A stretch of 64,000 bases of DNA from Geobacter sp. FeAm09 (GTDB taxonomy: Bacteria; Desulfobacterota; Desulfuromonadia; Geobacterales; Pseudopelobacteraceae), in assembly GCF_008330225.1 (NCBI RefSeq), contig NZ_CP042466.1, forward strand, positions 434,001 through 498,000. Direction: 5' to 3'. Below, piece by piece: positions 1-64,000 of the stretch (its first letter is position 1; every line of letters starts with the position of its first letter). Below the pieces are notes generated by a model. The model did no database searches. It worked only from the letters and a program-made list of their open reading frames with translations, and was not told where the DNA came from. Both the position numbers and the translations under genes were made by a program.

Positions 1-272
1 ATCAGCTCCCTGAGCAGGATGCTGCCGGCGCCGTGGCTGCGTGCGCTCCCCTTGACCGCAAACACCAGCAGGTGAAACTCCGCCTCGCCGGTTTGGGTCA
101 GCATGCCCCCGCCGATGATCTCGCCGGCCTCTTGTATCAGGACGTGCTCCTGCATCTCTCCGGCAATATCCATGTTCTCGTCCAGGAAGATGCCCCGCAG
201 TTCGGTCTCGTCCTCGTCTGTCGCAAACACGATGTCATACACGCAGGTATCCTCCCTGTCCGGTGCCGTCAT
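1..272 (-). CDS. GNAT-family N-acetyltransferase, N-terminal part (cut by window edge)
   Basis: About 90 residues are visible before the window ends. The protein starts MTAPDREDTC and has the order expected of a GNAT N-terminus: an opening strand (VYDIVFATDEDE), an acidic helix region, then strands GEIIGGGMLTQ and EFHLLVFAV followed by KGSARSHGAGSILLREL, which resembles the acetyl-CoA pyrophosphate loop (R/Q-x-x-G-x-G/A). Its ATG overlaps the TGA of the upstream DUF169 gene (ATGA), so the two are probably translationally coupled. The substrate cannot be told from the sequence. Confidence 0.7.
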   Translation of the reverse strand, partial: MTAPDREDTCVYDIVFATDEDETELRGIFLDENMDIAGEMQEHVLIQEAGEIIGGGMLTQTGEAEFHLLVFAVKGSARSHGAGSILLREL

Positions 273-1239
273 TTCTGCCGCAGTTCCAGTTGGATCGCCT
301 TTTGCGGGCATTGGCCGACACAGGTATAACAGGTGCAGCATTTTTCGGGCGCGGCCGCCACGGCCTTCCCGCCCCCTACCGTGGTCCGCATCTCGAGCAC
401 CGCCTCCGGGCAGAAGGCCACGCACAGGCCGCAGCCGTTGCAGCGCTCATCGTCGATGTGCACCTGTACGCTGTAGTCTTCGGGATGTTCCGATGGCCTG
501 ACATTGTCCATGACCGGCGGCATGTAGATCTTGCGGCGCGCCTCCGGGATGCTCTTGACCGCCAGTTTTTCCAGCGACGCCACAAGGGCGGGGAGTTGGT
601 GGTACGGGACGGAAAGGTAGGCCTCGAAATCGTTGATGTCGCTGATGGCCCGGGCCCCGTAGCAGCCGAAGGAGATATTCATCTTTTGGCTTTTCATGAC
701 CTGCACGGTCAGGTCGGCGCAGGTGGAGTTGTACCCCGAGGTATGGAACACCTGCCGTTCACCGCTGCCGTAGCTGGAGGCGCAGCAGAGCCACATGATC
801 TGCTCGGGATAGATGGTGAAGATCACCACGTCCGGTTCGAACCGGGCATCCTCCAGGGGGGCGACGACCGATGCCCGATACGCCCCCGCCTCGAACTCCG
901 GCCGTGAGGCGATCATCTTCTGCGCGATTTCGATGTTGGGCAGCTTCTTGAACAGCAGGTACAGTTCGCCGGAGCGCAGTTTGGGCGACATGGGAACCAG
1001 CCCCATGATCGCGGAGCCGTCGGGGCAGGCGTGTTTGCTGGGGGCATATAGATGCTGTTCCCCCGTCTGGCGGCCGTTATGGCCTGGCAGTGCCGGAGGG
1101 GCAGGGAGGGCTCTGCAACGCCCTCCGGTGCCTCTTCGCCCGGTTTCAAAAGCTTTACGGCAACGGGCGACCAGCGGAGCGTCAGCAGTCTTTTACATGA
1201 TTCGGCAAGTTCGCTATTGTTCACGGACATCTCCCTCAT
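269..1239 (-). CDS. DUF169 protein with C-terminal 2x[4Fe-4S] ferredoxin domain (one-base frameshift)
   Basis: Two reading frames join into one protein of about 323 residues. The first (from 1239, preceded by GGGAAGAG) ends in the DUF169-type stretch CQAITAARRG; the second continues EQHLYAPSKHACPDGSAIMG and runs to the stop at 269. The switch falls at the five-C run 1060-1064; one extra C would restore the frame. The C-terminus carries two Cys clusters, CNGCGLCVAFCP and CCTCYTCVGQCP, typical of a 2x[4Fe-4S] ferredoxin module. DUF169 proteins are uncharacterised. An electron-transfer role is inferred only from the clusters. The break is most likely a sequencing deletion, because both halves look conserved. 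Confidence 0.8.
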
Positions 1240-1278
1240 CGGCGGTCTCTTCCCGGTTCTTTCCCCGCAGGGCGCTGT

Positions 1279-2106
1279 CTACCGCTGCGGCGGCTGGGCC
1301 GTGCTCTCCAGCCCGATCTCCTCGAGTATCCCGATGGTATGTGCCGGGACCAGGATGTTTTCGTCATTGGCGGCGGCCAGTTTCAGCGCCTTTACCACCG
1401 GGATCATGCTCGCCAGGTCAACGGGGATATCCACATCCGGGACCGCTTCGACGACCCCCAGCGGCAGGTTCTTGCCGCTCGCCTTGGCCACCAGCATGTC
1501 CAGCGCCGTTATCCCGTCCTGGTTGTAGAATACGCCCTTGAAATCGAAGGGTGTGGTGTAGGTGTACCCCACGATGGAGAACCCGCCCTCCTGGCAGGCC
1601 CCTTCCACCACGGCCGCCCCAAGGGGCTGGTCTGCAGCATTGTCCTTTTTTGCCGCCAGCCCGGCCTTGCTGCCGGCAAGTCGTCCCAGTTTCGCGACCG
1701 CGTCCCGGATGATGTACGGCTGGAGGGTGGGGATATCCCCGCCGACGATGAGAATGCTGTCGGCCGCCCGGTCCGGGGCGCCGTCCTTCAGGATGTAGTC
1801 GGCGGCATACTGCATGCAGTCATCGAAGTTCCCGGCCTTGTCGGCATAAACTTCCTTGATCTGCGAGCGGTCCGAGACCTTCGCCAGCAAGGCCTCCAGG
1901 TAGTCGGCATCGCCCCCGTTGTTGTAGCAGATCCGTACCTCGCCGCTCTTTGCCGCGATACAGACATTTATCACGTCCAGGAGGCACCCTTCGTACAGCG
2001 CCACGGCCTCCTCAGAGGTGAGGATTCCCCCCCGGTCTGTCGTAAGGCGAGTCTTGGTCTCCCCCGGTTTCGGCACCTTGGTGAAAACGATTATTGTGTT
2101 GCGCAT
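1279..2106 (-). CDS. DUF2064 / TIGR04282-like glycosyltransferase-fold protein
   Basis: 275 residues. The N-terminus IIVFTKVPKPGETKTRL matches the nucleotide-binding start of the DUF2064 family (K-x-P-x-PG-x-x-KTRL), and DSILIVGGDIPTLQP in the middle matches its acidic metal/nucleotide motif (G-x-D-x-P-x-L). The family has a nucleotidyltransferase/GT-A fold and some members are linked to arsenosugar synthesis; nothing here fixes the acceptor. It lies 40 bp upstream of the DUF169 gene on the same strand and may be co-transcribed with it. The C-terminal third is divergent from typical members. Confidence 0.65.
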   Translation of the reverse strand: MRNTIIVFTKVPKPGETKTRLTTDRGGILTSEEAVALYEGCLLDVINVCIAAKSGEVRICYNNGGDADYLEALLAKVSDRSQIKEVYADKAGNFDDCMQYAADYILKDGAPDRAADSILIVGGDIPTLQPYIIRDAVAKLGRLAGSKAGLAAKKDNAADQPLGAAVVEGACQEGGFSIVGYTYTTPFDFKGVFYNQDGITALDMLVAKASGKNLPLGVVEAVPDVDIPVDLASMIPVVKALKLAAANDENILVPAHTIGILEEIGLESTAQPPQR

Positions 2107-2212
2107 TGGCTACCCCCGATTATGTTATGCCGCTTCCAAACCAAGGCGTTCCCTGCATTGGCCCATCATAGCCGCCCTGGTTCGTGCCGGCATTATACAA
2201 CAAAGCGTTTTA

Positions 2213-3427
2213 TCAAACCAGATCGATATGGCTACCGTAGAAGTGCACGTCCACCTCGTCGCCGGCGGCGAACCGGGTGCTCTCGACCGGCAGCACGGCG
2301 ATGGCCTCGGCGTCCACCATGGTCTTGAGGATCGCGGTCTGCTGGTTGCCGGCCGACGTGGCGTACCAGCGCCCGTCCTCCCGCTCCAGGCGGATGCGCG
2401 CGATCTGGACCTTGCCCGCCTTCTTGCGCAGCTCCTCGCGCAGGATGGCCTTGAAGAGTGGCCGCAGCACCCGGCGGTGCCCCTGCATCCTGAGCAAGGC
2501 CGGCCGCACGAACTCCTCGAAGGTGATCATGGTGGAGACCGGGTTGCCGGGGAGGGAGAACACGAGGGTCGTGCCGTGGAGGGCAAAGGCCGTGGGGCCC
2601 CCGGGCTTGGTCCCGACCTTCCAGAATACCTGCCGCGCCCCCTGCTCTTCCAGCATGGCACGCACCAAGTCCCGGTCACCGGCCGAAACGCCGGCCGAGG
2701 TGATCAGGACGTCGGCCTTCAATCCTTCCCGCAGCTTCTCCTGGAGGCTTTCACGCACATCACGGGCAATGCCGATGAGCAGCGGAACCGCCCCCGCCTC
2801 CCGCACCGCCGCCGCCAGGGAAAGGGCGTTGCTGTTGACGATCTCCCCCGGCCCCGGGGTGGTGCCCAGTTCCACGAGTTCGTCGCCGGTGGAGAGGATC
2901 GCCACGGTGGGGCGGCGATAGACCGGCACCAGCGCCATGCCGAAGCTGGCCAGCATGTTCACCTCCGGCGGGCGGATGACCGACCCGGCCCGGAGGAAGG
3001 TCACCCCCGCGGCCACGTCCTCGCCCCGGAAACGGATGTGCTGCCCCTTCTGGACCGGTTCGTTGAGCACGACCTCCCGGTCGCCGTTGTCGGTCTCCTC
3101 CACCGGCACCACTGCGTCGCACCCCTCGGGGGCGGGGGCGCCGGTCATGATCCTGACGGCGCAGCCCGGTTCCACGCGCACGCCGTCGGCCTTGGCCCCT
3201 GCCGGCAAAAAGCCGTTGACCCGCAGTGTGGCGGGGGTTGCAGGGCAATCAGCGGACCTGACGGCATAGCCGTCCATGGCCGAGTTATCCCACAAGGGCA
3301 TGTCCCACGGCGCGGCCACATCCTCGGACACCACGCGGCCCACGGCATCCAGCAGGTGAATCCGCTCCGTGCCGACGGGTGTGACGGAGGACAGAATGAC
3401 GTTCCGGGCTTCTTCGAATGAAACCAT
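2213..3427 (-). CDS. moeA: Molybdopterin molybdenumtransferase MoeA
   Basis: 404 residues, the usual MoeA length. It inserts molybdate into adenylylated molybdopterin to finish molybdenum cofactor, in the cytosol. Visible landmarks: N-terminal FEEARNVILSSV, the domain with WDMPLWDNSAMDGYAVRS (the MoeA substrate-binding D-N-S-A-M-D-G-Y motif), SAGVSAGDRDLV, KVGTKPGGPTAFAL and LPGNPVST in the MogA-like domain III, and a C-terminal beta-barrel domain IV. Start at 3427 was chosen because AGGAGG sits seven bases upstream and MVSFEEARN is the normal N-terminus. Transcribed alone, divergent from the LytS-type kinase. Confidence 0.95.
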   Translation of the reverse strand: MVSFEEARNVILSSVTPVGTERIHLLDAVGRVVSEDVAAPWDMPLWDNSAMDGYAVRSADCPATPATLRVNGFLPAGAKADGVRVEPGCAVRIMTGAPAPEGCDAVVPVEETDNGDREVVLNEPVQKGQHIRFRGEDVAAGVTFLRAGSVIRPPEVNMLASFGMALVPVYRRPTVAILSTGDELVELGTTPGPGEIVNSNALSLAAAVREAGAVPLLIGIARDVRESLQEKLREGLKADVLITSAGVSAGDRDLVRAMLEEQGARQVFWKVGTKPGGPTAFALHGTTLVFSLPGNPVSTMITFEEFVRPALLRMQGHRRVLRPLFKAILREELRKKAGKVQIARIRLEREDGRWYATSAGNQQTAILKTMVDAEAIAVLPVESTRFAAGDEVDVHFYGSHIDLV

Positions 3428-3454
3428 GCAATCCCTCCTGATCGAAAATAGAGA

Positions 3455-3522
3455 GGACAGCGGCAGGGCTCGGGCCTCCACGTTCCTGGCCCGTGGCGGC
3501 GGCTGGGACCCGTCATCTGTCC
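3455..3522 (-). promoter_or_regulatory. Structured 5' leader of moeA (candidate)
   Basis: Just upstream of the moeA ribosome site, GGACAG (3455-3460) pairs with CTGTCC (3517-3522), enclosing a second stem CCACG (3478-3482)/CGTGG (3492-3496) in a GC-rich insert. A molybdenum-cofactor riboswitch would be a natural guess at this position, but I cannot match the full consensus by eye. It could also be an unrelated hairpin. Confidence 0.35.
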
Positions 3523-3687
3523 TGTGTGTAGGCAGGCTTCCGCAATGGCTCTCGGGACAGGCGTCCCATGAGGGTTATAACGGGTAATTGCAGTGAATGT
3601 GCCATTGGCTATGGTTGCGCAACTGTCGGCGATTGTTGCGTTTGTTCTGGAAAGCCTTGTCAAGGTATTCTTGTTTTGATAGGGTCG

Positions 3688-3819
3688 TTATCAATTTGAT
3701 AAAACTGGAGCGCCTCGTCGGGGAGGGTGACTTCCCATTATGGGAGGCGGCAAAAAGCGGGCTGCGGGTGTGCCGAACAGCCTGCCGCTCCCGCCTCTAT
3801 CCGGACCGTCAGGCTTTTT
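3688..3819 (+). promoter_or_regulatory. Leader region of the LytS-type kinase: palindrome and terminator-like hairpin
   Basis: The 472 bp between moeA and the kinase hold no convincing gene. They contain a palindrome TTATCA-ATT-TGATAA (3688-3702), a possible operator or promoter overlap, then a GC-rich stretch ending in AGCCTG (3779-3784) paired with CAGGCT (3810-3815) and followed by a T run. This looks like an intrinsic terminator inside the leader, 80 bp before the start codon, so attenuation is possible. Nothing here was matched to a known riboswitch. Confidence 0.35.
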
Positions 3820-3899
3820 GCTCGCCGTGGCGCCAGAATTTATGTTATAAGTCAATCGGTTTTGTACTTGAATACCGCATTGGATGCTTCGGTGGTTCT

Positions 3900-5615
3900 A
3901 TGGATGAAATGGTAGGCCTGTCCCTTGACCTCTTTGAACGGCTGGGGATTCTGGCGGTTCTCTTTTTCCTCATGATGAGATTCGAGCCATTCCGGCGGCT
4001 GCTGACCGGTAAAGTCGCCACGGCGAGCAGCCGCGAGAAGCTGTTCCATGCCGTCTATTTCGGGGCGGCCGGTATTTTTGCCACCTACTGCGGCTTTCCG
4101 GTGCACGGGGCGATCGCCAATCTGCGTACGGTTCCGGTGGTCATCGGCGGCATACTGGGAGGCCCCCTGGTCGGCCTGTCCGCCGGGGTCATAGCAGGGG
4201 CGCATCGCTATTTCTACGATATCGGCGGGGTGACCTCCGTCTCCTGCGCCATTGCGACGCCATTGGCGGGGGTTGTCGCCGGTCTGCTCTACCGCAGGCT
4301 GCACCGGAGGGCCTTCGACCCGCTGATGGCCTTTTTCATCGGCATCGTGGCCGAGTCGATCAAGATGGGGCTGATCCTGCTCCTGGCCCATCCCCGGGAG
4401 GCCGCCCTGAGCGTGGTGCATACCATCGGCCTCCCCAGCATCCTCTCCAACGCCTTCGGCATCGCGGTGCTCGTGGAGGTGCTTGCTTCCGTCGCCCGCG
4501 AACAGGAACGGGCCATGGCGCAGCAGGCGCAGACCACGCTCAATATCGCCTTCAGGACCCTGCCGTATCTGCGCCATGGCCTAAACCGCGAGTCGGCCGT
4601 GGAGGCGTCGCACATCATCCGGGAGATGACCGGCCTGGACGCGGTATCCATCTCCAGCGAGAACGAGATCCTGGCCCACGAGGGGCTGGATGGCGACCAG
4701 CATGCCCCGGGCGGGCATGCCCTGCCCCCCGCCGCGCGGCGGGCCTTTGAAACCGGCACGGTGGTGATCGCGTCCACGAAGGATGCCATCGGCTGCGCCA
4801 GCCAGGGGGGGAGGCTCGGTTCGGCCATCGTGGTGCCGCTCAAGAAATGGGACAAGACCGTGGGGGTCATGGAGTTGTACCGCCAGAAGGAGCACGCCAT
4901 CAGCCAACTGGACGTGGAACTGGCCAACGGGCTTGCCCATCTGTTCTCCAACCAGCTTGAACTGGGCGAGATCGAACTCCAGCGCAAGCTGGTGGCCGAG
5001 GCGGAGATCAAGGCCCTGCAAGCCCAGATCAACCCCCACTTCCTGTTCAACGCCATCTCCACCATCATCAGCTATACCCGGACCGACCCCCAGACCGCAT
5101 CCTGCCTGCTGGTGAAGCTGGCCGACTTCTTCCGCAAGAACATCAGCCCCACCGCCAACAAGGTGCCGCTGTCGGTGGAGCTGGAACACTGCGAGGCCTA
5201 TATCGCCATCGAAAAGGCCCGCTTCGAGGAACGGCTCGCCATCGTCTACGAGATCGACGACGAGGCCCTGTCGTGCAACGTTCCCTCGCTGATCCTGCAG
5301 CCGCTGGTGGAAAACGGCGTGCGCCATGGCATCCTGCCCAAGGAGGGGGGCGGTGTGATCCATATCGGAGCCAGAAAGGGGGGTGACGGCCTGGTCATCT
5401 CCATCAGGGACAACGGCGTGGGCATGTCCCGGGAACGTATCCGCAGCCTGCTGTCGGAAACGGCGGCGTCCCATGCGGGGAGCGGGTTGGGGCTGGCGCT
5501 CAGGAACGTCAACAGCCGCCTGGCGGCCCTGTACGGCAAGGAGAATGGTTTGAAGATCGAGAGCGAGCCGGGTGAGGGGACCACGGTCTACTTCCGGGTG
5601 CCGGTGAACGCATGA
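3900..5615 (+). CDS. LytS/BtsS-type sensor histidine kinase
   Basis: 571 residues from ATG 3900. The order is a 5TMR-LYT membrane domain (about 1-200, with glycine-rich segments such as VVIGGILGGPLVGLSAGVIAG), a GAF-like domain (about 220-340, including SAIVVPLKKWDKTVGVMELY), the LytS-type phosphoacceptor motif QINPHFLFN near residue 375, and a HATPase domain with LILQPLVENGVRHG and DNGVGMS. This class senses extracellular small molecules (pyruvate in E. coli BtsS). It overlaps the downstream LytTR regulator by four bases (ATGA), so the pair is co-translated. The ribosome site is weak (GGTGG). A longer upstream extension of the frame lacks conserved features. Confidence 0.9.
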   Translation: MDEMVGLSLDLFERLGILAVLFFLMMRFEPFRRLLTGKVATASSREKLFHAVYFGAAGIFATYCGFPVHGAIANLRTVPVVIGGILGGPLVGLSAGVIAGAHRYFYDIGGVTSVSCAIATPLAGVVAGLLYRRLHRRAFDPLMAFFIGIVAESIKMGLILLLAHPREAALSVVHTIGLPSILSNAFGIAVLVEVLASVAREQERAMAQQAQTTLNIAFRTLPYLRHGLNRESAVEASHIIREMTGLDAVSISSENEILAHEGLDGDQHAPGGHALPPAARRAFETGTVVIASTKDAIGCASQGGRLGSAIVVPLKKWDKTVGVMELYRQKEHAISQLDVELANGLAHLFSNQLELGEIELQRKLVAEAEIKALQAQINPHFLFNAISTIISYTRTDPQTASCLLVKLADFFRKNISPTANKVPLSVELEHCEAYIAIEKARFEERLAIVYEIDDEALSCNVPSLILQPLVENGVRHGILPKEGGGVIHIGARKGGDGLVISIRDNGVGMSRERIRSLLSETAASHAGSGLGLALRNVNSRLAALYGKENGLKIESEPGEGTTVYFRVPVNA

Positions 5616-6373
5616 CGATCACCGTATTCATCATCGACGACGAGGCACCGGCCCGCAGGGAGCTGCGCTACCTGCTCGGGCAGGTGGGCGACGTGACGGT
5701 CCTCGGCGAGGCGTCCAGCCCTTCCCAGGGGTTGCAGGGCATCCGGGAGACCAGGCCGCAGCTGGTGTTCCTGGATATTCAGCTGCCCGGACTGAGCGGG
5801 ATAGAATTGGCCCAGGTCATCAGGGAACTCCCCGACAAGCCGCTGGTCGTCTTCGCCACCGCCTTCGAGCAGTTTGCCGTTCAGGCCTTTAACGTGGATG
5901 CCTTCGACTACATCCTCAAGCCGTTCACCCTGGAGCGGGTGGCCAAGTCCATCCACAAGGCCGGCAGGGCACTGGATACCCAGGTGCAGGCGCACAAGCC
6001 CCTCCAGGAGCTCCACGGCCCGGACAAGCCCGACATCAAGCGGATCCTGGTGCATAAGGGGGGCAAGATGATCCCCGTGCCGCCCGAGAGCATCGTCTTC
6101 ATCCGGGCCACGGAAGGGGAGGCCCAGGTCCATACGGCAGACGGCGTGTTCACCTCCAAGAGCACCCTCAACACCCTGGAAAGCGTCCTGGAGCCGTACT
6201 CCTTCGTCAGGGTCCACCGCAATTCCCTGGTCAACCTGAACTGCATCATCGAGATCATCCCCTGGTTCAACGGCAGTTGCAAACTGGTCATGAACGACAA
6301 CGGCGGCAGCGAGGTGCTGGTCAGCCGCTACAACGCCAAGGACCTGAAACAACGCCTTATCCTGAGCAAATAG
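5612..6373 (+). CDS. LytTR-family response regulator
   Basis: 253 residues. Receiver domain at the N-terminus: acidic pocket IIDDEAPAR, phosphoacceptor Asp55 in FLDIQLPG, and the conserved Lys in ILKPF near residue 105. A linker leads to a C-terminal LytTR DNA-binding domain (about 145-250) with the family signatures IVFIRATEGEAQVHT, FVRVHRNSLVNL and VSRYNAKDLKQRL. LytTR proteins bind paired short direct repeats about one 21-bp interval apart; such repeats lie 50 bp downstream at 6427-6473. Coupled to the kinase by a start/stop overlap. Confidence 0.93.
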   Translation: MTITVFIIDDEAPARRELRYLLGQVGDVTVLGEASSPSQGLQGIRETRPQLVFLDIQLPGLSGIELAQVIRELPDKPLVVFATAFEQFAVQAFNVDAFDYILKPFTLERVAKSIHKAGRALDTQVQAHKPLQELHGPDKPDIKRILVHKGGKMIPVPPESIVFIRATEGEAQVHTADGVFTSKSTLNTLESVLEPYSFVRVHRNSLVNLNCIIEIIPWFNGSCKLVMNDNGGSEVLVSRYNAKDLKQRLILSK

Positions 6374-6402
6374 CCCTTCCCCCCGGCATCTTCCGGGTGT
6401 CT

Positions 6403-6428
6403 GGTCCCCCTTCCCGAGGGGGAGGACC
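6403..6428 (+). terminator. Terminator-like hairpin after the LytTR gene
   Basis: GGTCCCCCTT and AGGGGGAGGACC form a stem around a CCCG loop shortly after the LytTR stop. A T-rich patch (TTTTTG) follows about 12 bases later, so termination is plausible but not textbook. Confidence 0.4.
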
Positions 6429-6473
6429 ATTCAACCGGAATTTTTGCCATTCAACCGCCATTTTGTGCCATTC
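6427..6473 (+). promoter_or_regulatory. Three direct repeats, candidate LytTR binding sites
   Basis: CCATTC occurs at 6427, 6447 and 6468, the first two extended as CCATTCAACCG and the third as CCATTCGG. Start-to-start spacing is 20 and 21 bp, matching the two-repeat, one-helical-face layout known for LytTR regulators (for example GGCATTTCAT repeats for E. coli YpdB). They sit between the LytTR gene and the oxidase gene, whose ATG is 120 bp further on, so the oxidase is the likely target. Confidence 0.55.
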
Positions 6474-6591
6474 GGTACAATTGCCTTATCCATAACGCCG
6501 CAGTCGGGTATTGTCGCAGGCAATCAAGGAGATTGTGGGGGACCGGCCGTTGGGCCGGCCGTCCCGTCACCACACATTGAAGGAGGCTGGT

Positions 6592-7812
6592 ATGTCCGAA
6601 GAATTGATCGAATCTGCAGAGCAGGAAAGCGCAGGGGTGAGCCGCCGCAATTTCATCAAGACAGCGGCAGTGGTGGGGGCCAGCGTGCTGGCGGTGCAGG
6701 CCGTCGGCCGCACCGAGGCCCATGCGGCCGAAGATGCGAAGAAGGAAGCCAAGGCGGCCTCGGCAGCCGCTGCCGGCGGTGGCGCCAAGAAGCTTTCCGA
6801 CGTGCTCAAGGTCGCCCGCGAGAAGATGTATCCCCGCTGCCGGGTCTGTCCCGAGTGCGACGGGGTCGCCTGTTCCGGCGAAGTGCCGGGCATGGGCGGC
6901 ATCGATTCGGGCAAGGCCTTCAGGAACAATCTCCAGGCCCTTGCCAAATACGACCTGCAGATGCGCACCTTCCACGACGTGAAAAAACCGGACACCACCC
7001 TGACCCTGTTCGGCGCCAAGCTCTCCATGCCGATCCTCTCCGGCGTAACCGGCGGCGTGACCTATAACATGGGGCTGGGGGGCAAGGTCGGCGAAGAGGA
7101 GTACGCCGAAGGGATCATCGGCGGTTGCGTCCAGGCCGGCACCCTGGGCTTTGCGGCGGACGGCATCGGCGACCCGCTTTCGGTCTACGAGACCAGGCTG
7201 AAGACCGTGGCCAAGTACCGCGGGATGGCCGTGGCCCAGATCAAGCCGCGCACCCAGGCCGAGATCATCGAGCGCATCCGCCTGATTGAACAGACCGGCG
7301 CGCCGTTCTTTGCCATCGACATCGATTCCGCCGGCCGTGCGGGGCGCGCCCTGCCGGGCAAGACCGTCGAGCCCAAGACCCTGAAGCAACTCCGGGAGAT
7401 CGCCAAATCCACCAAGCTGCCATTCCTGATCAAAGGGGTCATGACCCCCGAGGAGGCGCTCATGGCCCTTGAGGCCGGTGCCGCCGGCATCGTCGTCTCG
7501 AACCACGGCGGCCGGGTCCTGGACCACACGCCGGGAACCGCCCAGGTGCTGCCCGCCATTGCCGACAAGGTCAAGGGGCGGATGGTCATCCTGGCCGACG
7601 GCGGGGTGCGCTACGGCGCCGACGTGCTGAAGATGCTGGCCCTGGGCGCCAATGCGGTGCTGATCGGCCGTCCCCTCGTCCGGGGTTCGGTGGGGGGCGG
7701 CGCCGAAGGGGTGGCGCTCATGCTCAAGAAGTTGCAGGATGAGTTGGTCGTGGCCATGACCCTCACCGGCACCGCCGACGTGAAAAAGGTGAGCAGGAAC
7801 ATTCTGGCATAA
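6592..7812 (+). CDS. Tat-exported FMN-dependent alpha-hydroxy-acid oxidase/dehydrogenase
   Basis: 406 residues. After 16 residues comes a twin-arginine signal, SRRNFIKTAAVVGASVLAVQ, then an alanine-rich stretch, a Cys-rich segment YPRCRVCPECDGVACSGEVPG, and the FMN TIM-barrel of the lactate/glycolate oxidase family. Family landmarks are FLIKGVMTPEEAL (FMN-phosphate Lys), IVVSNHGGRVLDHTPGT (catalytic His and substrate Arg), ILADGGVRYGADVLK and AVLIGRPLVRG. It should oxidise a small 2-hydroxy acid outside the cytoplasmic membrane, but the substrate is unknown. AAGGAGG precedes the ATG. The repeats upstream suggest control by the adjacent LytS/LytTR pair. Confidence 0.85.
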   Translation: MSEELIESAEQESAGVSRRNFIKTAAVVGASVLAVQAVGRTEAHAAEDAKKEAKAASAAAAGGGAKKLSDVLKVAREKMYPRCRVCPECDGVACSGEVPGMGGIDSGKAFRNNLQALAKYDLQMRTFHDVKKPDTTLTLFGAKLSMPILSGVTGGVTYNMGLGGKVGEEEYAEGIIGGCVQAGTLGFAADGIGDPLSVYETRLKTVAKYRGMAVAQIKPRTQAEIIERIRLIEQTGAPFFAIDIDSAGRAGRALPGKTVEPKTLKQLREIAKSTKLPFLIKGVMTPEEALMALEAGAAGIVVSNHGGRVLDHTPGTAQVLPAIADKVKGRMVILADGGVRYGADVLKMLALGANAVLIGRPLVRGSVGGGAEGVALMLKKLQDELVVAMTLTGTADVKKVSRNILA

Positions 7813-7901
7813 TCACTCATTACCTGATGGGCGTGACGGGGGAGCGCCGGGAGGCACCCTGTTGGCAAATCCCCTGCCATGCCCATTGTCCGGAGATAAC
7901 C

Positions 7902-8204
7902 ATGCGAAACGTGTTAGCAGTAGGTGTGATCGCCCTGGCCCTTTGCGCCCTGGGCAGCGTGGTGTTCGCCACCAGCGACAAGGCGCTGTTGTACGGAGGA
8001 GCGGGGCAGGGCAGGGTTATATTTGACGGAAGGCTCCATGCCTCCAGGGGGCTGGTGTGCAAGGACTGCCACAGCGCCATCTTCGATACGAAAAAGAAGG
8101 CCCTGATGACCATGGATGACCATTTCAAGGCCGTGGCATGCTTCACCTGCCATGACGGCACGAAGGTGTTCAACGATTGCGAAAAATGCCACCGGAAACT
8201 TTGA
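7902..8204 (+). CDS. Small periplasmic triheme c-type cytochrome (c7-like)
   Basis: 100 residues from ATG 7902. An N-terminal signal peptide (VLAVGVIALALCALGSVVFA) leads to a short mature protein with exactly three CXXCH sites: CKDCH (53-57), CFTCH (80-84) and CEKCH (93-97). Extra histidines at 46 and 74 could be distal ligands. This matches the size and haem number of periplasmic c7 triheme cytochromes used for electron transfer in Geobacter, though the first spacing differs from PpcA. It lies 90 bp after the oxidase gene; whether it accepts electrons from that enzyme is only suggested by position. Confidence 0.85.
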   Translation: MRNVLAVGVIALALCALGSVVFATSDKALLYGGAGQGRVIFDGRLHASRGLVCKDCHSAIFDTKKKALMTMDDHFKAVACFTCHDGTKVFNDCEKCHRKL

Positions 8205-8251
8205 TGCCGGGTCAGTTGCAACGCTATCCAACTCAGAGAGGAGAACTACCC

Positions 8252-9010
8252 ATGAAACGTATGTTCCGGTTGCAGGGCGGCATCCTGGCCGCGGCCATGA
8301 CCTTCTGTCTGGCACAGGGGGCTTTGGCCCAGGAGGTCAGGCTGAATGGGGCGGCCAGCGTCGTCACTGACCTGGTCGCGCCGCACCAGGCCGCCGTGGA
8401 AAAGGCCACCGGCCACAAGCTGATCGTGGACAAGAGCAATGCCGGCAAAGGCTTGATCGACCTCATCGACGGGAAGTGCGACGCCGCCATGGCGTCGGCC
8501 TCCCTGGACGCCACCGTGAAGGCGGCCAAATCGGCCGGTCTCACCAAGGCGGTGCCGGATCTGAAGATGCATGTCATCGCAAAATCGGAGGTGGTTTTTG
8601 TCGTGCACCCCTCCAACCCGGTGAAGAGCCTTACCTGGGAGCAGATCAAGGACATCCACACCGGCAAGATCGCCAACTGGAAGGACGTGGGGGGCAAGGA
8701 CCTGCCGATCACCGTCTATACCGACGCCAAGGCCAGTGCCACCCGCGGGCTGATCAAGCAGGTCGTCATGGCCAACAGCGAATATGCGGCCAGCGCCAAG
8801 GCGGTGGGATTCGTGAAAGAGGTGAACGACAAGGTGGCCGTGGATGCCAGCGGCATCGGCGGTCTCGGCCTCGGTTTCGTCGATCCGGCCCAGGTGACGG
8901 TCGTCGCCACCAAGAAGATCGAACGGCCGCTGGGCTTCATCACCGTCGGCGCGCCGTCCGCGCCGGTGCAGAAGGTTATGGACGCCTTCCGGGCGGCAAG
9001 CGGCAACTAG
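8252..9010 (+). CDS. PstS-like periplasmic substrate-binding protein
   Basis: 252 residues. A cleavable signal peptide ends near ALAQGALAQE. The mature part has the phosphate-binding-protein layout: LNGAASVVTDLVAPHQAAVEKATG at the start, then KSNAGKGLIDLIDGKCDAAMASASL, VVFVVHPSNPVKSLTWEQIKDIHTGKIANWKDVGG (the typical PstS hinge segment), and SGIGGLGLGF near the end. No permease or ATPase genes follow, so it may be an orphan sensor or oxyanion binder. Good ribosome site (GAGAGGAG) ahead of ATG 8252. The ligand is not determined. Confidence 0.8.
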   Translation: MKRMFRLQGGILAAAMTFCLAQGALAQEVRLNGAASVVTDLVAPHQAAVEKATGHKLIVDKSNAGKGLIDLIDGKCDAAMASASLDATVKAAKSAGLTKAVPDLKMHVIAKSEVVFVVHPSNPVKSLTWEQIKDIHTGKIANWKDVGGKDLPITVYTDAKASATRGLIKQVVMANSEYAASAKAVGFVKEVNDKVAVDASGIGGLGLGFVDPAQVTVVATKKIERPLGFITVGAPSAPVQKVMDAFRAASGN

Positions 9011-9037
9011 GGCGCAACATCCATCGGCAGCACCAAG

Positions 9038-9066
9038 CGAGGCCGTTCCTTCCGGGAACGGCCTCG
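9038..9066. terminator. Bidirectional intrinsic terminator
   Basis: A perfect 12-bp stem, CGAGGCCGTTCC (9038-9049) with GGAACGGCCTCG (9055-9066), followed by TTGTTTT. It separates the PstS-like gene from the convergent PfpI gene. Confidence 0.85.
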
Positions 9067-9112
9067 TTGTTTTGGGGCCATTGGTCTGCCGCAGCCGTGT
9101 TGTGGCAGGCAG

Positions 9113-9913
9113 CTACTCCACCAGGCCGGCCTTTGCCGCAAAAGGGTCCCACGATGGGTCGCGATGGGCATCGTACTCGGTGACGCGTTCGAGCCAAGCG
9201 GCAATATCCTTGCCGTACAGACGCGAGATGACCGCCAGGCTCATGTCCATCCCCGCCGAGACGCCGGAAGAAGTGACAACCGTGCCGTCGTCCACCCAGC
9301 GCGCTTTTTTGACCCATTTCACCTTGGGTCCCGGCGCGGTCGAAGGGCGAAAGGCCATCTTGTTGGTTGTTGCCGGCCGGTCATCGAGAATACCGGCTGC
9401 AGCCAGCAGAGAGGCGCCGTTGCAGACCGACATGACGATTCCGGCCTTCCCCGCCTGCGCCCGCAGCCACTTCATCGTTGCCTGGTCCTTCAGCAGGGGG
9501 AACACTCCCAAACCACCCGGCACCACCAGAAAATCAAGCGGCGGTGCATTGTCGTAGCTGAAATCGGCAACGGTTTTCGGCCCTTGGTTCGAGGGAATTT
9601 CTCCCCGTTTGGCGGCGATGGTGACCAACCGCACGCCGACCCTTTTCTCCTCGCCACCCCATACCTTGGCCGGCGCATGCTTCAGGGTACCCCACATCTC
9701 CATGGGGCCATAGGCATCCAGCATCTCGAAGCCGGGGAAAATGAGCACACCGACGGTTACCTGTTTGGCGGCGGGTGCAGGTTGCCGCTCATACAGCGTT
9801 TCCTGCGCCGCCGTCGGCTCGTCCGTCCGGGCCGCGGCGGGCAAAGCCGCGGCAATGAACGCCGACATGATCAACAAGCGTATAACGATACCCTGAAGGC
9901 GTATCTGTTTCAT
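9113..9913 (-). CDS. Exported DJ-1/PfpI-family protein
   Basis: 266 residues. The start at 9913 was chosen because GGAGG lies seven bases upstream; an ATG 12 bases earlier lacks one. A signal peptide (IRLLIMSAFIAAALPAAA) precedes a DJ-1/PfpI domain: VGVLIFPGFEMLDAYGPMEMWG, LDFLVVPGGLGV, the nucleophile-elbow IVMSVCNGASLLAAAGIL with the family Cys, and VTSSGVSAGMDMSLAVIS. Family members include glyoxalase/deglycase-like enzymes and isonitrile hydratases; the exact reaction is unknown. It follows the GlxA-type regulator by 18 bp on the same strand. Confidence 0.85.
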   Translation of the reverse strand: MKQIRLQGIVIRLLIMSAFIAAALPAAARTDEPTAAQETLYERQPAPAAKQVTVGVLIFPGFEMLDAYGPMEMWGTLKHAPAKVWGGEEKRVGVRLVTIAAKRGEIPSNQGPKTVADFSYDNAPPLDFLVVPGGLGVFPLLKDQATMKWLRAQAGKAGIVMSVCNGASLLAAAGILDDRPATTNKMAFRPSTAPGPKVKWVKKARWVDDGTVVTSSGVSAGMDMSLAVISRLYGKDIAAWLERVTEYDAHRDPSWDPFAAKAGLVE

Positions 9914-9931
9914 CGTATCCTCCATTACAGA

Positions 9932-10942
9932 TTATTCGGTTCCTGACCGGAACCGTTCCCGGTACTGACCGGGGGTGATCCTGAAGAAGCGTACAAAAGC
10001 CACCCTGAAGTGTTCTCCAGACTGAAAACCGCACTCCCGGGCGATGGTTCCCAGTGCCTGGTTCGTTTCTTCAAGGCGCTTGACCGCTGCTTCAAGGCGA
10101 ACCCGTTCGATAAAATGGGCCGGCGTCGTGCCGGTCTCCCGCTTGAAGATGCGGGCGAAATTGCGCAGGCTCATGGAAGCGTGGTCGGCCAGCGCTTCAT
10201 TGCTCAGGTGGCGCCGATAATTGTCGCGTATCCACTGCATGGTCGGAGCAAGGGAGCCTTCTTCGTGAAATTGGGCCAAAAGGCCGGTGCTGAATTGGGA
10301 CTGCCCCCCGGGCCGTTTGAAATACAACACCATCAACCGGGCAACATTCAGCGCCAGCGCGCGGCCGAAATCCTCCTCCAGCAGCGCCAGCGCCAGGTCT
10401 ATTCCCGCCGTTACCCCAGCCGAGGTATAGACGGAGCCGTCCTTGATATGGATGGCATCCTCATGGACGTCAATATGCGGATAGAGGCGGCGAAGCCGTT
10501 CGACGCTGGCCCAATGGGTGGCCGCCCGTCGTCCTTCCAGCAGCCCTGCCCGCGCAAGAATGAAGCTGCCGGTGCATATCGACCCGACCCGCCGCGCCAG
10601 GGGCGCCGTCCGGCGCAGGCAGTTCACCAGCTCTTCCGGCGCTTGTTCCGCTGCCGGACCGCCGGCCACCAGCAGCGTATCCGCTCCGGAACGGTCTGGC
10701 CAGGACGTATCGGCCAAAAGCCTGATGCCGGACGACGTCACCACAACGGCGTCTTTTGCCGCCGCCGCAATTTCGACCCGATAGAGTGGTCCCTCGCCGC
10801 CATTTCCCCGGTGTACGGCGTTGGCAAGGGCAAAAACTTCCAGCGGACCGGTTATGTCCAGGATCTCGGCGCCGTCGTAAGCGGCCATCGTTACGAGCAG
10901 TGGCGTGTCCATGGCGGTGGATGTGCGGGGCTGATGTTTCAT
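9932..10942 (-). CDS. GlxA-type transcriptional regulator (DJ-1/PfpI + AraC HTH)
   Basis: 336 residues. The N-terminal two thirds form a DJ-1/PfpI-like sensor domain (LDITGPLEVFALANAV, DTLLVAGGPAAEQAP, VGSICTGSFILARAGLL, VYTSAGVTAGIDLALALLEE). The last 110 residues are an AraC-type double helix-turn-helix (HASMSLRNFARIFKRETG and ARECGFQSGEHFRVAFVRFF). It probably regulates the adjacent exported PfpI gene, which shares its sensor fold. The first ATG is used; an internal Met at residue 11 is an alternative start. Confidence 0.9.
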   Translation of the reverse strand: MKHQPRTSTAMDTPLLVTMAAYDGAEILDITGPLEVFALANAVHRGNGGEGPLYRVEIAAAAKDAVVVTSSGIRLLADTSWPDRSGADTLLVAGGPAAEQAPEELVNCLRRTAPLARRVGSICTGSFILARAGLLEGRRAATHWASVERLRRLYPHIDVHEDAIHIKDGSVYTSAGVTAGIDLALALLEEDFGRALALNVARLMVLYFKRPGGQSQFSTGLLAQFHEEGSLAPTMQWIRDNYRRHLSNEALADHASMSLRNFARIFKRETGTTPAHFIERVRLEAAVKRLEETNQALGTIARECGFQSGEHFRVAFVRFFRITPGQYRERFRSGTE

Positions 10943-10979
10943 GGCCCCACCTTAGCCCAGGAAGCTGTCTGGCACAATG

Positions 10980-11086
10980 ACAATAAACAGTGAATTTCGG
11001 CCAAATGGGGGCCGTTTATTGTATCCTTGGTGGTCAAAACTCGGTAAGGCCGCCCCGGATAATTTTTTTGTGTCAAAGTGACACAA
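10980..11086. promoter_or_regulatory. Palindromes in the GlxA/island intergenic region
   Basis: The 427 bp between the GlxA-type gene and the SIMPL gene carry no gene. Two inverted repeats stand out: ACAATAAAC (10980-10988) with GTTTATTGT (11014-11022), enclosing GGCC/GGCC, and TTGTGTCA-AAG-TGACACAA (11068-11086). Both look like regulator binding sites or hairpins close to the GlxA start. From about 11090 the base composition becomes AT-rich, marking the island edge. Confidence 0.45.
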
Positions 11087-11218
11087 ACGACGGCGCCCGA
11101 ACAGGTTTCAAGCGCAGTTTCATGCGTAAAAACAGGGTGATAGATGATAGTTGAGTTTGTGTTAAATTTATTAACATGCTGAAATTGCGTTGAAATGTGC
11201 GTTTTCATGGAGTAGAAG

Positions 11219-11344
11219 GGACAAATAAAGAGACAGAGGGCAAATTGTGATAAATGAGGATAGATGCCAAGACTCAGCTTGGGTGATAGCCGACAACTGT
11301 TTATCACCTGATCAAAAGTGTAATTGCTGCCTGTCCTTTTATTG
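11219..11344 (+). repeat. Structured ~125-bp element, copy 1 (candidate ncRNA or MITE)
   Basis: Starts GGACAAATAA and ends near CCTTTTATTG, 25 bp before the SIMPL start codon. It shares a 30-base identical block (11242-11271) with copy 2 at 12136. Outer arms GACAG (11231-11235)/CTGTC and GCAAATT/AATTGC pair imperfectly. An inner stem GGTGATA (11282-11288)/TATCACC (11302-11308) is perfect, with loop GCCGAC. CCAAG/CTTGG may form a further hairpin. The outer arms differ in sequence from copy 2 but still pair, which suggests selection on structure. Confidence 0.6.
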
Positions 11345-11369
11345 CGCTTAAATAAGAAGGAGAAATCAT

Positions 11370-12134
11370 ATGGATACAGCATCGAATAAGTTTCTGGCTG
11401 TCGGGATTTTTCTGGGTGTTGTAATTGGCTCATTTATTTTTGGGCACTCGGTGCAAGAGGCGAGAAAGGGAGAACGCTACGTCACCGTTAAAGGAGTTTC
11501 TGAACGCGACGTAAAAGCTGATTTGGCCGTATGGCCAATAAAAATAAGCGTTGCGGGAAACAATCTTGCTGATTCAAGCCAAACACTGGAATTAACAAGA
11601 AATAAGGTAGCGCAATTCTTGAAAAAGAACGGATTTACCGATGAGGAGATATCCAATGAGGATTTAAGAGTAACGGATCGGCAGGCGGGCCAATTTTCAC
11701 AAAAGAACATTAATGAAATGTTGCGTTATGTTTTAGATGCAACGGTGCTTCTTCGCTCCAATAAGATTGACAAGGTTTCACAGGTGAGCAAGATGACTGA
11801 TGAGCTTGTGAAAGCCGGTGTAGTCCTTTCTTCTAAGAACGACTGGCAAGGGATAGGCCCCAAGTACATATTTTCCAAATTGAATGAGATAAAACCGGCA
11901 ATGATGGCTGAAGCGACAAAGAGTGCGCGTGCAGCAGCAACACAATTTGCGCAAGACAGTGGAAGTAAGGTTGGTTCAATCCGAAGAGCGAGTCAAGGAC
12001 TGTTTTCAATCTCCGATAGAGATCAACCTTCTCAGGTCCAAAATGAAGGTGGAGAAGGTAATTATTCAGGAATCTCTGACCCTAACAAGCGTGTTAGGGT
12101 GGTTGTTACAGTTGACTATTTCTTAGACAAATAG
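11370..12134 (+). CDS. SIMPL-domain (DUF541) protein
   Basis: 254 residues. A short N-terminus with one hydrophobic segment (FLAVGIFLGVVIGSFIFG, signal or anchor) is followed by a SIMPL/DUF541 domain: YVTVKGVSERDVKADLAVW at the start, the central LEATVLL-like YVLDATVLLRSNKIDKV, and the C-terminal KRVRVVVTVDYFLDK strand. SIMPL proteins are periplasmic or membrane-anchored with no settled biochemical role. AAGGAG precedes the ATG. Codon use is AT-rich compared with genes outside the island, which suggests horizontal transfer. It is bracketed by the two structured elements at 11219 and 12136. Confidence 0.85.
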   Translation: MDTASNKFLAVGIFLGVVIGSFIFGHSVQEARKGERYVTVKGVSERDVKADLAVWPIKISVAGNNLADSSQTLELTRNKVAQFLKKNGFTDEEISNEDLRVTDRQAGQFSQKNINEMLRYVLDATVLLRSNKIDKVSQVSKMTDELVKAGVVLSSKNDWQGIGPKYIFSKLNEIKPAMMAEATKSARAAATQFAQDSGSKVGSIRRASQGLFSISDRDQPSQVQNEGGEGNYSGISDPNKRVRVVVTVDYFLDK

Positions 12135-12135
12135 A

Positions 12136-12258
12136 GGACAAATAAGATGACGGGCACCAAATTGTGATAAATGAGGATAGATGCCAAGGTCAGTCAGGCG
12201 ATAGCCGACTTCTTCTGTCACCTGATTAAGAGAGTGATTGGTGCCTGTCTCTTCATTG
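12136..12258 (+). repeat. Structured ~125-bp element, copy 2 (candidate ncRNA or MITE)
   Basis: Starts GGACAAATAA right after the SIMPL stop codon. The outer stem is better than in copy 1: GACGGGCACCAA (12149-12160) pairs with TTGGTGCCTGTC (12238-12249) with a single G-T wobble. The identical block is at 12159-12188. An inner stem CAGGCGATA/TGTCACCTG again displays GCCGAC in its loop. It ends 72 bp before the GTG of the next island gene, in the same orientation. Confidence 0.6.
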
Positions 12259-12329
12259 TGCTCTGGGACTGAGAAGCGCCCCGGTGCAGGTCAAGGGTGC
12301 ATGTCGTTGTCAAAGTTTAAGGAGGTACA

Positions 12330-12917
12330 GTGGAACCATTGTTTGTAAGCGAAAATTTCAGATGGTATGAGGCAAGTAACGAGTTTGTGGATATTAGGGA
12401 TAAGTCTCGATACCCGGATACAGAGTTTGAAGTGAAGGTAAAAGTGTATGAGGATCGTGTGACCAATTGGTTTTTAGGATTAGCTAAACCAATGGTTAAA
12501 TATCAATCTCCTCATGACTATGTAGCCTTATCGATAGCTCTATCATACATTGAAGGAGTTGAGCAATTCCGTGAAGGAAAAAGCACTCCAAGAGTAAAAT
12601 CCGGAGCGTGGTTTACAAAAAGTGCAAAACGAATATTCCCGACGGCTGCTGAAGATGCAATCAAGCGCCTTTGGGAAGAAGCGCGATGTGGGCTGTTTCA
12701 CTGTGGGTTTACAGATGGAAAGACGTATGTTTCTCATAATCACAGTGAGGCATTGGAAATCGTCGGAGATCACTTAAACATAAATCCTCAAAAGTTTGTT
12801 GAAGCTACAATTCTAGACTTTGAAAAGTACATAATCCACTTATTTAAAAGCAAAAACGGTGACGACATTCGTCATAATTTCATAACTCACTGGGATGATC
12901 GTTGGGAAAATTCCTGA
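12330..12917 (+). CDS. Uncharacterised island protein, possible HEPN-like
   Basis: 195 residues, starting at a GTG preceded by AAGGAGG at ideal spacing. No family recognised with confidence. The sequence is soluble and helix-rich. EEARCGLFHCGFTDGKTYVSH contains an R-x4-H motif in a context like that of HEPN RNases or HEPN-like proteins (R-x4-6-H), so a HEPN fold is a reasonable guess. AT-rich codon use fits the island. The following orphan gene starts four bases after its stop, so the two are likely one operon. Confidence 0.6.
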   Translation: MEPLFVSENFRWYEASNEFVDIRDKSRYPDTEFEVKVKVYEDRVTNWFLGLAKPMVKYQSPHDYVALSIALSYIEGVEQFREGKSTPRVKSGAWFTKSAKRIFPTAAEDAIKRLWEEARCGLFHCGFTDGKTYVSHNHSEALEIVGDHLNINPQKFVEATILDFEKYIIHLFKSKNGDDIRHNFITHWDDRWENS

Positions 12918-12921
12918 GATC

Positions 12922-14459
12922 ATGACAACCAGCGCTACGACCGACCGAAAGAGCCAGACGGTCAGGATTAGAACGTTGAGTGATCATCGAATTATTTTGA
13001 AAAGTTATGTGAACATCTCAAGGTCCCCAACACACTTGCATAATTTGGAGCCTAATAGAAAAGTGAATTTACGAAAAATTACCAAAAGACAATTCGACTC
13101 CTACTGCTATTCCAGAAACCCCCTTTTAAGAATGCTTTCTATGGAAGTATCCTGGTATGAAGCGTTTGACAGAAAAATATTAGCTGTCGTTGTTTTAGAC
13201 TACACCGACAAAGATTATGGCTACGTGATCTTAGGGCGGGATGCTTCTAAGATGTTCCGCTGTATAGATATGGGAAGTGAGTTCTATAAAACTCCAGAAG
13301 ATGCAGAAAAAGCTTTGGAGTCTGTTGTTTTGAAATTCAACAACGATGGGCAGGATCTTTACCCACAGGGTGATGAAAAGCAAATTCCAAATGAAATACT
13401 GATTCCATGCGTAAAGAACCAGCAACTTCACCCTTACTTCAAGGTTTTAATAACAGAGCCCAGATTTGAGGCAGCTAAATATTTAATCAACGAGATAGCT
13501 TATAGTTATATAGACGTAGACGGTAATTACATAAAAGAATTTCAAACTAACGGATTTGATTCTCGCCTTTGGGAATTATATTTGTATGTATATTTGTACG
13601 ACACAGGAGCCTCAATTATTAGAGATTGTGTGGCTCCTGATTATCACATTTCTGTATTTGGAGAAGAGCTGTTTATTGAAGCAGTAACGGTTAATCCTAG
13701 CCAAAACAAAGAAAGGCCCGATCCTGCTCCCCCAACAACAAACGAAGAAGCGGCTATACTAATTAGAGACTACCTACCAATAAAATATGGAAGTACTCTT
13801 TACTCAAAATTGCAAAAAAATACTGGGACAAACCACATGTCACCGGAAAACCGCTTATCTTTGCCATCCACGATTTTCATATGCCAGGTTCTATGACATG
13901 GTCACGAACAGGATTGTGTGACTATCTATATGGTGTTCGAACCCGTGTGACTAAACGCGATGATGGCGAGTTTGAACCTATTATGGAAAAAATAGAGAAC
14001 CATACATGGGCGGGAAAGACTATACCATCTAATTTCTTTGCACAACCAGGCTCTGAAAATGTGAGTGCGGTATTGTTTTCCAACGCAGCAACGATAACTA
14101 AGTTTAACAGGATGGGCAAGCTTGCTGGAATTGTCAGCAAGAATGTCAAAATGATAAGATGTGGTTTCTTGTATAATCCTGATCCAAGGGCTCTATTTCC
14201 TACTCCTTTCTCCATCGATGTAGATTCTGAAAAATATGAAGAATCATGGTCTGACAGCCTCACAATGTATCACAACTCTAATGCCAAGCACCCGCTTAAT
14301 CCAAAGTTATTCCCTGATATCAGCCATATCTGGTATGACGACAGAAAAGGATTTACAGGAATAACAACCCCATATGACGTGCTATCATCCATGACCGTAA
14401 CCATATCTTCAGACGGATCAAGACCAGTGGAAGAAGAGAGACGAACCCTGGAGGGGTAG
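12922..14459 (+). CDS. Uncharacterised conserved protein, about 512 aa (one-base frameshift)
   Basis: Two frames join: the first ends in the region YGSTLYSKLQKN, the second gives KYWDKPHV then GKPLIFAIHDFHMPGSMTW and continues to 14459. The switch is at a seven-A run (13814-13820); eight As would make one 512-residue protein. No characterised domain was recognised. The motif AIHDFHMPGSM and an acidic DPAPPTTNEEAA linker look conserved. The first ATG after the upstream stop is 12922; an in-frame codon at 12895 overlaps the previous gene and is less likely. AT-rich, part of the island. The break is probably a sequencing deletion. Confidence 0.65.
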
Positions 14460-14844
14460 CAGGGTGAAGTAGGTTATTCGATTGTTTTGGATTACTCGCA
14501 ATGCTTGATAGGCCTCTACCTCCTTCTTGAGATACCACACAATCCCGTTTTTTCCTCACCGAGAAACATTCTTTTCATCTCGCCACACCTGACAATACGA
14601 TCCAACGAAGAATGGGCACAACGTCACCCTGAGGCCAATTCATTGGGCGACGGATAGGGTGCTTTTGTTTAGAACGGGTATGCTTCATAATGCCCCCCCT
14701 GGATGTCAACAGGTTTGTTAAGTCTGATTCTGCGTTTAGAACTGGTCGGGCAAAGTTCGGTGACGGTGCAACTACAAATTTCATCTTGCATTATCCATAA
14801 CTATACATGATAATTATCATATAAAAATCAGATGCGAGGTTGCC
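14460..14844 (+). promoter_or_regulatory. Intergenic region with perfect palindrome upstream of the Phd/RelE pair
   Basis: No gene is convincing in these 385 bp. The right end holds ATGATAATTATCAT (14807-14820), a perfect 14-bp palindrome 24 bp before the antitoxin ATG and overlapping an AT-rich promoter-like segment. Toxin-antitoxin operons are normally repressed by the antitoxin binding such a site. Confidence 0.55.
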
Positions 14845-15135
14845 ATGAGTGCCCTTCTTGAACGTTCGGATCAAGCTGTATCCGTCACAGATGTTTCCCG
14901 CTCGGCAAAGACGATCTTTGACCGGTTGAGCAGCGGCAAGCAGCAGAAATATGTCGTTATGCGCAACAACAGCCCCGCTGCCGTCATGCTGCCGGTCGAG
15001 ATCTACGAATCCCTCATGGATGAACTGGATGATCTGAGGATCGAACTTACGGCGCGGGAGCGACTGAACAGCTTTGACCGTTCCAGGGCCATCAGCCATG
15101 ACGAGATGATGAAACGCTTTGCCGGTAATGATTAA
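14845..15135 (+). CDS. Phd/YefM-family antitoxin
   Basis: 96 residues. The N-terminal DNA-binding fold is recognisable from SVTDVSRSAKTIFDRLSSGKQQKYVVMRNNSPAAVMLPVEIYESL, the classic Phd/YefM pattern (x-x-R-x-x-x-x-hydrophobic, then V-h-h-NN-x-P-x-A-V-h). The C-terminal half is charged and should wrap the toxin. Two bases separate it from the RelE-like gene. The palindrome at 14807 is the likely autoregulatory site. Confidence 0.88.
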   Translation: MSALLERSDQAVSVTDVSRSAKTIFDRLSSGKQQKYVVMRNNSPAAVMLPVEIYESLMDELDDLRIELTARERLNSFDRSRAISHDEMMKRFAGND

Positions 15136-15137
15136 CC

Positions 15138-15425
15138 ATGGCGTGGCAGGTAATCTATCATCATGAGGTGGCGAACGACCTCGAAGCGCTCGGACGCAGC
15201 GAAGCAAGGGCAATCCTGGGCGTAATCGAAAAGCGCATTCGGCATGGAGAGCCGGACAAAACCGGCAAGCCGCTGTCGGGCGATCTTTCGGGGTGCCGCA
15301 GGATCAGAACGGGCGACACGAGAATCGTGTACCGGGTCAATGCGGATACAATTGAGGTCCTGATTGTTGCCGTCGGGCCACGGCGAAATGATGAGGTCTA
15401 TAAAGCGGCACAAAAGAGGGTGTAG
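15138..15425 (+). CDS. RelE/ParE-superfamily toxin
   Basis: 95 residues. Compact RelE fold: WQVIYHHEVANDLEAL at the start, helix pair ARAILGVIEKRIRHGEPDKTGKPL, then LSGCRRIRTGDTRIVYRVNADTIEVLIVAVGPRRNDEVY, the typical Arg-rich strand and final V-G-x-R. RelE-type toxins cleave mRNA in the ribosome; ParE-type members poison gyrase. The Arg-rich G-D-x-R-I-V-Y-R motif favours RelE. Directly downstream of its antitoxin. Confidence 0.88.
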   Translation: MAWQVIYHHEVANDLEALGRSEARAILGVIEKRIRHGEPDKTGKPLSGDLSGCRRIRTGDTRIVYRVNADTIEVLIVAVGPRRNDEVYKAAQKRV

Positions 15426-15603
15426 CTTTCCAGTGGGCAAATCCCCCTGAATCCCGCTTTTTTAGAGGGGGGCCTGATCATCAGGGAGCGGCTGTATCCC
15501 GCCATGGGAAATATGATATGGTGCGCCCAAGCGGCAACGATGGATGACAAAGGTCATGTCTTCCCTCCGCCGGGCCGCATCCGAAGAAACGGGAAACTCC
15601 TGC

Positions 15604-16545
15604 ATGTCCGACGAAATCCCCAAGCCACCCGTGGGCCGGTTCGCTCCGTCACCCACCGGCGCTTTACATACCGGCTCCCTGGCCACCGCCGTGGCCAGCT
15701 GGCTCATGGCCAAAAGTGCGGGAGGGCGCTGGCTGCTGCGCATCGACGACCTGGACGCCCCGCGCCAGGTGCCGGGCATGGCCGACGACATCATGGAGAC
15801 CCTGGAACTCTTCGGCCTGCACTGGGACGGGGAGATTTCCCGGCAAAGTTCCAATCGCGAAGCATACCGGCACTATTTCAGCGAACTGCTTGCAACCGGC
15901 CTGGTCTATCCCTGCGGCTGCTCGCGCCGGGAGATCGCCCAGGCCGCGTCGGCGCCCCACCCGGACGACGACTGCCTGCCGTACCCCGGCACCTGCCGGA
16001 ACGGGATGCGGGAGGGGGCGACGGTGCGTTCCTGGCGCCTGCGGGTGCCGGACGAGCAGGTCTGTTTCAACGATCTGCACAGAGGGCCGGTCTGTCAGCA
16101 TCTGGGTGAGCGGTGCGGGGATTTTGCGGTGCGGCGCGGGGACGGGGAGATCGCCTACCAGTTGGCGGTGGTGGTGGACGACCACCTTACGGGGGTGACC
16201 CAGGTGGTGCGGGGCGAGGACCTGCTCCCTTCCACGCCGCGGCAGGTCTACATCCAGGGATTGCTCGGGCTTGCGCGGCCCGTCTACTGCCATATCCCCC
16301 TGGTGACCGGGCCGGGCGGGGCCAAGCTCAGCAAGCGGGATAACCTGGTTTCCCATCATCTGGGGAACTGGCGTGGCAAGGAGGGGGCGCTGCTGCTGGG
16401 GGTGCTGCGTTTTCTGGGGCAGGAGCCGCCCCATGACCTGGCCGGTGCGTCGTGCGACGAGATCCTCCACTGGGCCGCAGATTGCTTTGACCACGCCCGC
16501 CTGCCGGCCGCAGGAGGGGAGTTGATCATTTCACCGGGAAGTTGA
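15604..16545 (+). CDS. gluQ: Glutamyl-Q tRNA(Asp) synthetase
   Basis: 313 residues. This GluRS paralogue lacks the anticodon-binding domain and attaches glutamate to queuosine-34 of tRNA(Asp). Signatures: GRFAPSPTGALHTGSLATAVASWL (class I HIGH-type motif as H-T-G), RIDDLDAPRQVPGMADDI, a Zn site C-G-C...Y-P-G-T-C, VRGEDLLPSTPRQVYIQ, and KLSKRDN (KMSKS equivalent). Length fits the GluQRS family (about 300). ATG 15604 starts just before the conserved GRFAPSPTG; a longer start at 15544 is possible. Confidence 0.93.
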   Translation: MSDEIPKPPVGRFAPSPTGALHTGSLATAVASWLMAKSAGGRWLLRIDDLDAPRQVPGMADDIMETLELFGLHWDGEISRQSSNREAYRHYFSELLATGLVYPCGCSRREIAQAASAPHPDDDCLPYPGTCRNGMREGATVRSWRLRVPDEQVCFNDLHRGPVCQHLGERCGDFAVRRGDGEIAYQLAVVVDDHLTGVTQVVRGEDLLPSTPRQVYIQGLLGLARPVYCHIPLVTGPGGAKLSKRDNLVSHHLGNWRGKEGALLLGVLRFLGQEPPHDLAGASCDEILHWAADCFDHARLPAAGGELIISPGS

Positions 16546-16602
16546 ACCTGGAAATAGCTTTGCCACGGAGCCGCAGAGGCACGAAGGTTATTGAAAAACT
16601 CA

Positions 16603-16721
16603 GGTTGTTCAAAAATAGTCAGATCGTCGCACCCGCAGGAAGCCCCGCGGAGGCGTAGCAGTGCTACGCCGCACAAGAGGGCTTTCGAGGACGGCGGCGA
16701 GATGGCTGTTTTTCAACAACC
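16603..16721. repeat. MITE-like element, family A copy 1 (with family B fragment on its left)
   Basis: 119 bp bounded by GGTTGTTCAAAAA and TTTTTCAACAACC, imperfect terminal inverted repeats. It contains GGCTTTCGAGGACG and AGATGGCTG, shared with the copies at 27605 and 28681, and its own palindrome around GGCGTAGCA (16652-16670). It ends two bases from the mnmH stop. Left of it, 16558-16587 carries TTGCCACGGAGCCGCAGAGG, a truncated copy of the other repeat family. Confidence 0.7.
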
Positions 16722-16723
16722 TG

Positions 16724-17755
16724 CTACGGGCGGCGCTGCCGCTCGCTCCAGAACTCGGCCAAATGCTCTCCGGCCAGGCTGAAATCCTCCAGGTCGATCT
16801 CCGCGTCCGGGGTCCAGGGACGGTTTTTGTAGTAGAGCCGGTCGTAGTAGTGTTCGATCAGCCCCCGGGCAACCCCTCCCACGTCCCAGCGCTCCAGGAG
16901 CGCCGTGATTTCGGTGTACCGCACCCCCCCCAGCTTTTTCCTGATCCGTTCCAGGGCCACGGCCATGGACTCCCGGTACTCCACGCACGCATACTCCGCG
17001 GACAACCGCTGCACCCGGGTCTCCAGGGAGGCATGGCACCAGATCTTGCACCCCTTGCCCATGGTCTCATAGACGCTGCCGGGGAGCGATATCCTGCCGA
17101 TGCGCTGGCTTTCCCCCTCCACGACGATCGGGCGCCCCTCGGGGGCGTTGCGGAATGCGTCCCACAGGATGGTGTCGAAGTGTTTCTGGCTGATTGCCTG
17201 CACGAGCCCGACCTCGCCAAAGGCGGAGCCGCGATGGCAGGCCAACCCTTCCAGGTCGATCACGGTCCACCGATCCCGGTCCAGGCCGTTGATGAAGGTG
17301 GTCTTGCCGGTGCCGGTCATGCCGTGGATGACGAGCAGCGGCCCGGGGGGGGCGAAATTCTCGAAGTAGGAGACGACCTGGTTGCGGAAGGCCCGGTAGC
17401 CTCCCTTGAGCTGCGCCACCGGGTAGCCGCTCATCTCCAGCAGTATGGCCATGGAAAGGCTGCGCAGGCCGCCGCGCCAGCAGTAAACCAGCACCTGCCG
17501 GCCGGCCGCATGGGCAACCACCTCGTGCACCATGGCGGCAAAGCGGCCGCAGGTCAGCTCCAGGCCGCGCATGCGCGCCTGCCGGGGACCCGCCTCCTTG
17601 TGGAGGGTGCCGATCTCGGCCCGTTCCTCGTTGGTCAGGATCGGGACGTTCACGGCGCCGGGCAGGTGGTCCTCGGCGAATTCCAAGGGGGTGCGGACAT
17701 CAACGATGCAGTGCGTGTCCAGCAACGCGGGTGTGAATGATATGACGTGGGGCAT
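16724..17755 (-). CDS. mnmH: tRNA 2-selenouridine(34) synthase MnmH (SelU)
   Basis: 343 residues. It replaces sulphur with selenium in the wobble uridine of some tRNAs, using selenophosphate. An N-terminal rhodanese domain contains IVDVRTPLEFAEDHLPGAVN and the active-site loop VYCWRGGLRS (catalytic Cys; W-R-G-G is specific to MnmH). The C-terminal half is a P-loop domain with Walker A GMTGTGKTTF. The start at 17755 (MPHVISF) gives the normal rhodanese N-terminus. An upstream extension of the same frame merely shadows the aldolase gene. selD is not in the window. Confidence 0.95.
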   Translation of the reverse strand: MPHVISFTPALLDTHCIVDVRTPLEFAEDHLPGAVNVPILTNEERAEIGTLHKEAGPRQARMRGLELTCGRFAAMVHEVVAHAAGRQVLVYCWRGGLRSLSMAILLEMSGYPVAQLKGGYRAFRNQVVSYFENFAPPGPLLVIHGMTGTGKTTFINGLDRDRWTVIDLEGLACHRGSAFGEVGLVQAISQKHFDTILWDAFRNAPEGRPIVVEGESQRIGRISLPGSVYETMGKGCKIWCHASLETRVQRLSAEYACVEYRESMAVALERIRKKLGGVRYTEITALLERWDVGGVARGLIEHYYDRLYYKNRPWTPDAEIDLEDFSLAGEHLAEFWSERQRRP

Positions 17756-17959
17756 GGCTCTCGACTCCGAGTGGCCGATTATAGGCGATGCGTCCCGGTC
17801 TGGCAACAGGGAAGTGCACTGTTTACTCCTTGATTCCGGGGCGGTTACATGATATTTATAGACGGCTGTATACGGGCTGAAAAGCTCCGTGATTTCAAAA
17901 GAATACAGCACTGGCATGTTATGGCGGGATACCGACACTATCGATAAAAGGAGGGTGGT

Positions 17960-19240
17960 ATGGCTTACACGGCAGATTTCGAAAAAGCGCTTCAGGTGGG
18001 GCGTCCCCCCACTATCTGCGCTCTCTTTCCCAACTCCAAGGCGCTGATCGTCAGCGGCAAGGTCATCGACCGGGCCATGCTTGCCAAGGGCAAGGCGGTG
18101 GCGCTGGCCGCCAACGGCCGCAACTACTTCGTCATCCGGGGCGCGCTTGCGGCCGCCCAGCGGGCCAATGCCCCTCTCATCATCGAGATCGCCAAGTCGG
18201 AGGGCGGGCAGAAGGCCTACTGCGCCGTCAACTACTGGAATATGGCCCGCATCGTGGATGCCCTGTGCAACGAACTGGGGATCACCGTGCCGGTGGCCAT
18301 CCACGCCGACCACTACGGGATCAAGAACGACAAGGACCTGGCCGCCGCCAAGGTGGAGGTCCCGACCATGTTCGAGGCGGGGATCACCTCCATCGCCATC
18401 GACGCCTCCCACCTCCCCGACGACCAGAACCTGCTGGCCAACCTGGAGATCAACCCGTTCATCCCCGCATGGGCGGGGCTTGAGACCGAGGTGGGCGAGA
18501 TCAAGGGGAAAGAGGGGCTTTCCACCGTTCCCGAGGCCAAGTTCCTGATCCAGGGGCTAAACGCCCATGAGATCTTCCCCGACTGGATCGCCCTGAACAA
18601 CGGGACCACCCACGGCCTCGAAGCGAGCGACGCCGGCATCCAGGTCGGCCTGACCGCCGACATCCATCACGCCCTGGCCCCCTACAAGTTGAGCGGCGCC
18701 CAGCACGGCACCTCGGGCAACAGCTCCGAGCGCCTGCGGGAGATCGCCCAGAAGACCGCCACCACCAAGGCCAACGTGGCCACCGCCCTGCAGATGATCT
18801 CCTGGGGGTTGGAGGTGAACGACTACGGCAACGCCCAACTGGACGGAAACGGCAACTTCATCAAGGTGCCGGGCGAGGGGATGACCGAGGAGTTGTGGGC
18901 CGAGATGGTCGCCTATGCCGAAGCCAAGGGGTGGAAGAAGGGGGACTACAAGAACCTGAACCTCCCCTTTGAGAACAAGCTCCTGGCGCAGCCGAAGGCG
19001 GTCAGGGAACGCATGGCCAAACGGGTCGAGGAGTTCGCCTACAAGATGATGACCGAGGTGTTCAACAGTCGGGATACGGCGCCGCTGGCCCTGGAGGCGA
19101 TCCTCAGGGCCGGCTCCCACGACCTGGGCCCCAAGGGGAGCCAGGTGGAGGACCCCGCCCACTGGACCAGGGAGCAGATCGTGGAGCGGGCGAAAGCCAT
19201 TGTCGGCGACAAGGGGCCGGAAGGCAATTTCGAGGACTGA
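17960..19240 (+). CDS. fba: Class II fructose-bisphosphate aldolase family protein
   Basis: 426 residues, longer than E. coli FbaA (359) and typical of a separate long subgroup. Zn-binding and catalytic segments of class II aldolases are visible: VPVAIHADHYG (metal His and Asp), AGITSIAIDASHLP, ALNNGTTHGLE (near the conserved N-G-T-H-G position), and KLSGAQHGTSGNSSE (phosphate-binding G-T-S-G). It should interconvert fructose 1,6-bisphosphate with the two triose phosphates, but related long proteins could use other ketose bisphosphates. AAGGAGGG precedes the ATG. Confidence 0.85.
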   Translation: MAYTADFEKALQVGRPPTICALFPNSKALIVSGKVIDRAMLAKGKAVALAANGRNYFVIRGALAAAQRANAPLIIEIAKSEGGQKAYCAVNYWNMARIVDALCNELGITVPVAIHADHYGIKNDKDLAAAKVEVPTMFEAGITSIAIDASHLPDDQNLLANLEINPFIPAWAGLETEVGEIKGKEGLSTVPEAKFLIQGLNAHEIFPDWIALNNGTTHGLEASDAGIQVGLTADIHHALAPYKLSGAQHGTSGNSSERLREIAQKTATTKANVATALQMISWGLEVNDYGNAQLDGNGNFIKVPGEGMTEELWAEMVAYAEAKGWKKGDYKNLNLPFENKLLAQPKAVRERMAKRVEEFAYKMMTEVFNSRDTAPLALEAILRAGSHDLGPKGSQVEDPAHWTREQIVERAKAIVGDKGPEGNFED

Positions 19241-19332
19241 CCGAAAGAGTCGTTCGGCGCAACCACACGCCGGGTGCGGTCGGTGGCTGCGGAGGCACTG
19301 GCCGCGCCGGCACGAATTCAGGAGACACTTCC

Positions 19333-19710
19333 ATGAGTAGTACGAGAAAGTTTTCCCGCGTCCCCTTCCGGGTCAATGCCACCGTGAAAACGGCGGACCG
19401 CCAGTTTTACGGCAACGTGGAGAACCTCAGCATGAGCGGCATGCTGCTCATCACCGAGGAACGTTTGCCGGAAGGCGAGCCGGTGGAGATCACCATCGTC
19501 CTGACGGGAACATCCCCGGAGCTGTTTGTGGGCTTCAGCGGCAGGGTAAGCCGGGAGGCCGAGAACGGCATCGCGTTCTCCTTCGAGAAGATCGACCTGG
19601 ACTCCTACACCCACCTGAAGAACATCATTGCCTATAACAGCGAGGATGCCGAGAAGGCAATGGAGGAGATCTACCACTCCATCGACGAAAAGTTTACCAC
19701 GGAAAAGTGA
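19333..19710 (+). CDS. PilZ-domain protein
   Basis: 125 residues, a single PilZ domain. The start FSRVPFRVNATVKT fits the R-x3-R c-di-GMP site in altered form (preceded by SSTRKFSR), and the second motif is NLSMSGMLL, matching D/N-x-S-x-x-G. It should bind c-di-GMP in the cytosol. It lies 13 bp upstream of a chemoreceptor-like gene and may feed c-di-GMP signals into it. Ribosome site AGGAGA at suitable distance. Confidence 0.85.
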   Translation: MSSTRKFSRVPFRVNATVKTADRQFYGNVENLSMSGMLLITEERLPEGEPVEITIVLTGTSPELFVGFSGRVSREAENGIAFSFEKIDLDSYTHLKNIIAYNSEDAEKAMEEIYHSIDEKFTTEK

Positions 19711-19722
19711 GAGACGACCATC

Positions 19723-21711
19723 GTGCGTAAAGAACCCATGGCGAGAAAACGCTCCAAGGCCTTGGCGCTGTCCGGCTTCCTACTCGGCAGCAGCGCCCCC
19801 ATCGGCTGGATCATCATCCGCACACTCTTGTTCTACGATAGCGGAAAGCCGCTGTTGGGGCAGATCTCAGGCGATATCTTCGCCTCGTCCGAACATCTTG
19901 TCATGTACAACTACATGGGGTTCGGGACCGCCATCGTTCTGGCCGCCCTGGGCTACCTGATCGGCCGGAACGACGACGAACTGCGCGAGCGGGCCACGGA
20001 ATTGAACGCCCTCCACCGGGAGGTCGCCTCCCAGAAGGAGATCTTCGAGAACCGTTACAAGGTGCTGGACAACAACATCAAGAATTTCCACCAGATCAGC
20101 AGCAAGCTGCAGATGTCCCTCGATCTGGATGAGATCCTGCGCCTGTGCGCCGCGGGGCTTCACGAAGTGCTGGGCTATGAGCGGGTCAACGTCCTCATGG
20201 TCCAGAACGGGACGGAACTCCGTTTCGTCACGACCGCCGGTACGGACGATTTCGACGCCGGCGGCGTGACGCTGCCCCTCGACGGGCAGATCGGCGTGGT
20301 CTACAAGTGTCTGGCCGAGAGAAAGGTCTTCCTGGTGGACGACATGTCCCGCTATCCCGACGAGTACCACCTGCAGGCCCCTTACAACAGCCTGGAGCCG
20401 CTCCGCTCCCGGAGCTTCATCCTCTGCCCCATCGTGGTCAAGGGCGAAGCTCTCGGCGTTTTCGGCATCGACAACAAATCCAGCCGCCGCGCCCTGAACG
20501 ATTCCGACGTGGATACGATCATGCTCTTCGCCGATCAGGTGGCGTCGGCCATTACCCGCATCAACCTCCTGGCCTCCATCGACACCCTGACCTCGGAGAT
20601 GGAAAACTCCTTCGCCTTCCTGCTGAGCAGCCGCGAACAGCATTTCAAAAACGTCCAGAACCTGGAGGAAAGCGTCGAGTCGGTTGCCGACGGATCGGCT
20701 GTCATCGCCTCGGCCGCCGAAGGGGTCATGGCCTCGGTGGATGAGACCAGCACCGCCGTCAGCGAAATCTCCGTAACCATCGAACAGGTCACCCGCAATC
20801 TGGACCACCTGACCGGCATCGTACTGCAATCGGCATCGGCCATGGAGCAGATCAGCAGCACCATCAGCAGCGTGGAGCAAAGCGCCGCCATCTCCCACGA
20901 GGTCTCCAGCCAGGTGAAGTCCAATGCGGACGAGAGCCGCGCCGTGGTCGCCGAGACGATCGCCTCCCTGGCCGAGATCCAGTCCTCGGTCGTGCTCTCC
21001 TACGAGGCCATCACCCGGCTGTCCGAGAACAGCAACCGGATCGAGAACATCGTCAACGTGATCAACGACATCACCAAGCGCACCAACCTGCTGGCCCTGA
21101 ACGCCTCGATCATCGCCGCCCAGGCGGGGGAGTACGGCAAGAGCTTCGGCGTGGTGGCCGAGGAGATCCGTACCCTTTCGCTTCAGACCGGCCATTCCAC
21201 CAGCGAGATCACCTCCATCATCGAACAGATCATGAGCGAATCCAGGACCGCCGCCAACAACATCACCGCCACCAAGGGGCTGGTGCAGCGCGGCGTGGAA
21301 CTGGGCAATTCCACCGGAGAGACCCTCAAGGCCATTTTCGACCGCTCGGTCTGCTCCATGGACATGACCCAGCAGATCAAGCAGGCTACGGAAGAGCAGG
21401 CCATGAGCGTCCATCTGGTGGCAAAGTCCATGGAGGACATCAGCGCCATGACCACCCAGATCTTTGCGGCTTCCACCGACCAGTCCAAGGCCACCCGGAG
21501 CATCGCCCGCTCCATCGAGACCATCAAGGAGATGGCCCACGAGATGGTGGATTCCACCTCCCATCAGGTGGAGGACGGCCTCCGCATCAGCCGGATCGTG
21601 GAGTCGGTCGGCGCCATGGTGAAGGAGATGTTCGACAACATGGAGACCCGCCGCGACCAGAGCGCGGAAGTGATCAAGGAACTGGAGTCCATGAGGAGCC
21701 GGCATACCTGA
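19723..21711 (+). CDS. GAF-domain methyl-accepting chemotaxis-type protein
   Basis: Up to 662 residues. Two N-terminal membrane segments (SGFLLGSSAPIGWIIIRTLLF and GFGTAIVLAALGYLIG) flank a very short outside loop. A coiled coil and a GAF domain (about 135-280) follow, then a long chemoreceptor signalling region whose tip is NDITKRTNLLALNASIIAAQAGEYG and KSFGVVAEEIRTLS. The sensor is therefore cytosolic rather than periplasmic. The frame opens at GTG 19723; ATG 19738 is nearly as likely. Follows a PilZ gene. No other che genes are in the window. Confidence 0.88.
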   Translation: MRKEPMARKRSKALALSGFLLGSSAPIGWIIIRTLLFYDSGKPLLGQISGDIFASSEHLVMYNYMGFGTAIVLAALGYLIGRNDDELRERATELNALHREVASQKEIFENRYKVLDNNIKNFHQISSKLQMSLDLDEILRLCAAGLHEVLGYERVNVLMVQNGTELRFVTTAGTDDFDAGGVTLPLDGQIGVVYKCLAERKVFLVDDMSRYPDEYHLQAPYNSLEPLRSRSFILCPIVVKGEALGVFGIDNKSSRRALNDSDVDTIMLFADQVASAITRINLLASIDTLTSEMENSFAFLLSSREQHFKNVQNLEESVESVADGSAVIASAAEGVMASVDETSTAVSEISVTIEQVTRNLDHLTGIVLQSASAMEQISSTISSVEQSAAISHEVSSQVKSNADESRAVVAETIASLAEIQSSVVLSYEAITRLSENSNRIENIVNVINDITKRTNLLALNASIIAAQAGEYGKSFGVVAEEIRTLSLQTGHSTSEITSIIEQIMSESRTAANNITATKGLVQRGVELGNSTGETLKAIFDRSVCSMDMTQQIKQATEEQAMSVHLVAKSMEDISAMTTQIFAASTDQSKATRSIARSIETIKEMAHEMVDSTSHQVEDGLRISRIVESVGAMVKEMFDNMETRRDQSAEVIKELESMRSRHT

Positions 21712-21944
21712 CAGGCTGCCGGAATCCCCGCAGGGCTCCTCTCATGCGGGTTTCCCCGGCAATTCCGCTCGGCCGGGTAAAACGACGTATTTTTTTGTAG
21801 CCCTTTTATAGGCTTTTTGATATAAAGAGATGTTCGGTTCTCATGACGGCTACCCACAGGGGGTCGATCAGCCACGGGACCGGAGAGCAGGATCATATAC
21901 CGCCAGGATTCGAGAGCGAACCGGGACGGAAGGGAATACCCGAC

Positions 21945-22000
21945 AGTGCATCGCATGGCTTGTGCACTGAACGATATCGCGCCTTTCCGGCGCGTTTTTT
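21945..22000 (+). promoter_or_regulatory. panB leader: hairpin followed by intrinsic terminator
   Basis: In the 311 bp before panB, AGTGCA (21945-21950) pairs with TGCACT (21963-21968), and CGCGCC (21978-21983) pairs with GGCGCG (21989-21994), followed by six Ts. The terminator sits 22 bp before the panB start and 267 bp after the chemoreceptor stop, so it may act as an attenuator in the leader rather than as an operon end. Upstream sequence (21850-21940) is rich in short GC stems. The pan motif RNA described upstream of panB in Firmicutes and Deltaproteobacteria is a candidate identity, not confirmed. Confidence 0.55.
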
Positions 22001-22022
22001 GTTTCCGGGGACGGAGGAGCGC

Positions 22023-22822
22023 ATGAGAAAGAAAACGACCATACCGGATATCTTCCAGATGAAGCAGGAAGGGCGGCGCATCACCATGCTGACCGCCTAC
22101 GATTTCCCCTTTGCCCGCCTCGTGGACCAGGGGGGGTGGACATGATCCTGGTGGGGGATTCGGCCGGCGTCGTGGTGGCCGGTCACGACACGACCCTGCC
22201 GGTCACCATGGATGAGATGCTCTACCATACGAAATCGGTCCGGCGCGCCGACCCCAGGGCCCTGGTGGTGGCCGACATGCCGTTCATGTCGTACCAGACC
22301 GGTATCGAGGATGCCTGCCGCAACTGCGGCAGGATGATCAAGGAGGGGGGCGCCGAGGCGGTGAAGATCGAGGGGGGCGTGAATATGGCCTCCGTCATCC
22401 GCGCCGTATCCGCCATCGACATCCCGGTCATGGCCCACATCGGCCTGACCCCCCAGTCGATCCACCGCATGGGGGGGTACAAGGTGCAGGGGCGCAAGGA
22501 CCAGGCCGAGCGGATTATGGAGGATGCCCGGGCGGTCCAGGAGGCCGGCGCCTTTTCGGTGGTCCTGGAAGGGATACCGGCCCCGCTGGCGGCCCGGATC
22601 ACGGCCGAACTCTCCATCCCCACCATCGGCATCGGCGCGGGGCCGGAGTGCGACGGCCAGGTGCTGGTGATCCACGACATCCTGGGGCTGTGCGAAAAGT
22701 ATTCGCCCAAATTCGTCAAGCGCTACGCCGAACTGACACCGATCATCACCGAAGCGGTCAAAAGCTACGTGGAAGAGGTGCGGGGGGGAGAGTTCCCAAC
22801 TGCCGAGCATTCGTTCAATTAG
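22023..22822 (+). CDS. panB: 3-methyl-2-oxobutanoate hydroxymethyltransferase PanB (one-base frameshift)
   Basis: Two frames join into one 266-residue PanB, the normal length. The first gives [17 protein letters not shown] and [19 protein letters not shown]; the second gives [20 protein letters not shown] and continues to the stop. The change is at a seven-G run (22130-22136); eight Gs restore the frame. The enzyme makes ketopantoate from 2-oxoisovalerate and methylene-THF, step one of pantothenate synthesis. Mg-binding residues (VGDS, and Asp in VVADMPF) and [21 protein letters not shown] are present. The intact panC and panD downstream argue against real inactivation. Confidence 0.93.
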
Positions 22823-22824
22823 GG

Positions 22825-23002
22825 CCTGAATCCGATGACGCCTTCACGGCTCCGCTCGCTCGGCATGCCTCAGTCCCGACATGGTTGGCCGTGTCTCCAC
22901 CGTGGCGGAGGACGCGCGGCACATCCGGCATGCTGCGGCGCGGCGGCGTTTGGACTCCGGCATGCCGCTCGCTCCGCCGTTCAGGCGTCATCGGATTCAG
23001 GT
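22825..23002. repeat. Long imperfect inverted repeat inside the pan operon
   Basis: CCTGAATCCGATGACGCC (22825-22842) is repeated in exact inverted form at 22985-23002. Inner parts continue to pair in patches (CTCGGCATGCC near 22857 with GGCATGCCGCTCGC near 22960), giving arms of about 44 bases. The total is 178 bp between panB and panC. It resembles a MITE or a BIME-type repeat, or a large hairpin affecting mRNA stability. Confidence 0.7.
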
Positions 23003-23054
23003 TACGAGTAAACGCCCCCCTTAAGGAAAGGGGGAAGCATACAACAGGAACGCT

Positions 23055-23906
23055 ATGAAGATTATTTCGACCATCGATGAGATGCAGCAAACCGCCCTGG
23101 ACCTTAAACGCCAGGGCAAAACCATCGCCTTCGTTCCCACCATGGGCTACCTGCATGAAGGGCATGCCTCGCTGCTCAGGGAGGGGCGCAGGCGGGGCGA
23201 TATCCTGGTGCTCTCCATCTTCGTCAATCCGATCCAGTTCGGCCGGAACGAAGACCTGGACAGCTACCCCCGGGACCGGGAGCGGGATTGTCGTACCGCG
23301 GAGGCGTGCGGCGTGGACATCGTCTTCACCCCCACGAGCGCCGGCATGTACCCGCCCGGTTTTCAGACCGGCGTGGCGGTGCGGGAGCTTTCCCGACCCC
23401 TGTGCGGCGCCAGCCGGCCGGGACACTTCGACGGCGTGGCCACGGTGGTGACCAAGCTGCTCAACATCGTCCAGCCGGACGTGGCCCTGTTCGGCCGCAA
23501 GGATTACCAGCAACTGGCCGTCATCCGGCGCATGGCGGCCGACCTGAACCTGCCGCTGCAGGTGGTCGGCATGCCGATCGTCAGGGAGGCGGATGGCCTG
23601 GCCATGAGCTCGCGGAACAGCTACCTTGCTCCGGCGGAACGGCAGGCGGCCCTCTGCCTTTCCCGTGCCCTGATGAGGGCCCGGGATCGGTACGCCGCCG
23701 GAGAACGCTCCGCAGCAACCCTGAAAGACGAGGTCCTGGCCGTTATCGCCCGGGAGCCCCTGGCCACCATCGACTATGTGGAAGTGCGTGACGGCGCCAC
23801 GCTGGAACCGTCGCAGACCGTGGACAGCGGTACGCTCGTGGCGCTGGCGGTCAAAGTTGGACAGACGCGACTGATCGATAACACCATAGTGGGAGAGGAG
23901 TTGTAA
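23055..23906 (+). CDS. panC: Pantothenate synthetase PanC
   Basis: 283 residues. It joins pantoate and beta-alanine with ATP. Landmarks: [19 protein letters not shown] (HIGH-like ATP site), [23 protein letters not shown], the [23 protein letters not shown] segment, and AMSSRNSYL (KMSKS-like loop). All pantothenate synthetase core motifs are intact. It follows panB after a 178-bp inverted repeat and precedes panD by two bases. Confidence 0.97.
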
Positions 23907-23908
23907 CC

Positions 23909-24304
23909 ATGCAGAGAATCATGTTGAAGAGCAAGATCCACCGTGCCACCGTGACCGGAGCCGACCTCCATTACGAGGGGAGCGTCACCATCGACCGTGA
24001 CCTGATGGATGCGGCGGACATCGTCTCCTACGAAAAGGTGGCGGTATGGGATGTGACCAACGGCAGCCGTCTGGAAACCTATGCCATCGAGGGTGAGCGC
24101 GGTTCCGGCGTCATCTGCCTCAACGGCGCCGCCGCCCGCCTGGTGGCCCCCAAGGATCTGGTCATCATCGCCAGCTTCGTCACCATGGACAACGAGGCGG
24201 CCCTCAGCCACGAGCCCAAGCTGGTTTTCGTGGACGAGCAGAACCGCATGCTGCCGACCCGCAAGGAAGATGCGGGGCAGTCCAAACTGAAGTGCGTGCA
24301 CTAA
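23909..24304 (+). CDS. panD: Aspartate 1-decarboxylase precursor PanD
   Basis: 131 residues. A pyruvoyl enzyme making beta-alanine from aspartate. The self-cleavage site is Gly-Ser in [15 protein letters not shown], and the family start [18 protein letters not shown] is present. [14 protein letters not shown] and the conserved Asn-Gly-Ala-Ala stretch complete the active site. Last gene of panBCD; a terminator follows. It should be processed into a small beta and a large alpha chain. Confidence 0.97.
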
Positions 24305-24328
24305 TCCTGATCGGATAGGGGCGATTCG

Positions 24329-24362
24329 GGCAGGGGGCTTCGGCTTTCTGCCTGTTTCTTTT
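24329..24362 (+). terminator. Intrinsic terminator after panD
   Basis: GGCAG and CTGCC frame a TTCG tetraloop stem (GGGC TTCG GCTT with G-T pairs), followed by TGTTTCTTTTT. A good end for the pan operon. Confidence 0.75.
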
Positions 24363-24431
24363 TATGCGGGTTGTGGGTATAATTGACCATCGCCGTCCCG
24401 GTCACGGCGAACACCGCGCTGGGGGTAGCAC

Positions 24432-25694
24432 ATGTCCGAATCCACCATCTACGCCGCCTCATGGCTGATCAATCCCGCCGCCCCCCCGCTCGCCGGCGGG
24501 GCGCTGCTGGTGCGCCGCGGCACGGTGGCCGCCGTCGGCACGCTCGCCGAACTGCGAAGCGCCCATGCGGTCCCGGTGGTGGAATTCCCCGACAGCGCCA
24601 TCATCCCCGGCTTCGTCAATGCCCATACCCACCTGGAATTGACCCATTTCTCCTCCTGGCGGCTGCGCACCCATGTGGAGTACAACCCGCGCCGCTTCGT
24701 GGACTGGATCATTCAGTTGATCAAGATCAGGCGCGGCCTCAAGGATGAGGATATCCTCGCCTCGCTGCGGGAGGGGGTTCGCATGTGCCTGGAGTCCGGC
24801 ACCACGGCCGTGGGGGAGATCGTCACCAACCCCGCCCTGGCGCCGCGCTACCAGGCTTCGCCCCTCGGAGGGCGCCTCTTCTTCGAACTGCTCGGCCACG
24901 ACCCGGATCGGTTCCGCGGCACGCTGGAGGCGGCACTCGCCGCCTGCGAACAGGGCGGCGAGCGGCTCGCTGCCGGCCTGTCGCCCCACAGCCCCTACAC
25001 CATCGGCGAGGGAAACCTGGAGCAGATCCGCGCGGCGGCCTCCTCCCGGACGCTTCCCTTGGCGATCCACGTCTCCGAATCCCGCGAGGAGGCCGACTTC
25101 GTCTTCGACACCGCCGGCCCGCTGGCGGAGCAGTTTTACCCCTTCGTGGGATGGCAGGGACTGCTGATGCCGCCCCGCCGGTGCAGCTCCACCGAACTGC
25201 TGGATCGCTTCGGCCTGTTGACCCCCTCTACCCTGGCCGTCCACTGCGTCCACGTCACCCCCTCGGACGGGGAGATCCTCAAAGAGCGCGGCTGCTCCAT
25301 CGTGCTCTGCCCGCGCAGCAACGAGCGCCTCGATGTGGGCACGGCACCGCTGCACCTGTTCAGGAAACTCGGCATCCCGCTGGCGCTCGGCACCGATTCC
25401 CTGGCCAGCAACGACTCCCTCTCCCTGTGGGAGGAGATGCGCTTCGCCCTGGACCTGTTCCGCCACGACCTCTCAGTGGCGGAGGCTTTCCGCATGGCGA
25501 CCAGCGGCGGTGCCGCCGCCCTCGGCCTGGCTACCCTCTGCGGTTCGCTGGAGCCGGGCAAGCGCGCCGACTTCCAGGTGGTGGAGAATGGTGGGACAGC
25601 GGCGGAAAGGGTGCTGGAGCGGGTCGTTTGCGAGGGGACGGTCCAGGAGGTCTATGCGGGCGGGGAGCGCTATGCGGGAGGGATATCCGGGTAG
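24432..25694 (+). CDS. Amidohydrolase-family deaminase, putative aminodeoxyfutalosine deaminase
   Basis: 420 residues. Amidohydrolase fold with the metal motif FVNAHTHLEL (H-x-H), SPHSPYTIGEGN, the metal-binding His in AIHVSESREEADF, CVHVTPSDGEIL and the catalytic GTDSLASNDSLSLWEEM Asp. This set marks the adenosine/guanine/aminofutalosine deaminase branch. Geobacteraceae make menaquinone by the futalosine route, so aminodeoxyfutalosine deaminase is the best guess. Alternatives are a 5'-deoxyadenosine or S-adenosylhomocysteine deaminase. No other mqn gene is in the window. Confidence 0.75.
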   Translation: MSESTIYAASWLINPAAPPLAGGALLVRRGTVAAVGTLAELRSAHAVPVVEFPDSAIIPGFVNAHTHLELTHFSSWRLRTHVEYNPRRFVDWIIQLIKIRRGLKDEDILASLREGVRMCLESGTTAVGEIVTNPALAPRYQASPLGGRLFFELLGHDPDRFRGTLEAALAACEQGGERLAAGLSPHSPYTIGEGNLEQIRAAASSRTLPLAIHVSESREEADFVFDTAGPLAEQFYPFVGWQGLLMPPRRCSSTELLDRFGLLTPSTLAVHCVHVTPSDGEILKERGCSIVLCPRSNERLDVGTAPLHLFRKLGIPLALGTDSLASNDSLSLWEEMRFALDLFRHDLSVAEAFRMATSGGAAALGLATLCGSLEPGKRADFQVVENGGTAAERVLERVVCEGTVQEVYAGGERYAGGISG

Positions 25695-25810
25695 CGGGCA
25701 GACAAATCTCCGATTTGTCAAGTCCCCCTTTAGAAAAGGAGGATTTGCCTGAACCGCCCCCAATCCGAAAAATTTACAAGCGACGGCCGAATTCTGCTAT
25801 CCTTCCGCCT

Positions 25811-26980
25811 ATGAACACCCTTGAAACCGCCATCGTCCGCCTGCTGCGGGACAAACCGTTCTACGGCCATTTCATCCTCAACCTGCGCCGGGCGGAACAG
25901 CCGACGTCCAACCACGCCGCCGGCGTGACCATCCGGGACGGCGTGCCGACCCTCTCCCTGAATCCCCCGCTCTTTGCCGCCCTGTCCCGAGAGGGGCAGC
26001 AGGCCCTCCTGGAGCACCTGGTCAAGCATCTCCTCCATCTCCACCCCTTGCGGCGCAAACAGCGCAACAGCCACGATTGGGACATTGCCTGCGACCTGGC
26101 CATCAACCCCGGCATCGCCGGGCTGCCGGACGATGCGCTCGTGCCGGAGCGGTACGACCTGGAGGCGGGGTTGGCGGCCGAGGAGTATTACACCCTGCTG
26201 GTCCCCCCTTTCGATACCGGGAATCTGGACGGCAGCGGCTACGGCGATGGGGAGCGGGACGACCGGGGGGCGTCCGGGCAAGGACGGGCCGCCGTGCAGG
26301 ACGGGGCGACCCTGGACGACCATGGGATCTGGAGCGACGCCGACAGCACCCCCCTGCCCCTGGGGGAGGAGATGGTGCGGAGCATCACGCGGGACAGCCT
26401 GCGGGGGAGCGACGGCGAAGCGCCGGGAGATATCCGGGCGCTGGTGGAGGGGCTATTGCGGCCGTCGCCCATCCCCTGGCGCCAGCTGCTGCGCCAGTTT
26501 GTGGCCACGGCCGGGCGGGTGGGGCGGAAGAATACCTGGATGCGGGAACATCGCCGCTTCGGCCACGAGAGCCCCGGCATCCGCAAACGGCGGCGGCTCA
26601 ACCTGCTGGTGGGGATCGATGTCAGCGACTCCACCAATTGCGTGGAACTGCGCGAGGCTTTTGCCCGGGAACTGGTGCAGATCGCCCGGGGGCGGGACGC
26701 CCACATCACCGTCTTGTACGCCAACAGCCGCATCCAGCGCGTGGAGGCCTTCAACGGCTCGTCGTTCGTGGCCCAGCGGTACGACGGCGGCGGTTTCACC
26801 GACCTGCGGCCGGTTTTCGAGTACGCCCGGGGGATGCATCCGTTACCGGCTGCGGTCATCTACTTGACCGACGGCATCGGCCCGGCCCCGGAGACTATGC
26901 CATTCCCCACCCTCTGGGTGCTGACCCGGGAAGGGGAGCGGCCGGTACCGTGGGGGGTGGAATTGCGGCTGGACGTATAA
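25811..26980 (+). CDS. VWA-like DUF2201 protein (metallopeptidase-like N-domain)
   Basis: 389 residues from ATG 25811. The N-terminal part resembles the DUF2201 metallopeptidase-like domain (QALLEHLVKHLLHLHPLRRKQRN with two His-x3 patterns, then WDIACDLAINPGI). The C-terminal part is a VWA-like domain with a MIDAS-type GIDVSDSTNCVELREAF (D-x-S-x-S). Such proteins usually work with a MoxR-type AAA+ ATPase; a fitting ATPase gene lies 20 kb away at 45609-46673. Function unknown. The real start follows an AT-rich gap; a long upstream extension of the frame shadows the deaminase. Confidence 0.8.
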   Translation: MNTLETAIVRLLRDKPFYGHFILNLRRAEQPTSNHAAGVTIRDGVPTLSLNPPLFAALSREGQQALLEHLVKHLLHLHPLRRKQRNSHDWDIACDLAINPGIAGLPDDALVPERYDLEAGLAAEEYYTLLVPPFDTGNLDGSGYGDGERDDRGASGQGRAAVQDGATLDDHGIWSDADSTPLPLGEEMVRSITRDSLRGSDGEAPGDIRALVEGLLRPSPIPWRQLLRQFVATAGRVGRKNTWMREHRRFGHESPGIRKRRRLNLLVGIDVSDSTNCVELREAFARELVQIARGRDAHITVLYANSRIQRVEAFNGSSFVAQRYDGGGFTDLRPVFEYARGMHPLPAAVIYLTDGIGPAPETMPFPTLWVLTREGERPVPWGVELRLDV

Positions 26981-26985
26981 TTAAC

Positions 26986-27183
26986 AAATCTGCCACAGAG
27001 ACACGGAGACACAGAGAAAACCCCACAACAAATTTACATGGATGAACAGGATGAAGGGGATAAAGCCTTAAACCCGGTTGTAAGTAAAATCTTTGTCTTT
27101 TTTGTGCTGTTTATCCTGTTCATCCATGTAAAGATTGCTTTTCTCTGTGAACCTCTGTGTCTCCGTGTCTCCGTGGCAGATTT
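26986..27183. repeat. Inverted-repeat element, family B (longest copy)
   Basis: Starts AAATCTGCCACAGAGACACG and ends in its inverse near CGTGTCTCCGTGGCAGATTT. Inner arms TTTACATGGATGAACAGGAT and ATCCTGTTCATCCATGTAAA also pair. Related copies lie at 37497 and, degenerate, at 49955; a fragment is at 16558. Such hairpin repeats are common between genes in Geobacter. Confidence 0.8.
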
Positions 27184-27199
27184 TTTGAAGGGAACTTTT

Positions 27200-27604
27200 A
27201 TGGACGAATTCAAACCGATGACCGCGGAGTCGGTCGGGAGCCTGCTGGAAGAGGCGGGGGCCGAGGTGATGGTGCGCTCCGGGAGGAGCGAGAGCTATGG
27301 TGCCCCGCGGGAGTTCTCCTTCGAGGTCAAGGCCACGTTCCCCAACGGCATGGGGCTGCACGTGGTGGCGCGCCAGTTCAACTACCGCGACCCCTGGGAG
27401 GCCCGGGGGAGGATCAACGACATGGTGGATGTGTCGCTGCTGCGTGCCGGCAGCTATACCTGTCTACCCAAGGGCTTCGATTATTTCCAGGGTGTCGATG
27501 AGGAGTGCGGGCTGGATGAGGAACGGCTGAAGGAGGTGATCGCCTGCGTCAGCGGCCTGAACCCCAAGCTCTACCTGTTGCAGGAGATGACCGGCGATCT
27601 ATGA
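27200..27604 (+). CDS. Uncharacterised conserved protein (134 aa)
   Basis: 134 residues from ATG 27200, preceded by GAAGGGA. No known domain recognised. Acidic, soluble, single-domain: begins FKPMTAESVGSLLEEAGAEV, has strand-rich centre EFSFEVKATFPNGMGLHVVARQFNY and ends in a helical region. GC-rich codon use matches the surrounding core genome, so it is likely a real lineage gene. It lies between two repeat elements (26986 and 27605). Confidence 0.7.
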   Translation: MDEFKPMTAESVGSLLEEAGAEVMVRSGRSESYGAPREFSFEVKATFPNGMGLHVVARQFNYRDPWEARGRINDMVDVSLLRAGSYTCLPKGFDYFQGVDEECGLDEERLKEVIACVSGLNPKLYLLQEMTGDL

Positions 27605-27803
27605 GGTTGTTGAAAAACAGCCATCTCGCCGCCATCCTCGAAGACCCTTTCGTGCGGCGTAGCGCCCCTCATCCTATCCTTCTCCCAGAGGGAGAAGGGA
27701 TACCATTACCCTCTCCCTCTGGGAGAGGGAGGCCAAAGGCCGGGTGAGGGCCTCATCAGGGCTTGTCGAGCGGGTGCGACGATCTGACCATTTTTGAACA
27801 ACC
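27605..27803. repeat. MITE-like element, family A copy 2
   Basis: 199 bp from GGTTGTTGAAAAA to TTTTTGAACAACC. Contains two internal hairpins rich in CTCTCCCTCTGGGAGAGG. Inverted relative to copy 3 at 28681 and near-identical to it; the pair flanks tauE. Confidence 0.8.
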
Positions 27804-27822
27804 TGGATTTTTCATCAGCCCG

Positions 27823-28620
27823 CTACAGCAGGCTCCACAGCATCTTGGTCGCCATGACGATCAAGAGCAGGGCGAAGAATTTTTTCAAGCGGGGCACCGG
27901 CAGGCTGTGGGCCAGTTTGGCACCCAGGGGGGCCGTGGCGAAGCTGGCGCAGGCCACCCCCGCCAGCGCCGGGAGATAGACGAAACCGATGCTGTGGCTG
28001 GGCAGCGCCGCGGCCGACAGGCCGTTGACCCCATAGCCGACCGCCCCGGCCAGGGCGATGGGAAAGCCGACCGCAGCGGAGGTGCCGATGGCGCTATGCA
28101 TGGGGACGTTGCACCAGAGCAAAAACGGCACGGTCATGGTGCCGCCGCCGATACCCACCAGGCTGGAGACGCCGCCGATCAGGCCGCCGACGCCGGAGGT
28201 GCCGACCGCGCCGGGGAGTTGCCGGCGGGCTTTGGGCTTGATGCCCAGCAGCATCTGGCTCGCCACGTAGTACAAAAACGCCACGAAGAACCCCTTGAGA
28301 AAGCCGGTGGTGAGGCGTGCCGCCAGCCAGGAGCCGAGGAGGGTCCCGGCCAGGATGCCGGGGGTTATGCGCCGGACCACCCCCCAGTCGACCGCCTTGC
28401 GGCCGTGGTGGGCCCGCATGCTGGAAACCGAGGTGAACATGATGGTGGCGAGCGACGTGCCCAACGCCAGGTGCAGGATATACGCGGCCGGCAGCTGCTG
28501 GGCCGTGAACAGGAAGGTGAGCATCGGCACGATCACCAAGCCGCCCCCCACCCCCAAAAGCCCCGCCAGGATGCCGGCAAAGCCGCCAAGGGCAAGGTAC
28601 GAAAGCCAGAAGGTCAACAT
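27823..28620 (-). CDS. TauE/SafE-family membrane permease (sulfite/anion exporter)
   Basis: 265 residues, about eight transmembrane segments. Family start FAGILAGLLGVGGGLVIVPML (glycine-rich GxxxGxGGGxxxxP) and its repeat in the second half, GLIGGVSSLVGIGGGTMTVPFLL, are diagnostic of TauE/SafE. The transported anion is not known. Isolated gene, flanked on both sides by inverted copies of the family A repeat, an arrangement that could have moved as a unit. Confidence 0.9.
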   Translation of the reverse strand: MLTFWLSYLALGGFAGILAGLLGVGGGLVIVPMLTFLFTAQQLPAAYILHLALGTSLATIMFTSVSSMRAHHGRKAVDWGVVRRITPGILAGTLLGSWLAARLTTGFLKGFFVAFLYYVASQMLLGIKPKARRQLPGAVGTSGVGGLIGGVSSLVGIGGGTMTVPFLLWCNVPMHSAIGTSAAVGFPIALAGAVGYGVNGLSAAALPSHSIGFVYLPALAGVACASFATAPLGAKLAHSLPVPRLKKFFALLLIVMATKMLWSLL

Positions 28621-28680
28621 TTGAGTCTCCCGCCACCGGGGCCTGACGCCCTCAACTTCAACAGACTTTTGAAAAACACT

Positions 28681-28876
28681 GGTTGTTCAAAAATAGTCAG
28701 ATCGTCGCACCCGCAGAAAGTCATGAGGAGGCCCTCACCCGGCCTTTGGCCACCCTCTCCCAGAGGGAGAGGGTAATGGTATCCCTTCTCCCTCTGGGAG
28801 AGGATAGGATGAGGGGCGCTACGCCGCACGAAAGGGCTTTCGAGGACGAAGGCCTGATGGCTGTTTTTCAACAACC
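28681..28876. repeat. MITE-like element, family A copy 3
   Basis: 196 bp from GGTTGTTCAAAAA to TTTTTCAACAACC, in inverted orientation to copy 2. Its right end stops two bases from the lspA stop codon, as copy 1 stops two bases from the mnmH stop. Confidence 0.8.
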
Positions 28877-28878
28877 CC

Positions 28879-29370
28879 CTACGCCTTTGCCTGTTTCTGC
28901 CGCTGTTCCTCCCGCAGCATGTCCAGCGCCAGCAGGGCCACGCCGACGCAGATCAGCGAGTCGGCGACGTTGAAGGCCGGCCAGTGGTGCGCTTTCCAGT
29001 ACACATCCAGGAAATCGATGACCTCGCCCAGGCGGACCCGGTCCACGAGGTTGCCCACGGCACCCGAGAAGATCATGGCCAGGGATACCTGGGCCAGTTG
29101 CTGGTCGTTGCGCAGGCGGTTGAAGGCGATCACGATCACCACCGCGGCGATGGCCGAGATGGCGATGAAGAAGGGCAGCCGCCAGGAGGCGTGGGAGAGG
29201 AAGCTGAAGGCGGCCCCCTTGTTGCGCACATAGGTGATGTTGAACAGGCCGTCGATGACCGGGATCGACTGGAACATCTGCATGCTCCGGTCGATGTACA
29301 GCTTGGTGATCTGATCGGCGATCAGACCGATAACAGCTATAACAGAAAAAATAACCCAACGATTTTTCAC
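28879..29370 (-). CDS. lspA: Lipoprotein signal peptidase LspA
   Basis: 163 residues, four transmembrane segments. The aspartyl protease that cleaves prolipoprotein signal peptides at the inner membrane. Conserved motifs are DQITKLYID (with ADQ), ITYVRNKGAAFSFL (N-x-G-A-A-F), SGAVGNLVDRVRLGEVIDFLDVY (catalytic N-x-x-D-R) and FNVADSLICVGV (second catalytic Asp in N-x-A-D). Downstream of ileS on the same strand, the common ileS-lspA order. Confidence 0.97.
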   Translation of the reverse strand: MKNRWVIFSVIAVIGLIADQITKLYIDRSMQMFQSIPVIDGLFNITYVRNKGAAFSFLSHASWRLPFFIAISAIAAVVIVIAFNRLRNDQQLAQVSLAMIFSGAVGNLVDRVRLGEVIDFLDVYWKAHHWPAFNVADSLICVGVALLALDMLREEQRQKQAKA

Positions 29371-29444
29371 TCAATTACCTCCGGAGAAAGGTGGATTTTT
29401 TACAGGATCAGGGAGCGCCTGCGAAAAAGCCGCATTTCTCATTG

Positions 29445-32219
29445 CTAGACCACCGCCTTGGTGCATTTGGGGCATATGGCAGGATGCGACGCATCCTGTC
29501 CCAGCTCCTCGCTGTAGCACCAGCAGCGCTCGCACTTCTCGCCCGGCGCTGCCGACACCTGTACCCGCAGGCCGGGGAGGATTTCCGCCGTATGGCTCTC
29601 CCCTTCCATGACGTCAACCAGACTGACCTTGGAGACGATGAAGATCGCGGCCAGGTCGGCGGCGTATTCGCGGAGAAAGGCCAACAGCTCCGGCTCGGCG
29701 CAGATGGTCACCCCGGCGTCCAGGGAGTGGCCGATGGTCTTGGCCACGCGAGCCTGTTCCAGGGCCTTGGAGACCTCGGCCCGCACCTTCATGATCCGCT
29801 CCCAGCGTTCCACCAGTTTGTCGTCCTTCGCCTCGGGCTGCAGTTTGGGGAAGGCGGCCAGGTGGACGCTGTCCTCGTGCTCGCCCGGCAGGTACTGCCA
29901 GGCCTCGTCGGCGGTGAAGGAGAGCACCGGCGCAATCAGGCGCAGCAGGGTGTCCAGGATACGGTACATGACGGTCTGGGCGCTGCGCCGTTCCAGGGAA
30001 TCCTTCCTGCTGGTGTAGACCCGGTCCTTGAGGATATCCAGGTAGAACGAACTCATCTCCACGGTGCAGAAGCCGTTCACGGCATGGTACAGGACGTGGA
30101 ACTCGTACTCGCCATAGGAGGCCAGCACCTTTTCCTTGAGCAACTCCAACTGGTGCAGGGCCCAGCGGTCGATCTCCGGCATGTCGGCGTAGGCCACGCT
30201 GTCCCGGGCCGGATCGAAATCGTTGATGTTCCCCAGGATGTACTTGGTGGTGTTGCGGATGCGGCGATAGGACTCGGACAGACGGCTCAGGATCTCCTGG
30301 GAGATGCGGATGTCGTCGCGGTAGTCCTGGGCCGCCACCCACAGGCGGAGAATCTCGGCGCCGAACTTCTTGATGATCTCCTCCGGGGCCACCACGTTGC
30401 CCACCGACTTGCTCATCTTGCGGCCGGAGCCGTCCACCACGAAACCGTGGGTCAAGACGTTCCTGTAGGGGGCACGGCCGCGGGTGCCGACGCTCTCCAG
30501 CAGCGAGGAGTGGAACCAGCCGCGGTGCTGGTCGCTCCCCTCCAGGTACATGTCGGCCGGCGAGGCCAGCCCGGGATTGGGCTCCAGTACGGCGGCATGG
30601 GAGACGCCCGAATCGAACCACACGTCCAGGATGTCCATCTCCTTCTCGAATTCCGTAGCTCCGCATTTCGGGCATTTCGTACCCGGGGGCAGAAGCCGTG
30701 CGGCCTCCCAGTCGAACCAGACGTCGGCGCTGTGCTCTTTGAAGTGCCCGGCCACGTGGTCCATGGTGGCGCCGTCGGCCAGGTATTCGCCGCAGGCCTT
30801 GCAGGAAAAGGCGGTAATCGGCACGCCCCAGCTGCGCTGGCGCGAGATGCACCAGTCCGGGCGGTTTTCAATCATGCCGTAGATGCGCTCCTTGCCCCAT
30901 TTGGGGATCCACTGCACCTGGTCGATGGCCTCCAGCGACTTCTTGCGCAGGTCGGCGGCCTCCATGGAGATGAACCACTGCTCGGTGGCCCGGAAGATGA
31001 TCGGTTTTTTGCAGCGCCAGCAATGGGGGTAGGAATGGACGATGTCGGCCTGCCCGAGCAGCGCCCCGACCTCGGCCAGCTTCTCGATCACGGCCGGATT
31101 GGCGGCAAAGACGAACTGGCCGCCGAAGAATTCCAGGTTCTGGAGGTACTTGCCGTGGTTGTCCACCGGGTTGTAGATGTCGAGCCCTTCCTTCAGGCCC
31201 AGCTCGTAGTCCTCCTGGCCGTGGCCGGGGGCGGTGTGGACGCAGCCGGTGCCGGCCTCCAGGGTCACGTGCTCGCCCAGAAGGACGATGGAATCCCGGT
31301 CGTAGAAGGGGTGTTTGCAGCGCTTGCGCTCCAGGGCGGTCGCCTTGAAGGTGGCGATGACCTCCCCCGTCAGGCCGACGGCCTTCAGGAACGTGTCCTT
31401 CAACCCTTCCGCCACGATCAGGACCCCCTTGTCCGTATCCAGGGCCACGTAGTCGAACTCGGGGTGCAGGGCCACGGCCAGGTTGGCCGGGATGGTCCAG
31501 GGGGTCGTGGTCCAGATCACCACAAAGGCCTGCTTGCCGGCCAGGGCCGGGATGGCGGCGGAAACGTCGTCCTGCAGGGCAAAACGGACATAGATGGACG
31601 GCGAGGTGTGGTCCGCATATTCCACTTCGGCCTCGGCCAGGGCCGTGACGCAGGAGGAACACCAGTGGACCGGCTTCTTGCCGCGGTACAGCCCGCCGCT
31701 CTTGGCGAACTTGGCCAACTCGCGCGCGGTCTGCCCTTCGTACTCGTAGTTCATGGTCAGGTACGGGGCGTCCCACTCCCCCAGCACGCCCAGGCGTTTG
31801 AACTCATCCCGCTGGATGGCGATGAATTTTTCCGCGTATTTCCGACACTCGCGGCGCATCTCCAGTTTGGAGATCTCGTGCTTTTTCGACCCCAGGTTCT
31901 TTTCCACCTGAAGTTCGATGGGGAGGCCGTGGCAGTCCCAGCCCGGCACGTAGGGGGCGCGGAACCCCTCCATACGCTTGCTCTTCAGGATCACGTCCTT
32001 GAGGATCTTGTTCAGGGCGTGGCCGATATGGATATGGCCGTTGGCGTAGGGGGGGCCGTCGTGCAGGACGTAGAGCGGTTTATCCCTGCCGCTTTCCTCC
32101 AGGCGGGCATACAGCCCGGAGGCTGCCCATTTGTCGAGGATTTCCGGCTCCCGCTGGTTCAGGTTGGCCTTCATGGGAAAGTCGGTTTGGGGCAGATTGA
32201 GTGTGTCTTTATAATCCAT
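29445..32219 (-). CDS. ileS: Isoleucyl-tRNA synthetase
   Basis: 924 residues, the bacterial length. Class I signatures: PPYANGHIHIGHALN (HIGH) near residue 60, GRKMSKSVGN (KMSKS) near 600, and the editing domain between them with WTTTPWTIPANLAVALHPEF. The C-terminus holds the zinc ribbon CERCWCYSEELG ... CPKCTKAVV used by bacterial-type IleRS. Coupled with lspA downstream. A 961-residue frame on the opposite strand is a shadow of it. Confidence 0.98.
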   Translation of the reverse strand: MDYKDTLNLPQTDFPMKANLNQREPEILDKWAASGLYARLEESGRDKPLYVLHDGPPYANGHIHIGHALNKILKDVILKSKRMEGFRAPYVPGWDCHGLPIELQVEKNLGSKKHEISKLEMRRECRKYAEKFIAIQRDEFKRLGVLGEWDAPYLTMNYEYEGQTARELAKFAKSGGLYRGKKPVHWCSSCVTALAEAEVEYADHTSPSIYVRFALQDDVSAAIPALAGKQAFVVIWTTTPWTIPANLAVALHPEFDYVALDTDKGVLIVAEGLKDTFLKAVGLTGEVIATFKATALERKRCKHPFYDRDSIVLLGEHVTLEAGTGCVHTAPGHGQEDYELGLKEGLDIYNPVDNHGKYLQNLEFFGGQFVFAANPAVIEKLAEVGALLGQADIVHSYPHCWRCKKPIIFRATEQWFISMEAADLRKKSLEAIDQVQWIPKWGKERIYGMIENRPDWCISRQRSWGVPITAFSCKACGEYLADGATMDHVAGHFKEHSADVWFDWEAARLLPPGTKCPKCGATEFEKEMDILDVWFDSGVSHAAVLEPNPGLASPADMYLEGSDQHRGWFHSSLLESVGTRGRAPYRNVLTHGFVVDGSGRKMSKSVGNVVAPEEIIKKFGAEILRLWVAAQDYRDDIRISQEILSRLSESYRRIRNTTKYILGNINDFDPARDSVAYADMPEIDRWALHQLELLKEKVLASYGEYEFHVLYHAVNGFCTVEMSSFYLDILKDRVYTSRKDSLERRSAQTVMYRILDTLLRLIAPVLSFTADEAWQYLPGEHEDSVHLAAFPKLQPEAKDDKLVERWERIMKVRAEVSKALEQARVAKTIGHSLDAGVTICAEPELLAFLREYAADLAAIFIVSKVSLVDVMEGESHTAEILPGLRVQVSAAPGEKCERCWCYSEELGQDASHPAICPKCTKAVV

Positions 32220-32425
32220 GGTGCTGTCTCCTCGCAGAGGTCTGCTGGTTGTGCAAATTTTACAAACCTATCGTGATTGCAGAGAAATGTCAAGGAATGC
32301 CCTGTGTCCGCCGGCGAAGGCGTAGAAGCCCCCCTTGGTTGCCAGGAGGAGTATCCGTGTTAAAATTATTAACACTATTGCCGGCCATTGTCTGGCCGTG
32401 AGCATGCGGTGCCGAGGTGAAACGG

Positions 32426-35685
<3,260 letters not shown>

Positions 35686-35727
35686 CCGTGCCGGTCCCGG
35701 GGGACGTGAAGAAACTCTCCATGAGCG

Positions 35728-35800
35728 GGGATGGACAGGGTAGTCGGGATGCGCCGCGAATCGCCGTCCCCGGTGAGCCTGTCCATCCCTGTTTTCGTTT
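35728..35800 (+). terminator. Intrinsic terminator after mreB
   Basis: GGGATGGACAGG (35728-35739) pairs perfectly with CCTGTCCATCCC (35778-35789) around a long GC-rich loop, followed by TGTTTTCGTTTT. Confidence 0.75.
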
Positions 35801-35812
35801 TACTGTGCCGAT

Positions 35813-36856
35813 ATGACCAATCCCGCCATCGACATAATCGTTCCGGTCTGGAACAGCCCCTTTGAAACCCGCGCCTGCCTGGCCGCGATCATCAGGCACT
35901 CTCCCGGGGCGCGCATGATCATCGTGGACAACGGCAGCAGCCGGGAAACCGAGCTGATGATGGAGGAGTTTTCCGAGCCGCTGGGGGAACAGGGGCTGTT
36001 CATCAAGTCCGAGCGCAACATCGGGCTGGTGCCGGCCATCAATATGGGACTGGCCCATTCCAACAGCGACCTCGCCGTCGTTGTCCGTCCCCATGTCCTG
36101 GTCAGCCACGGGTGGCTGGACGGTCTCAGGGAGGCCGCCCTGGGCGTCCCGGGTCCCCCGGTCGGCATCGTCTCGCCGGTCTTCAGCGGCAGCGGGGCCG
36201 CGCCGCTCCTTGCCATCAACAACAGGCGCGACTGCCCGTCCATTGAAACCTTCTCGGTGTCGTTTTCTGCCCTGCTGCTGAAGCGTGAGATGCGCCTGCG
36301 GATCGGCGATTTCGACGAAGGGCTGGACAGCGGCGAATGGTGCCTGACCGATTATGTCCGCCGGGCCTGGAGCAAGGGATACCGTACCTGCGTCACGTCG
36401 CGCTCCCACCTGGTGTGCGGTCAGGAGCCGGTCTTCGGCTCGGATGAGCGCCGGGAGGGCAAGGCCCGCATCGGCAGGGAGCACTATCAGGAACAGTGGG
36501 GCGTCAGCCGCCATTACGGCGTCTATTTCGGTGCCGACACGGATGCGGCCTCCCTTGCCGATGCCGTGGCAACCATCCGGGCAGGGGCGCGCCAGGGACA
36601 TCGCTTCACGCTGGTGCTGCATCGCCGCCAGGCCCGGGAATTTTGCCGGTGCGGCTGGAATTGCCTGCATGCCGGCATGGAAATCGCCCGGTTGTCCCTG
36701 CTCATGCCGCAGCGGGACCTGGTGCGCACCATCGGGTCGCTCCGGGAGAACGTCCCCGGGATGATCATGGTACGCTGGGAAGACGATGCGCCGGTCGCAG
36801 GCATGGAGATGGCCATTCCCTTTGCCGAGATGGCGGCGCTCCTCGGGAACGTATGA
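35813..36856 (+). CDS. Glycosyltransferase family 2 protein
   Basis: 347 residues. GT-A start IDIIVPVWNSPFETRACLAAI, IIVDNGSSRETE (nucleotide-sugar Asp), and NIGLVPAINMGLAHSNSD. The usual D-x-D is replaced by a divergent VVRPHVLVS segment, so substrate use is uncertain. The last 120 residues are unlike common GT2 members. It precedes gmhA by 55 bp, suggesting lipopolysaccharide or cell-surface sugar work. Confidence 0.75.
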   Translation: MTNPAIDIIVPVWNSPFETRACLAAIIRHSPGARMIIVDNGSSRETELMMEEFSEPLGEQGLFIKSERNIGLVPAINMGLAHSNSDLAVVVRPHVLVSHGWLDGLREAALGVPGPPVGIVSPVFSGSGAAPLLAINNRRDCPSIETFSVSFSALLLKREMRLRIGDFDEGLDSGEWCLTDYVRRAWSKGYRTCVTSRSHLVCGQEPVFGSDERREGKARIGREHYQEQWGVSRHYGVYFGADTDAASLADAVATIRAGARQGHRFTLVLHRRQAREFCRCGWNCLHAGMEIARLSLLMPQRDLVRTIGSLRENVPGMIMVRWEDDAPVAGMEMAIPFAEMAALLGNV

Positions 36857-36911
36857 CGAATAACGAAAAAGACGCGGTGCCGGGCAGCCCGGCCCGGAGC
36901 GGAGGTGATCC

Positions 36912-37481
36912 ATGGTTGGAGATGTGAAGGCCCAGTTGCAGGCCCATCGGGCTCTGTTTGAAGTAATGGAGCGGGATATGGCGCCGTTGATCGCCGAGAT
37001 GGCGGCCCTGCTTACCTCCGCCCTCAAGAGCGGCGGAAAGCTGCTGGTGATGGGCAACGGGGGATCGGCCGCCGACGCCCAGCATTTCGCGGCCGAGATC
37101 GTCGGCCGCTTCAAAATGGAGCGCCGGGCCCTGCCGGCCGTGGCGCTCACCACCGACACCTCCATCCTCACCGCCATCGGCAACGACTACGGTTTCGAGG
37201 CGGTCTTCAGCCGCCAGGTCGAAGCCCTTGCCGCTGCGGGCGACGTGGTGGTCGGCATCTCCACCAGCGGCAACTCCCCCAATGTGCTCAAGGCCTTCCA
37301 GGCGGCACGGGAGCGCGGCTGCCGCACCGTCGGCCTCCTGGGGCGCGACGGAGGGAGCATCAAGGGCGGCTGCGACCTGGCGCTGGTCGTCCCTTCCGAC
37401 GATACCCCCCGCATCCAGGAGGGGCACATCGCCATCATCCACATCGTCTGCGACCTGGTGGAACGGTCGCTGTTCGGGTAA
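36912..37481 (+). CDS. gmhA: Phosphoheptose isomerase GmhA
   Basis: 189 residues. Sedoheptulose 7-phosphate to D-glycero-D-manno-heptose 7-phosphate, first step of LPS core heptose synthesis. SIS fold with [41 protein letters not shown] and a Zn/active-site His in [16 protein letters not shown] (written QEGHIAIIH here). Strong site GGAGGTGATCC before the ATG. Other hld genes are not in the window. Confidence 0.95.
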
Positions 37482-37496
37482 CTCGGGAAGAGTTTT

Positions 37497-37683
37497 TTGC
37501 CACGGTGCCGCAGAGGCACGGAGAAAGCCAAAAGCAGAACCGCTTTTACAAGGATGGACAGGATGAAGGGGATAAAACCTGAAATTCTGTTACCAACAAA
37601 ATCTTAAAGCTTTTATCTCTGTTCATCCCTTTTGTCCCTGTAAATAAGGTTTTCTCTGTGCCTCTGCGGCTCCGTGGCAAATT
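37497..37683. repeat. Inverted-repeat element, family B
   Basis: Starts TTGCCACGGTGCCGCAGAGG and ends with its inverse CCTCTGCGGCTCCGTGGCAA. Inner arms ACAAGGATGGACAGGATGAA and GTTCATCCCTTTTGTCCCTG pair weakly. Same family as 26986-27183. Confidence 0.75.
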
Positions 37684-37706
37684 GTTTTACCAAGAAAGGT
37701 TACGCC

Positions 37707-38666
37707 ATGAAGCTTCAGCCCATCGATCTCTCCGCCGTCACGACCTACCCCATTGCCGAACGTAAAAACAAGGTTTCCCTCGAGCGGGATTTCGCCGCTG
37801 CCGTCACCTCCGGCATGACCGTGAGCGCCCTTTTGGTGGCCATGCCCAAACAGTTGGGGGCCGAGAACCTCAATGCGGTCATCGACGCGGTCGTTGCGGC
37901 CCGCCGCAAGGGAAAGCCGGTGGTTATCGCCATTGGCGGCCATGTGATCAAATGCGGCCTGCAGCCGGTGCTGAAGGCGCTCATCGACGCCGGCGTCGTG
38001 ACGGCGGTGGCCATGAACGGCTCCGCCTCGATCCACGATTACGAGATTTCGCTGATCGGCGAGACCAGCGAGGATGTGGGCGCCGTGCTGCACTGCGGCA
38101 CCTTCGGCATGGCCGAGGAGACCGGGCGCGACATCAACCGGGCGCTCAAGGCCGGGGTGGCCGAGGGGTTGGGCTACGGCGGGGCTCTCGGACGCTTCAT
38201 CCACGAAAACCGCAACCCCCATGCCGAAGCCAGTCTCCTGGCGACCTGCCATGCCAAGGGTATCCCCGCTACGGTGCATGTGGCCATGGGCACCGACATC
38301 GTCCATCAGCACCCGGAGGCCGACGGAGCCGTGCTGGGGCAGGCCACGTTCACCGATTTCCGGCTCTTCGCCTCCGTGGTGGCGACCCTGGGCGACGGCG
38401 GGGTCTTCATCAACATCGGCAGTGCCGTGATTATGCCGGAGGTGTTCCTCAAAGCGCTCTCCATTGCGCAGAACATGGGTTTCCACGTGGACCATTTCAC
38501 CACCGCCAATTTCGATATGCAGCAGCATTACCGCCCGCTGCAAAACGTGGTCAAGCGGCCGACCGCCGGCGACAGTCGCGGCCTGGCGATTACCGGACAC
38601 CACGAAATCATGATTCCGCTCCTGGCGGCGGGGATTCTGGATAAAATCGGCCCGCGCCGGGACTGA
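37707..38666 (+). CDS. Deoxyhypusine-synthase-like protein
   Basis: 319 residues from ATG 37707. VVIAIGGHVIKCGLQPVLK, VAMNGSASIHDYEISLIGETSEDV and ALKAGVAEGLGYG recall the NAD-binding fold of deoxyhypusine synthase. The C-terminal region with that enzyme's active-site Lys motif is not recognisable, and bacteria mostly lack eIF5A, so a different reaction is likely. GC-rich and well conserved in appearance. Downstream of gmhA and a repeat, with no strong operon link. Confidence 0.6.
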   Translation: MKLQPIDLSAVTTYPIAERKNKVSLERDFAAAVTSGMTVSALLVAMPKQLGAENLNAVIDAVVAARRKGKPVVIAIGGHVIKCGLQPVLKALIDAGVVTAVAMNGSASIHDYEISLIGETSEDVGAVLHCGTFGMAEETGRDINRALKAGVAEGLGYGGALGRFIHENRNPHAEASLLATCHAKGIPATVHVAMGTDIVHQHPEADGAVLGQATFTDFRLFASVVATLGDGGVFINIGSAVIMPEVFLKALSIAQNMGFHVDHFTTANFDMQQHYRPLQNVVKRPTAGDSRGLAITGHHEIMIPLLAAGILDKIGPRRD

Positions 38667-38744
38667 AACAGATTGAATTATTCCGATTTTGTTTTATACT
38701 GTGACGTACCCTGGAACCCTTGAAAACGTTAGCCGGAGAAAAAA

Positions 38745-39140
38745 ATGACCCTGACCGGAATTGTGCTGATCATCATCTCGGCGGCGCTCTGCATCATGGT
38801 GCTCGCTTTCATTCCGACGCTGCTGGCCGTGAAGCGGACAGCGATCTCCCTGGGGGCGCTGTCGGAAATGGTACATAAGGAGCTGAAACCGGCCCTTCAG
38901 GAACTGACGGCGGTTTTGACCGAGTTGAAGACCGTGGGCGGCGGCGTGGCCGAACACACGGACGATGTCAAACGTTTCATGACGGCGCTGGGCGAGGCCG
39001 GCGACAACCTGCACACCATAAACCGGTCGGTAGGGGTGGTTACCGGGGTGCTCAACACCACCTCGACCTGGGCGGTCGGCGCCAAGGTGGCGGGGCAATA
39101 CCTGGTGGAACGCTATCTAAAAAAACGGGGAGGAAAATGA
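38745..39140 (+). CDS. DUF948-domain membrane protein
   Basis: 131 residues. One N-terminal TM helix (IVLIIISAALCIMVLAFIPTLL), then a coiled-coil helix region with heptad spacing (LKPALQELTAVLTELKTVGGGVAEH), typical of DUF948. Overlaps the YtxH-type gene by four bases; the two belong to a small envelope-stress-type operon found in many bacteria. Role unknown. Confidence 0.85.
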   Translation: MTLTGIVLIIISAALCIMVLAFIPTLLAVKRTAISLGALSEMVHKELKPALQELTAVLTELKTVGGGVAEHTDDVKRFMTALGEAGDNLHTINRSVGVVTGVLNTTSTWAVGAKVAGQYLVERYLKKRGGK

Positions 39141-39457
39141 CCATGTCTGACGACGAAAAAGGAATTTCCGCAGGGACGGTAATGGTGTCATTTCTGGCCG
39201 GAGCGGCTCTCGGCGCCGGGCTGGCGTTGCTGTATGCGCCCAAGAGCGGCAAGGAGATGCGCGAAACCATCGCCGATCTGACCGAGGATGCGGTTGACAA
39301 GATCAAGGAATACGCCAAGGAAGCCCAGGACAAGATCAAGACGGCCATTGAGGACGGCAAGGAAACCATCGTGGAGAAGAAGTCCATCCTCGCCTCGGCC
39401 ATCGAAGCGGGCCGGGAAGCGATGCACAAGGAGAAGGAGCGCACCTCCGCGTCCTGA
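39137..39457 (+). CDS. YtxH-domain protein
   Basis: 106 residues. VMVSFLAGAALGAGLALLYAPKSGKEMRETI is the YtxH signature: a glycine-rich TM helix followed by LLYAPKSGKE. A long charged helix follows (IKEYAKEAQDKIKTAIEDGKETI). Probably a small membrane-bound stress protein paired with the DUF948 protein. Confidence 0.88.
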   Translation: MTMSDDEKGISAGTVMVSFLAGAALGAGLALLYAPKSGKEMRETIADLTEDAVDKIKEYAKEAQDKIKTAIEDGKETIVEKKSILASAIEAGREAMHKEKERTSAS

Positions 39458-39480
39458 TTGATGGTCTACCGAATTGGAAA

Positions 39481-39507
39481 AGAGCCCGCTATGCCGGGCT
39501 CTTTTTG
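39481..39507 (+). terminator. Intrinsic terminator after the YtxH gene
   Basis: AGAGCCCG (39481-39488) with CGGGCTCT (39495-39502), loop of six, then TTTTG. Confidence 0.9.
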
Positions 39508-39768
39508 TCTGTGGTCACCCTGTCCGCCTTCATGGCCTAAACCGCTCCGGTGGGAGCGCCGCTGCCCGGATGTTTATCGGGACGGCCGCCCCCGCCGCAG
39601 CAGGCGACCCGTGGGGCAATGGCGCGCAAACGCCCATGCCGCAAGGATTCCCCCGCCATTGACTTTCCGTGGCAACTCCTTTATAATTCCACTTCTTTAT
39701 TGAGAAAACAATGCGTCGGACCTCCGGCGACGGCACAACACAGCAGTGTCGTGTCCATCGGGAAACGT

Positions 39769-41244
39769 GTGAAGCATATCGTCATTGCCATAGCCCTGGT
39801 CGCCTGCTCGCTGCCGGCAGGCGCCACGGAGCCGGTCCAGCCCCTGCTGACCGAGCTGACCAGCCCCACTGTCCCGTCATTGCCCGCGTTGGAGCAGGTG
39901 GCGCTCGTCCCGCGCGACGAGTTGACGGATGATGAGGAGGAGCCGCAGCAGGACGCCAGCGAACTCTTTACCCTTGAGGAACTCAAGGACAAAGGAGGCG
40001 ACGCGGCCGAACTGGCACTGCCCGATGTGGAACTCCCCCAGGCCGACATCCCCCTGGCCCTCAACAGCAAGGTCGAATATTTCCTCACCTATTTCCAGAC
40101 CAGGGGGAAGCAGTCCTTCTCCCGTTGGCTCTCCCGGTCATCCCGCTATATCCCCATGATGAAGGAGATTCTCAAGCGTGAGGGGATGCCGGAGGACCTG
40201 GTCTACGTGGCCATGATCGAAAGCGGTTTCCATCTGCAGGCGCGTTCGGTGGCCAACGCCGTGGGGCCGTGGCAGTTCATCTCCGGCACCGGCCGGCGCT
40301 ATTCCCTGCGCATCGACCAGTGGGTCGACGAACGCAAGGACCCGCTCAAGGCCACGGTCGCCGCCGCCCTGTACCTGAAGGAACTCTACGGCATGTTCAA
40401 CGGCGACTGGTATCTGGCCGCCGCCGGCTACAACGCGGGCGAAAACAAGATCCTGCGCGCCATCAGCATGTACAACACCAGCGACTTCTGGGAACTCTCC
40501 CGCGGCTCCTATCTCAAGCGCGAGACCAAGGAGTACGTCCCCAAGCTCTTGGCCGCGGCCATCATCGCCAAGGATCCCGCCCGCTACGGTTTCTCCGACG
40601 TGGCCTACCTGTCGCCGATCGAGTTCGATACCGTCAAGGTCCCTTCGCGCACCGACCTGGAGTTGGTGGCCAAGCTGACCGGCACGACCTATGAGACGAT
40701 CAAGGAGTTGAACCCGGATCTGCGCCATTGGTCCACCCCCCCCAACTACCCCGACTATGAACTCAAGGTCCCCAAGGGGACGAAACTGCAATTCGAGGCC
40801 GCTTACGCCAAGGTCCCCGAGGGGCAGCGCTACACCGAAAAGACGCTCTACACCCACTATCGGGCCCGCAAAAAGGATTCGCTCAAGGGGATCGCCCGCC
40901 GGTACAGCACGACCCCGGATGTGCTGGCCGAATTGAACGGGCTTTCCAGGAAGAGCCGTATTGCCGGCAAGACGCTGGTCGTTCCGGCCCGGCAGACGGT
41001 TGACTTCAGCCATGAGGGGCGTTCCGCCGCCGCCGAAGCCAAGGGCGGCTATGCGAAGTATTATACCGTGAAGAAGGGCGACACCCTGACCTCCCTCGCC
41101 AAGCGTTTCAACGTTTCCTCCAAACTCCTCTCGGTCTGGAACAATCTGAAGGGCAAGGTTGCCCTGAAGCCGGGCCGGCGCATCATTATTGCCAAGTTTA
41201 CCGAAAAGAACGGAGAAATGGTGCCTGAAGCACGGAAAAGCTGA
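39769..41244 (+). CDS. mltD: Membrane-bound lytic murein transglycosylase D with LysM domains
   Basis: 491 residues from GTG 39769 (GTG 39751 is possible). Signal peptide KHIVIAIALVACSLPAGA; the first Cys is not a clear lipobox. An SLT domain has the catalytic Glu in YVAMIESGFHLQARS, then GPWQFISGTGRRYSL and AAAGYNAGENKILRAI. Two or three LysM repeats follow, the last YYTVKKGDTLTSLAKRFNV. It cleaves the glycan strands of peptidoglycan to 1,6-anhydro ends. No strong ribosome site; the upstream frame extension is not conserved. Confidence 0.9.
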   Translation: MKHIVIAIALVACSLPAGATEPVQPLLTELTSPTVPSLPALEQVALVPRDELTDDEEEPQQDASELFTLEELKDKGGDAAELALPDVELPQADIPLALNSKVEYFLTYFQTRGKQSFSRWLSRSSRYIPMMKEILKREGMPEDLVYVAMIESGFHLQARSVANAVGPWQFISGTGRRYSLRIDQWVDERKDPLKATVAAALYLKELYGMFNGDWYLAAAGYNAGENKILRAISMYNTSDFWELSRGSYLKRETKEYVPKLLAAAIIAKDPARYGFSDVAYLSPIEFDTVKVPSRTDLELVAKLTGTTYETIKELNPDLRHWSTPPNYPDYELKVPKGTKLQFEAAYAKVPEGQRYTEKTLYTHYRARKKDSLKGIARRYSTTPDVLAELNGLSRKSRIAGKTLVVPARQTVDFSHEGRSAAAEAKGGYAKYYTVKKGDTLTSLAKRFNVSSKLLSVWNNLKGKVALKPGRRIIIAKFTEKNGEMVPEARKS

Positions 41245-41285
41245 CGGTTTTCGCCCTGTCCGTCTCATCATGAAAGGAAGGACCG

Positions 41286-42023
41286 ATGTATAACATCCTC
41301 ATTTCCGCCGCGTCGGGCGCAGTCCTGTCCCTGCTGCTCCTTGCCGTCAAGCTCCCCTGGTGGGCGGCGCTCCTGGTCGGCCTGGTGACGTTCACCGCTG
41401 TCTTCGTGGGCGTTTCCCGCGTCATCATGAAGAAGGTCATGGCTTCCATCGAGACCGCCGGCAAGGATCTCCAGGCACAGCCGCCCCGTTTCGAAAAGGC
41501 GGTCCGCGAATTGAAGGAGGCCCTGCAATACGGCAAATGGCAGGTCTATGTGGAGGGGCAGGTCAACTCCCAGATCGGCATGATCTACTACATGAAGCGC
41601 GATTTCTCCAACGCCTTCCCGTATCTGGAGAAGTCGTTCTTCAAGAACTGGGCGGCCATGGGCATGCTGGCCATCTGCTACATGAAACGCCAGAAGAAGG
41701 ACAAGATGATCAGCACCTTCGACAAGGCGGTTCAGTGGAACGTCAAGGAACCGCTGCTCTGGGGGCTGTACGCCTATTGCCTGAACGAGTGCGGCGATGT
41801 GTCGAAAGCCAAGGAAGTCCTGGGCAAGGGGCTGAAGAAGCTGCCCGGCGATGCGACTCTCGCGGATAACCTGGCCTGCCTGGAACAGGGCAAGAAGATG
41901 AAGATGAGAAACTACGGCGACATGTGGTTCCAGTTCCATCTCGAAAGCCTGGGGGCCTTGCAGAAACACCAGATGGCGGCCATGGGCGGCCGCATGCAGC
42001 GCCGTATGGTGGCCAGAAGGTAA
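41286..42023 (+). CDS. Membrane-anchored TPR-containing protein
   Basis: 245 residues. Two N-terminal TM helices (LISAASGAVLSLLLLAV and WWAALLVGLVTFTAVFVGV) and a soluble part with TPR-like helix pairs (GMIYYMKRDFSNAFPYLEKSF; MLAICYMKRQKKDKMISTF; YAYCLNECGDVSKAKEVLG). No enzyme motif. AAGGAAGG precedes the ATG. A terminator follows. Function unknown. Confidence 0.75.
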   Translation: MYNILISAASGAVLSLLLLAVKLPWWAALLVGLVTFTAVFVGVSRVIMKKVMASIETAGKDLQAQPPRFEKAVRELKEALQYGKWQVYVEGQVNSQIGMIYYMKRDFSNAFPYLEKSFFKNWAAMGMLAICYMKRQKKDKMISTFDKAVQWNVKEPLLWGLYAYCLNECGDVSKAKEVLGKGLKKLPGDATLADNLACLEQGKKMKMRNYGDMWFQFHLESLGALQKHQMAAMGGRMQRRMVARR

Positions 42024-42052
42024 GACCCCTGCCAGCAGATACCATCCCTTTG

Positions 42053-42077
42053 AAAGCCGTCGCGAGACGGCTTTTCT
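42053..42077 (+). terminator. Intrinsic terminator after the TPR gene
   Basis: AAAGCCGTC (42053-42061), GCGA loop, GACGGCTTT (42066-42074), then TCTTTTTC. Confidence 0.9.
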
Positions 42078-42232
42078 TTTTCTCATCCCTTTTGGTAAAA
42101 ATATCGTACTATATAGATACAATCGTGTGCCTCGGAGTCGGCCACATGGAGAGACCGAAGAACGCGCTTGCTGCCTTGCACGGTGGCGGAGCGGGCGTTT
42201 TTCGAGGCGAGGCACCGGCGGCGGGGTTTCGT

Positions 42233-42703
42233 ATGAAGATAAGGGGGCGGGTGATAGTCGTCGGCCTCGGCGTAATGGCGGCAGCATTCACGATGGCCCA
42301 GCGGGCCGAGGCCACCTTGGGGGGGACCGCCGATTCGGTCACAACGGACCGCGCGGCGCTTTCGGCCGCGCGGCGCGCCACGACGGTCTTGCCCAATTAC
42401 ACGGTTCAGGAGATCGTCTCCGATGCCGTCCGCATACGGGAATACGTCTCCTCGGCCGGCGTGGTGTTTGCAATTTCCTGGGATGGCCTGATTCATCCCG
42501 ATCTCACCACCCTGCTGGGTTCATATGCCAGCGAATATCGGCAGGCGGAGCACGACACGCCGCGTCACATGGGGGTGCGGCGCCGGGAGGTCCGGGGGAG
42601 CCAGGTCGTCGTCGAAAAATGGGGACATATGCGGAACCTGCGGGGGCGGGCCTATGCCCCCGCCTTGGTCCCTGCGGGGGTAAGCCTCGATGAACTCAAA
42701 TAA
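42233..42703 (+). CDS. DUF2844-domain secreted protein
   Basis: 156 residues from ATG 42233. Signal peptide (VIVVGLGVMAAAFTMAQRAEA) cut before TLGG. The domain begins TLGGTADSVTTDRAALSAA and contains YTVQEIVSDAVRIREYVSSAG and VVFAISWDGLIHPDLTTLLG, the DUF2844 pattern. No function known. Overlaps the DUF3443 gene by 14 bases; the two DUFs are often found side by side. Confidence 0.85.
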   Translation: MKIRGRVIVVGLGVMAAAFTMAQRAEATLGGTADSVTTDRAALSAARRATTVLPNYTVQEIVSDAVRIREYVSSAGVVFAISWDGLIHPDLTTLLGSYASEYRQAEHDTPRHMGVRRREVRGSQVVVEKWGHMRNLRGRAYAPALVPAGVSLDELK

Positions 42704-43898
42704 GAGAGCCGTATGGCTGTTTCTCATGCTTGTGGTCATGGCCGGCTGCGGCGGTGGCTCGGGGGGCGGTGCCGCTTCACCTGCCCCTGGGGTGGGCGGT
42801 CCCTCCGCTTCCGGGAACAACGTGGTGAGCGTCACCGTGAACGGTTCCCTGTGCTCGGTCAGCAATTCCTATCCCAACAAGCCGTGCGTCAGCGTCACGA
42901 TCTGCACCCCCGGCAGCGCCACCTGCCAAACCATCAACGATATCCTGCTGGATACCGGCAGCTATGGGCTGCGCATCTTCAGCCAGGCCCTGAGCGTCCC
43001 GCTCCCCCAGGTGAGCGGCGGTTCCGGGGCGGTCGCCGAATGCGTCCAGTTCGGGGACGGCTCATCCCTCTGGGGGCCGGTCCAGACAGCTGACATCATC
43101 CTGGGCAACGAGCCCGCCGTGCGGGTCCCGATCCAGGTTGCCGACGCGACGTTCGGCTCCCGCCCCACCGCCTGCCAGAATGCGGAAGCCACACCGACCA
43201 CGGCCGGCTTTAGCGGCATCCTGGGGGTCGGGCTCTTCAGCCATGACTGCGGGACGGCATGCGTCAACAGCAGCAGTGTGGGCATCTATTACGCCTGCAG
43301 CGGCACGGCCTGCGGCGGAACGACGGTCCCCCTCGCCAGCCAGGTCATGAACCCGGTCGCGGCCCTTCCGGCGGACAACAACGGCGTGATCGTGCAACTG
43401 CCCGCCGTTCCTGCGGGCGCTGCGGGGTCAGCCAGCGGCTCGGTCATACTCGGCATCGGTACCCAGGCCAACAATGTCCCCTCCGGGGTGACCCGGTACG
43501 GGGCCGATCAGTTCGCCGAGTTCACCACCATCTTTAACGGCACCACGTATGCCGGCTTTCTGGACACCGGCTCCAACGGGCTCTTTTTTCCCAGCCCCTC
43601 CGCCAGCCAGCTTCCCGCCTGTGCCTCCCCCTATACCGCCTGGTTCTGCCCTGCGGCCACGGCCGACTTTTCAGCGACTACCAGAGGCGCCGGCGGTTCG
43701 CCGAGCGGTGCGGTTTCCTTCCGGATCGGCAACGCGGCCGGTCTGTTCGGTACATCGAACAGGGTGTTTGCAGAGCTGGGCGGTGGTGCCGCCAACAGTT
43801 TCGATTGGGGGCTTCCCTTCTTCCTGGGGCGCAGCGTCTATGTGGGGATCGATGGGGCGGGGTCGAGCCTGGGAACCGGTCCCTACTGGGCGTATTGA
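42690..43898 (+). CDS. DUF3443-domain lipoprotein with two D-T-G-S motifs
   Basis: 402 residues. Lipoprotein signal peptide with lipobox VMAGC near residue 19 and a Gly-rich linker. The DUF3443 domain contains [14 protein letters not shown] and, about 180 residues later, [14 protein letters not shown]; both fit the D-T-G-S/T catalytic motif of pepsin-fold aspartic peptidases, one per lobe. Several Cys pairs suggest disulphides. A peptidase activity is inferred, not established. Follows DUF2844 with overlapping frames. Confidence 0.85.
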
Positions 43899-44067
43899 CC
43901 AGGCGAAGCGATGCGTTTTTTGCTGTCGCGGCGCTTGTGCCGGCTCAGTAACGTCGCTTTTTGCCGCAAGCTGGAGTATGGTTTTTCCATGGTTTACCGA
44001 AGGAGGGGCGCACCGCTCTGCGTCCCGTATCCGTTCGAACCAGACGGTCATGGGATGGAGATGCGCT

Positions 44068-44628
44068 ATGGACACCCTTGAAGCGATACGCACCAGGAGA
44101 AGTGTTCGCCGGTTTTCCGACCGGCCGGTGGAGGCGGAGAAGCTGCGCAGCGTCCTGGAGGCGGCCCGCATGGCGCCGTCGTGGGCCAACATGCAGTGCT
44201 GGAGATTTGTGGTGGTGCAGGACCCGGGCGTGAAGCGGAGGATCAGCGAGCATGCGGTGGCGGATTCCTTCAACACGGCGAAAGGGTACAAATCGAATCC
44301 TTCCCAGCGGGCGCTTGCCGAGGCGCCCGTGGTGATCGTCGCCTGCGCCGAATGCAACCGGTCCGGGGACATGGGGGGGCAGCAGTACTATATGACCGAT
44401 GTGGGGATGGCCGTGGCAAGCCTGATGCTGGCCGCCCATGCCGTGGGGCTGGGGAGCGTCTTCGTCGGCATCTTTGACGAGAAACAGGTGGGGAGCCTGC
44501 TCGGTATTCCGGCTTACATCAGTATCGTGGGGCTCATACCCCTGGGGTATCCCCTGGATGCGCCCGAGTGCGGAGCCCCGCGGAAATCCCTGGACGAAAT
44601 CGTGCGTTACGGAACCTGGGGCGACTAG
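44068..44628 (+). CDS. Nitroreductase-family flavoprotein
   Basis: 186 residues from ATG 44068. Starts [40 protein letters not shown], the FMN-phosphate-binding R-R-S-x-R motif and P-S motif of the nitroreductase family. [22 protein letters not shown] and the final IPLGYP complete the fold. Likely an NAD(P)H-dependent FMN reductase; substrate unknown. The long frame upstream of 44068 shadows the DUF3443 gene. Confidence 0.9.
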
Positions 44629-44760
44629 CGGACCATGCCGTGGCATGACCGTCTTGCATTTGTGCCGGTAGTTTGGTATATATCAACAAAGAGCTGTAAG
44701 TGTAACTGTAGGAAGATAAAGGATTTTTAACGAAAACGGGCCGCCCGCACGGAGGAAGCC

Positions 44761-44949
44761 ATGCTTATCCACGTTCTCTACGACGACAATAGATATGATT
44801 ACGTCAAAGGTTTCCAGCTCGACAGGCTGCTGGAGGCGAAGAAGGTTCAGAGGTTCAAGCGAAGTACGGGGTGGGTCACCGTCGGGGTGGACCCCATCCG
44901 CTGGAGAAAAAGCCCGAATTACCACGGCGTCGAGCGGAGAGCGGCCTAG
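44761..44949 (+). CDS. Small conserved protein (62 aa)
   Basis: 62 residues: begins MLIHVLYDDNRYDYVKGFQL and ends in YHGVERRAA. The pattern LIHVxYxDNRYDYVKxFxL...KRSTGWVTVGVDPIR looks like a short lineage-specific family of GSU type. GGAGGAAG precedes the ATG. Function unknown. Confidence 0.7.
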   Translation: MLIHVLYDDNRYDYVKGFQLDRLLEAKKVQRFKRSTGWVTVGVDPIRWRKSPNYHGVERRAA

Positions 44950-45040
44950 CCCTTTCGGCGTGGCGGCGAAAAGAGCGACGGGGGCATGAGTCCTGGTGCC
45001 GGCTCCCCGCCGGGCAGTCCAATAGAACTTTGTGATGCAC

Positions 45041-45070
45041 ACACCCCGCCGGAGGCCTTCGGCGGGGTGT
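45041..45070. terminator. Bidirectional intrinsic terminator
   Basis: ACACCCCGCC (45041-45050) with GGCGGGGTGT (45061-45070), loop of ten. Lies between the small 62-aa gene and the convergent outer-membrane gene; no long T run. Confidence 0.7.
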
Positions 45071-45091
45071 CGTGTTATGGAGCGCCCGGGA

Positions 45092-45550
45092 TCAGAATCT
45101 GATCCCCACGCCGCCCCCCAGGAAGTTCAACTTGTCGTCGAACTGGCGCCGGTACTCCGCGTTGACGAAGAACGGCCCGAAGAGCAGGTCGCCCCCGGCC
45201 AGGGCCACGGGGGTGCCCTTGGCGCCCCGTTTGTCGTGAAACACCAGTGCCGCGCCGAGGCCGGCATAGGGTTGGAAAAAGGGGATCGGGGCGTGGACCT
45301 TGAACAGGGCCGTGATGGGCAGGGATTCGTCGCGCCTGATGGATTTGGCGTCGTCCCTGTCGAGCATGACGTAGGCCACGGTGGCGCCGATGGATACCAG
45401 ACGGTTGAGGTAGAGGTCGGCAAACGCCTCGGTGAACCTGCTGGTGCGGTCGGTGGCGGCGCCGCCGCGGATGCCGATCCCCAACGAGTTTGCCGCCATG
45501 GCGTTTGCGGCCAGGGCCAGGGTTATGAGCAGGGCGATGACGGTTTTCAT
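45092..45550 (-). CDS. Small outer-membrane beta-barrel-like protein
   Basis: 152 residues. Signal peptide (VIALLITLALAANAMA), then alternating hydrophobic strands ending in an aromatic C-terminus (NFLGGGVGIRF, final Phe), as expected for an eight-stranded OmpW/Lom-type barrel. No further specificity. GGAGAAACGTCC precedes the ATG. Confidence 0.7.
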   Translation of the reverse strand: MKTVIALLITLALAANAMAANSLGIGIRGGAATDRTSRFTEAFADLYLNRLVSIGATVAYVMLDRDDAKSIRRDESLPITALFKVHAPIPFFQPYAGLGAALVFHDKRGAKGTPVALAGGDLLFGPFFVNAEYRRQFDDKLNFLGGGVGIRF

Positions 45551-45608
45551 GGACGTTTCTCCTTGTCGAGGAATGTGTGCGTCTGACCGGCCTGAAATGG
45601 CCGGTCTG

Positions 45609-46673
45609 CTAACGCCGTGCCTCTTCGCTGATGGCCCTGATGGCGTCGAAGACGACGGCGTCGTATTTGTCCTGGCTGATGGCCTGGGCGACCGCGGGGA
45701 TCTTGAGCAGCGTTTTGACGAAGCCGAACCGCAGGTCCCGGGGGAGGCAGGCGATATAGGCCACCAGGTGCTCCTCCTGCTCGGGCGCCAGGACCGGCGC
45801 GGCCTGGAGGAAGGCTGCCAGGTCGGTCATGGTGGCGGCCTGGATGTCGTCGCGCTGGGCCGCCGCTGTGTCGGCCACCCGGGGCCAGTTGTCCAGGATG
45901 TCGGCGGCCGTCAGGGGACGGTGGCGCTCGTCGGCCAGCCACCGCATGAACATGATGGCCGCCTCCCTGCCGACGATGCCGGAATAGACCTCCATCTCCA
46001 GGTCGCCGGGAAAGCGGCAGTTCCTGCGCAGGACGCTGATCATCTCCCAGGCCCGTTCCGTCGGCTCCACCTGAAGGTCCATGGGGGCCCCCTGGCTGGC
46101 CAGCAGATTGGTGTTGGCGGACAGGAATCGCCGCACCCCGTCGTCAAGCCCCCGTTCGCCCGCATAGCGCGACCAGCAGGCATGGTCGCTCTCCACGTAG
46201 AGCATCACCATGCGGTCGATCAGCGCCCGGTCCAGGGTGGCCACCTGGTAGCTGCCGTCGGGGGGATTGATGGTTACCACCACCTTGTGGCGGGGGGCGA
46301 GCCGGTGGGTGTGCAGGGCGCGCGGTTCCCCCTCGACGGGGGGCTCGACGAACTGGAAGATGGCCTGGAGGGTGTCCTCCTGCTGGGCGCGGTTCAACTC
46401 GTCGCAATGGACCACGGTGGGCGGGGCGTCGTCGGCCGGCCACCAGGACGGGCGCGACCAGTGCATGACGGCACCTTCGCGGTAGGGGATGCCCACCAGG
46501 TCGCCGACCTCCATCTGCCCGAGGCGCAGGGAGGCGTAGCGCCAGTTGTCCTCGCGGCACACCTGGATGATCCCGGCGGTCTTGCCGACGCCGCGGTGCC
46601 CGACGACACACGGCGTCAGATCGGTTTTTGCGAGGATCTCCCGCAGGACCAGCTTCATCTGGGCAATATTCAC
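45609..46673 (-). CDS. MoxR-type AAA+ ATPase
   Basis: 354 residues from GTG 46673, chosen because GGGGGAAAG lies just upstream and NIAQMKLVL is a natural start. Walker A GHRGVGKTAGI, Walker B VVHCDELNRAQQED, sensor 1 VVVTINPPDGSYQ, and an Arg-finger-like DRALIDRMVML. MoxR ATPases remodel partner proteins through a VWA protein; no VWA gene adjoins, but 25811-26980 encodes a fitting one. Divergent from the kinase gene at 46841. Confidence 0.88.
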   Translation of the reverse strand: MNIAQMKLVLREILAKTDLTPCVVGHRGVGKTAGIIQVCREDNWRYASLRLGQMEVGDLVGIPYREGAVMHWSRPSWWPADDAPPTVVHCDELNRAQQEDTLQAIFQFVEPPVEGEPRALHTHRLAPRHKVVVTINPPDGSYQVATLDRALIDRMVMLYVESDHACWSRYAGERGLDDGVRRFLSANTNLLASQGAPMDLQVEPTERAWEMISVLRRNCRFPGDLEMEVYSGIVGREAAIMFMRWLADERHRPLTAADILDNWPRVADTAAAQRDDIQAATMTDLAAFLQAAPVLAPEQEEHLVAYIACLPRDLRFGFVKTLLKIPAVAQAISQDKYDAVVFDAIRAISEEARR

Positions 46674-46840
46674 GCGCTTTCCCCCGGGGTGGTTGGTTTT
46701 CTGATCATAGCCGCAAATGGCGTATGCTTCAAGTCCGCAGACGTTTTTTTGCGGGCCGTTCGGGAAACGCCTTATCATGGAAGACAAAGTGTGGTATAGA
46801 CAAGGGAATTTCAGGCAGTCGTGCGCCGGGGGGAACAGTC

Positions 46841-49462
46841 ATGGGTGAGCGGGGGCGGCGCCTTACATACAGCGGCAAGTCCTTGCTGCTGCTGGCCGCT
46901 CTGATCGCAGCCGCTTTCGCCGGAAATTTCTTCTCCCTGCGCCTGCTCGCCGGTTTCAACTTCCTGTTCGGCAGCATCGCGGTACTTCTGACGGTCCGCC
47001 TGTTCGGCATCCGCTGGGGCCTTGCGGCCGGGCTGGCGGCCTCGTTATGGACCATCCCGCTCTACGGGCATCCCTATGCGGTGATCTGGCTCTGTGGCGA
47101 ACCGCTCTTTGTGGGCTGGCTGTTGCACAAGGGGAAGAGGCGCAACATCCTCCTCTACGACGCCTGCTATTGGCCCCTGGTGGGGGTTCCCCTGGTATGG
47201 CTCTTCTTCCGGCACGCCATGCAGGTTTCGGTGCTGGGAACCGTGGCCGCCATGCTGACCTACTGGGTGGTGGGCATCGCCAACGCGCTGGTCGCCAGCC
47301 TCCTGTTGACCTACATCCCCCGCATCGCTCCGCTGTACGGCCTGGACATGCCCCGCACCATACCGATCCACCACCTCATCTTCAACATCCTGATGGCGGT
47401 GGTGCTGATACCGTCCATCGTGGTCATGGTCATCCACGGCAAGGGGGCTGAGGGACGCTACCTCCAGGAAATGTACCGGGATATCGACGGCAGCCTGAAG
47501 GTCGCCGGCTACGAGACCCGTCTCAAGCTCCGGGAGCTGGCCGCGAACTCCGGTGAAGCCGTGCCGCGCGGCACGGAAGTCGCCGGAACCCTGCGGGGCA
47601 TTCTCCTGGACGCGCGGGGCGGGCGGCCGTGGCGCGTCATCCTGGTGGACGATGCCGACCATGTCATCGCCGCCACCGACAGCGCTCCGGGGGGCACGCC
47701 AAAGTACGATTCCTGCCGCAACGGCTCGCTGGAACAGGTAGGGGAGAGCGGCATCTACCGCTGCCTGCCCACGGCAGACCGGCCCGTACCGCTCCTGCAG
47801 CGGATGCACGATGCGACCTTCCTGCGCCGCGCCCCCCTGGCGGGCACCACCTGGAGCATGGTGGTGGAATCGCCGTTTGCGCCCTACCAGCGGGCGCTGC
47901 TCCACGATCATGTCAAGTCGCTCTTGATCGTGCTCGGCCTGAACATGTTCGTCCTGGTCATCTCCCTCTCCCTGTCCCATCGCCTGGCCGCCCCTCTCTA
48001 CCGGCTGTCCCAGGTGACGACCGACCTGCCCAAGCGCCTGCTGCGGGAAAACATCAGCGCGTGGCCGGAGAGCATGGTCAGCGAGATCGACCAGCTGATC
48101 GGCAACTTCAAGGTCATGGCCATCGCCCTCAGCCAGCGTTTCCAGGAGATCACCTACACCAACGAGACCCTGGAGCACCACGTTGCGGAGCGCACCGGGG
48201 AGTTGACCCGGGCCAACGAGGAGCTGCAGAGGGAGATTGCCGAGAGGAAAACGACCGAACGCCAGCGGGATCACCTGATGGAGGAACTGGTCAACCAGCT
48301 CCGCTTTCTGCAAACCCTCATCGATACCATCCCCAATCCGATCTTCTACAAGGATGCCGATGGCATCTACCAGGGGTGCAACCGGGCCTTCGAGGAAAGC
48401 TGGGGGCTGGCCCGGGACGGCATTGTGGGCAAGACGGCCCACGACCTGTTCCCCACGCGTGAGGCGGAGATCCTCCAGGCCGCCGACCGGGAGCTGTTCG
48501 CCCTGGGGGGGGTCCAGGTCTATGAAGAGCAGATCCGCTACAGCGACGGCCAGATGCACACGGTCATCATCTACACGGCCACCTACGACGATATCAACGG
48601 CATCCTGGGCGGCCTGGTGGGAACGGCCATCGACATTTCCGTGCGCAAGAAGGCGGAGAACGAGCGGGACCGCCTGATGGTGGAGCTGCAGAAAAAGAAC
48701 AAGGAACTGGAGGGGATCGTCTATGTGGCGTCCCACGACCTGCGCTCGCCCCTGGTCAATGTGCAGGGATTCAGCCGCAAGCTGGCCAAGAACTGTGCCG
48801 AACTGGACGAGTTCATGGCCGGGCTGGTCCTGGACGAGGCCCAGCGGGCCCGTATCGAGCCCATATTCAGGGAAACCATCCCCAGGGCCCTCGGGTTCAT
48901 CACCCGGAGCATCGAGAAGATGGACAGCCTGTTGAACGGCCTGCTGCGGCTCTCCCGCCTGGGGAGAACGGCGATCTGCTTCGAAACCCTTGACATGCGC
49001 CAGTTGTTATCAAATATTATTGCTTCCATAACCTACCAGATCGAATCCGCAGGGGCGCGGGTCGAACTGGCCCTGCTTCTGCACCCCTGCGTCGGGGACA
49101 GCGTCCAGGTTACGCAGATATTCAGCAATCTGCTGGATAACGCCCTGAAATACCGCTCTGCCGCCCGTCCCCTGGTGGTGCACGTCGCAAGCGAAGCGTT
49201 CGACGAGGGGGTGCGCTATTGCGTGGAGGACAACGGCATCGGCATCCCCCGCGACCAGCAGGAGAAGATCTGGGAGATCTTTCACCGCCTCAATCCGGGG
49301 GATACCCAAGGGGAAGGGCTGGGGCTGACCATGGCGCGCCGCATCGTCGATCGCCTGGGGGGCTCCATCTGGGTGGAGTCGGAACCGGACGCGGGCAGCC
49401 GCTTCTATGTCGTCCTGCCGTGCGCACCCAAAACTGACGATCATATGACCGCAGGAGCATGA
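46841..49462 (+). CDS. Membrane sensor histidine kinase (multi-TM, PAS)
   Basis: 873 residues from ATG 46841. An N-terminal block of about six TM helices (residues 12-210, LLLLAALIAAAFAGNFFSL onward), a periplasmic segment (about 215-360), another TM helix (LLIVLGLNMFVLVISLSLS), a linker, a coiled coil, a PAS domain (about 485-610, DTIPNPIFYKDADGIYQGCN), the phosphoacceptor VYVASHDLRSPLVNVQGF, and a HATPase with NLLDNALKYRS and DNGIGIPRDQQEKIW. The downstream gene is its likely partner, one base away. Family context resembles bacteriophytochrome-type kinases but no chromophore domain. Confidence 0.9.
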   Translation: MGERGRRLTYSGKSLLLLAALIAAAFAGNFFSLRLLAGFNFLFGSIAVLLTVRLFGIRWGLAAGLAASLWTIPLYGHPYAVIWLCGEPLFVGWLLHKGKRRNILLYDACYWPLVGVPLVWLFFRHAMQVSVLGTVAAMLTYWVVGIANALVASLLLTYIPRIAPLYGLDMPRTIPIHHLIFNILMAVVLIPSIVVMVIHGKGAEGRYLQEMYRDIDGSLKVAGYETRLKLRELAANSGEAVPRGTEVAGTLRGILLDARGGRPWRVILVDDADHVIAATDSAPGGTPKYDSCRNGSLEQVGESGIYRCLPTADRPVPLLQRMHDATFLRRAPLAGTTWSMVVESPFAPYQRALLHDHVKSLLIVLGLNMFVLVISLSLSHRLAAPLYRLSQVTTDLPKRLLRENISAWPESMVSEIDQLIGNFKVMAIALSQRFQEITYTNETLEHHVAERTGELTRANEELQREIAERKTTERQRDHLMEELVNQLRFLQTLIDTIPNPIFYKDADGIYQGCNRAFEESWGLARDGIVGKTAHDLFPTREAEILQAADRELFALGGVQVYEEQIRYSDGQMHTVIIYTATYDDINGILGGLVGTAIDISVRKKAENERDRLMVELQKKNKELEGIVYVASHDLRSPLVNVQGFSRKLAKNCAELDEFMAGLVLDEAQRARIEPIFRETIPRALGFITRSIEKMDSLLNGLLRLSRLGRTAICFETLDMRQLLSNIIASITYQIESAGARVELALLLHPCVGDSVQVTQIFSNLLDNALKYRSAARPLVVHVASEAFDEGVRYCVEDNGIGIPRDQQEKIWEIFHRLNPGDTQGEGLGLTMARRIVDRLGGSIWVESEPDAGSRFYVVLPCAPKTDDHMTAGA

Positions 49463-49463
49463 G

Positions 49464-49928
49464 ATGATCAATGACGGGTTCAAGAAGGAAGTCATCATCC
49501 TGATTGCCGAGGACGATGACGGCCACGCCGAGCTGATCCAGGACAACCTGCAGGAGGCGGGCCTCAGAAACCCCATCATCCGGTTTCGCAACGGCCAGGA
49601 AGCCCTGGACTTCTTCTACGGCGGGGCGGATGGCCACGGGCCCCGCTGCGAAAAGGGGCAGGCCTATATGATGCTCCTGGACATCCGCATGCCCAAGGTG
49701 GATGGCGTGGAGGTGCTCCGCCAGATCAAGTCCGACCCGGAATTGAAGAACATGCCGGTAATCATGCTGACCACCACCGACGACCCCCGGGAGATCCGCA
49801 CCTGCTATGGCCTGGGATGCAGTTGCTACGTCACCAAGCCGGTGGATTACCAGAAATTTGCCGAAATGCTGAGCAGGCTGGGGCTGTTCCTGCTGGTGGT
49901 GCAGGTGCCGGACCTGGACGGGGCGTAG
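49464..49928 (+). CDS. Single-domain response regulator (Rcp1-like)
   Basis: 154 residues, receiver only. Acidic pocket LIAEDDDGH, phosphoacceptor Asp73 in MLLDIRMPKVDG, Thr/Lys at LTTTDDPRE and CYVTKPVDY. The insert between strands (FFYGGADGHGPRCEKGQAY) is typical of Rcp1-type regulators paired with PAS/GAF kinases. Starts one base after the kinase stop; ends in the Rcp-type FLLVVQVP. Confidence 0.92.
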   Translation: MINDGFKKEVIILIAEDDDGHAELIQDNLQEAGLRNPIIRFRNGQEALDFFYGGADGHGPRCEKGQAYMMLLDIRMPKVDGVEVLRQIKSDPELKNMPVIMLTTTDDPREIRTCYGLGCSCYVTKPVDYQKFAEMLSRLGLFLLVVQVPDLDGA

Positions 49929-49954
49929 GCAATACAATCTTTAAACGGCAGTCA

Positions 49955-50097
49955 GGCCACTGAGCCACAAAGGCACAGAGAACATCACGGAGTTTTATGC
50001 TAAGATGATTCGCCGAAACGGAGGATTATCAATAAATTCTTAAGGATGTAACATTCGTTTTTGTTGCCTTAGTGTCTCTGGTACTCGGTGGCAAATA
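49955..50097. repeat. Degenerate inverted-repeat element, family B
   Basis: CCACTGAGCCACAAAGGCAC near 49956 and AGTGTCTCTGGTACTCGGTGGC near 50070 are weak inverted arms of the CCACGGAG/CAGAGGCAC family, in the gap before glmS. Confidence 0.5.
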
Positions 50098-50133
50098 TTT
50101 TTCAGGACTACTTAATTTCTGGAGGAATCTGCT

Positions 50134-51963
50134 ATGTGCGGAATTGTTGGCTATATCGGCGGGCAGGAGGCAACGCCGATCATACTGGAAGGGCTCAAGA
50201 AACTGGAATACCGTGGCTACGATTCGGCGGGCATCGCCACCCTGGCTGACGGCGAATCGGGCGTCCGGCGCAGCGAAGGCAAGCTGTCCAACCTGGAAAA
50301 ACTGTTGCGCCAGCAGCCGCTCTCCGGCGTGATCGGCATCGGCCACACCCGCTGGGCTACCCACGGCCGCCCCTCGGAGATCAACGCCCATCCCCACAAG
50401 GCAGGCCCGGTCATCGTGGTGCACAACGGCATCATCGAAAACTACCTGCCGCTCAGGGAGGCGCTCAAGCAGGCCGGCCATGTCTTCAAGAGCGAGACCG
50501 ATACCGAAGTCATCTCCCACCTGGTGGACGAAAAGCTCAAGGGGACCTCCGACTTCGTGCTGGCGGTCCGGCAGGCCCTGGCCGAACTGCGGGGCGCCTA
50601 CGCCGTGTGCATCCTCAATGAGCGCGAACCGGGCACCCTGATCGCCGCCAAGCTGGGGTCCCCCATGGTGGTCGGCCTGGGGGAAGGGGAGTTCTTCGTC
50701 GCCTCGGACATCCCCGCCATCCTGGCCCATACCCGGGAGATGGTCTTCATGGAGGACGGGGAAATGGCCGTGTTCCATGCCGGCACGGCCGCCTTCTCCA
50801 CCATCGCCGGCAGCCACCTGGACAAGAAGGCGCGGCACATCGACTGGTCGCCGCTCATGGCCGAAAAGGGGGGGTACCGGCACTTCATGCTCAAGGAGAT
50901 CCACGAACAACCCCGGGCCGTGCGCGACACCATCGCCGGGCGGCTTTTGGAGGATGAAGGGGATGTGTACCTGGAGGATCTGAAGTTCAGCGACGAACAA
51001 CTGGCGGCCGTGAAGCGGATCGTCATCGTGGCCTGCGGCACTTCCTGGCACGCCGCCCTGGTGGGCAAGTTCTACATCGAGGGGTATTGCCGCATCCCGG
51101 TGGAGATCGACATCGCCTCGGAATTCCGCTACCGCAGCCCGGTCATCGACGGCGATACGCTGGTGATGGTCATCTCCCAGTCCGGGGAAACCGCCGACAC
51201 CCTGGCGGCCCTGCGGGAGGCCAAGTCCCACGGCGCCATGAACCTGGCCATCTGCAACGTGCTGGATTCGTCCATTGCCCGGGAATCGGCCGGCGTGGTC
51301 TACACCCATGCCGGTCCCGAGATCGGGGTGGCCTCCACCAAGGCCTTCGTCACCCAGCTCACCGCCCTCTACCTGTTCACCATCCGGCTGGGGCGGGCCG
51401 TCGGCGCCATCGACGCCGCCACCGGCCGGCGCATGATCGCCTCCCTCAAGAAGGTCCCGGCCCTGCTGGAGGAAGCCCTCAAGCTCAACGCCGATACCGA
51501 GCGCATCGCCCGCAAGTACATGAACGCCCGCGACTTCCTCTACCTGGGACGGGGCAAGAACTTCCCCATTGCCCTGGAGGGAGCGCTCAAACTCAAGGAG
51601 ATCTCCTACATCCACGCCGAAGGCTATCCGGCCGGCGAGATGAAGCACGGCCCCATCGCCCTGATCGACGAGGATATGCCGGTGGTCATGCTCGTCCCGG
51701 AGAACAGCGCCTTTGAAAAGACCCTGTCCAACATGGAGGAGGTCATCGCCCGCAACGGCCGGGTGATCGCCCTGTGCAGCGAAGGCGATCATGAGGTCAA
51801 GACGCGGGCAGAGGATACCATCGAAATCCCCCGCATCGACGAGGACCTGGACCCGTTCCTGCTCTCGGTGCCGTTGCAGCTTTTGGCGTATCACATCGCC
51901 GTGTTGAAGGGGACCGACGTGGACCAGCCGAGGAATTTGGCAAAATCCGTTACTGTGGAGTAG
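50134..51963 (+). CDS. glmS: Glutamine-fructose-6-phosphate aminotransferase GlmS
   Basis: 609 residues. Makes glucosamine 6-phosphate for peptidoglycan and LPS. N-terminal glutaminase: Cys2 in [38 protein letters not shown]. Two SIS domains follow: [31 protein letters not shown], and the C-terminal KSVTVE tail. GGAGGAATC precedes the ATG. A strong terminator follows. Confidence 0.98.
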
Positions 51964-52040
51964 GGAGAGGATTTTGGTGGTGATTGATGAATTTGAAAAA
52001 TAATGCTGGCTACTAATAAATAGCGTCGGCTACTGCATTG

Positions 52041-52078
52041 AAAACTGAAGGGGTCTCACTTGAGGCCCCTTCAGTTTT
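52041..52078 (+). terminator. Strong intrinsic terminator downstream of glmS
   Basis: AAAACTGAAGGGG (52041-52053) pairs perfectly with CCCCTTCAGTTTT (52066-52078), with A and T tracts for use in both directions. Confidence 0.92.
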
Positions 52079-52428
52079 CGCGAAACGCGGAACGGGCTGT
52101 TGAATTTCCCTTTCTTCAACAACGGCCTTGATCCTGATGGGTGACTGGTGCAGCAAAGGCTGGCATCGAAAAGAATGAAATAACGGCAATGGTAACGATG
52201 GCGGTAACTATCAACAAGGCCAGGAAAACCTTTTTCTAGCAGTGAGGAAGTTTGTGCCATTGACAGCAGCCCTTTAATGGGTGACTCCACATGATTTCCT
52301 CTGTGGTGAATTCGCATTCTCAACATAACCCACGTTTGCAAGGGGTAGGCCATCAATTTTCAACTGTCAGCCATCATGGCTAAAGGCCATTCGGATTTCA
52401 CGGCCTTGCAAGGATAAGGACGTTAATC
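52079..52428. other. Gap before the second island; no gene recognised
   Basis: These 350 bp hold no frame with a ribosome site or conserved sequence that I can support. Base composition drops gradually towards the AT-rich island that begins with the promoter at 52429. Confidence 0.4.
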
Positions 52429-52627
52429 TTGTTTCCTTGTCCGGATTATGATATAAATACAGCTTAGTCTTCCTAGAAACAAAAGCATCAACAAATCTCA
52501 CCATGCGACACAAGGGTGCTTTTCAAGCTTCCAAATCGGCAATTGCGTGCGGGGTTTGGCTTCGAGAGAGGGCCGCACGTGGCTCGGAAACGGGAGTGAA
52601 AAGGCGACCTCAAGCAGGTCGCTTTTA
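52429..52627 (+). promoter_or_regulatory. Promoter and structured leader RNA of the four-gene cassette
   Basis: TTGTTT (52429-52434) and TATAAA (52452-52457) are 17 bp apart, a good sigma-70-type promoter. The predicted transcript then carries a stem GTGCGG (52547-52552)/CCGCAC (52573-52578) and a terminator-like hairpin GCGACCT (52604-52610)/AGGTCGC (52616-52622) followed by TTTT. This ends only eight bases before the ATG of the first gene. It could be an attenuated leader or a small RNA reading partly through into the operon. Confidence 0.55.
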
Positions 52628-52634
52628 CATTAAA

Positions 52635-53369
52635 ATGGATGATCTAATTTACTTTCGGACACCTAATTCAAAGATATCCTATCTATCCCGAACCTTAAAA
52701 GATGGCCCAGAAAAAGATCTCGTTGAAGAATTTATTTCTATTCAGAAACAAAAACTGTCGTCAAGCTCCCGGCACGGCTATACCCTTTTCATAGAACCAA
52801 AGCTTGATGTTGGGTTTCCAGATGTTGTTATTGTAAGGTTCTCACGCTCGGTTATGGCTAAATGGTCACCATCGAGGATGCCACTTGACCTGACGTCATT
52901 GAAGATACTCAGTCACCTCTTTTATGCAGGCCCAATTTCAATAGATAAACTCAAGACTGATCTTGGCTTTGTAGACCCAGTTTTAGGTCAAAGGCTGAAC
53001 TCTCTTCAAGAAGCAAAGCTAATATACAGAAAAGGCGATTTGTATAGGGCATACTCATTCCGTGAAACATTTGCAGTCAGAGAGGTTATTGCAATTGAGG
53101 CAAAAATGTCTGATATTTTTGGCGCAATTTGTCAGGCATCAAAAAACAAATGGTTTGCAACTTCATCTTACATTTTAACTCCAAGCCTAAGACCTACCCC
53201 TAGAGTCGCTTCACGCTGCGGTGATCTTGGTATTGGAATTTACGGACTGAAGCGACTTGATTTTACTGAGATATTGAGACCACGTCCTCATGAACTGCCA
53301 AAATCATATGTAACTCTTTTGCTTAACGAATGGATTGGCAGGAAAATTTTTGATGGCTCTGGAGTTTAA
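52635..53369 (+). CDS. PD-(D/E)XK-like protein with internal winged-helix segment
   Basis: 244 residues from ATG 52635. FIEPKLDVGFPDVVIVRF gives the Asp of a PD-(D/E)XK nuclease core, and VREVIAIEAKMSDIFGAICQAS gives the E-x-K with the following helix (A-x-x-Q-A). About 90 residues separate them and read as a winged helix (LTSLKILSHLFYAGPISIDKL, then LNSLQEAKLIYRKGDLY). The catalytic residues appear intact, so it may cut nucleic acid, or it may sense DNA. The fold is an inference. First gene of a four-gene AT-rich operon; four bases before the kinase gene. Confidence 0.55.
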   Translation: MDDLIYFRTPNSKISYLSRTLKDGPEKDLVEEFISIQKQKLSSSSRHGYTLFIEPKLDVGFPDVVIVRFSRSVMAKWSPSRMPLDLTSLKILSHLFYAGPISIDKLKTDLGFVDPVLGQRLNSLQEAKLIYRKGDLYRAYSFRETFAVREVIAIEAKMSDIFGAICQASKNKWFATSSYILTPSLRPTPRVASRCGDLGIGIYGLKRLDFTEILRPRPHELPKSYVTLLLNEWIGRKIFDGSGV

Positions 53370-53372
53370 TCA

Positions 53373-54226
53373 ATGGCACTGCCCACTGAACCAGAAATCC
53401 TCGCCTCAATTCCGACTCTCAGCAACTTGACCCTCCTAAAAACCTGCGGCCAAAAAGCCGTTTACCGCGGAAATGACGATCGCTTCGGCGAGGTAGTTGT
53501 CAAAGTCATACTAAGCCAAACAGCTGATGAACGGACGAAACGCGAAATTGATGTAGCCCAGGCAAACAACATTGCATATGTCCCGAAGATACATGCGCAT
53601 GGAGAAATAAGACACTCGTCGGGAATGAATTACTACCTTATGGAGCAATACATCGATGGAGGGTCCCTTGAGGATTTCTACTTAAGTGGCCGTAAGCTGT
53701 CCTTTCCGCAGTCCATCCTTCTTCTGGAAACCTTACTAACCCTAGCTGTCGCATGTGAGAAGTTACATATCGTTCACCGCGATCTGAAGCCTGGGAATAT
53801 ACTGTTCGATTCCAAAGGTATTTTTTGGGTCATTGACTTCGGCATCGCTCGACACCTTGACCTCCCCTCCATAACTGGATCGGCAGATGCCTTTGGCCCT
53901 CACACCGCTGGATATGCCCCCCCGAACAGTTTAGGAACATCAAAGACGACGTAGACATACGAGCCGACCTCTTTTCCATTGGGGTTGTCATATATGAGGC
54001 TCTAACAGGGGGTAATCCTTTCCGTGAAGGCGCGAGGAATGCTCTGGAGGTTCTTTACCGCACTGAAAGTGTTATCCCTGTGCCTCCTACTATTCCTGAA
54101 GATACTAATGGAATGCTCGCACAGTTTGTTACTCTAATGATGAACAAGTTTATTTCTCGCAGACCAAAGACAGCTGCTGAAGCTTTAAAATGGTATAGTT
54201 CTTTTAAACAGACACTAAAAATGTGA
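53373..54226 (+). CDS. Ser/Thr protein kinase (Hanks-type, one-base frameshift)
   Basis: Two frames join into about 284 residues. The first covers the N-lobe Lys (EVVVKVI), the catalytic loop HRDLKPGNILFD, and DFGIARHLD. The second gives PPEQF then RNIKDDVDIRADLFSIGVVIYEAL, the A-P-E and helix-F region. The switch is at a seven-C run (53917-53923); eight Cs restore it. All catalytic residues are present, but the glycine loop is poor. Soluble, without sensor domain. It lies in an operon with a PP2C phosphatase, which may reverse its action. The break is likely a sequencing deletion. Confidence 0.85.
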
Positions 54227-54236
54227 GGTCTCCGAT

Positions 54237-55430
54237 ATGCAAATGCTCCTTCAGTTTGGCTACGGGATGATGACACATTGCAAAGAACTCATAAAAGAAT
54301 GGGGCAATGGAACAGTAATTTTAAGCCCTCGTGACTTAACATCTGAGCAGATGGTACAGCTATCAAAAGATCTGAAAAAGGTCGGCGGTGGTGTTTGTCT
54401 TGATCCTCAGTTTTATGATCCGAGAGCTGATCACCCTCGATTGACGGACCATGATTTTTGGCCCGAGTCTTATGAGACCAGTTCGTTTTTAGACCGGGGC
54501 ATCGATCAGCTTCTTATCGACCTCAAAAGTATAAATACCTCGACAAACACAGACTTTTATATACTCCCCGGACTGTTTTACCAATTCGGAAAGGATGAGT
54601 GGTTTATAGCGCAAGATGCGATTATTAAAAAAGGTGTGCGGGTCTTGAATGACAAAGAAACTTTCGCAACCATTGCGCTATCGTCAGATGTCGTAAGAGA
54701 TGAGTCGAAACTTGAGCAGATTCTGAGTTCTGCGGAGACGTGGCCTGTTGATGGTTACTACGTGGTGCCCGAACATCCTTCATCTCAATACTTGGTTGAG
54801 GATCCGATTTGGCTCTCTAACCTTCTCGCCTTTCTTGCTGGACTCAAGCTTCTAGAGAAAAAAGTCATTCTTGGGTATGCCAATCATCAAATGCTAGCTG
54901 CTGGCCTAGCAAATGTGGACGCTATTGCTTCGGGCACATGGCTGAATGTGAGGTCTTTCTCTGCTAAAAAATTCAGCCAAGCAGAGGAAGGGACAACTAG
55001 TCGAAGGGCGACTTGGTACTATTGCCCGCACAGCTACTCTGAATACAAAATTCCTTTTCTTGATATCGCACATCGCTCTGGCATTCTAGACCAGCTCAAG
55101 CCTATCAATGGTATGGCAAATGATTTCTGCTCGCCCCTTTTTACAGGAGCCATACCTTCTTCCGTTGCATATACTGAATCTAAATCCTTCAGGCATTATC
55201 TGGACACCCTACGCAAGCAATCTTTGACCGCTAAACTTGCATCTTTTGATGACACTGTGAATGCGTATAATATGAGACTGGACAGTGCCAGTGACTTCAT
55301 TTCCACCTTCCATCGTCATGGTGTCCGTGGGCAGGACAGGGATTTCGCACCCTTTATAGACATCAATCGTGCCGCAATTAGCCAGCTCATTAGGTCTCGT
55401 GGTTTAGCCCTCTCAATGTCCTGGAACTAG
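54237..55430 (+). CDS. Uncharacterised conserved protein of the kinase/PP2C cassette
   Basis: 397 residues, no family recognised. Alternating strand/helix pattern with motifs that look conserved: QFGYGMMTHCKELI, TVILSPRDLTSEQM, GGGVCLDPQFYDPRADHPRL, WPVDGYYVVPEHPSSQYLVED, VILGYANHQMLAAGL and AIASGTWLNVRSF. The repeated beta-strand/loop layout would fit a TIM-barrel, possibly a transglycosylase or hydrolase, but I cannot name the reaction. No TM or signal peptide. Third gene of the operon, ten bases after the kinase. Confidence 0.7.
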   Translation: MQMLLQFGYGMMTHCKELIKEWGNGTVILSPRDLTSEQMVQLSKDLKKVGGGVCLDPQFYDPRADHPRLTDHDFWPESYETSSFLDRGIDQLLIDLKSINTSTNTDFYILPGLFYQFGKDEWFIAQDAIIKKGVRVLNDKETFATIALSSDVVRDESKLEQILSSAETWPVDGYYVVPEHPSSQYLVEDPIWLSNLLAFLAGLKLLEKKVILGYANHQMLAAGLANVDAIASGTWLNVRSFSAKKFSQAEEGTTSRRATWYYCPHSYSEYKIPFLDIAHRSGILDQLKPINGMANDFCSPLFTGAIPSSVAYTESKSFRHYLDTLRKQSLTAKLASFDDTVNAYNMRLDSASDFISTFHRHGVRGQDRDFAPFIDINRAAISQLIRSRGLALSMSWN

Positions 55431-55431
55431 T

Positions 55432-56151
55432 ATGTTTTTCTTTGCTACGGATATTGGTAGAAGGCGCAGCAATAATCAGGACGCCGTTTTAATAAGTGAA
55501 GATGATAAGGTTGTGGTGTTAGCTGATGGAATGGGCGGCCATAGTTGTGGTGAGATAGCAAGCAATTTGGCCGCTGATGTTGCATTTTCCTCCATCTGCA
55601 ACGAATTGTCAAAACTACGCCATTCGGCTAATGACAGGGTCTTTGAGGTCCTATTAAATGCCGGTGACAATGCCAACAATGCTGTTATAACACACTCCAG
55701 TGCTTTTCCTGAGTGTTCACAAATGGGGACAACTCTGGTTGAAGCCATAATAATCAAAAACAAGTTATACCTTTACAACATTGGAGACTCTAAGTGTTTC
55801 TTGCTTCGTGGTAGTTTGATGCAGCTCACTGAAGATCATACTATCGCCAACATGCTCAAAAGACACGGGACTTCACCGCTTAACATACCGTCAAATGCCC
55901 ATCATGCTCTAACCCAAGCCATTGGGCTGAACGAGACTCTTTTCCCGGCAACAAATATAATTTCGTTAAGAAAAAATGATCTTTTGCTGTTCTGTACTGA
56001 CGGCCTAACAGACGCGCTGAACAACCGTGAACTCACAAACATACTTCTTCTCCCAATAACTATACAGGAAAAAGGTCATCTGCTAATTGAAAAGGCAAAT
56101 GCCGCAGGTGGGCATGATAATATCACCTTAGTGATCTATCACCATGGTTAG
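55432..56151 (+). CDS. PP2C-family Ser/Thr protein phosphatase
   Basis: 239 residues. PP2C motifs in order: TDIGRRRSNNQDAVLI (N-x-D), VVLADGMGGHSCGEIAS (D-G-M-G-G), GTTLVEAIIIKNKLYLYNIGDSKCFLL, LTEDHT, LLFCTDGLTDALNN and GGHDNITLVI. Metal ligands all present. Starts one base after the previous stop, so it is the last gene of the cassette. Its presence beside a Hanks kinase suggests a reversible phosphorylation switch. Confidence 0.93.
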   Translation: MFFFATDIGRRRSNNQDAVLISEDDKVVVLADGMGGHSCGEIASNLAADVAFSSICNELSKLRHSANDRVFEVLLNAGDNANNAVITHSSAFPECSQMGTTLVEAIIIKNKLYLYNIGDSKCFLLRGSLMQLTEDHTIANMLKRHGTSPLNIPSNAHHALTQAIGLNETLFPATNIISLRKNDLLLFCTDGLTDALNNRELTNILLLPITIQEKGHLLIEKANAAGGHDNITLVIYHHG

Positions 56152-56247
56152 ACGTATTTGGGGAAAAGAGGAGGGGCAGGCCGGCGACTCGCTACACATC
56201 CCCGTCATTTTAGCCTCTCCTGTCACGATAACGCAATGGAAACCTTC

Positions 56248-56328
56248 GGGGTCAACTTTGACACTTGAACATTTGACCGGTGTTGACGATAAAATCGACT
56301 TGAATGTTTAAATGTCAAAGTTGACCCC
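56248..56328. mobile_element. IS-end-like or MITE inverted repeat at the island edge
   Basis: GGGGTCAACTTTGACA (56248-56263) and TGTCAAAGTTGACCCC (56313-56328) are perfect 16-bp inverted repeats 49 bp apart. TGTCAAAGTTGACCCC-type ends are common for IS elements and their MITEs. Base composition changes from AT-rich to normal here, so it may mark the end of the transferred segment. No transposase gene is present. Confidence 0.6.
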
Positions 56329-56421
56329 CTTCGCGCCCTTTCCCTGCCAAGACGCCATGCCGCGTAGCGGCTTCGGCATGAGCCGAAAAAAGTGAAAAAA
56401 TAGTTTGAACAAACAGCGTAT

Positions 56422-56445
56422 GTGATATATCATTGGTATATATCA
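56422..56445 (+). promoter_or_regulatory. vapBC operator-like inverted repeat
   Basis: TGATATA (56422-56428) and TATATCA (56439-56445) flank TCATTGG/TAT-rich sequence just before vapB, matching an antitoxin autoregulation site that overlaps a promoter. Confidence 0.5.
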
Positions 56446-56455
56446 AGGGGGCTTT

Positions 56456-56686
56456 ATGAATAGAGTCGCTAAAATATTCCAAAACGGCCGGAGCCAGGCA
56501 GTACGCCTCCCAGCAGAATTCCGTTTTTCCACTCATGAGGTCTTTATCGAACGCCAGGGGGACGCCATCGTACTCAGGCCCAAGCCCGAGAGTTGGGACG
56601 ACTTTTTTGCCCGGCCGTCCAAGGTACCGGCTGACTTTCTTGCCGACCGGAAAGACGTGCCGCCTGAAGCAAGAGAGCTGTTTTGA
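56456..56686 (+). CDS. vapB: VapB-type antitoxin (AbrB/SpoVT family)
   Basis: 76 residues. VAKIFQNGRSQAVRLPAEFRF is the swapped-hairpin AbrB DNA-binding motif of VapB proteins, followed by EVFIERQGDAIVLRPKP. The C-terminus binds the toxin. Its TGA overlaps the vapC ATG (TGATG). Confidence 0.92.
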   Translation: MNRVAKIFQNGRSQAVRLPAEFRFSTHEVFIERQGDAIVLRPKPESWDDFFARPSKVPADFLADRKDVPPEARELF

Positions 56687-57084
56687 TGCGGTATATGCTC
56701 GATACCAACATATGCAGCTACATCCTCAAGAGCCATCCTGCGGCGGTCAGGCAGAAGTTTGAAGAGGTCGGCCCCGAAAACATCTGTATATCCTCAATCG
56801 TCCTCGCCGAGCTGTACTACGGCGCGGTCCGGCACCCAAAGGGCGTTGTTATCCGCCACGAGATTGACGATTTCGCGGCCAGGTTGATCGTGTTGCCGTG
56901 GGATGAAGCGGCTGCCGATCACTATGGGGCGATCCGGGTGTCTCTGGAGAAGGCTGGTACCCTCGTAGGAGCGATGGATATGCTGATAGCGGCGCACGCC
57001 AAAAGCTGCGGCGCCACACTGGTGTCCAACAACCTGCGGGAATTCGACCGGATCAAAAGCCTGGAAACGGCTAATTGGGCATAA
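56686..57084 (+). CDS. vapC: VapC-type PIN-domain toxin
   Basis: 132 residues from ATG 56686, overlapping the vapB stop. PIN-domain acidic residues are visible: MLDTNICSYIL (first Asp), ISSIVLAELYYGAVRH (Glu), GAMDMLIAAHAKS (third Asp), and SNNLREFDRI. VapC toxins are Mg-dependent RNases that cut tRNA or rRNA. Forms a module with VapB upstream. Confidence 0.92.
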   Translation: MRYMLDTNICSYILKSHPAAVRQKFEEVGPENICISSIVLAELYYGAVRHPKGVVIRHEIDDFAARLIVLPWDEAAADHYGAIRVSLEKAGTLVGAMDMLIAAHAKSCGATLVSNNLREFDRIKSLETANWA

Positions 57085-57232
57085 CGAGATGCAACCTGCC
57101 TGAAATCAAGTTCTCTCGTGAAATGGGTCGCGCATGTTTGCGGCCCATTTTATTGGCCTTCTCCCCAAAGAACAGACCGGTTCTCGCGGAGAACGTCATG
57201 ACTACATTTACAGATGAGGTGGCGGTAACAGG

Positions 57233-58603
57233 ATGAAAAAGGAAAAGAGCCGTTCGGTGATCATCGCCCGCCAGGAACATGGGGTCTCCCGCAAACTCAT
57301 GAGCCCGAACGCCCTGCGCACCCTCTACCGCTTGAGAGATAACGGCTTTTTCGGCTATCTCGTCGGCGGCTGTGTGCGTGACCTCCTGCTCGGCCGGGAA
57401 CCAAAGGATTTCGACGTGGTAACCAACGCCACCCCGTCCGAGGTGAAGCGGTTGTTCCGCAACTGTCGCCTTGTCGGGCGGCGTTTTCGCCTTGCGCACA
57501 TCCATTTTCAGGATGAGGTCATCGAGGTGGCGACCTTTCGGTCCCAGGTTTCGAACGAGCCGGAGTCCGAGCCGAAAGAGGCAAGCGGGTCGGAGCGCCG
57601 GCAGCGGCCCCCGCGGATGCTGAAGGACGACGATGGCATGATCCTGCGCGACAACGTTTACGGCACCCCTGAAGAGGATGCCCTGCGCCGTGACTTCACC
57701 ATTAATTCGCTTTCCTACAATATCGCCGATTTCTCGATCATTGACTACGCTGGAGGCCTCGCCGACCTCAACGCCGGCATCGTCCGCACCATCGGCGATC
57801 CCGCTGTCCGCTTCCAGGAAGACCCGGTACGAATGCTGCGGGCGGTGCGGTTTGCCGCCCAACTCGCTTTCACCATCGAGGAACATACCCTGAAGGCGCT
57901 GGTTGCCGCCACTGATACCATTGTCAGGGCTGCACCGCCGCGCCTCTACGACGAGGTGCTCAAGCTCTTCCTCTCGGGGGCGGGAGCAACGTGTTACGGA
58001 CTCCTCCGCCAGACCGGGCTTTTTGCTGCGCTTTTCCCTTGTTTCTCGAACTGGCTCAACGCCGAAAGCGAAGGCTTTCCCCACGCCCGGTTCGGGGAAA
58101 TGCTCTGCCAGGTCGATTCCCGTATCCAGCAGGGGGGCATGGTCTCCCCGCCGCTCCTCCTGGCACTTCTTTTTGGTGAGTACATTGACGGGAAGGCAGC
58201 GCATTTCCGCCGACAGGGTGTGCCCTGGCAGCAGAGCGTCAACGCGGCGGTTGCGGAGTTCATGGGCGAAACCTGCCCGATCGTTATGATCACGAACCGC
58301 GTCGGACTGGCGCTCCGCGACATCATCAGCCAGCAGATGCGCCTGAAAAAGATCCCCGGTCGCCGGCCGGAGTCGTTCATCGCCCGTCACGATTTCAATG
58401 ACATCGTCGATTATTGCCGGGCAACATGCGGCGGCACAAGGGATGTCGTCAAACAGCTCGACTGGTGGGCGGCCCGGGCAATGCAGCAGGCGTCGGTGTC
58501 TCTTCCTTCCAGGCTCACCGAAGAAGCCGGGGCGCCGCAACGAAAGAGGAGGAAACGCCGCCGGCGGAATCCGCAGGTGAAAAACCGGACGGAAGGGGTA
58601 TAA
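57233..58603 (+). CDS. pcnB: Poly(A) polymerase PcnB
   Basis: 456 residues. Class II nucleotidyltransferase: GYLVGGCVRDLLLGREPKDFDVVTNATPSEV (G-G-x-V-R-D and D-x-D), RRDFTINSLSYNI, and DPVRMLRAVRFAAQL. The N-terminal MKKEKSRSVIIARQEHGVSRK and basic C-terminal tail (PQRKRRKRRRRNPQVKN) fit PcnB rather than CCA-adding enzymes. Polyadenylates RNAs for decay. Normal length. Confidence 0.9.
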   Translation: MKKEKSRSVIIARQEHGVSRKLMSPNALRTLYRLRDNGFFGYLVGGCVRDLLLGREPKDFDVVTNATPSEVKRLFRNCRLVGRRFRLAHIHFQDEVIEVATFRSQVSNEPESEPKEASGSERRQRPPRMLKDDDGMILRDNVYGTPEEDALRRDFTINSLSYNIADFSIIDYAGGLADLNAGIVRTIGDPAVRFQEDPVRMLRAVRFAAQLAFTIEEHTLKALVAATDTIVRAAPPRLYDEVLKLFLSGAGATCYGLLRQTGLFAALFPCFSNWLNAESEGFPHARFGEMLCQVDSRIQQGGMVSPPLLLALLFGEYIDGKAAHFRRQGVPWQQSVNAAVAEFMGETCPIVMITNRVGLALRDIISQQMRLKKIPGRRPESFIARHDFNDIVDYCRATCGGTRDVVKQLDWWAARAMQQASVSLPSRLTEEAGAPQRKRRKRRRRNPQVKNRTEGV

Positions 58604-58768
58604 TGAAAGCGGGGTCAAAGCCAAGATCTCGATGAGAAGTTAGATGCCGATCCAGGAACAATGTTTCCGTTCGGGTCACAAAAGTACTTCAATACATGGT
58701 CAATTGTTTTGGCCTTTTTCCCGTAGGCTGGTTGTCATCACATACAGAGGTGTTACAAAGGAATTATC

Positions 58769-59791
58769 ATGCGATATGTAATTTGCCTGTCCCTGGCGGC
58801 GGCTTTATTCCTCGCCGCTGCCGGCACCGCCTGCGCAGCAGGCGCCGCCGTTGGCTATGGTGTTGAACTTGAAGGCTTCCCCTATCCCTACGCCGTCGAG
58901 CATTACCGGTTTGCCTCCCAGGGGCGCGACCTCCAGATGGGGTATATGGACGTCAGGCCCAAAGGCAAGCCCAACGGACACACGGTGGTGTTGATGCATG
59001 GGAAGAACTTTTGCGGTGCCACGTGGGAGGCCACGATTGCCGTCCTGGCCGACGCGGGATACCGGGTCGTCGCCCCTGATCAGATCGGCTTCTGCACCTC
59101 CACCAAGCCGGCGTATTACCAGTACAGTTTCCAGCAGCTTGCCGCCAACACCATGGCGCTGTTGAAGCACGTGGGTGTGTCCCGTTCCATACTGGTCGGC
59201 CACTCGACCGGGGGGATGCTGGCGACCCGCTTTGCCTTGATGTATCCGGAGGCCGTGGAAAAACTGGTCATGGTCAACCCCATCGGGCTGGAAGACTGGA
59301 AGGCACTGGGCGTGCCGAGCCGGACCGTGGACCAATGGTATGAGCGGGAGCTGAAAATCTCGGCCGCCGGCGTGCGCCAGTACGAGAAGTCGGTCTATTA
59401 CGGCGGGCGCTGGAAAGCGGAATACGACCGCTGGGTGGATATGCTGGCCGGGCTCAATCAGGGGCCGGGGCACAAGGCGGTGGCCTGGAATTCGGCGCTC
59501 ATCTACGACATGATTTTCACCCAGCCGGTGGTGTACGAATTCCCGCTGCTGAAGGTGCCCACCACCCTGATGCTCGGCGATGCCGATACCACCGCCATCG
59601 GCAGCGACATCGCCCCGCCCGGGGTGAAGGCGAAGATCGGCCGCTACAAGCTATTGGGCAGGGAGGTCATCAAGACCATTCCCCACGGCCGCTTGATAGA
59701 GTTCCCCGGTTTCGGGCATGCGCCGCAGATTGAAGACCCGGCAATGTTCCACAAGGCCCTGCTCGATGAACTGGCGGGCGTAACAAACTAG
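58769..59791 (+). CDS. Exported alpha/beta hydrolase
   Basis: 340 residues. Signal peptide (VICLSLAAALFLAAAGTACA). Alpha/beta hydrolase core: VVLMHGKNFCGATWE (oxyanion hole), LVGHSTGGMLATRFALMYP (nucleophile Ser in G-H-S-T-G), VPTTLMLGDADTTAIG (acid) and GFGHAPQIEDP (catalytic His). Substrate unknown; related proteins include haloalkane-dehalogenase-like and epoxide-hydrolase-like enzymes, but the Ser makes it an esterase or peptidase type. Confidence 0.9.
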   Translation: MRYVICLSLAAALFLAAAGTACAAGAAVGYGVELEGFPYPYAVEHYRFASQGRDLQMGYMDVRPKGKPNGHTVVLMHGKNFCGATWEATIAVLADAGYRVVAPDQIGFCTSTKPAYYQYSFQQLAANTMALLKHVGVSRSILVGHSTGGMLATRFALMYPEAVEKLVMVNPIGLEDWKALGVPSRTVDQWYERELKISAAGVRQYEKSVYYGGRWKAEYDRWVDMLAGLNQGPGHKAVAWNSALIYDMIFTQPVVYEFPLLKVPTTLMLGDADTTAIGSDIAPPGVKAKIGRYKLLGREVIKTIPHGRLIEFPGFGHAPQIEDPAMFHKALLDELAGVTN

Positions 59792-59850
59792 GCGGCGGCG
59801 ATGGCCAGCCGTTCGCTGCTTCGGTTTGCGGTGCAGACCGGCGATACTGA

Positions 59851-59887
59851 AAGAACAAAGGGGTTCCGCACGGCCCCCTTTGTTCTT
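59851..59887. terminator. Intrinsic terminator after the hydrolase gene
   Basis: AAGAACAAAGGGG (59851-59863) with CCCCTTTGTTCTT (59875-59887), a perfect 13-bp stem. Confidence 0.85.
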
Positions 59888-59904
59888 GGCCGGATGGCAT
59901 CCCC

Positions 59905-60989
59905 ATGATGCGTCCCGGAAGATCTCTCCGTCTGGTTCTCGTGGTTCTGGCGACGCTCCTCGTCCCCGCCGGCGCCGGCTCGCCGGTCCGGCTCAGGATC
60001 AACACCAGCCATGGGCTGGAAAACGCCCTCGGGGCGGTGAAGGATGCCGGCCTGAGCGTAACGACGGACGTGATCGTCACCCCGTCGTCGGAATTCAACG
60101 GGCGCCCCTTTCTCCCCCCGGGCAAGCTTGCCCTCGATGCCCGGTCGGCCCAGGCGACCATCATGTCGTCCAGTTTTTCGGGCTGGGATTATCTCTTCGA
60201 CCCCCTCTCGTATCAGATGTTATCGAAAAACGGCCTTGTGCACGTCTACGCGTATGAGCCGAGGAAGGCCCAGCCCATCGGCGCCCCCCCTCCGGCGGTG
60301 TTCGTCACCGTGAATATTTATGGCGGAAAAACGGGCGACGGCATCGAGTTCGGCGTCCCCCGGGGTACATGGGGGGGCAGGGGCAGGACGGCACCCCCTC
60401 GGGGGTCACGGCGCAACTGGCAGGCCTCATGGCAAGCCTCAGGTATCGGCATCCCGACTGGAACTGGTTCGACATCAAGGCGGCCCTGCGGGCGACGGCC
60501 TCCAACTTTCCGGAGGGCTACGACCCCCGGAAGTCGGGCTACGGCGCCATTGATTACCGCGCGGCCAACGCCTTGACCGATGCGGGCCGTTTCCCGCTGT
60601 TCCCTCCGGCGGCCCTGATGCGCATCGCCAAGGACAACACGGTGATCTTTGCCGTCAATTCCTTCAAACAGTCGCGCAGGGTGGCGGACGTCCTGTTCCG
60701 GTTCCGGGAGCGCCCGGCACCGACCCGGCGGGAGCTCTCCCTGGAGGAGCTGCACGCCATGGGGGGACAACTGCTGTTCGCCGGGGATAATTCGGAAAGG
60801 ACCAACTCCTTTGCCCTGCGCCTGGCAAACGATGCGCCGGTCTACTTTGTCTGGCTGACCAGGGACGCCGGGGGAAGGCATTCCCGCATCGAGCCCTATT
60901 CCATACTCGGCCCGGTCCGGTTCGCTCCGCACGACGGACCGCCCTACGGGCCGCTCCGTGCCCCTGCGCCTCCGGCGACAGCGAAATGA
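59905..60989 (+). CDS. Degenerate subtilase-like secreted protein (one-base frameshift)
   Basis: Two frames join into about 361 residues. The first has a signal peptide (LVLVVLATLLVPAGAGS) and the sequence up to GIEFGVPRGTWGG; the second gives QGQDGTPSGVTAQLAGLMAS and HPDWNWFDIKAALRATASNF with YGAIDYRAANAL, resembling the Ser loop and following helices of S8 subtilases. The switch is at a seven-G run (60371-60377); eight would restore it. The Asp and His motifs of the triad are not recognisable, so activity is doubtful. The break is probably a sequencing deletion. Confidence 0.6.
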
Positions 60990-61193
60990 GGGGGGCGGCG
61001 AGGGTGGTCACGGTGGGAAAATAACGCTATTTCATGGATATAATGGACGGGAAGAGCATTTTAGTATTGCCGAATGGACACGGCTGTGCGATAACCACTT
61101 GAAATATCGTGCGAGTTGGCATCACGTCCGTGCCGCTTGCCGATGGGCACCGGCAGCTACTCTCAATTGCAAGGAAAATGCCGCGGATATATT

Positions 61194-61532
61194 ATGGAAA
61201 GCCGACTCGTCCCCCGCCACAGCTCCGACCTGCTGCCGGACTCCCTGTCCACGGTCCTGCTCGTATTGCCCGACAGGTTCGAGATCGAAACGCAGCTCGT
61301 GGATATCAGCAGCCAGGGGATGAAGCTCTCCATCCCCCCGACCGCCGTCCCCCTGGCCATCCCCCGAAAAGCCGAGACCGTCGAGGTGGTCTTCCGCGCC
61401 TCGGGCCTGCGGGTTACCTGCCGTTGCATCTACTCCTCCTACAACCCGGACGGCAGCATCTCCATGGGGATGTACGTCTTTGACCCGGGGCAGCAGGACC
61501 GGTTGCGCACCCTCCTCGCCGAAATCCCGTAA
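61194..61532 (+). CDS. PilZ-like protein (112 aa)
   Basis: 112 residues from ATG 61194. PilZ-like order with QLVDISSQGMKLSIPP (D/N-x-S-x-x-G) and a C-terminal strand DGSISMGMYVF; the R-x3-R arm is weak (RLVPRHS). It may bind c-di-GMP weakly or be a PilZ-like scaffold. Isolated gene with a short leader. Confidence 0.6.
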   Translation: MESRLVPRHSSDLLPDSLSTVLLVLPDRFEIETQLVDISSQGMKLSIPPTAVPLAIPRKAETVEVVFRASGLRVTCRCIYSSYNPDGSISMGMYVFDPGQQDRLRTLLAEIP

Positions 61533-61596
61533 TCCCGCCGCCAACCACACCCGGCACCGCACCGTGCGGTTGGGGGGAGGGGGTCCGCACGGGACG

Positions 61597-62031
61597 CTAA
61601 GTGCCGACCGCCACCAGGATGCTGCACGGAGCCCGCTCCAGAAGGGATATGCCCACCGATCCCTTCCACCAGCGCGAGGCGAAGGATGTCTGCTTCCGGT
61701 GCCCCAGCACGATCAGGTCCACCCCCAGTTCGGCCGCCAGACGGCAGATCTCTTCCACCGGCTCCCCGCAGGCCAGGTGGCCATAAGCGCTGTACCCCCC
61801 CTCGCGCAGCAGGGCGACCCCATCGTCGATGGTCTCCCGGATGCGTTGCCGTTCATCCTCCATGACCGTGTCCGGGACGAAACCCTCGGCGAGAAATACT
61901 CCCGACGGTACCCGCATGACCGCCAGCAGGTGGGTTTCCGCGCGGAGCAGGTGGGCGATGTCGGCGCATTCGAGCAGGGCCACCCGCCCCTCCTCGGTGC
62001 CGTCATAGGCGAGCAGGATCTTTTTGTGCAT
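61597..62031 (-). CDS. Universal stress protein UspA family
   Basis: 144 residues from ATG 62031. Opening KKILLAYDGTEEGRVAL, ATP-binding-type motif near the C-terminus LIVLGHRKQTSFASRWWKGSVGISLLERAPCSILVA (G-x2-G-x9-G pattern in altered form). A single Usp domain. Its start overlaps the end of the MFS exporter by 29 bp, so they share an operon. Confidence 0.9.
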   Translation of the reverse strand: MHKKILLAYDGTEEGRVALLECADIAHLLRAETHLLAVMRVPSGVFLAEGFVPDTVMEDERQRIRETIDDGVALLREGGYSAYGHLACGEPVEEICRLAAELGVDLIVLGHRKQTSFASRWWKGSVGISLLERAPCSILVAVGT

Positions 62032-63564
62032 GATGGTCTCCTTTCCTTTGCATGAACCATGCGGGTAGAAGCGCCAGCCCAAAGATCACGGCAACAGCCA
62101 GGAACGAGTCCTGGAAGCCGGCTATGCGGGCCTGCAGGTGTAGGGATTGCAGCAGCTGCGCAGGGGGGGGATTGCGCCCTTCAGCTGCATCTGCACGGCT
62201 TCGAGGGAAGCGGCAGTCCGCCAGTCCAGAAACGACGATACCATGGTGACCCCGAATGCGCCACCCAGTTGGCGTACGAAGTTGACCGCCCCCGATCCCT
62301 GGCCGAGCAGTTCCGGCTTCAGGGTCTGGACCGCGCCCGCGTTCAGGGCCGGGATGACCAACCCGAGGCCGAGCCGCCCCAGGACGATCCACCACGCCAT
62401 GGTCTGGAACGCGGTCGTGCCGCTCACTCCGGCGAAGAGGCAAAACGAGACGCCGAAACAGGCCAGGCCGGCAATGACGATGCCGTGGGCCGAATATTTA
62501 TCGGTAAGGCGCCCCGCAATGGTGATGGCTCCCGCCAGTACCACCCCTCCCGGAAACAGCAGCAGGCCCGACCGTATCGGTGTGTAGTGGCAGATAGTCT
62601 GCACGAAGAGCGGTATCAGGTAGGTGGAGCCGTAGATGCCCATGCCGTAGGCGAATGAGACGGCCGCCGCCGCGCTGAACTGCCGGTTGGCGAAGATGCG
62701 CAGGTTCAGCAGGGGATGGCGGCACGCCAGTTCCCGCCAGGCAAAACCGAGGCATGCCAGGGCGGCGGCCGCCGACAACGACAGCGCCGGTGCCGAGTTC
62801 CACCCTGTTCCCCGCCCCGTTGCCAACCCGGCCAGGAGCGAGGTCGTGAAGGCGGCCAGCAGGGCAAACCCGGGCCAGTCGAAGGCGGGGCGCTCCTCGG
62901 AGCGGTCCCGGCCGACGAGGAAAAAGGGGGCCATGACGGCACCGAGCAGGCAGAAGGGGAGCACCACGAAGAAAACGGCGCGCCAGCCGAAATAGTGGGC
63001 CAACAGGCCGCCGAGGGCCGGCCCGATGGCGGGCGACAACACAACCCCCAGACCGTAGATGCCCATGGCCCGCCCCCGTTGGTTGGCGGGGAAAACCTGA
63101 AAGATGGCGATCATGGCCAGGGGCTGGATGATCCCCCCCGCGGCCCCCTGGATGATCCGGGAGACGATCAGCACGGAGGCGCTGTCGCTCAGCCCCCCCA
63201 CCAGCGACAGGGCGATGAACAGTATGATGGCGGCCAGGTAGGTCCGCCGCTGTCCGAAGGCCCTGACACACCACGACGTCATGAGCATGGTCGTGGCCAT
63301 GGCGGCGAGGAAGCCGGTGGAAAGCCATTGGGCGCGCCCCTGGCCCATGTGGAAGGCCGTCATGATATCCGGTATGACCACGTTGACGATGGTGGTGGCG
63401 AGCACCATGGAGGTGGTGCCGAGCATCACCGTCAGGACCACCAGCCAGCGGTACCACCGGCCGTATCGTCGGAACATGCCTTCGAGCGCGGCCGTTTCTG
63501 TAGGCTTGGCGTTGCCGTTGTTCAGTGGCCCCCCGTGGCCGGGGGGCGTTCTTTCGTTATTCAA
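62003..63564 (-). CDS. DHA2-type MFS multidrug exporter (one-base frameshift near the C-terminus)
   Basis: About 520 residues after joining. 13-14 TM helices; motif A-like FLAAMATTMLMTSWCVRAFGQRR, motif C-like GIYGLGVVLSPAIGPALGG, and ILFIALSLVGGLSDSASVLIVSRIIQG match EmrB/DHA2 exporters. Near the end, the frame switches at an eight-C/G run (62163-62170 on the plus strand); one more base gives IPPPAQLLQSLHLQARIAGF and a final TM helix DSFLAVAVIFGLALLPAWF. Start chosen as TTG 63564, with GGAG eight bases upstream, overlapping the MarR stop; ATG 63477 is an alternative. Likely controlled by the MarR regulator. Confidence 0.85.
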
Positions 63565-63985
63565 GGTTGCTCCAGACTTTGTTGAGGGTGCCCTTGAGGC
63601 TTGCCAGTTCCCGTTCCGATATCCCCCGGCACGCGTCTTCCCGTACCTGCCGGCTGATGGCCATGAGCCGCTCCAACAGGCGCCGGCCCGCATCGGTCAG
63701 GTGGATGTGCAGGGCGCGCCGGTCCGCCGGACTGTCGCTCCGGCTGATCAAGCCCTTCTGCTCCAGCTTGTCGAGGATGCGCGTCGTGTTGGGCTGATCC
63801 TTGAAGATCCGGTCCGCCAACTCCTTCTGGGTCAGGCCGTCCTGCTCCCCGAGCCGGTACAGCGCGACCCACTGCTCGGGCGTTACGTCGCAGGGCTTGA
63901 GGCGGCGCCCCAATTCGTTCTTATAGCGCATGGAAGTCCTGGTGATGATGAAGCCCAGGGTCTCGTCGAGTGGTTGATCCAACAT
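63557..63985 (-). CDS. MarR-family transcriptional regulator
   Basis: 142 residues. Winged helix with ELADRIFKDQPNTTRILDKLEQKGLISRSDSPADRRALHIHLTDAGRRLLE, the canonical recognition helix and wing with D-R-R. GGGAGGCGCC precedes the ATG. Overlaps the MFS exporter start, a typical autoregulated drug-efflux operon; a phenolic or antibiotic ligand is likely but unknown. Confidence 0.93.
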   Translation of the reverse strand: MLDQPLDETLGFIITRTSMRYKNELGRRLKPCDVTPEQWVALYRLGEQDGLTQKELADRIFKDQPNTTRILDKLEQKGLISRSDSPADRRALHIHLTDAGRRLLERLMAISRQVREDACRGISERELASLKGTLNKVWSNLE

Positions 63986-64000
63986 GGCGCCTCCCGTAAT

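Follow-up and report, generated by a model that had tools for sequence, protein, structure and literature searches.

The window analyzed here, the whole 64,000-nucleotide stretch of Geobacter sp. FeAm09 (contig NZ_CP042466.1), carries a compact cassette whose genes we refer to as A, K, T and P:

52635..53369, + strand: A, a 244-aa PD-(D/E)XK nuclease-like protein into which a winged helix is inserted (predicted fold, residue conservation)
53373..53954, + strand: first part of K, a Ser/Thr kinase N-lobe with HRD and DFG motifs (Pfam Pkinase, translation)
53917..53923, + strand: C7 homopolymer, the site of the kinase frame break (sequence)
53918..54226, + strand: second part of K, activation segment and C-lobe in the other frame (Pfam Pkinase, translation)
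54237..55430, + strand: T, a 397-aa predicted TGT-fold TIM barrel (AlphaFold2, Foldseek, VIA, conservation)
55432..56151, + strand: P, a PP2C-type phosphatase, optional accessory (NCBIfam, Pfam)
51976..57211, no strand: insertion relative to sister genome G115 (blastn)

The gaps between the genes are 3 bp (A-K), 10 bp (second frame of K to T) and 1 bp (T-P), and the GC content of A (0.40), K (0.47), T (0.45) and P (0.43) lies below that of the neighboring genes at 50134-51963 (0.64) and 57233-58603 (0.61); the tight spacing and AT-richness reported in the initial annotation are thus confirmed. The two genes that flank the insertion are ~170 bp apart in G115, while the segment to the right of ~56240, including VapBC, is common to sister genome G114 (both by blastn). 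In a sister species, the corresponding site is occupied by a SIR2 gene.

The kinase and PP2C families proposed earlier were corroborated by Pfam. P matches PP2C_2 (1.6e-12) as well as the NCBIfam family Stp1_PP2C (3.2e-59, 200 bits against a cut-off of 230), and the PADLOC family PDC-M21C resembles it (2.1e-10). A PP2C gene adjoins A-K-T in 3 of the 69 relative loci, hence in 4/70 with the window (one-sequence profile, E<=1e-4, within the locus DNA examined), and for this reason we rejected it as a core member of the cassette. A, K and T, on the other hand, occur together in 65/69 relative loci. Hence, the cassette is almost certainly a real unit with a core of three genes and not of four as first described, and rare co-occurrence across genomes, which had been named as grounds for refutation, applies to PP2C but not to A, K and T. 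With near-copies counted (L030 with L032-L034, L047 with L053, L077 with L079), the arrangement is A+K+T+ in 60 loci and K+T+A- in 5; the four loci without A have K+T+ (2) or T alone (2), and K or T lies at a contig end in three of them (L017, L025, L069), though not in L068.

A four-row T alignment as the query retrieved 60 + 4 loci, a single T sequence having yielded nothing in genome contigs, viral contigs or phages. The relative loci bear 18 phylum labels, archaea included, and relatives of the cassette are also found on plasmids and viral contigs. Among the 141 genomes of the order, FeAm09 itself is the only carrier, and class-level searches around genomes G277 and G463 likewise returned the center genome only (1/23 and 1/42). 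The T tree (49 rows) requires 25 changes for the 18 phylum labels, the least possible being 17 and the mean of shuffled labels 33.1. In 60/68 loci the cassette has a lower GC content than its flank (this comparison also counts L010, a repeat of L073). The median K-T gap is 0 bp, and on one Kocuria plasmid K and T are fused into a protein of 675 aa. Pairwise identities are correlated between K and T (rho 0.80) and between A and T (0.77) over 58 rows, excluding near-copies, broken rows and loci without A or K, with 0/300 permutations as high; such co-variation may also come from shared organism history. A-K-T is most likely a self-contained three-gene block that moves horizontally.

In the window, K is split over two frames, a feature missed in the initial annotation, which had described a single gene. 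The first frame ends at 53954 after 193 aa (stop at 53952-53954), the remainder reads on to 54226 in the other frame, and the switch falls in the C7 run; Pfam Pkinase matches the first part at E 1.5e-15 and the second at E 2.8e-5 (24.1 bits, under the cut-off of 31.7). K is unbroken in most relatives, and across 67 relative loci the longest C run within the kinase ORF is 3 to 5. The VAIK lysine (K44), the alpha-C glutamate (E58), H135 and D137 of HRD, N142, D155 and G157 of DFG and the APE glutamate (E194) are kept in 67/68 K rows, the window row being read across the frame break. By this complete catalytic set K can be assigned, at the level of sequence, to the Ser/Thr protein kinases. Among the PADLOC families, PD-T4-6 kinases match K at 2e-21, and the mad6 kinases of MADS also resemble it.

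The frame break bears on the state of the window copy. Of the 16 sister-genome ORFs matching the window, 15 do so in one frame, and the exception is an antisense ORF spanning two genes; frame errors are therefore not widespread in this stretch, and these 16 ORFs, a small sample, do not support the view that the frameshift stems from sequence of generally low quality. Because K is frameshifted, the kinase/phosphatase switch proposed earlier is not intact in FeAm09, and the module is most likely off in this strain, unless an assembly error accounts for the base or the C7 run undergoes recoding. We therefore consider it rather probable that the window copy, and this copy only, is a decaying remnant that lost the kinase C-lobe through the C7 frameshift, as the broken frame and the single-frame matches of the sister ORFs suggest; this would be compatible with any of the readings discussed below. 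On the other hand, the frames of A, T and P are all open, a single base in a homopolymer can arise from misassembly, and the run C-CCC-CCC-G would permit a -1 slip.

The protein first listed as an uncharacterized 397-aa enzyme is still nameless: Pfam, PADLOC and NCBIfam gave no assignment for window T, nor did Pfam or PADLOC for the 52 rows of the T alignment (the window and 51 of 64 loci, leaving out the near-copies L032, L033, L034, L053 and L079, the split L044, the partial L069 and L074, L066 with its GTG start, and L051, L054, L057 and L071). It now has a predicted fold. For the AlphaFold2 model (pLDDT 94.0, pTM 0.93), the best three Foldseek matches are tRNA-guanine transglycosylases (TGT), with non-TGT barrels close behind, and all 50 VIA matches listed are TGT chains (Z 19.1-20.4, rmsd 3.4-4.1, 294-319 residues aligned), although TIM barrels are common and 976/1000 VIA chains reach Z>=8. 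The model points to a TGT-type (beta/alpha)8 barrel, predicted and not solved. The most conserved residues of T sit at the C-terminal strand ends, i.e., the barrel mouth; across 58 rows, D56, P111 and G233 are kept in 58/58, G8, G213, N237 and R239 in 57/58 each, and Y60 in 55/58 (F in the other 3). D56 and Y60 form a D-x-x-x-Y motif at the end of strand 3 with the spacing of TGT Asp102/Tyr106 (for the roles of Asp102, Asp280 and Tyr106, see PMC6165067).

T appears to share with TGT, DpdA and QTRT2 the (predicted) barrel fold and, by strand order, a D-x-x-x-Y at the end of strand 3, but it differs in the lack of an acidic nucleophile, of CxCxxC and of a detectable sequence relation. At positions 230-233, where strand order places the nucleophile (Asp280 of Z. 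mobilis TGT, end of strand 8), none of the 58 rows has an acidic residue, and position 231 is A in 47, C in 8 and T, S or V in 1 each; the equivalences of D56 with Asp102 and of 231 with Asp280 were drawn by strand order, not by superposition. QTRT2 offers a parallel, being a TGT relative in which Glu stands in place of the catalytic Asp (PMC6165067). With its nucleophile missing, T would be unable to perform TGT exchange. The CxCxxC zinc motif is absent, by reading, from window T and from the 52-row consensus. PF01702 (TGT) is not among the five Pfam families found for the 52 rows at E<=0.1, and in the window's own genome it finds two other genes, not T. The best match of a T profile among sequences of solved structures is chance-like (E 0.34), and hhalign of T against TGT gave nothing (probability 0.1 on a 0-100 scale), so that we do not claim TGT family membership; the TGT link of T is one of predicted fold only. 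Viral predicted structures gave weak barrel matches to T, two of the 50 listed being named queuine tRNA-ribosyltransferase (E 2.1e-3 and 9.5e-3), and these were not used as evidence.

The description of A as a PD-(D/E)XK/winged-helix protein is now supported by a predicted fold and conserved residues, but in Pfam by sub-threshold winged-helix matches only (E 0.08 and 0.12); against PADLOC, window A likewise gave nothing beyond weak winged-helix matches (E >= 0.016). With the AlphaFold2 model (pLDDT 94.9), Foldseek ranked 3dnx (7.4e-4) and 1xmx (5.7e-3) first, followed by ArsR/MarR winged helices, and a winged helix appears to be inserted at about residues 85-140. The putative catalytic set comprises E26, D63, E155-x-K157 and Q167, of which E155, K157 and Q167 are kept in 66/66 rows, E26 in 64/66 and D63 in 63/66 (exceptions in L023, where A is broken, L035 and L014); the A alignment itself holds the window and 49 A rows. 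Judged from this E, D, ExK, Q pattern on a predicted alpha-beta core, A can be placed in the PD-(D/E)XK superfamily. Its winged helix also matches Zalpha domains (4lb5, Z 10.8, rmsd 0.9 over 55 residues), with MarR/ArsR domains tied. A Z-DNA role was dropped, as no match to the Zalpha contact residues was seen by eye.

The genomic neighbors of the cassette place it in a defense context in part of the loci. The order PglXI-A-K-T-BrxHII-PglZ, with A-K-T co-directional between PglXI and BrxHII, is present in L016, L018 and L044; these type 3 BREX loci are labelled as three phyla, all are metagenome bins, and in L044 T and PglXI are each in pieces. Relatives of the PglXI, BrxHII and PglZ proteins of L016 were found in only these 3 of the 70 loci searched. 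The window cassette itself lies outside such an operon, there being no PglXI, BrxHII and PglZ set and no PglZ match in its genome. HmaC lies beside the cassette in L050, and a cluster of HsdR-like/helicase proteins, a type I RM-like context, is near it in 4 loci. Neighbors were scanned at 62 loci, at most two genes per side (204 of 207 picked proteins, the 3 PP2C left out; near-copies L032, L033, L034, L053 and L079 excluded). At E<=1e-10 they matched 101 PADLOC families for 95 and 217 for 109 proteins, whereas a control set of 108 ORFs from the window genome matched 6 families, a contrast that counts families and not proteins and is flattered by spurious frames among the control ORFs. For most loci no defense gene was identified beside the cassette, no neighbor family is shared by more than 4 loci, and many neighbors are unrelated to defense (judged by Pfam, run on 95 of the 204), an AcrB-type pump (L028) and a glycosyltransferase (L068) plainly so. 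The notion of a signaling-controlled defense or stress island holds for the A-K-T core, PP2C lying outside it. From this genomic association, an anti-phage or other defense role of A-K-T is likely.

We postulate, with a probability of roughly 0.5, that A-K-T is a self-contained, mobile three-gene anti-invader module in which T senses, K relays and A cuts. T would be a TGT-derived receptor for a purine-like or deazaguanine-like base, nucleoside or modified nucleic acid and, with its ligand bound, would switch K; K would phosphorylate either A or some target in the host; A, with its winged helix as guide, would cut the DNA of the invader or, abortively, of the host; and PP2C, where present, may reset the switch. 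The points for such a module are the conservation of the block, the retention of active-site residues (A, K) and of barrel-mouth residues (T), the occurrence of K and T as a single protein, and the position of the block inside or beside defense systems in some genomes. The points against it are a TGT link seen in the predicted fold only, the commonness of TIM barrels, the metagenome-bin origin of the BREX loci and the frameshifted K of the window. More tentatively, A-K-T might constitute an immune system in its own right, so far undescribed and present in bacteria and archaea. Its receptor, a TGT without the nucleophile, would recognize a nucleobase or modified nucleic acid linked to phage and act through the kinase, K licensing the winged-helix nuclease A, and type 3 BREX would have adopted the system as a built-in second effector arm.

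Known systems offer partial parallels. PglW of type 2 BREX and some DndF proteins combine a NERD nuclease with S/T/Y kinases (PMC12839542, PMC10853773), so that a Ser/Thr kinase and a PD-(D/E)XK nuclease are paired within a defense system, whereas A-K-T, compared with what these sources describe, has separate genes, a winged helix inside the nuclease and a TGT-fold partner. QueC-family enzymes of the 7-deazaguanine pathway are reused in immunity in qatABCD and type IV CBASS (PMC13279940), but QueC is a different enzyme of that pathway and the systems, as outlined there, have no nuclease-kinase-barrel trio. PD-T4-6, mad6 of MADS and PDC-M21C are like K, K and P, respectively, and leave window T unmatched. 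The trio is not described in the consulted parts of the BREX survey (PMC12839542), and no title or abstract start found in open-licence PubMed Central text (supplements aside) describes it.

Several other explanations have to be weighed. T might be an active enzyme with new chemistry, excising or inserting a base without the Asp280 route and marking host DNA or tRNA, with A as a restriction arm sparing marked DNA and K/PP2C setting the timing. Such a Dpd-like modification-restriction system would fit the enzyme-like clustering of the best-conserved residues of T around the barrel mouth, the marking of DNA by TGT homologues (DpdA) in Dpd systems and the presence of a TGT in BRC systems (PMC12839542). 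We regard it as unlikely, given that the nucleophile position is non-acidic in 58/58 rows, that DpdA, DpdB and DpdC are not among the best 25 of 101 and the best 25 of 217 neighbor families, and that the DpdE matches are the BrxHII helicases.

Alternatively, K could be an abortive toxin acting on a host target, like HipA-type or PD-T4-6-type kinases, with A and T as its DNA- or ligand-linked controllers. The complete catalytic set, the resemblance to PD-T4-6 and the kinase-dependent defense reported for DS-6 (PMC13092281) speak for this, and toxicity would fit the frameshift in FeAm09; nonetheless, the invariant E155, K157 and Q167 of A would be needless in a mere regulator, which makes this reading quite improbable. 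Finally, mobile genes gather in islands, and the adjacency to defense genes could reflect shared islands around an ordinary stress-signaling operon with no defense role. Although this would agree with the many non-defense neighbors and the scarcity of recurrent neighbor families, the same gene order inside type 3 BREX under three phylum labels and the nuclease-type core argue against it, and we give it little credence.

If the module works as we propose, a fold of the queuosine pathway (TGT), phospho-signaling and a restriction-type nuclease would be joined in one system, and BREX operons would be shown to carry a portable extra effector cassette. T, unnamed in the databases used here, gains a testable fold and pocket, and A-K-T, as a clean unit of three genes, lends itself to a plaque assay. 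The cassette would then represent a widespread and so far unnamed prokaryotic immune module.

We regard it as nearly certain that three genes form a real block, the A-K-T cassette, encoding a PD-(D/E)XK-like protein with an inserted winged helix (A), a Ser/Thr kinase (K) and a 397-aa protein with a predicted tRNA-guanine transglycosylase (TGT) fold (T). K and an A-like gene adjoined T in all of its first six relatives (6/6). When four T rows were used as the query, 60 genomic loci and 4 on viral contigs were recovered, and five further loci brought the total to 69; all three genes are present in 65 (60 arranged A+K+T+, five K+T+A-), two have K and T, and two T only (the A genes of Natribaculum and of locus L012 were recognised by later profiles). 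Contig ends truncate three of these last four loci; in the exception, L068, the A models, which a broken A could escape, found no A in 7.1 kb of upstream and 0.9 kb of downstream sequence. Moreover, pairwise identities of T are correlated with those of K (0.80) and of A (0.77), values as high being reached in 0/300 permutations. A Polaromonas plasmid and L012 encode an A without the winged helix, and therefore the invariable part of A is its nuclease core. The PP2C phosphatase gene 3' of T is optional, adjoining the cassette only in the window, where it is co-directional, and, in convergent orientation, in L041, L045 and L078; thus, the four-gene cassette of the initial annotation holds as a unit for A, K and T and not for PP2C.

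The tight, co-directional packing and the AT-richness described earlier were both confirmed in the window, where GC is 0.40-0.47 in the cassette versus 0.61-0.64 in the two flanking genes.

Features in the window
52635-56151, all in one direction: four-gene stretch with gaps of 3, 10 and 1 bp
53917-53923: C7 run, point of the kinase frame switch
56456-57084: VapBC toxin-antitoxin pair directly right of the cassette (NCBIfam VapB 2.7e-27, VapC 2.4e-42)

The kinase, however, had been taken for a single gene and its frame is broken: frame 1 comprises 193 codons before a stop at 53954, and the rest of the domain lies in a second frame running to 54226 (Pfam Pkinase 1.5e-15 for part one and 2.8e-5, under the family cut-off, for part two). 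Most relatives have a K ORF of 273-314 aa, with L075 (split, 201 + 80), L052 (137), L064 (391) and a Kocuria rosea plasmid, where K and T are fused into one 675-aa protein, as exceptions; K of L017 (202 aa) is located at a contig end, and K was not seen in L025 and L069, in both of which T lies at a contig end. The module is probably inactive in this strain, unless the C7 base proves to be erroneous or the run is recoded.

T was found in 1/141 genomes of the order, that of the window, and in 6/395 sampled genomes of the phylum, the window genome among them. A tree of 49 T rows with 18 phylum labels (taken from submitters' titles, many rows being metagenome bins) required 25 label changes (minimum 17, shuffled mean 33.1; as few in 0/200 shuffles), and so clusters somewhat by phylum, yet is mixed. 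Plasmids carry the cassette in Natribaculum (an archaeon), Polaromonas and Kocuria, a baseplate protein is encoded close to it on viral contig L078, and its GC is lower than that of the flank in 60/68 loci. DNA methyltransferase genes also lie close to it on viral contigs (L076 4392-5288; L078 8391-9320, minus strand).

We estimate the probability of a defence role for A-K-T at about 0.8. In three metagenome bins (L016, L018 and L044, titled Deltaproteobacteria, Actinomycetota and Planctomycetia) the order is PglXI-A-K-T-BrxHII-PglZ on the same strand, as assigned by the PADLOC models PglXI, 'BrxHI|BrxHII' and PglZ, PglZ of L018 via its 53% identity to that of L016; we named these operons type 3 BREX because they combine PglXI with this helicase, whose model is itself described as BrxHI. 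Their T proteins are among the closest found to that of the window (49-51% identity), and in L044 both T and PglXI are in pieces. HmaC is present in L050, and a protein cluster of HsdR-like/helicase type has members in L012, L015 (annotated only as DEAD/DEAH helicase), L043 and L045; Pfam HSDR_N matched 2/95 neighbours. Neighbours in 62 loci gave 101 (95 proteins) and 217 (109 proteins) PADLOC families at E<=1e-10 versus 6 for 108 control ORFs drawn from ten set regions of the window genome, a contrast that is no more than indicative because families rather than proteins were counted and the control includes some spurious ORFs. Non-defence genes also occur among the neighbours, no neighbour family other than A, K and T is found in >4 loci, and PglZ was not found in the window genome. 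Very large proteins are encoded upstream in L030 (1054-6066, 1671 aa, helicase C domain) and L079 (1559-5635, 1359 aa, no Pfam match at E<=1e-5).

The two genes that flank 51976-57211 in the window lie ~170 bp apart in sister genome G115; sister species G114 is homologous to the window right of about 56240, VapBC included, and left of VapBC has a SIR2-like gene (L086 145-1590, minus strand; Pfam SIR2_2 9.1e-26) replacing A-K-T. Therefore, the site would act as a turnover spot for such genes and is a candidate defence turnover site. An inverted repeat with GGGGTCAACTTTGACA-type arms (56240-56330), near the start of the G114 homology, is possibly a small mobile element or a terminator at the boundary. 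Elsewhere, the window contains a second low-GC stretch (about 10001-16000; 0.40-0.53 versus about 0.63 around) and an Rfam pan motif (21844-21933, plus strand; 38.8 bits, gathering score 36.2).

The AlphaFold2 model of A (pLDDT 94.9) matches 3dnx (7.4e-4) and 1xmx (5.7e-3) in its core and then ArsR/MarR folds in the insert, which the VIA rows mainly probe; E155, K157 and Q167 are kept in 66/66 rows, E26 in 64 and D63 in 63. K retains the catalytic set in 67/68 rows and a G-Q-K-x-V glycine loop in most. For T (pLDDT 94.0, pTM 0.93), the top three Foldseek matches are TGTs (9.2e-5 to 1.1e-4), with other barrels close behind, and the best 50 VIA rows listed are all TGTs (Z 19.1-20.4); profile-profile comparison with TGT found nothing. 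D56, P111 and G233 are invariant (58/58 rows), Q6, G8, T145, Y175, G213, N237, R239 and H320 nearly so (57/58), and 7/11 of these follow directly after a strand, on the predicted active face. In Z. mobilis TGT, Asp280 is the nucleophile, Asp102 serves the second step and Tyr106 stacks the base (PMC6165067). Judged by order and spacing rather than superposition, D56-x-x-x-Y60, where strand 3 of T ends, resembles Asp102/Tyr106, but position 231, where Asp280 would fall, is A/C/T/S/V, and no zinc motif was seen in T; therefore, T probably has a TGT-like fold with a base pocket, without TGT chemistry.

The literature offers precedents: nuclease-kinase coupling in PglW and DndF (PMC12839542, PMC10853773), TGTs in Dpd and BRC systems and PD-(D/E)XK nucleases among auxiliary BREX effectors (PMC12839542), QueC-family proteins in qatABCD and type IV CBASS (PMC13279940) and the kinase-dependent DS-6 (PMC13092281); the A-K-T trio was not found in the sections of the BREX survey that were consulted (PMC12839542). 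Most likely, T would be the sensor, K would relay its signal, A would cut and PP2C would reset the switch, and the Kocuria fusion supports a direct K-T step. We give roughly even odds to the receptor model, in which T may sense a ligand and switch K, which would act on A, and A would cut DNA.
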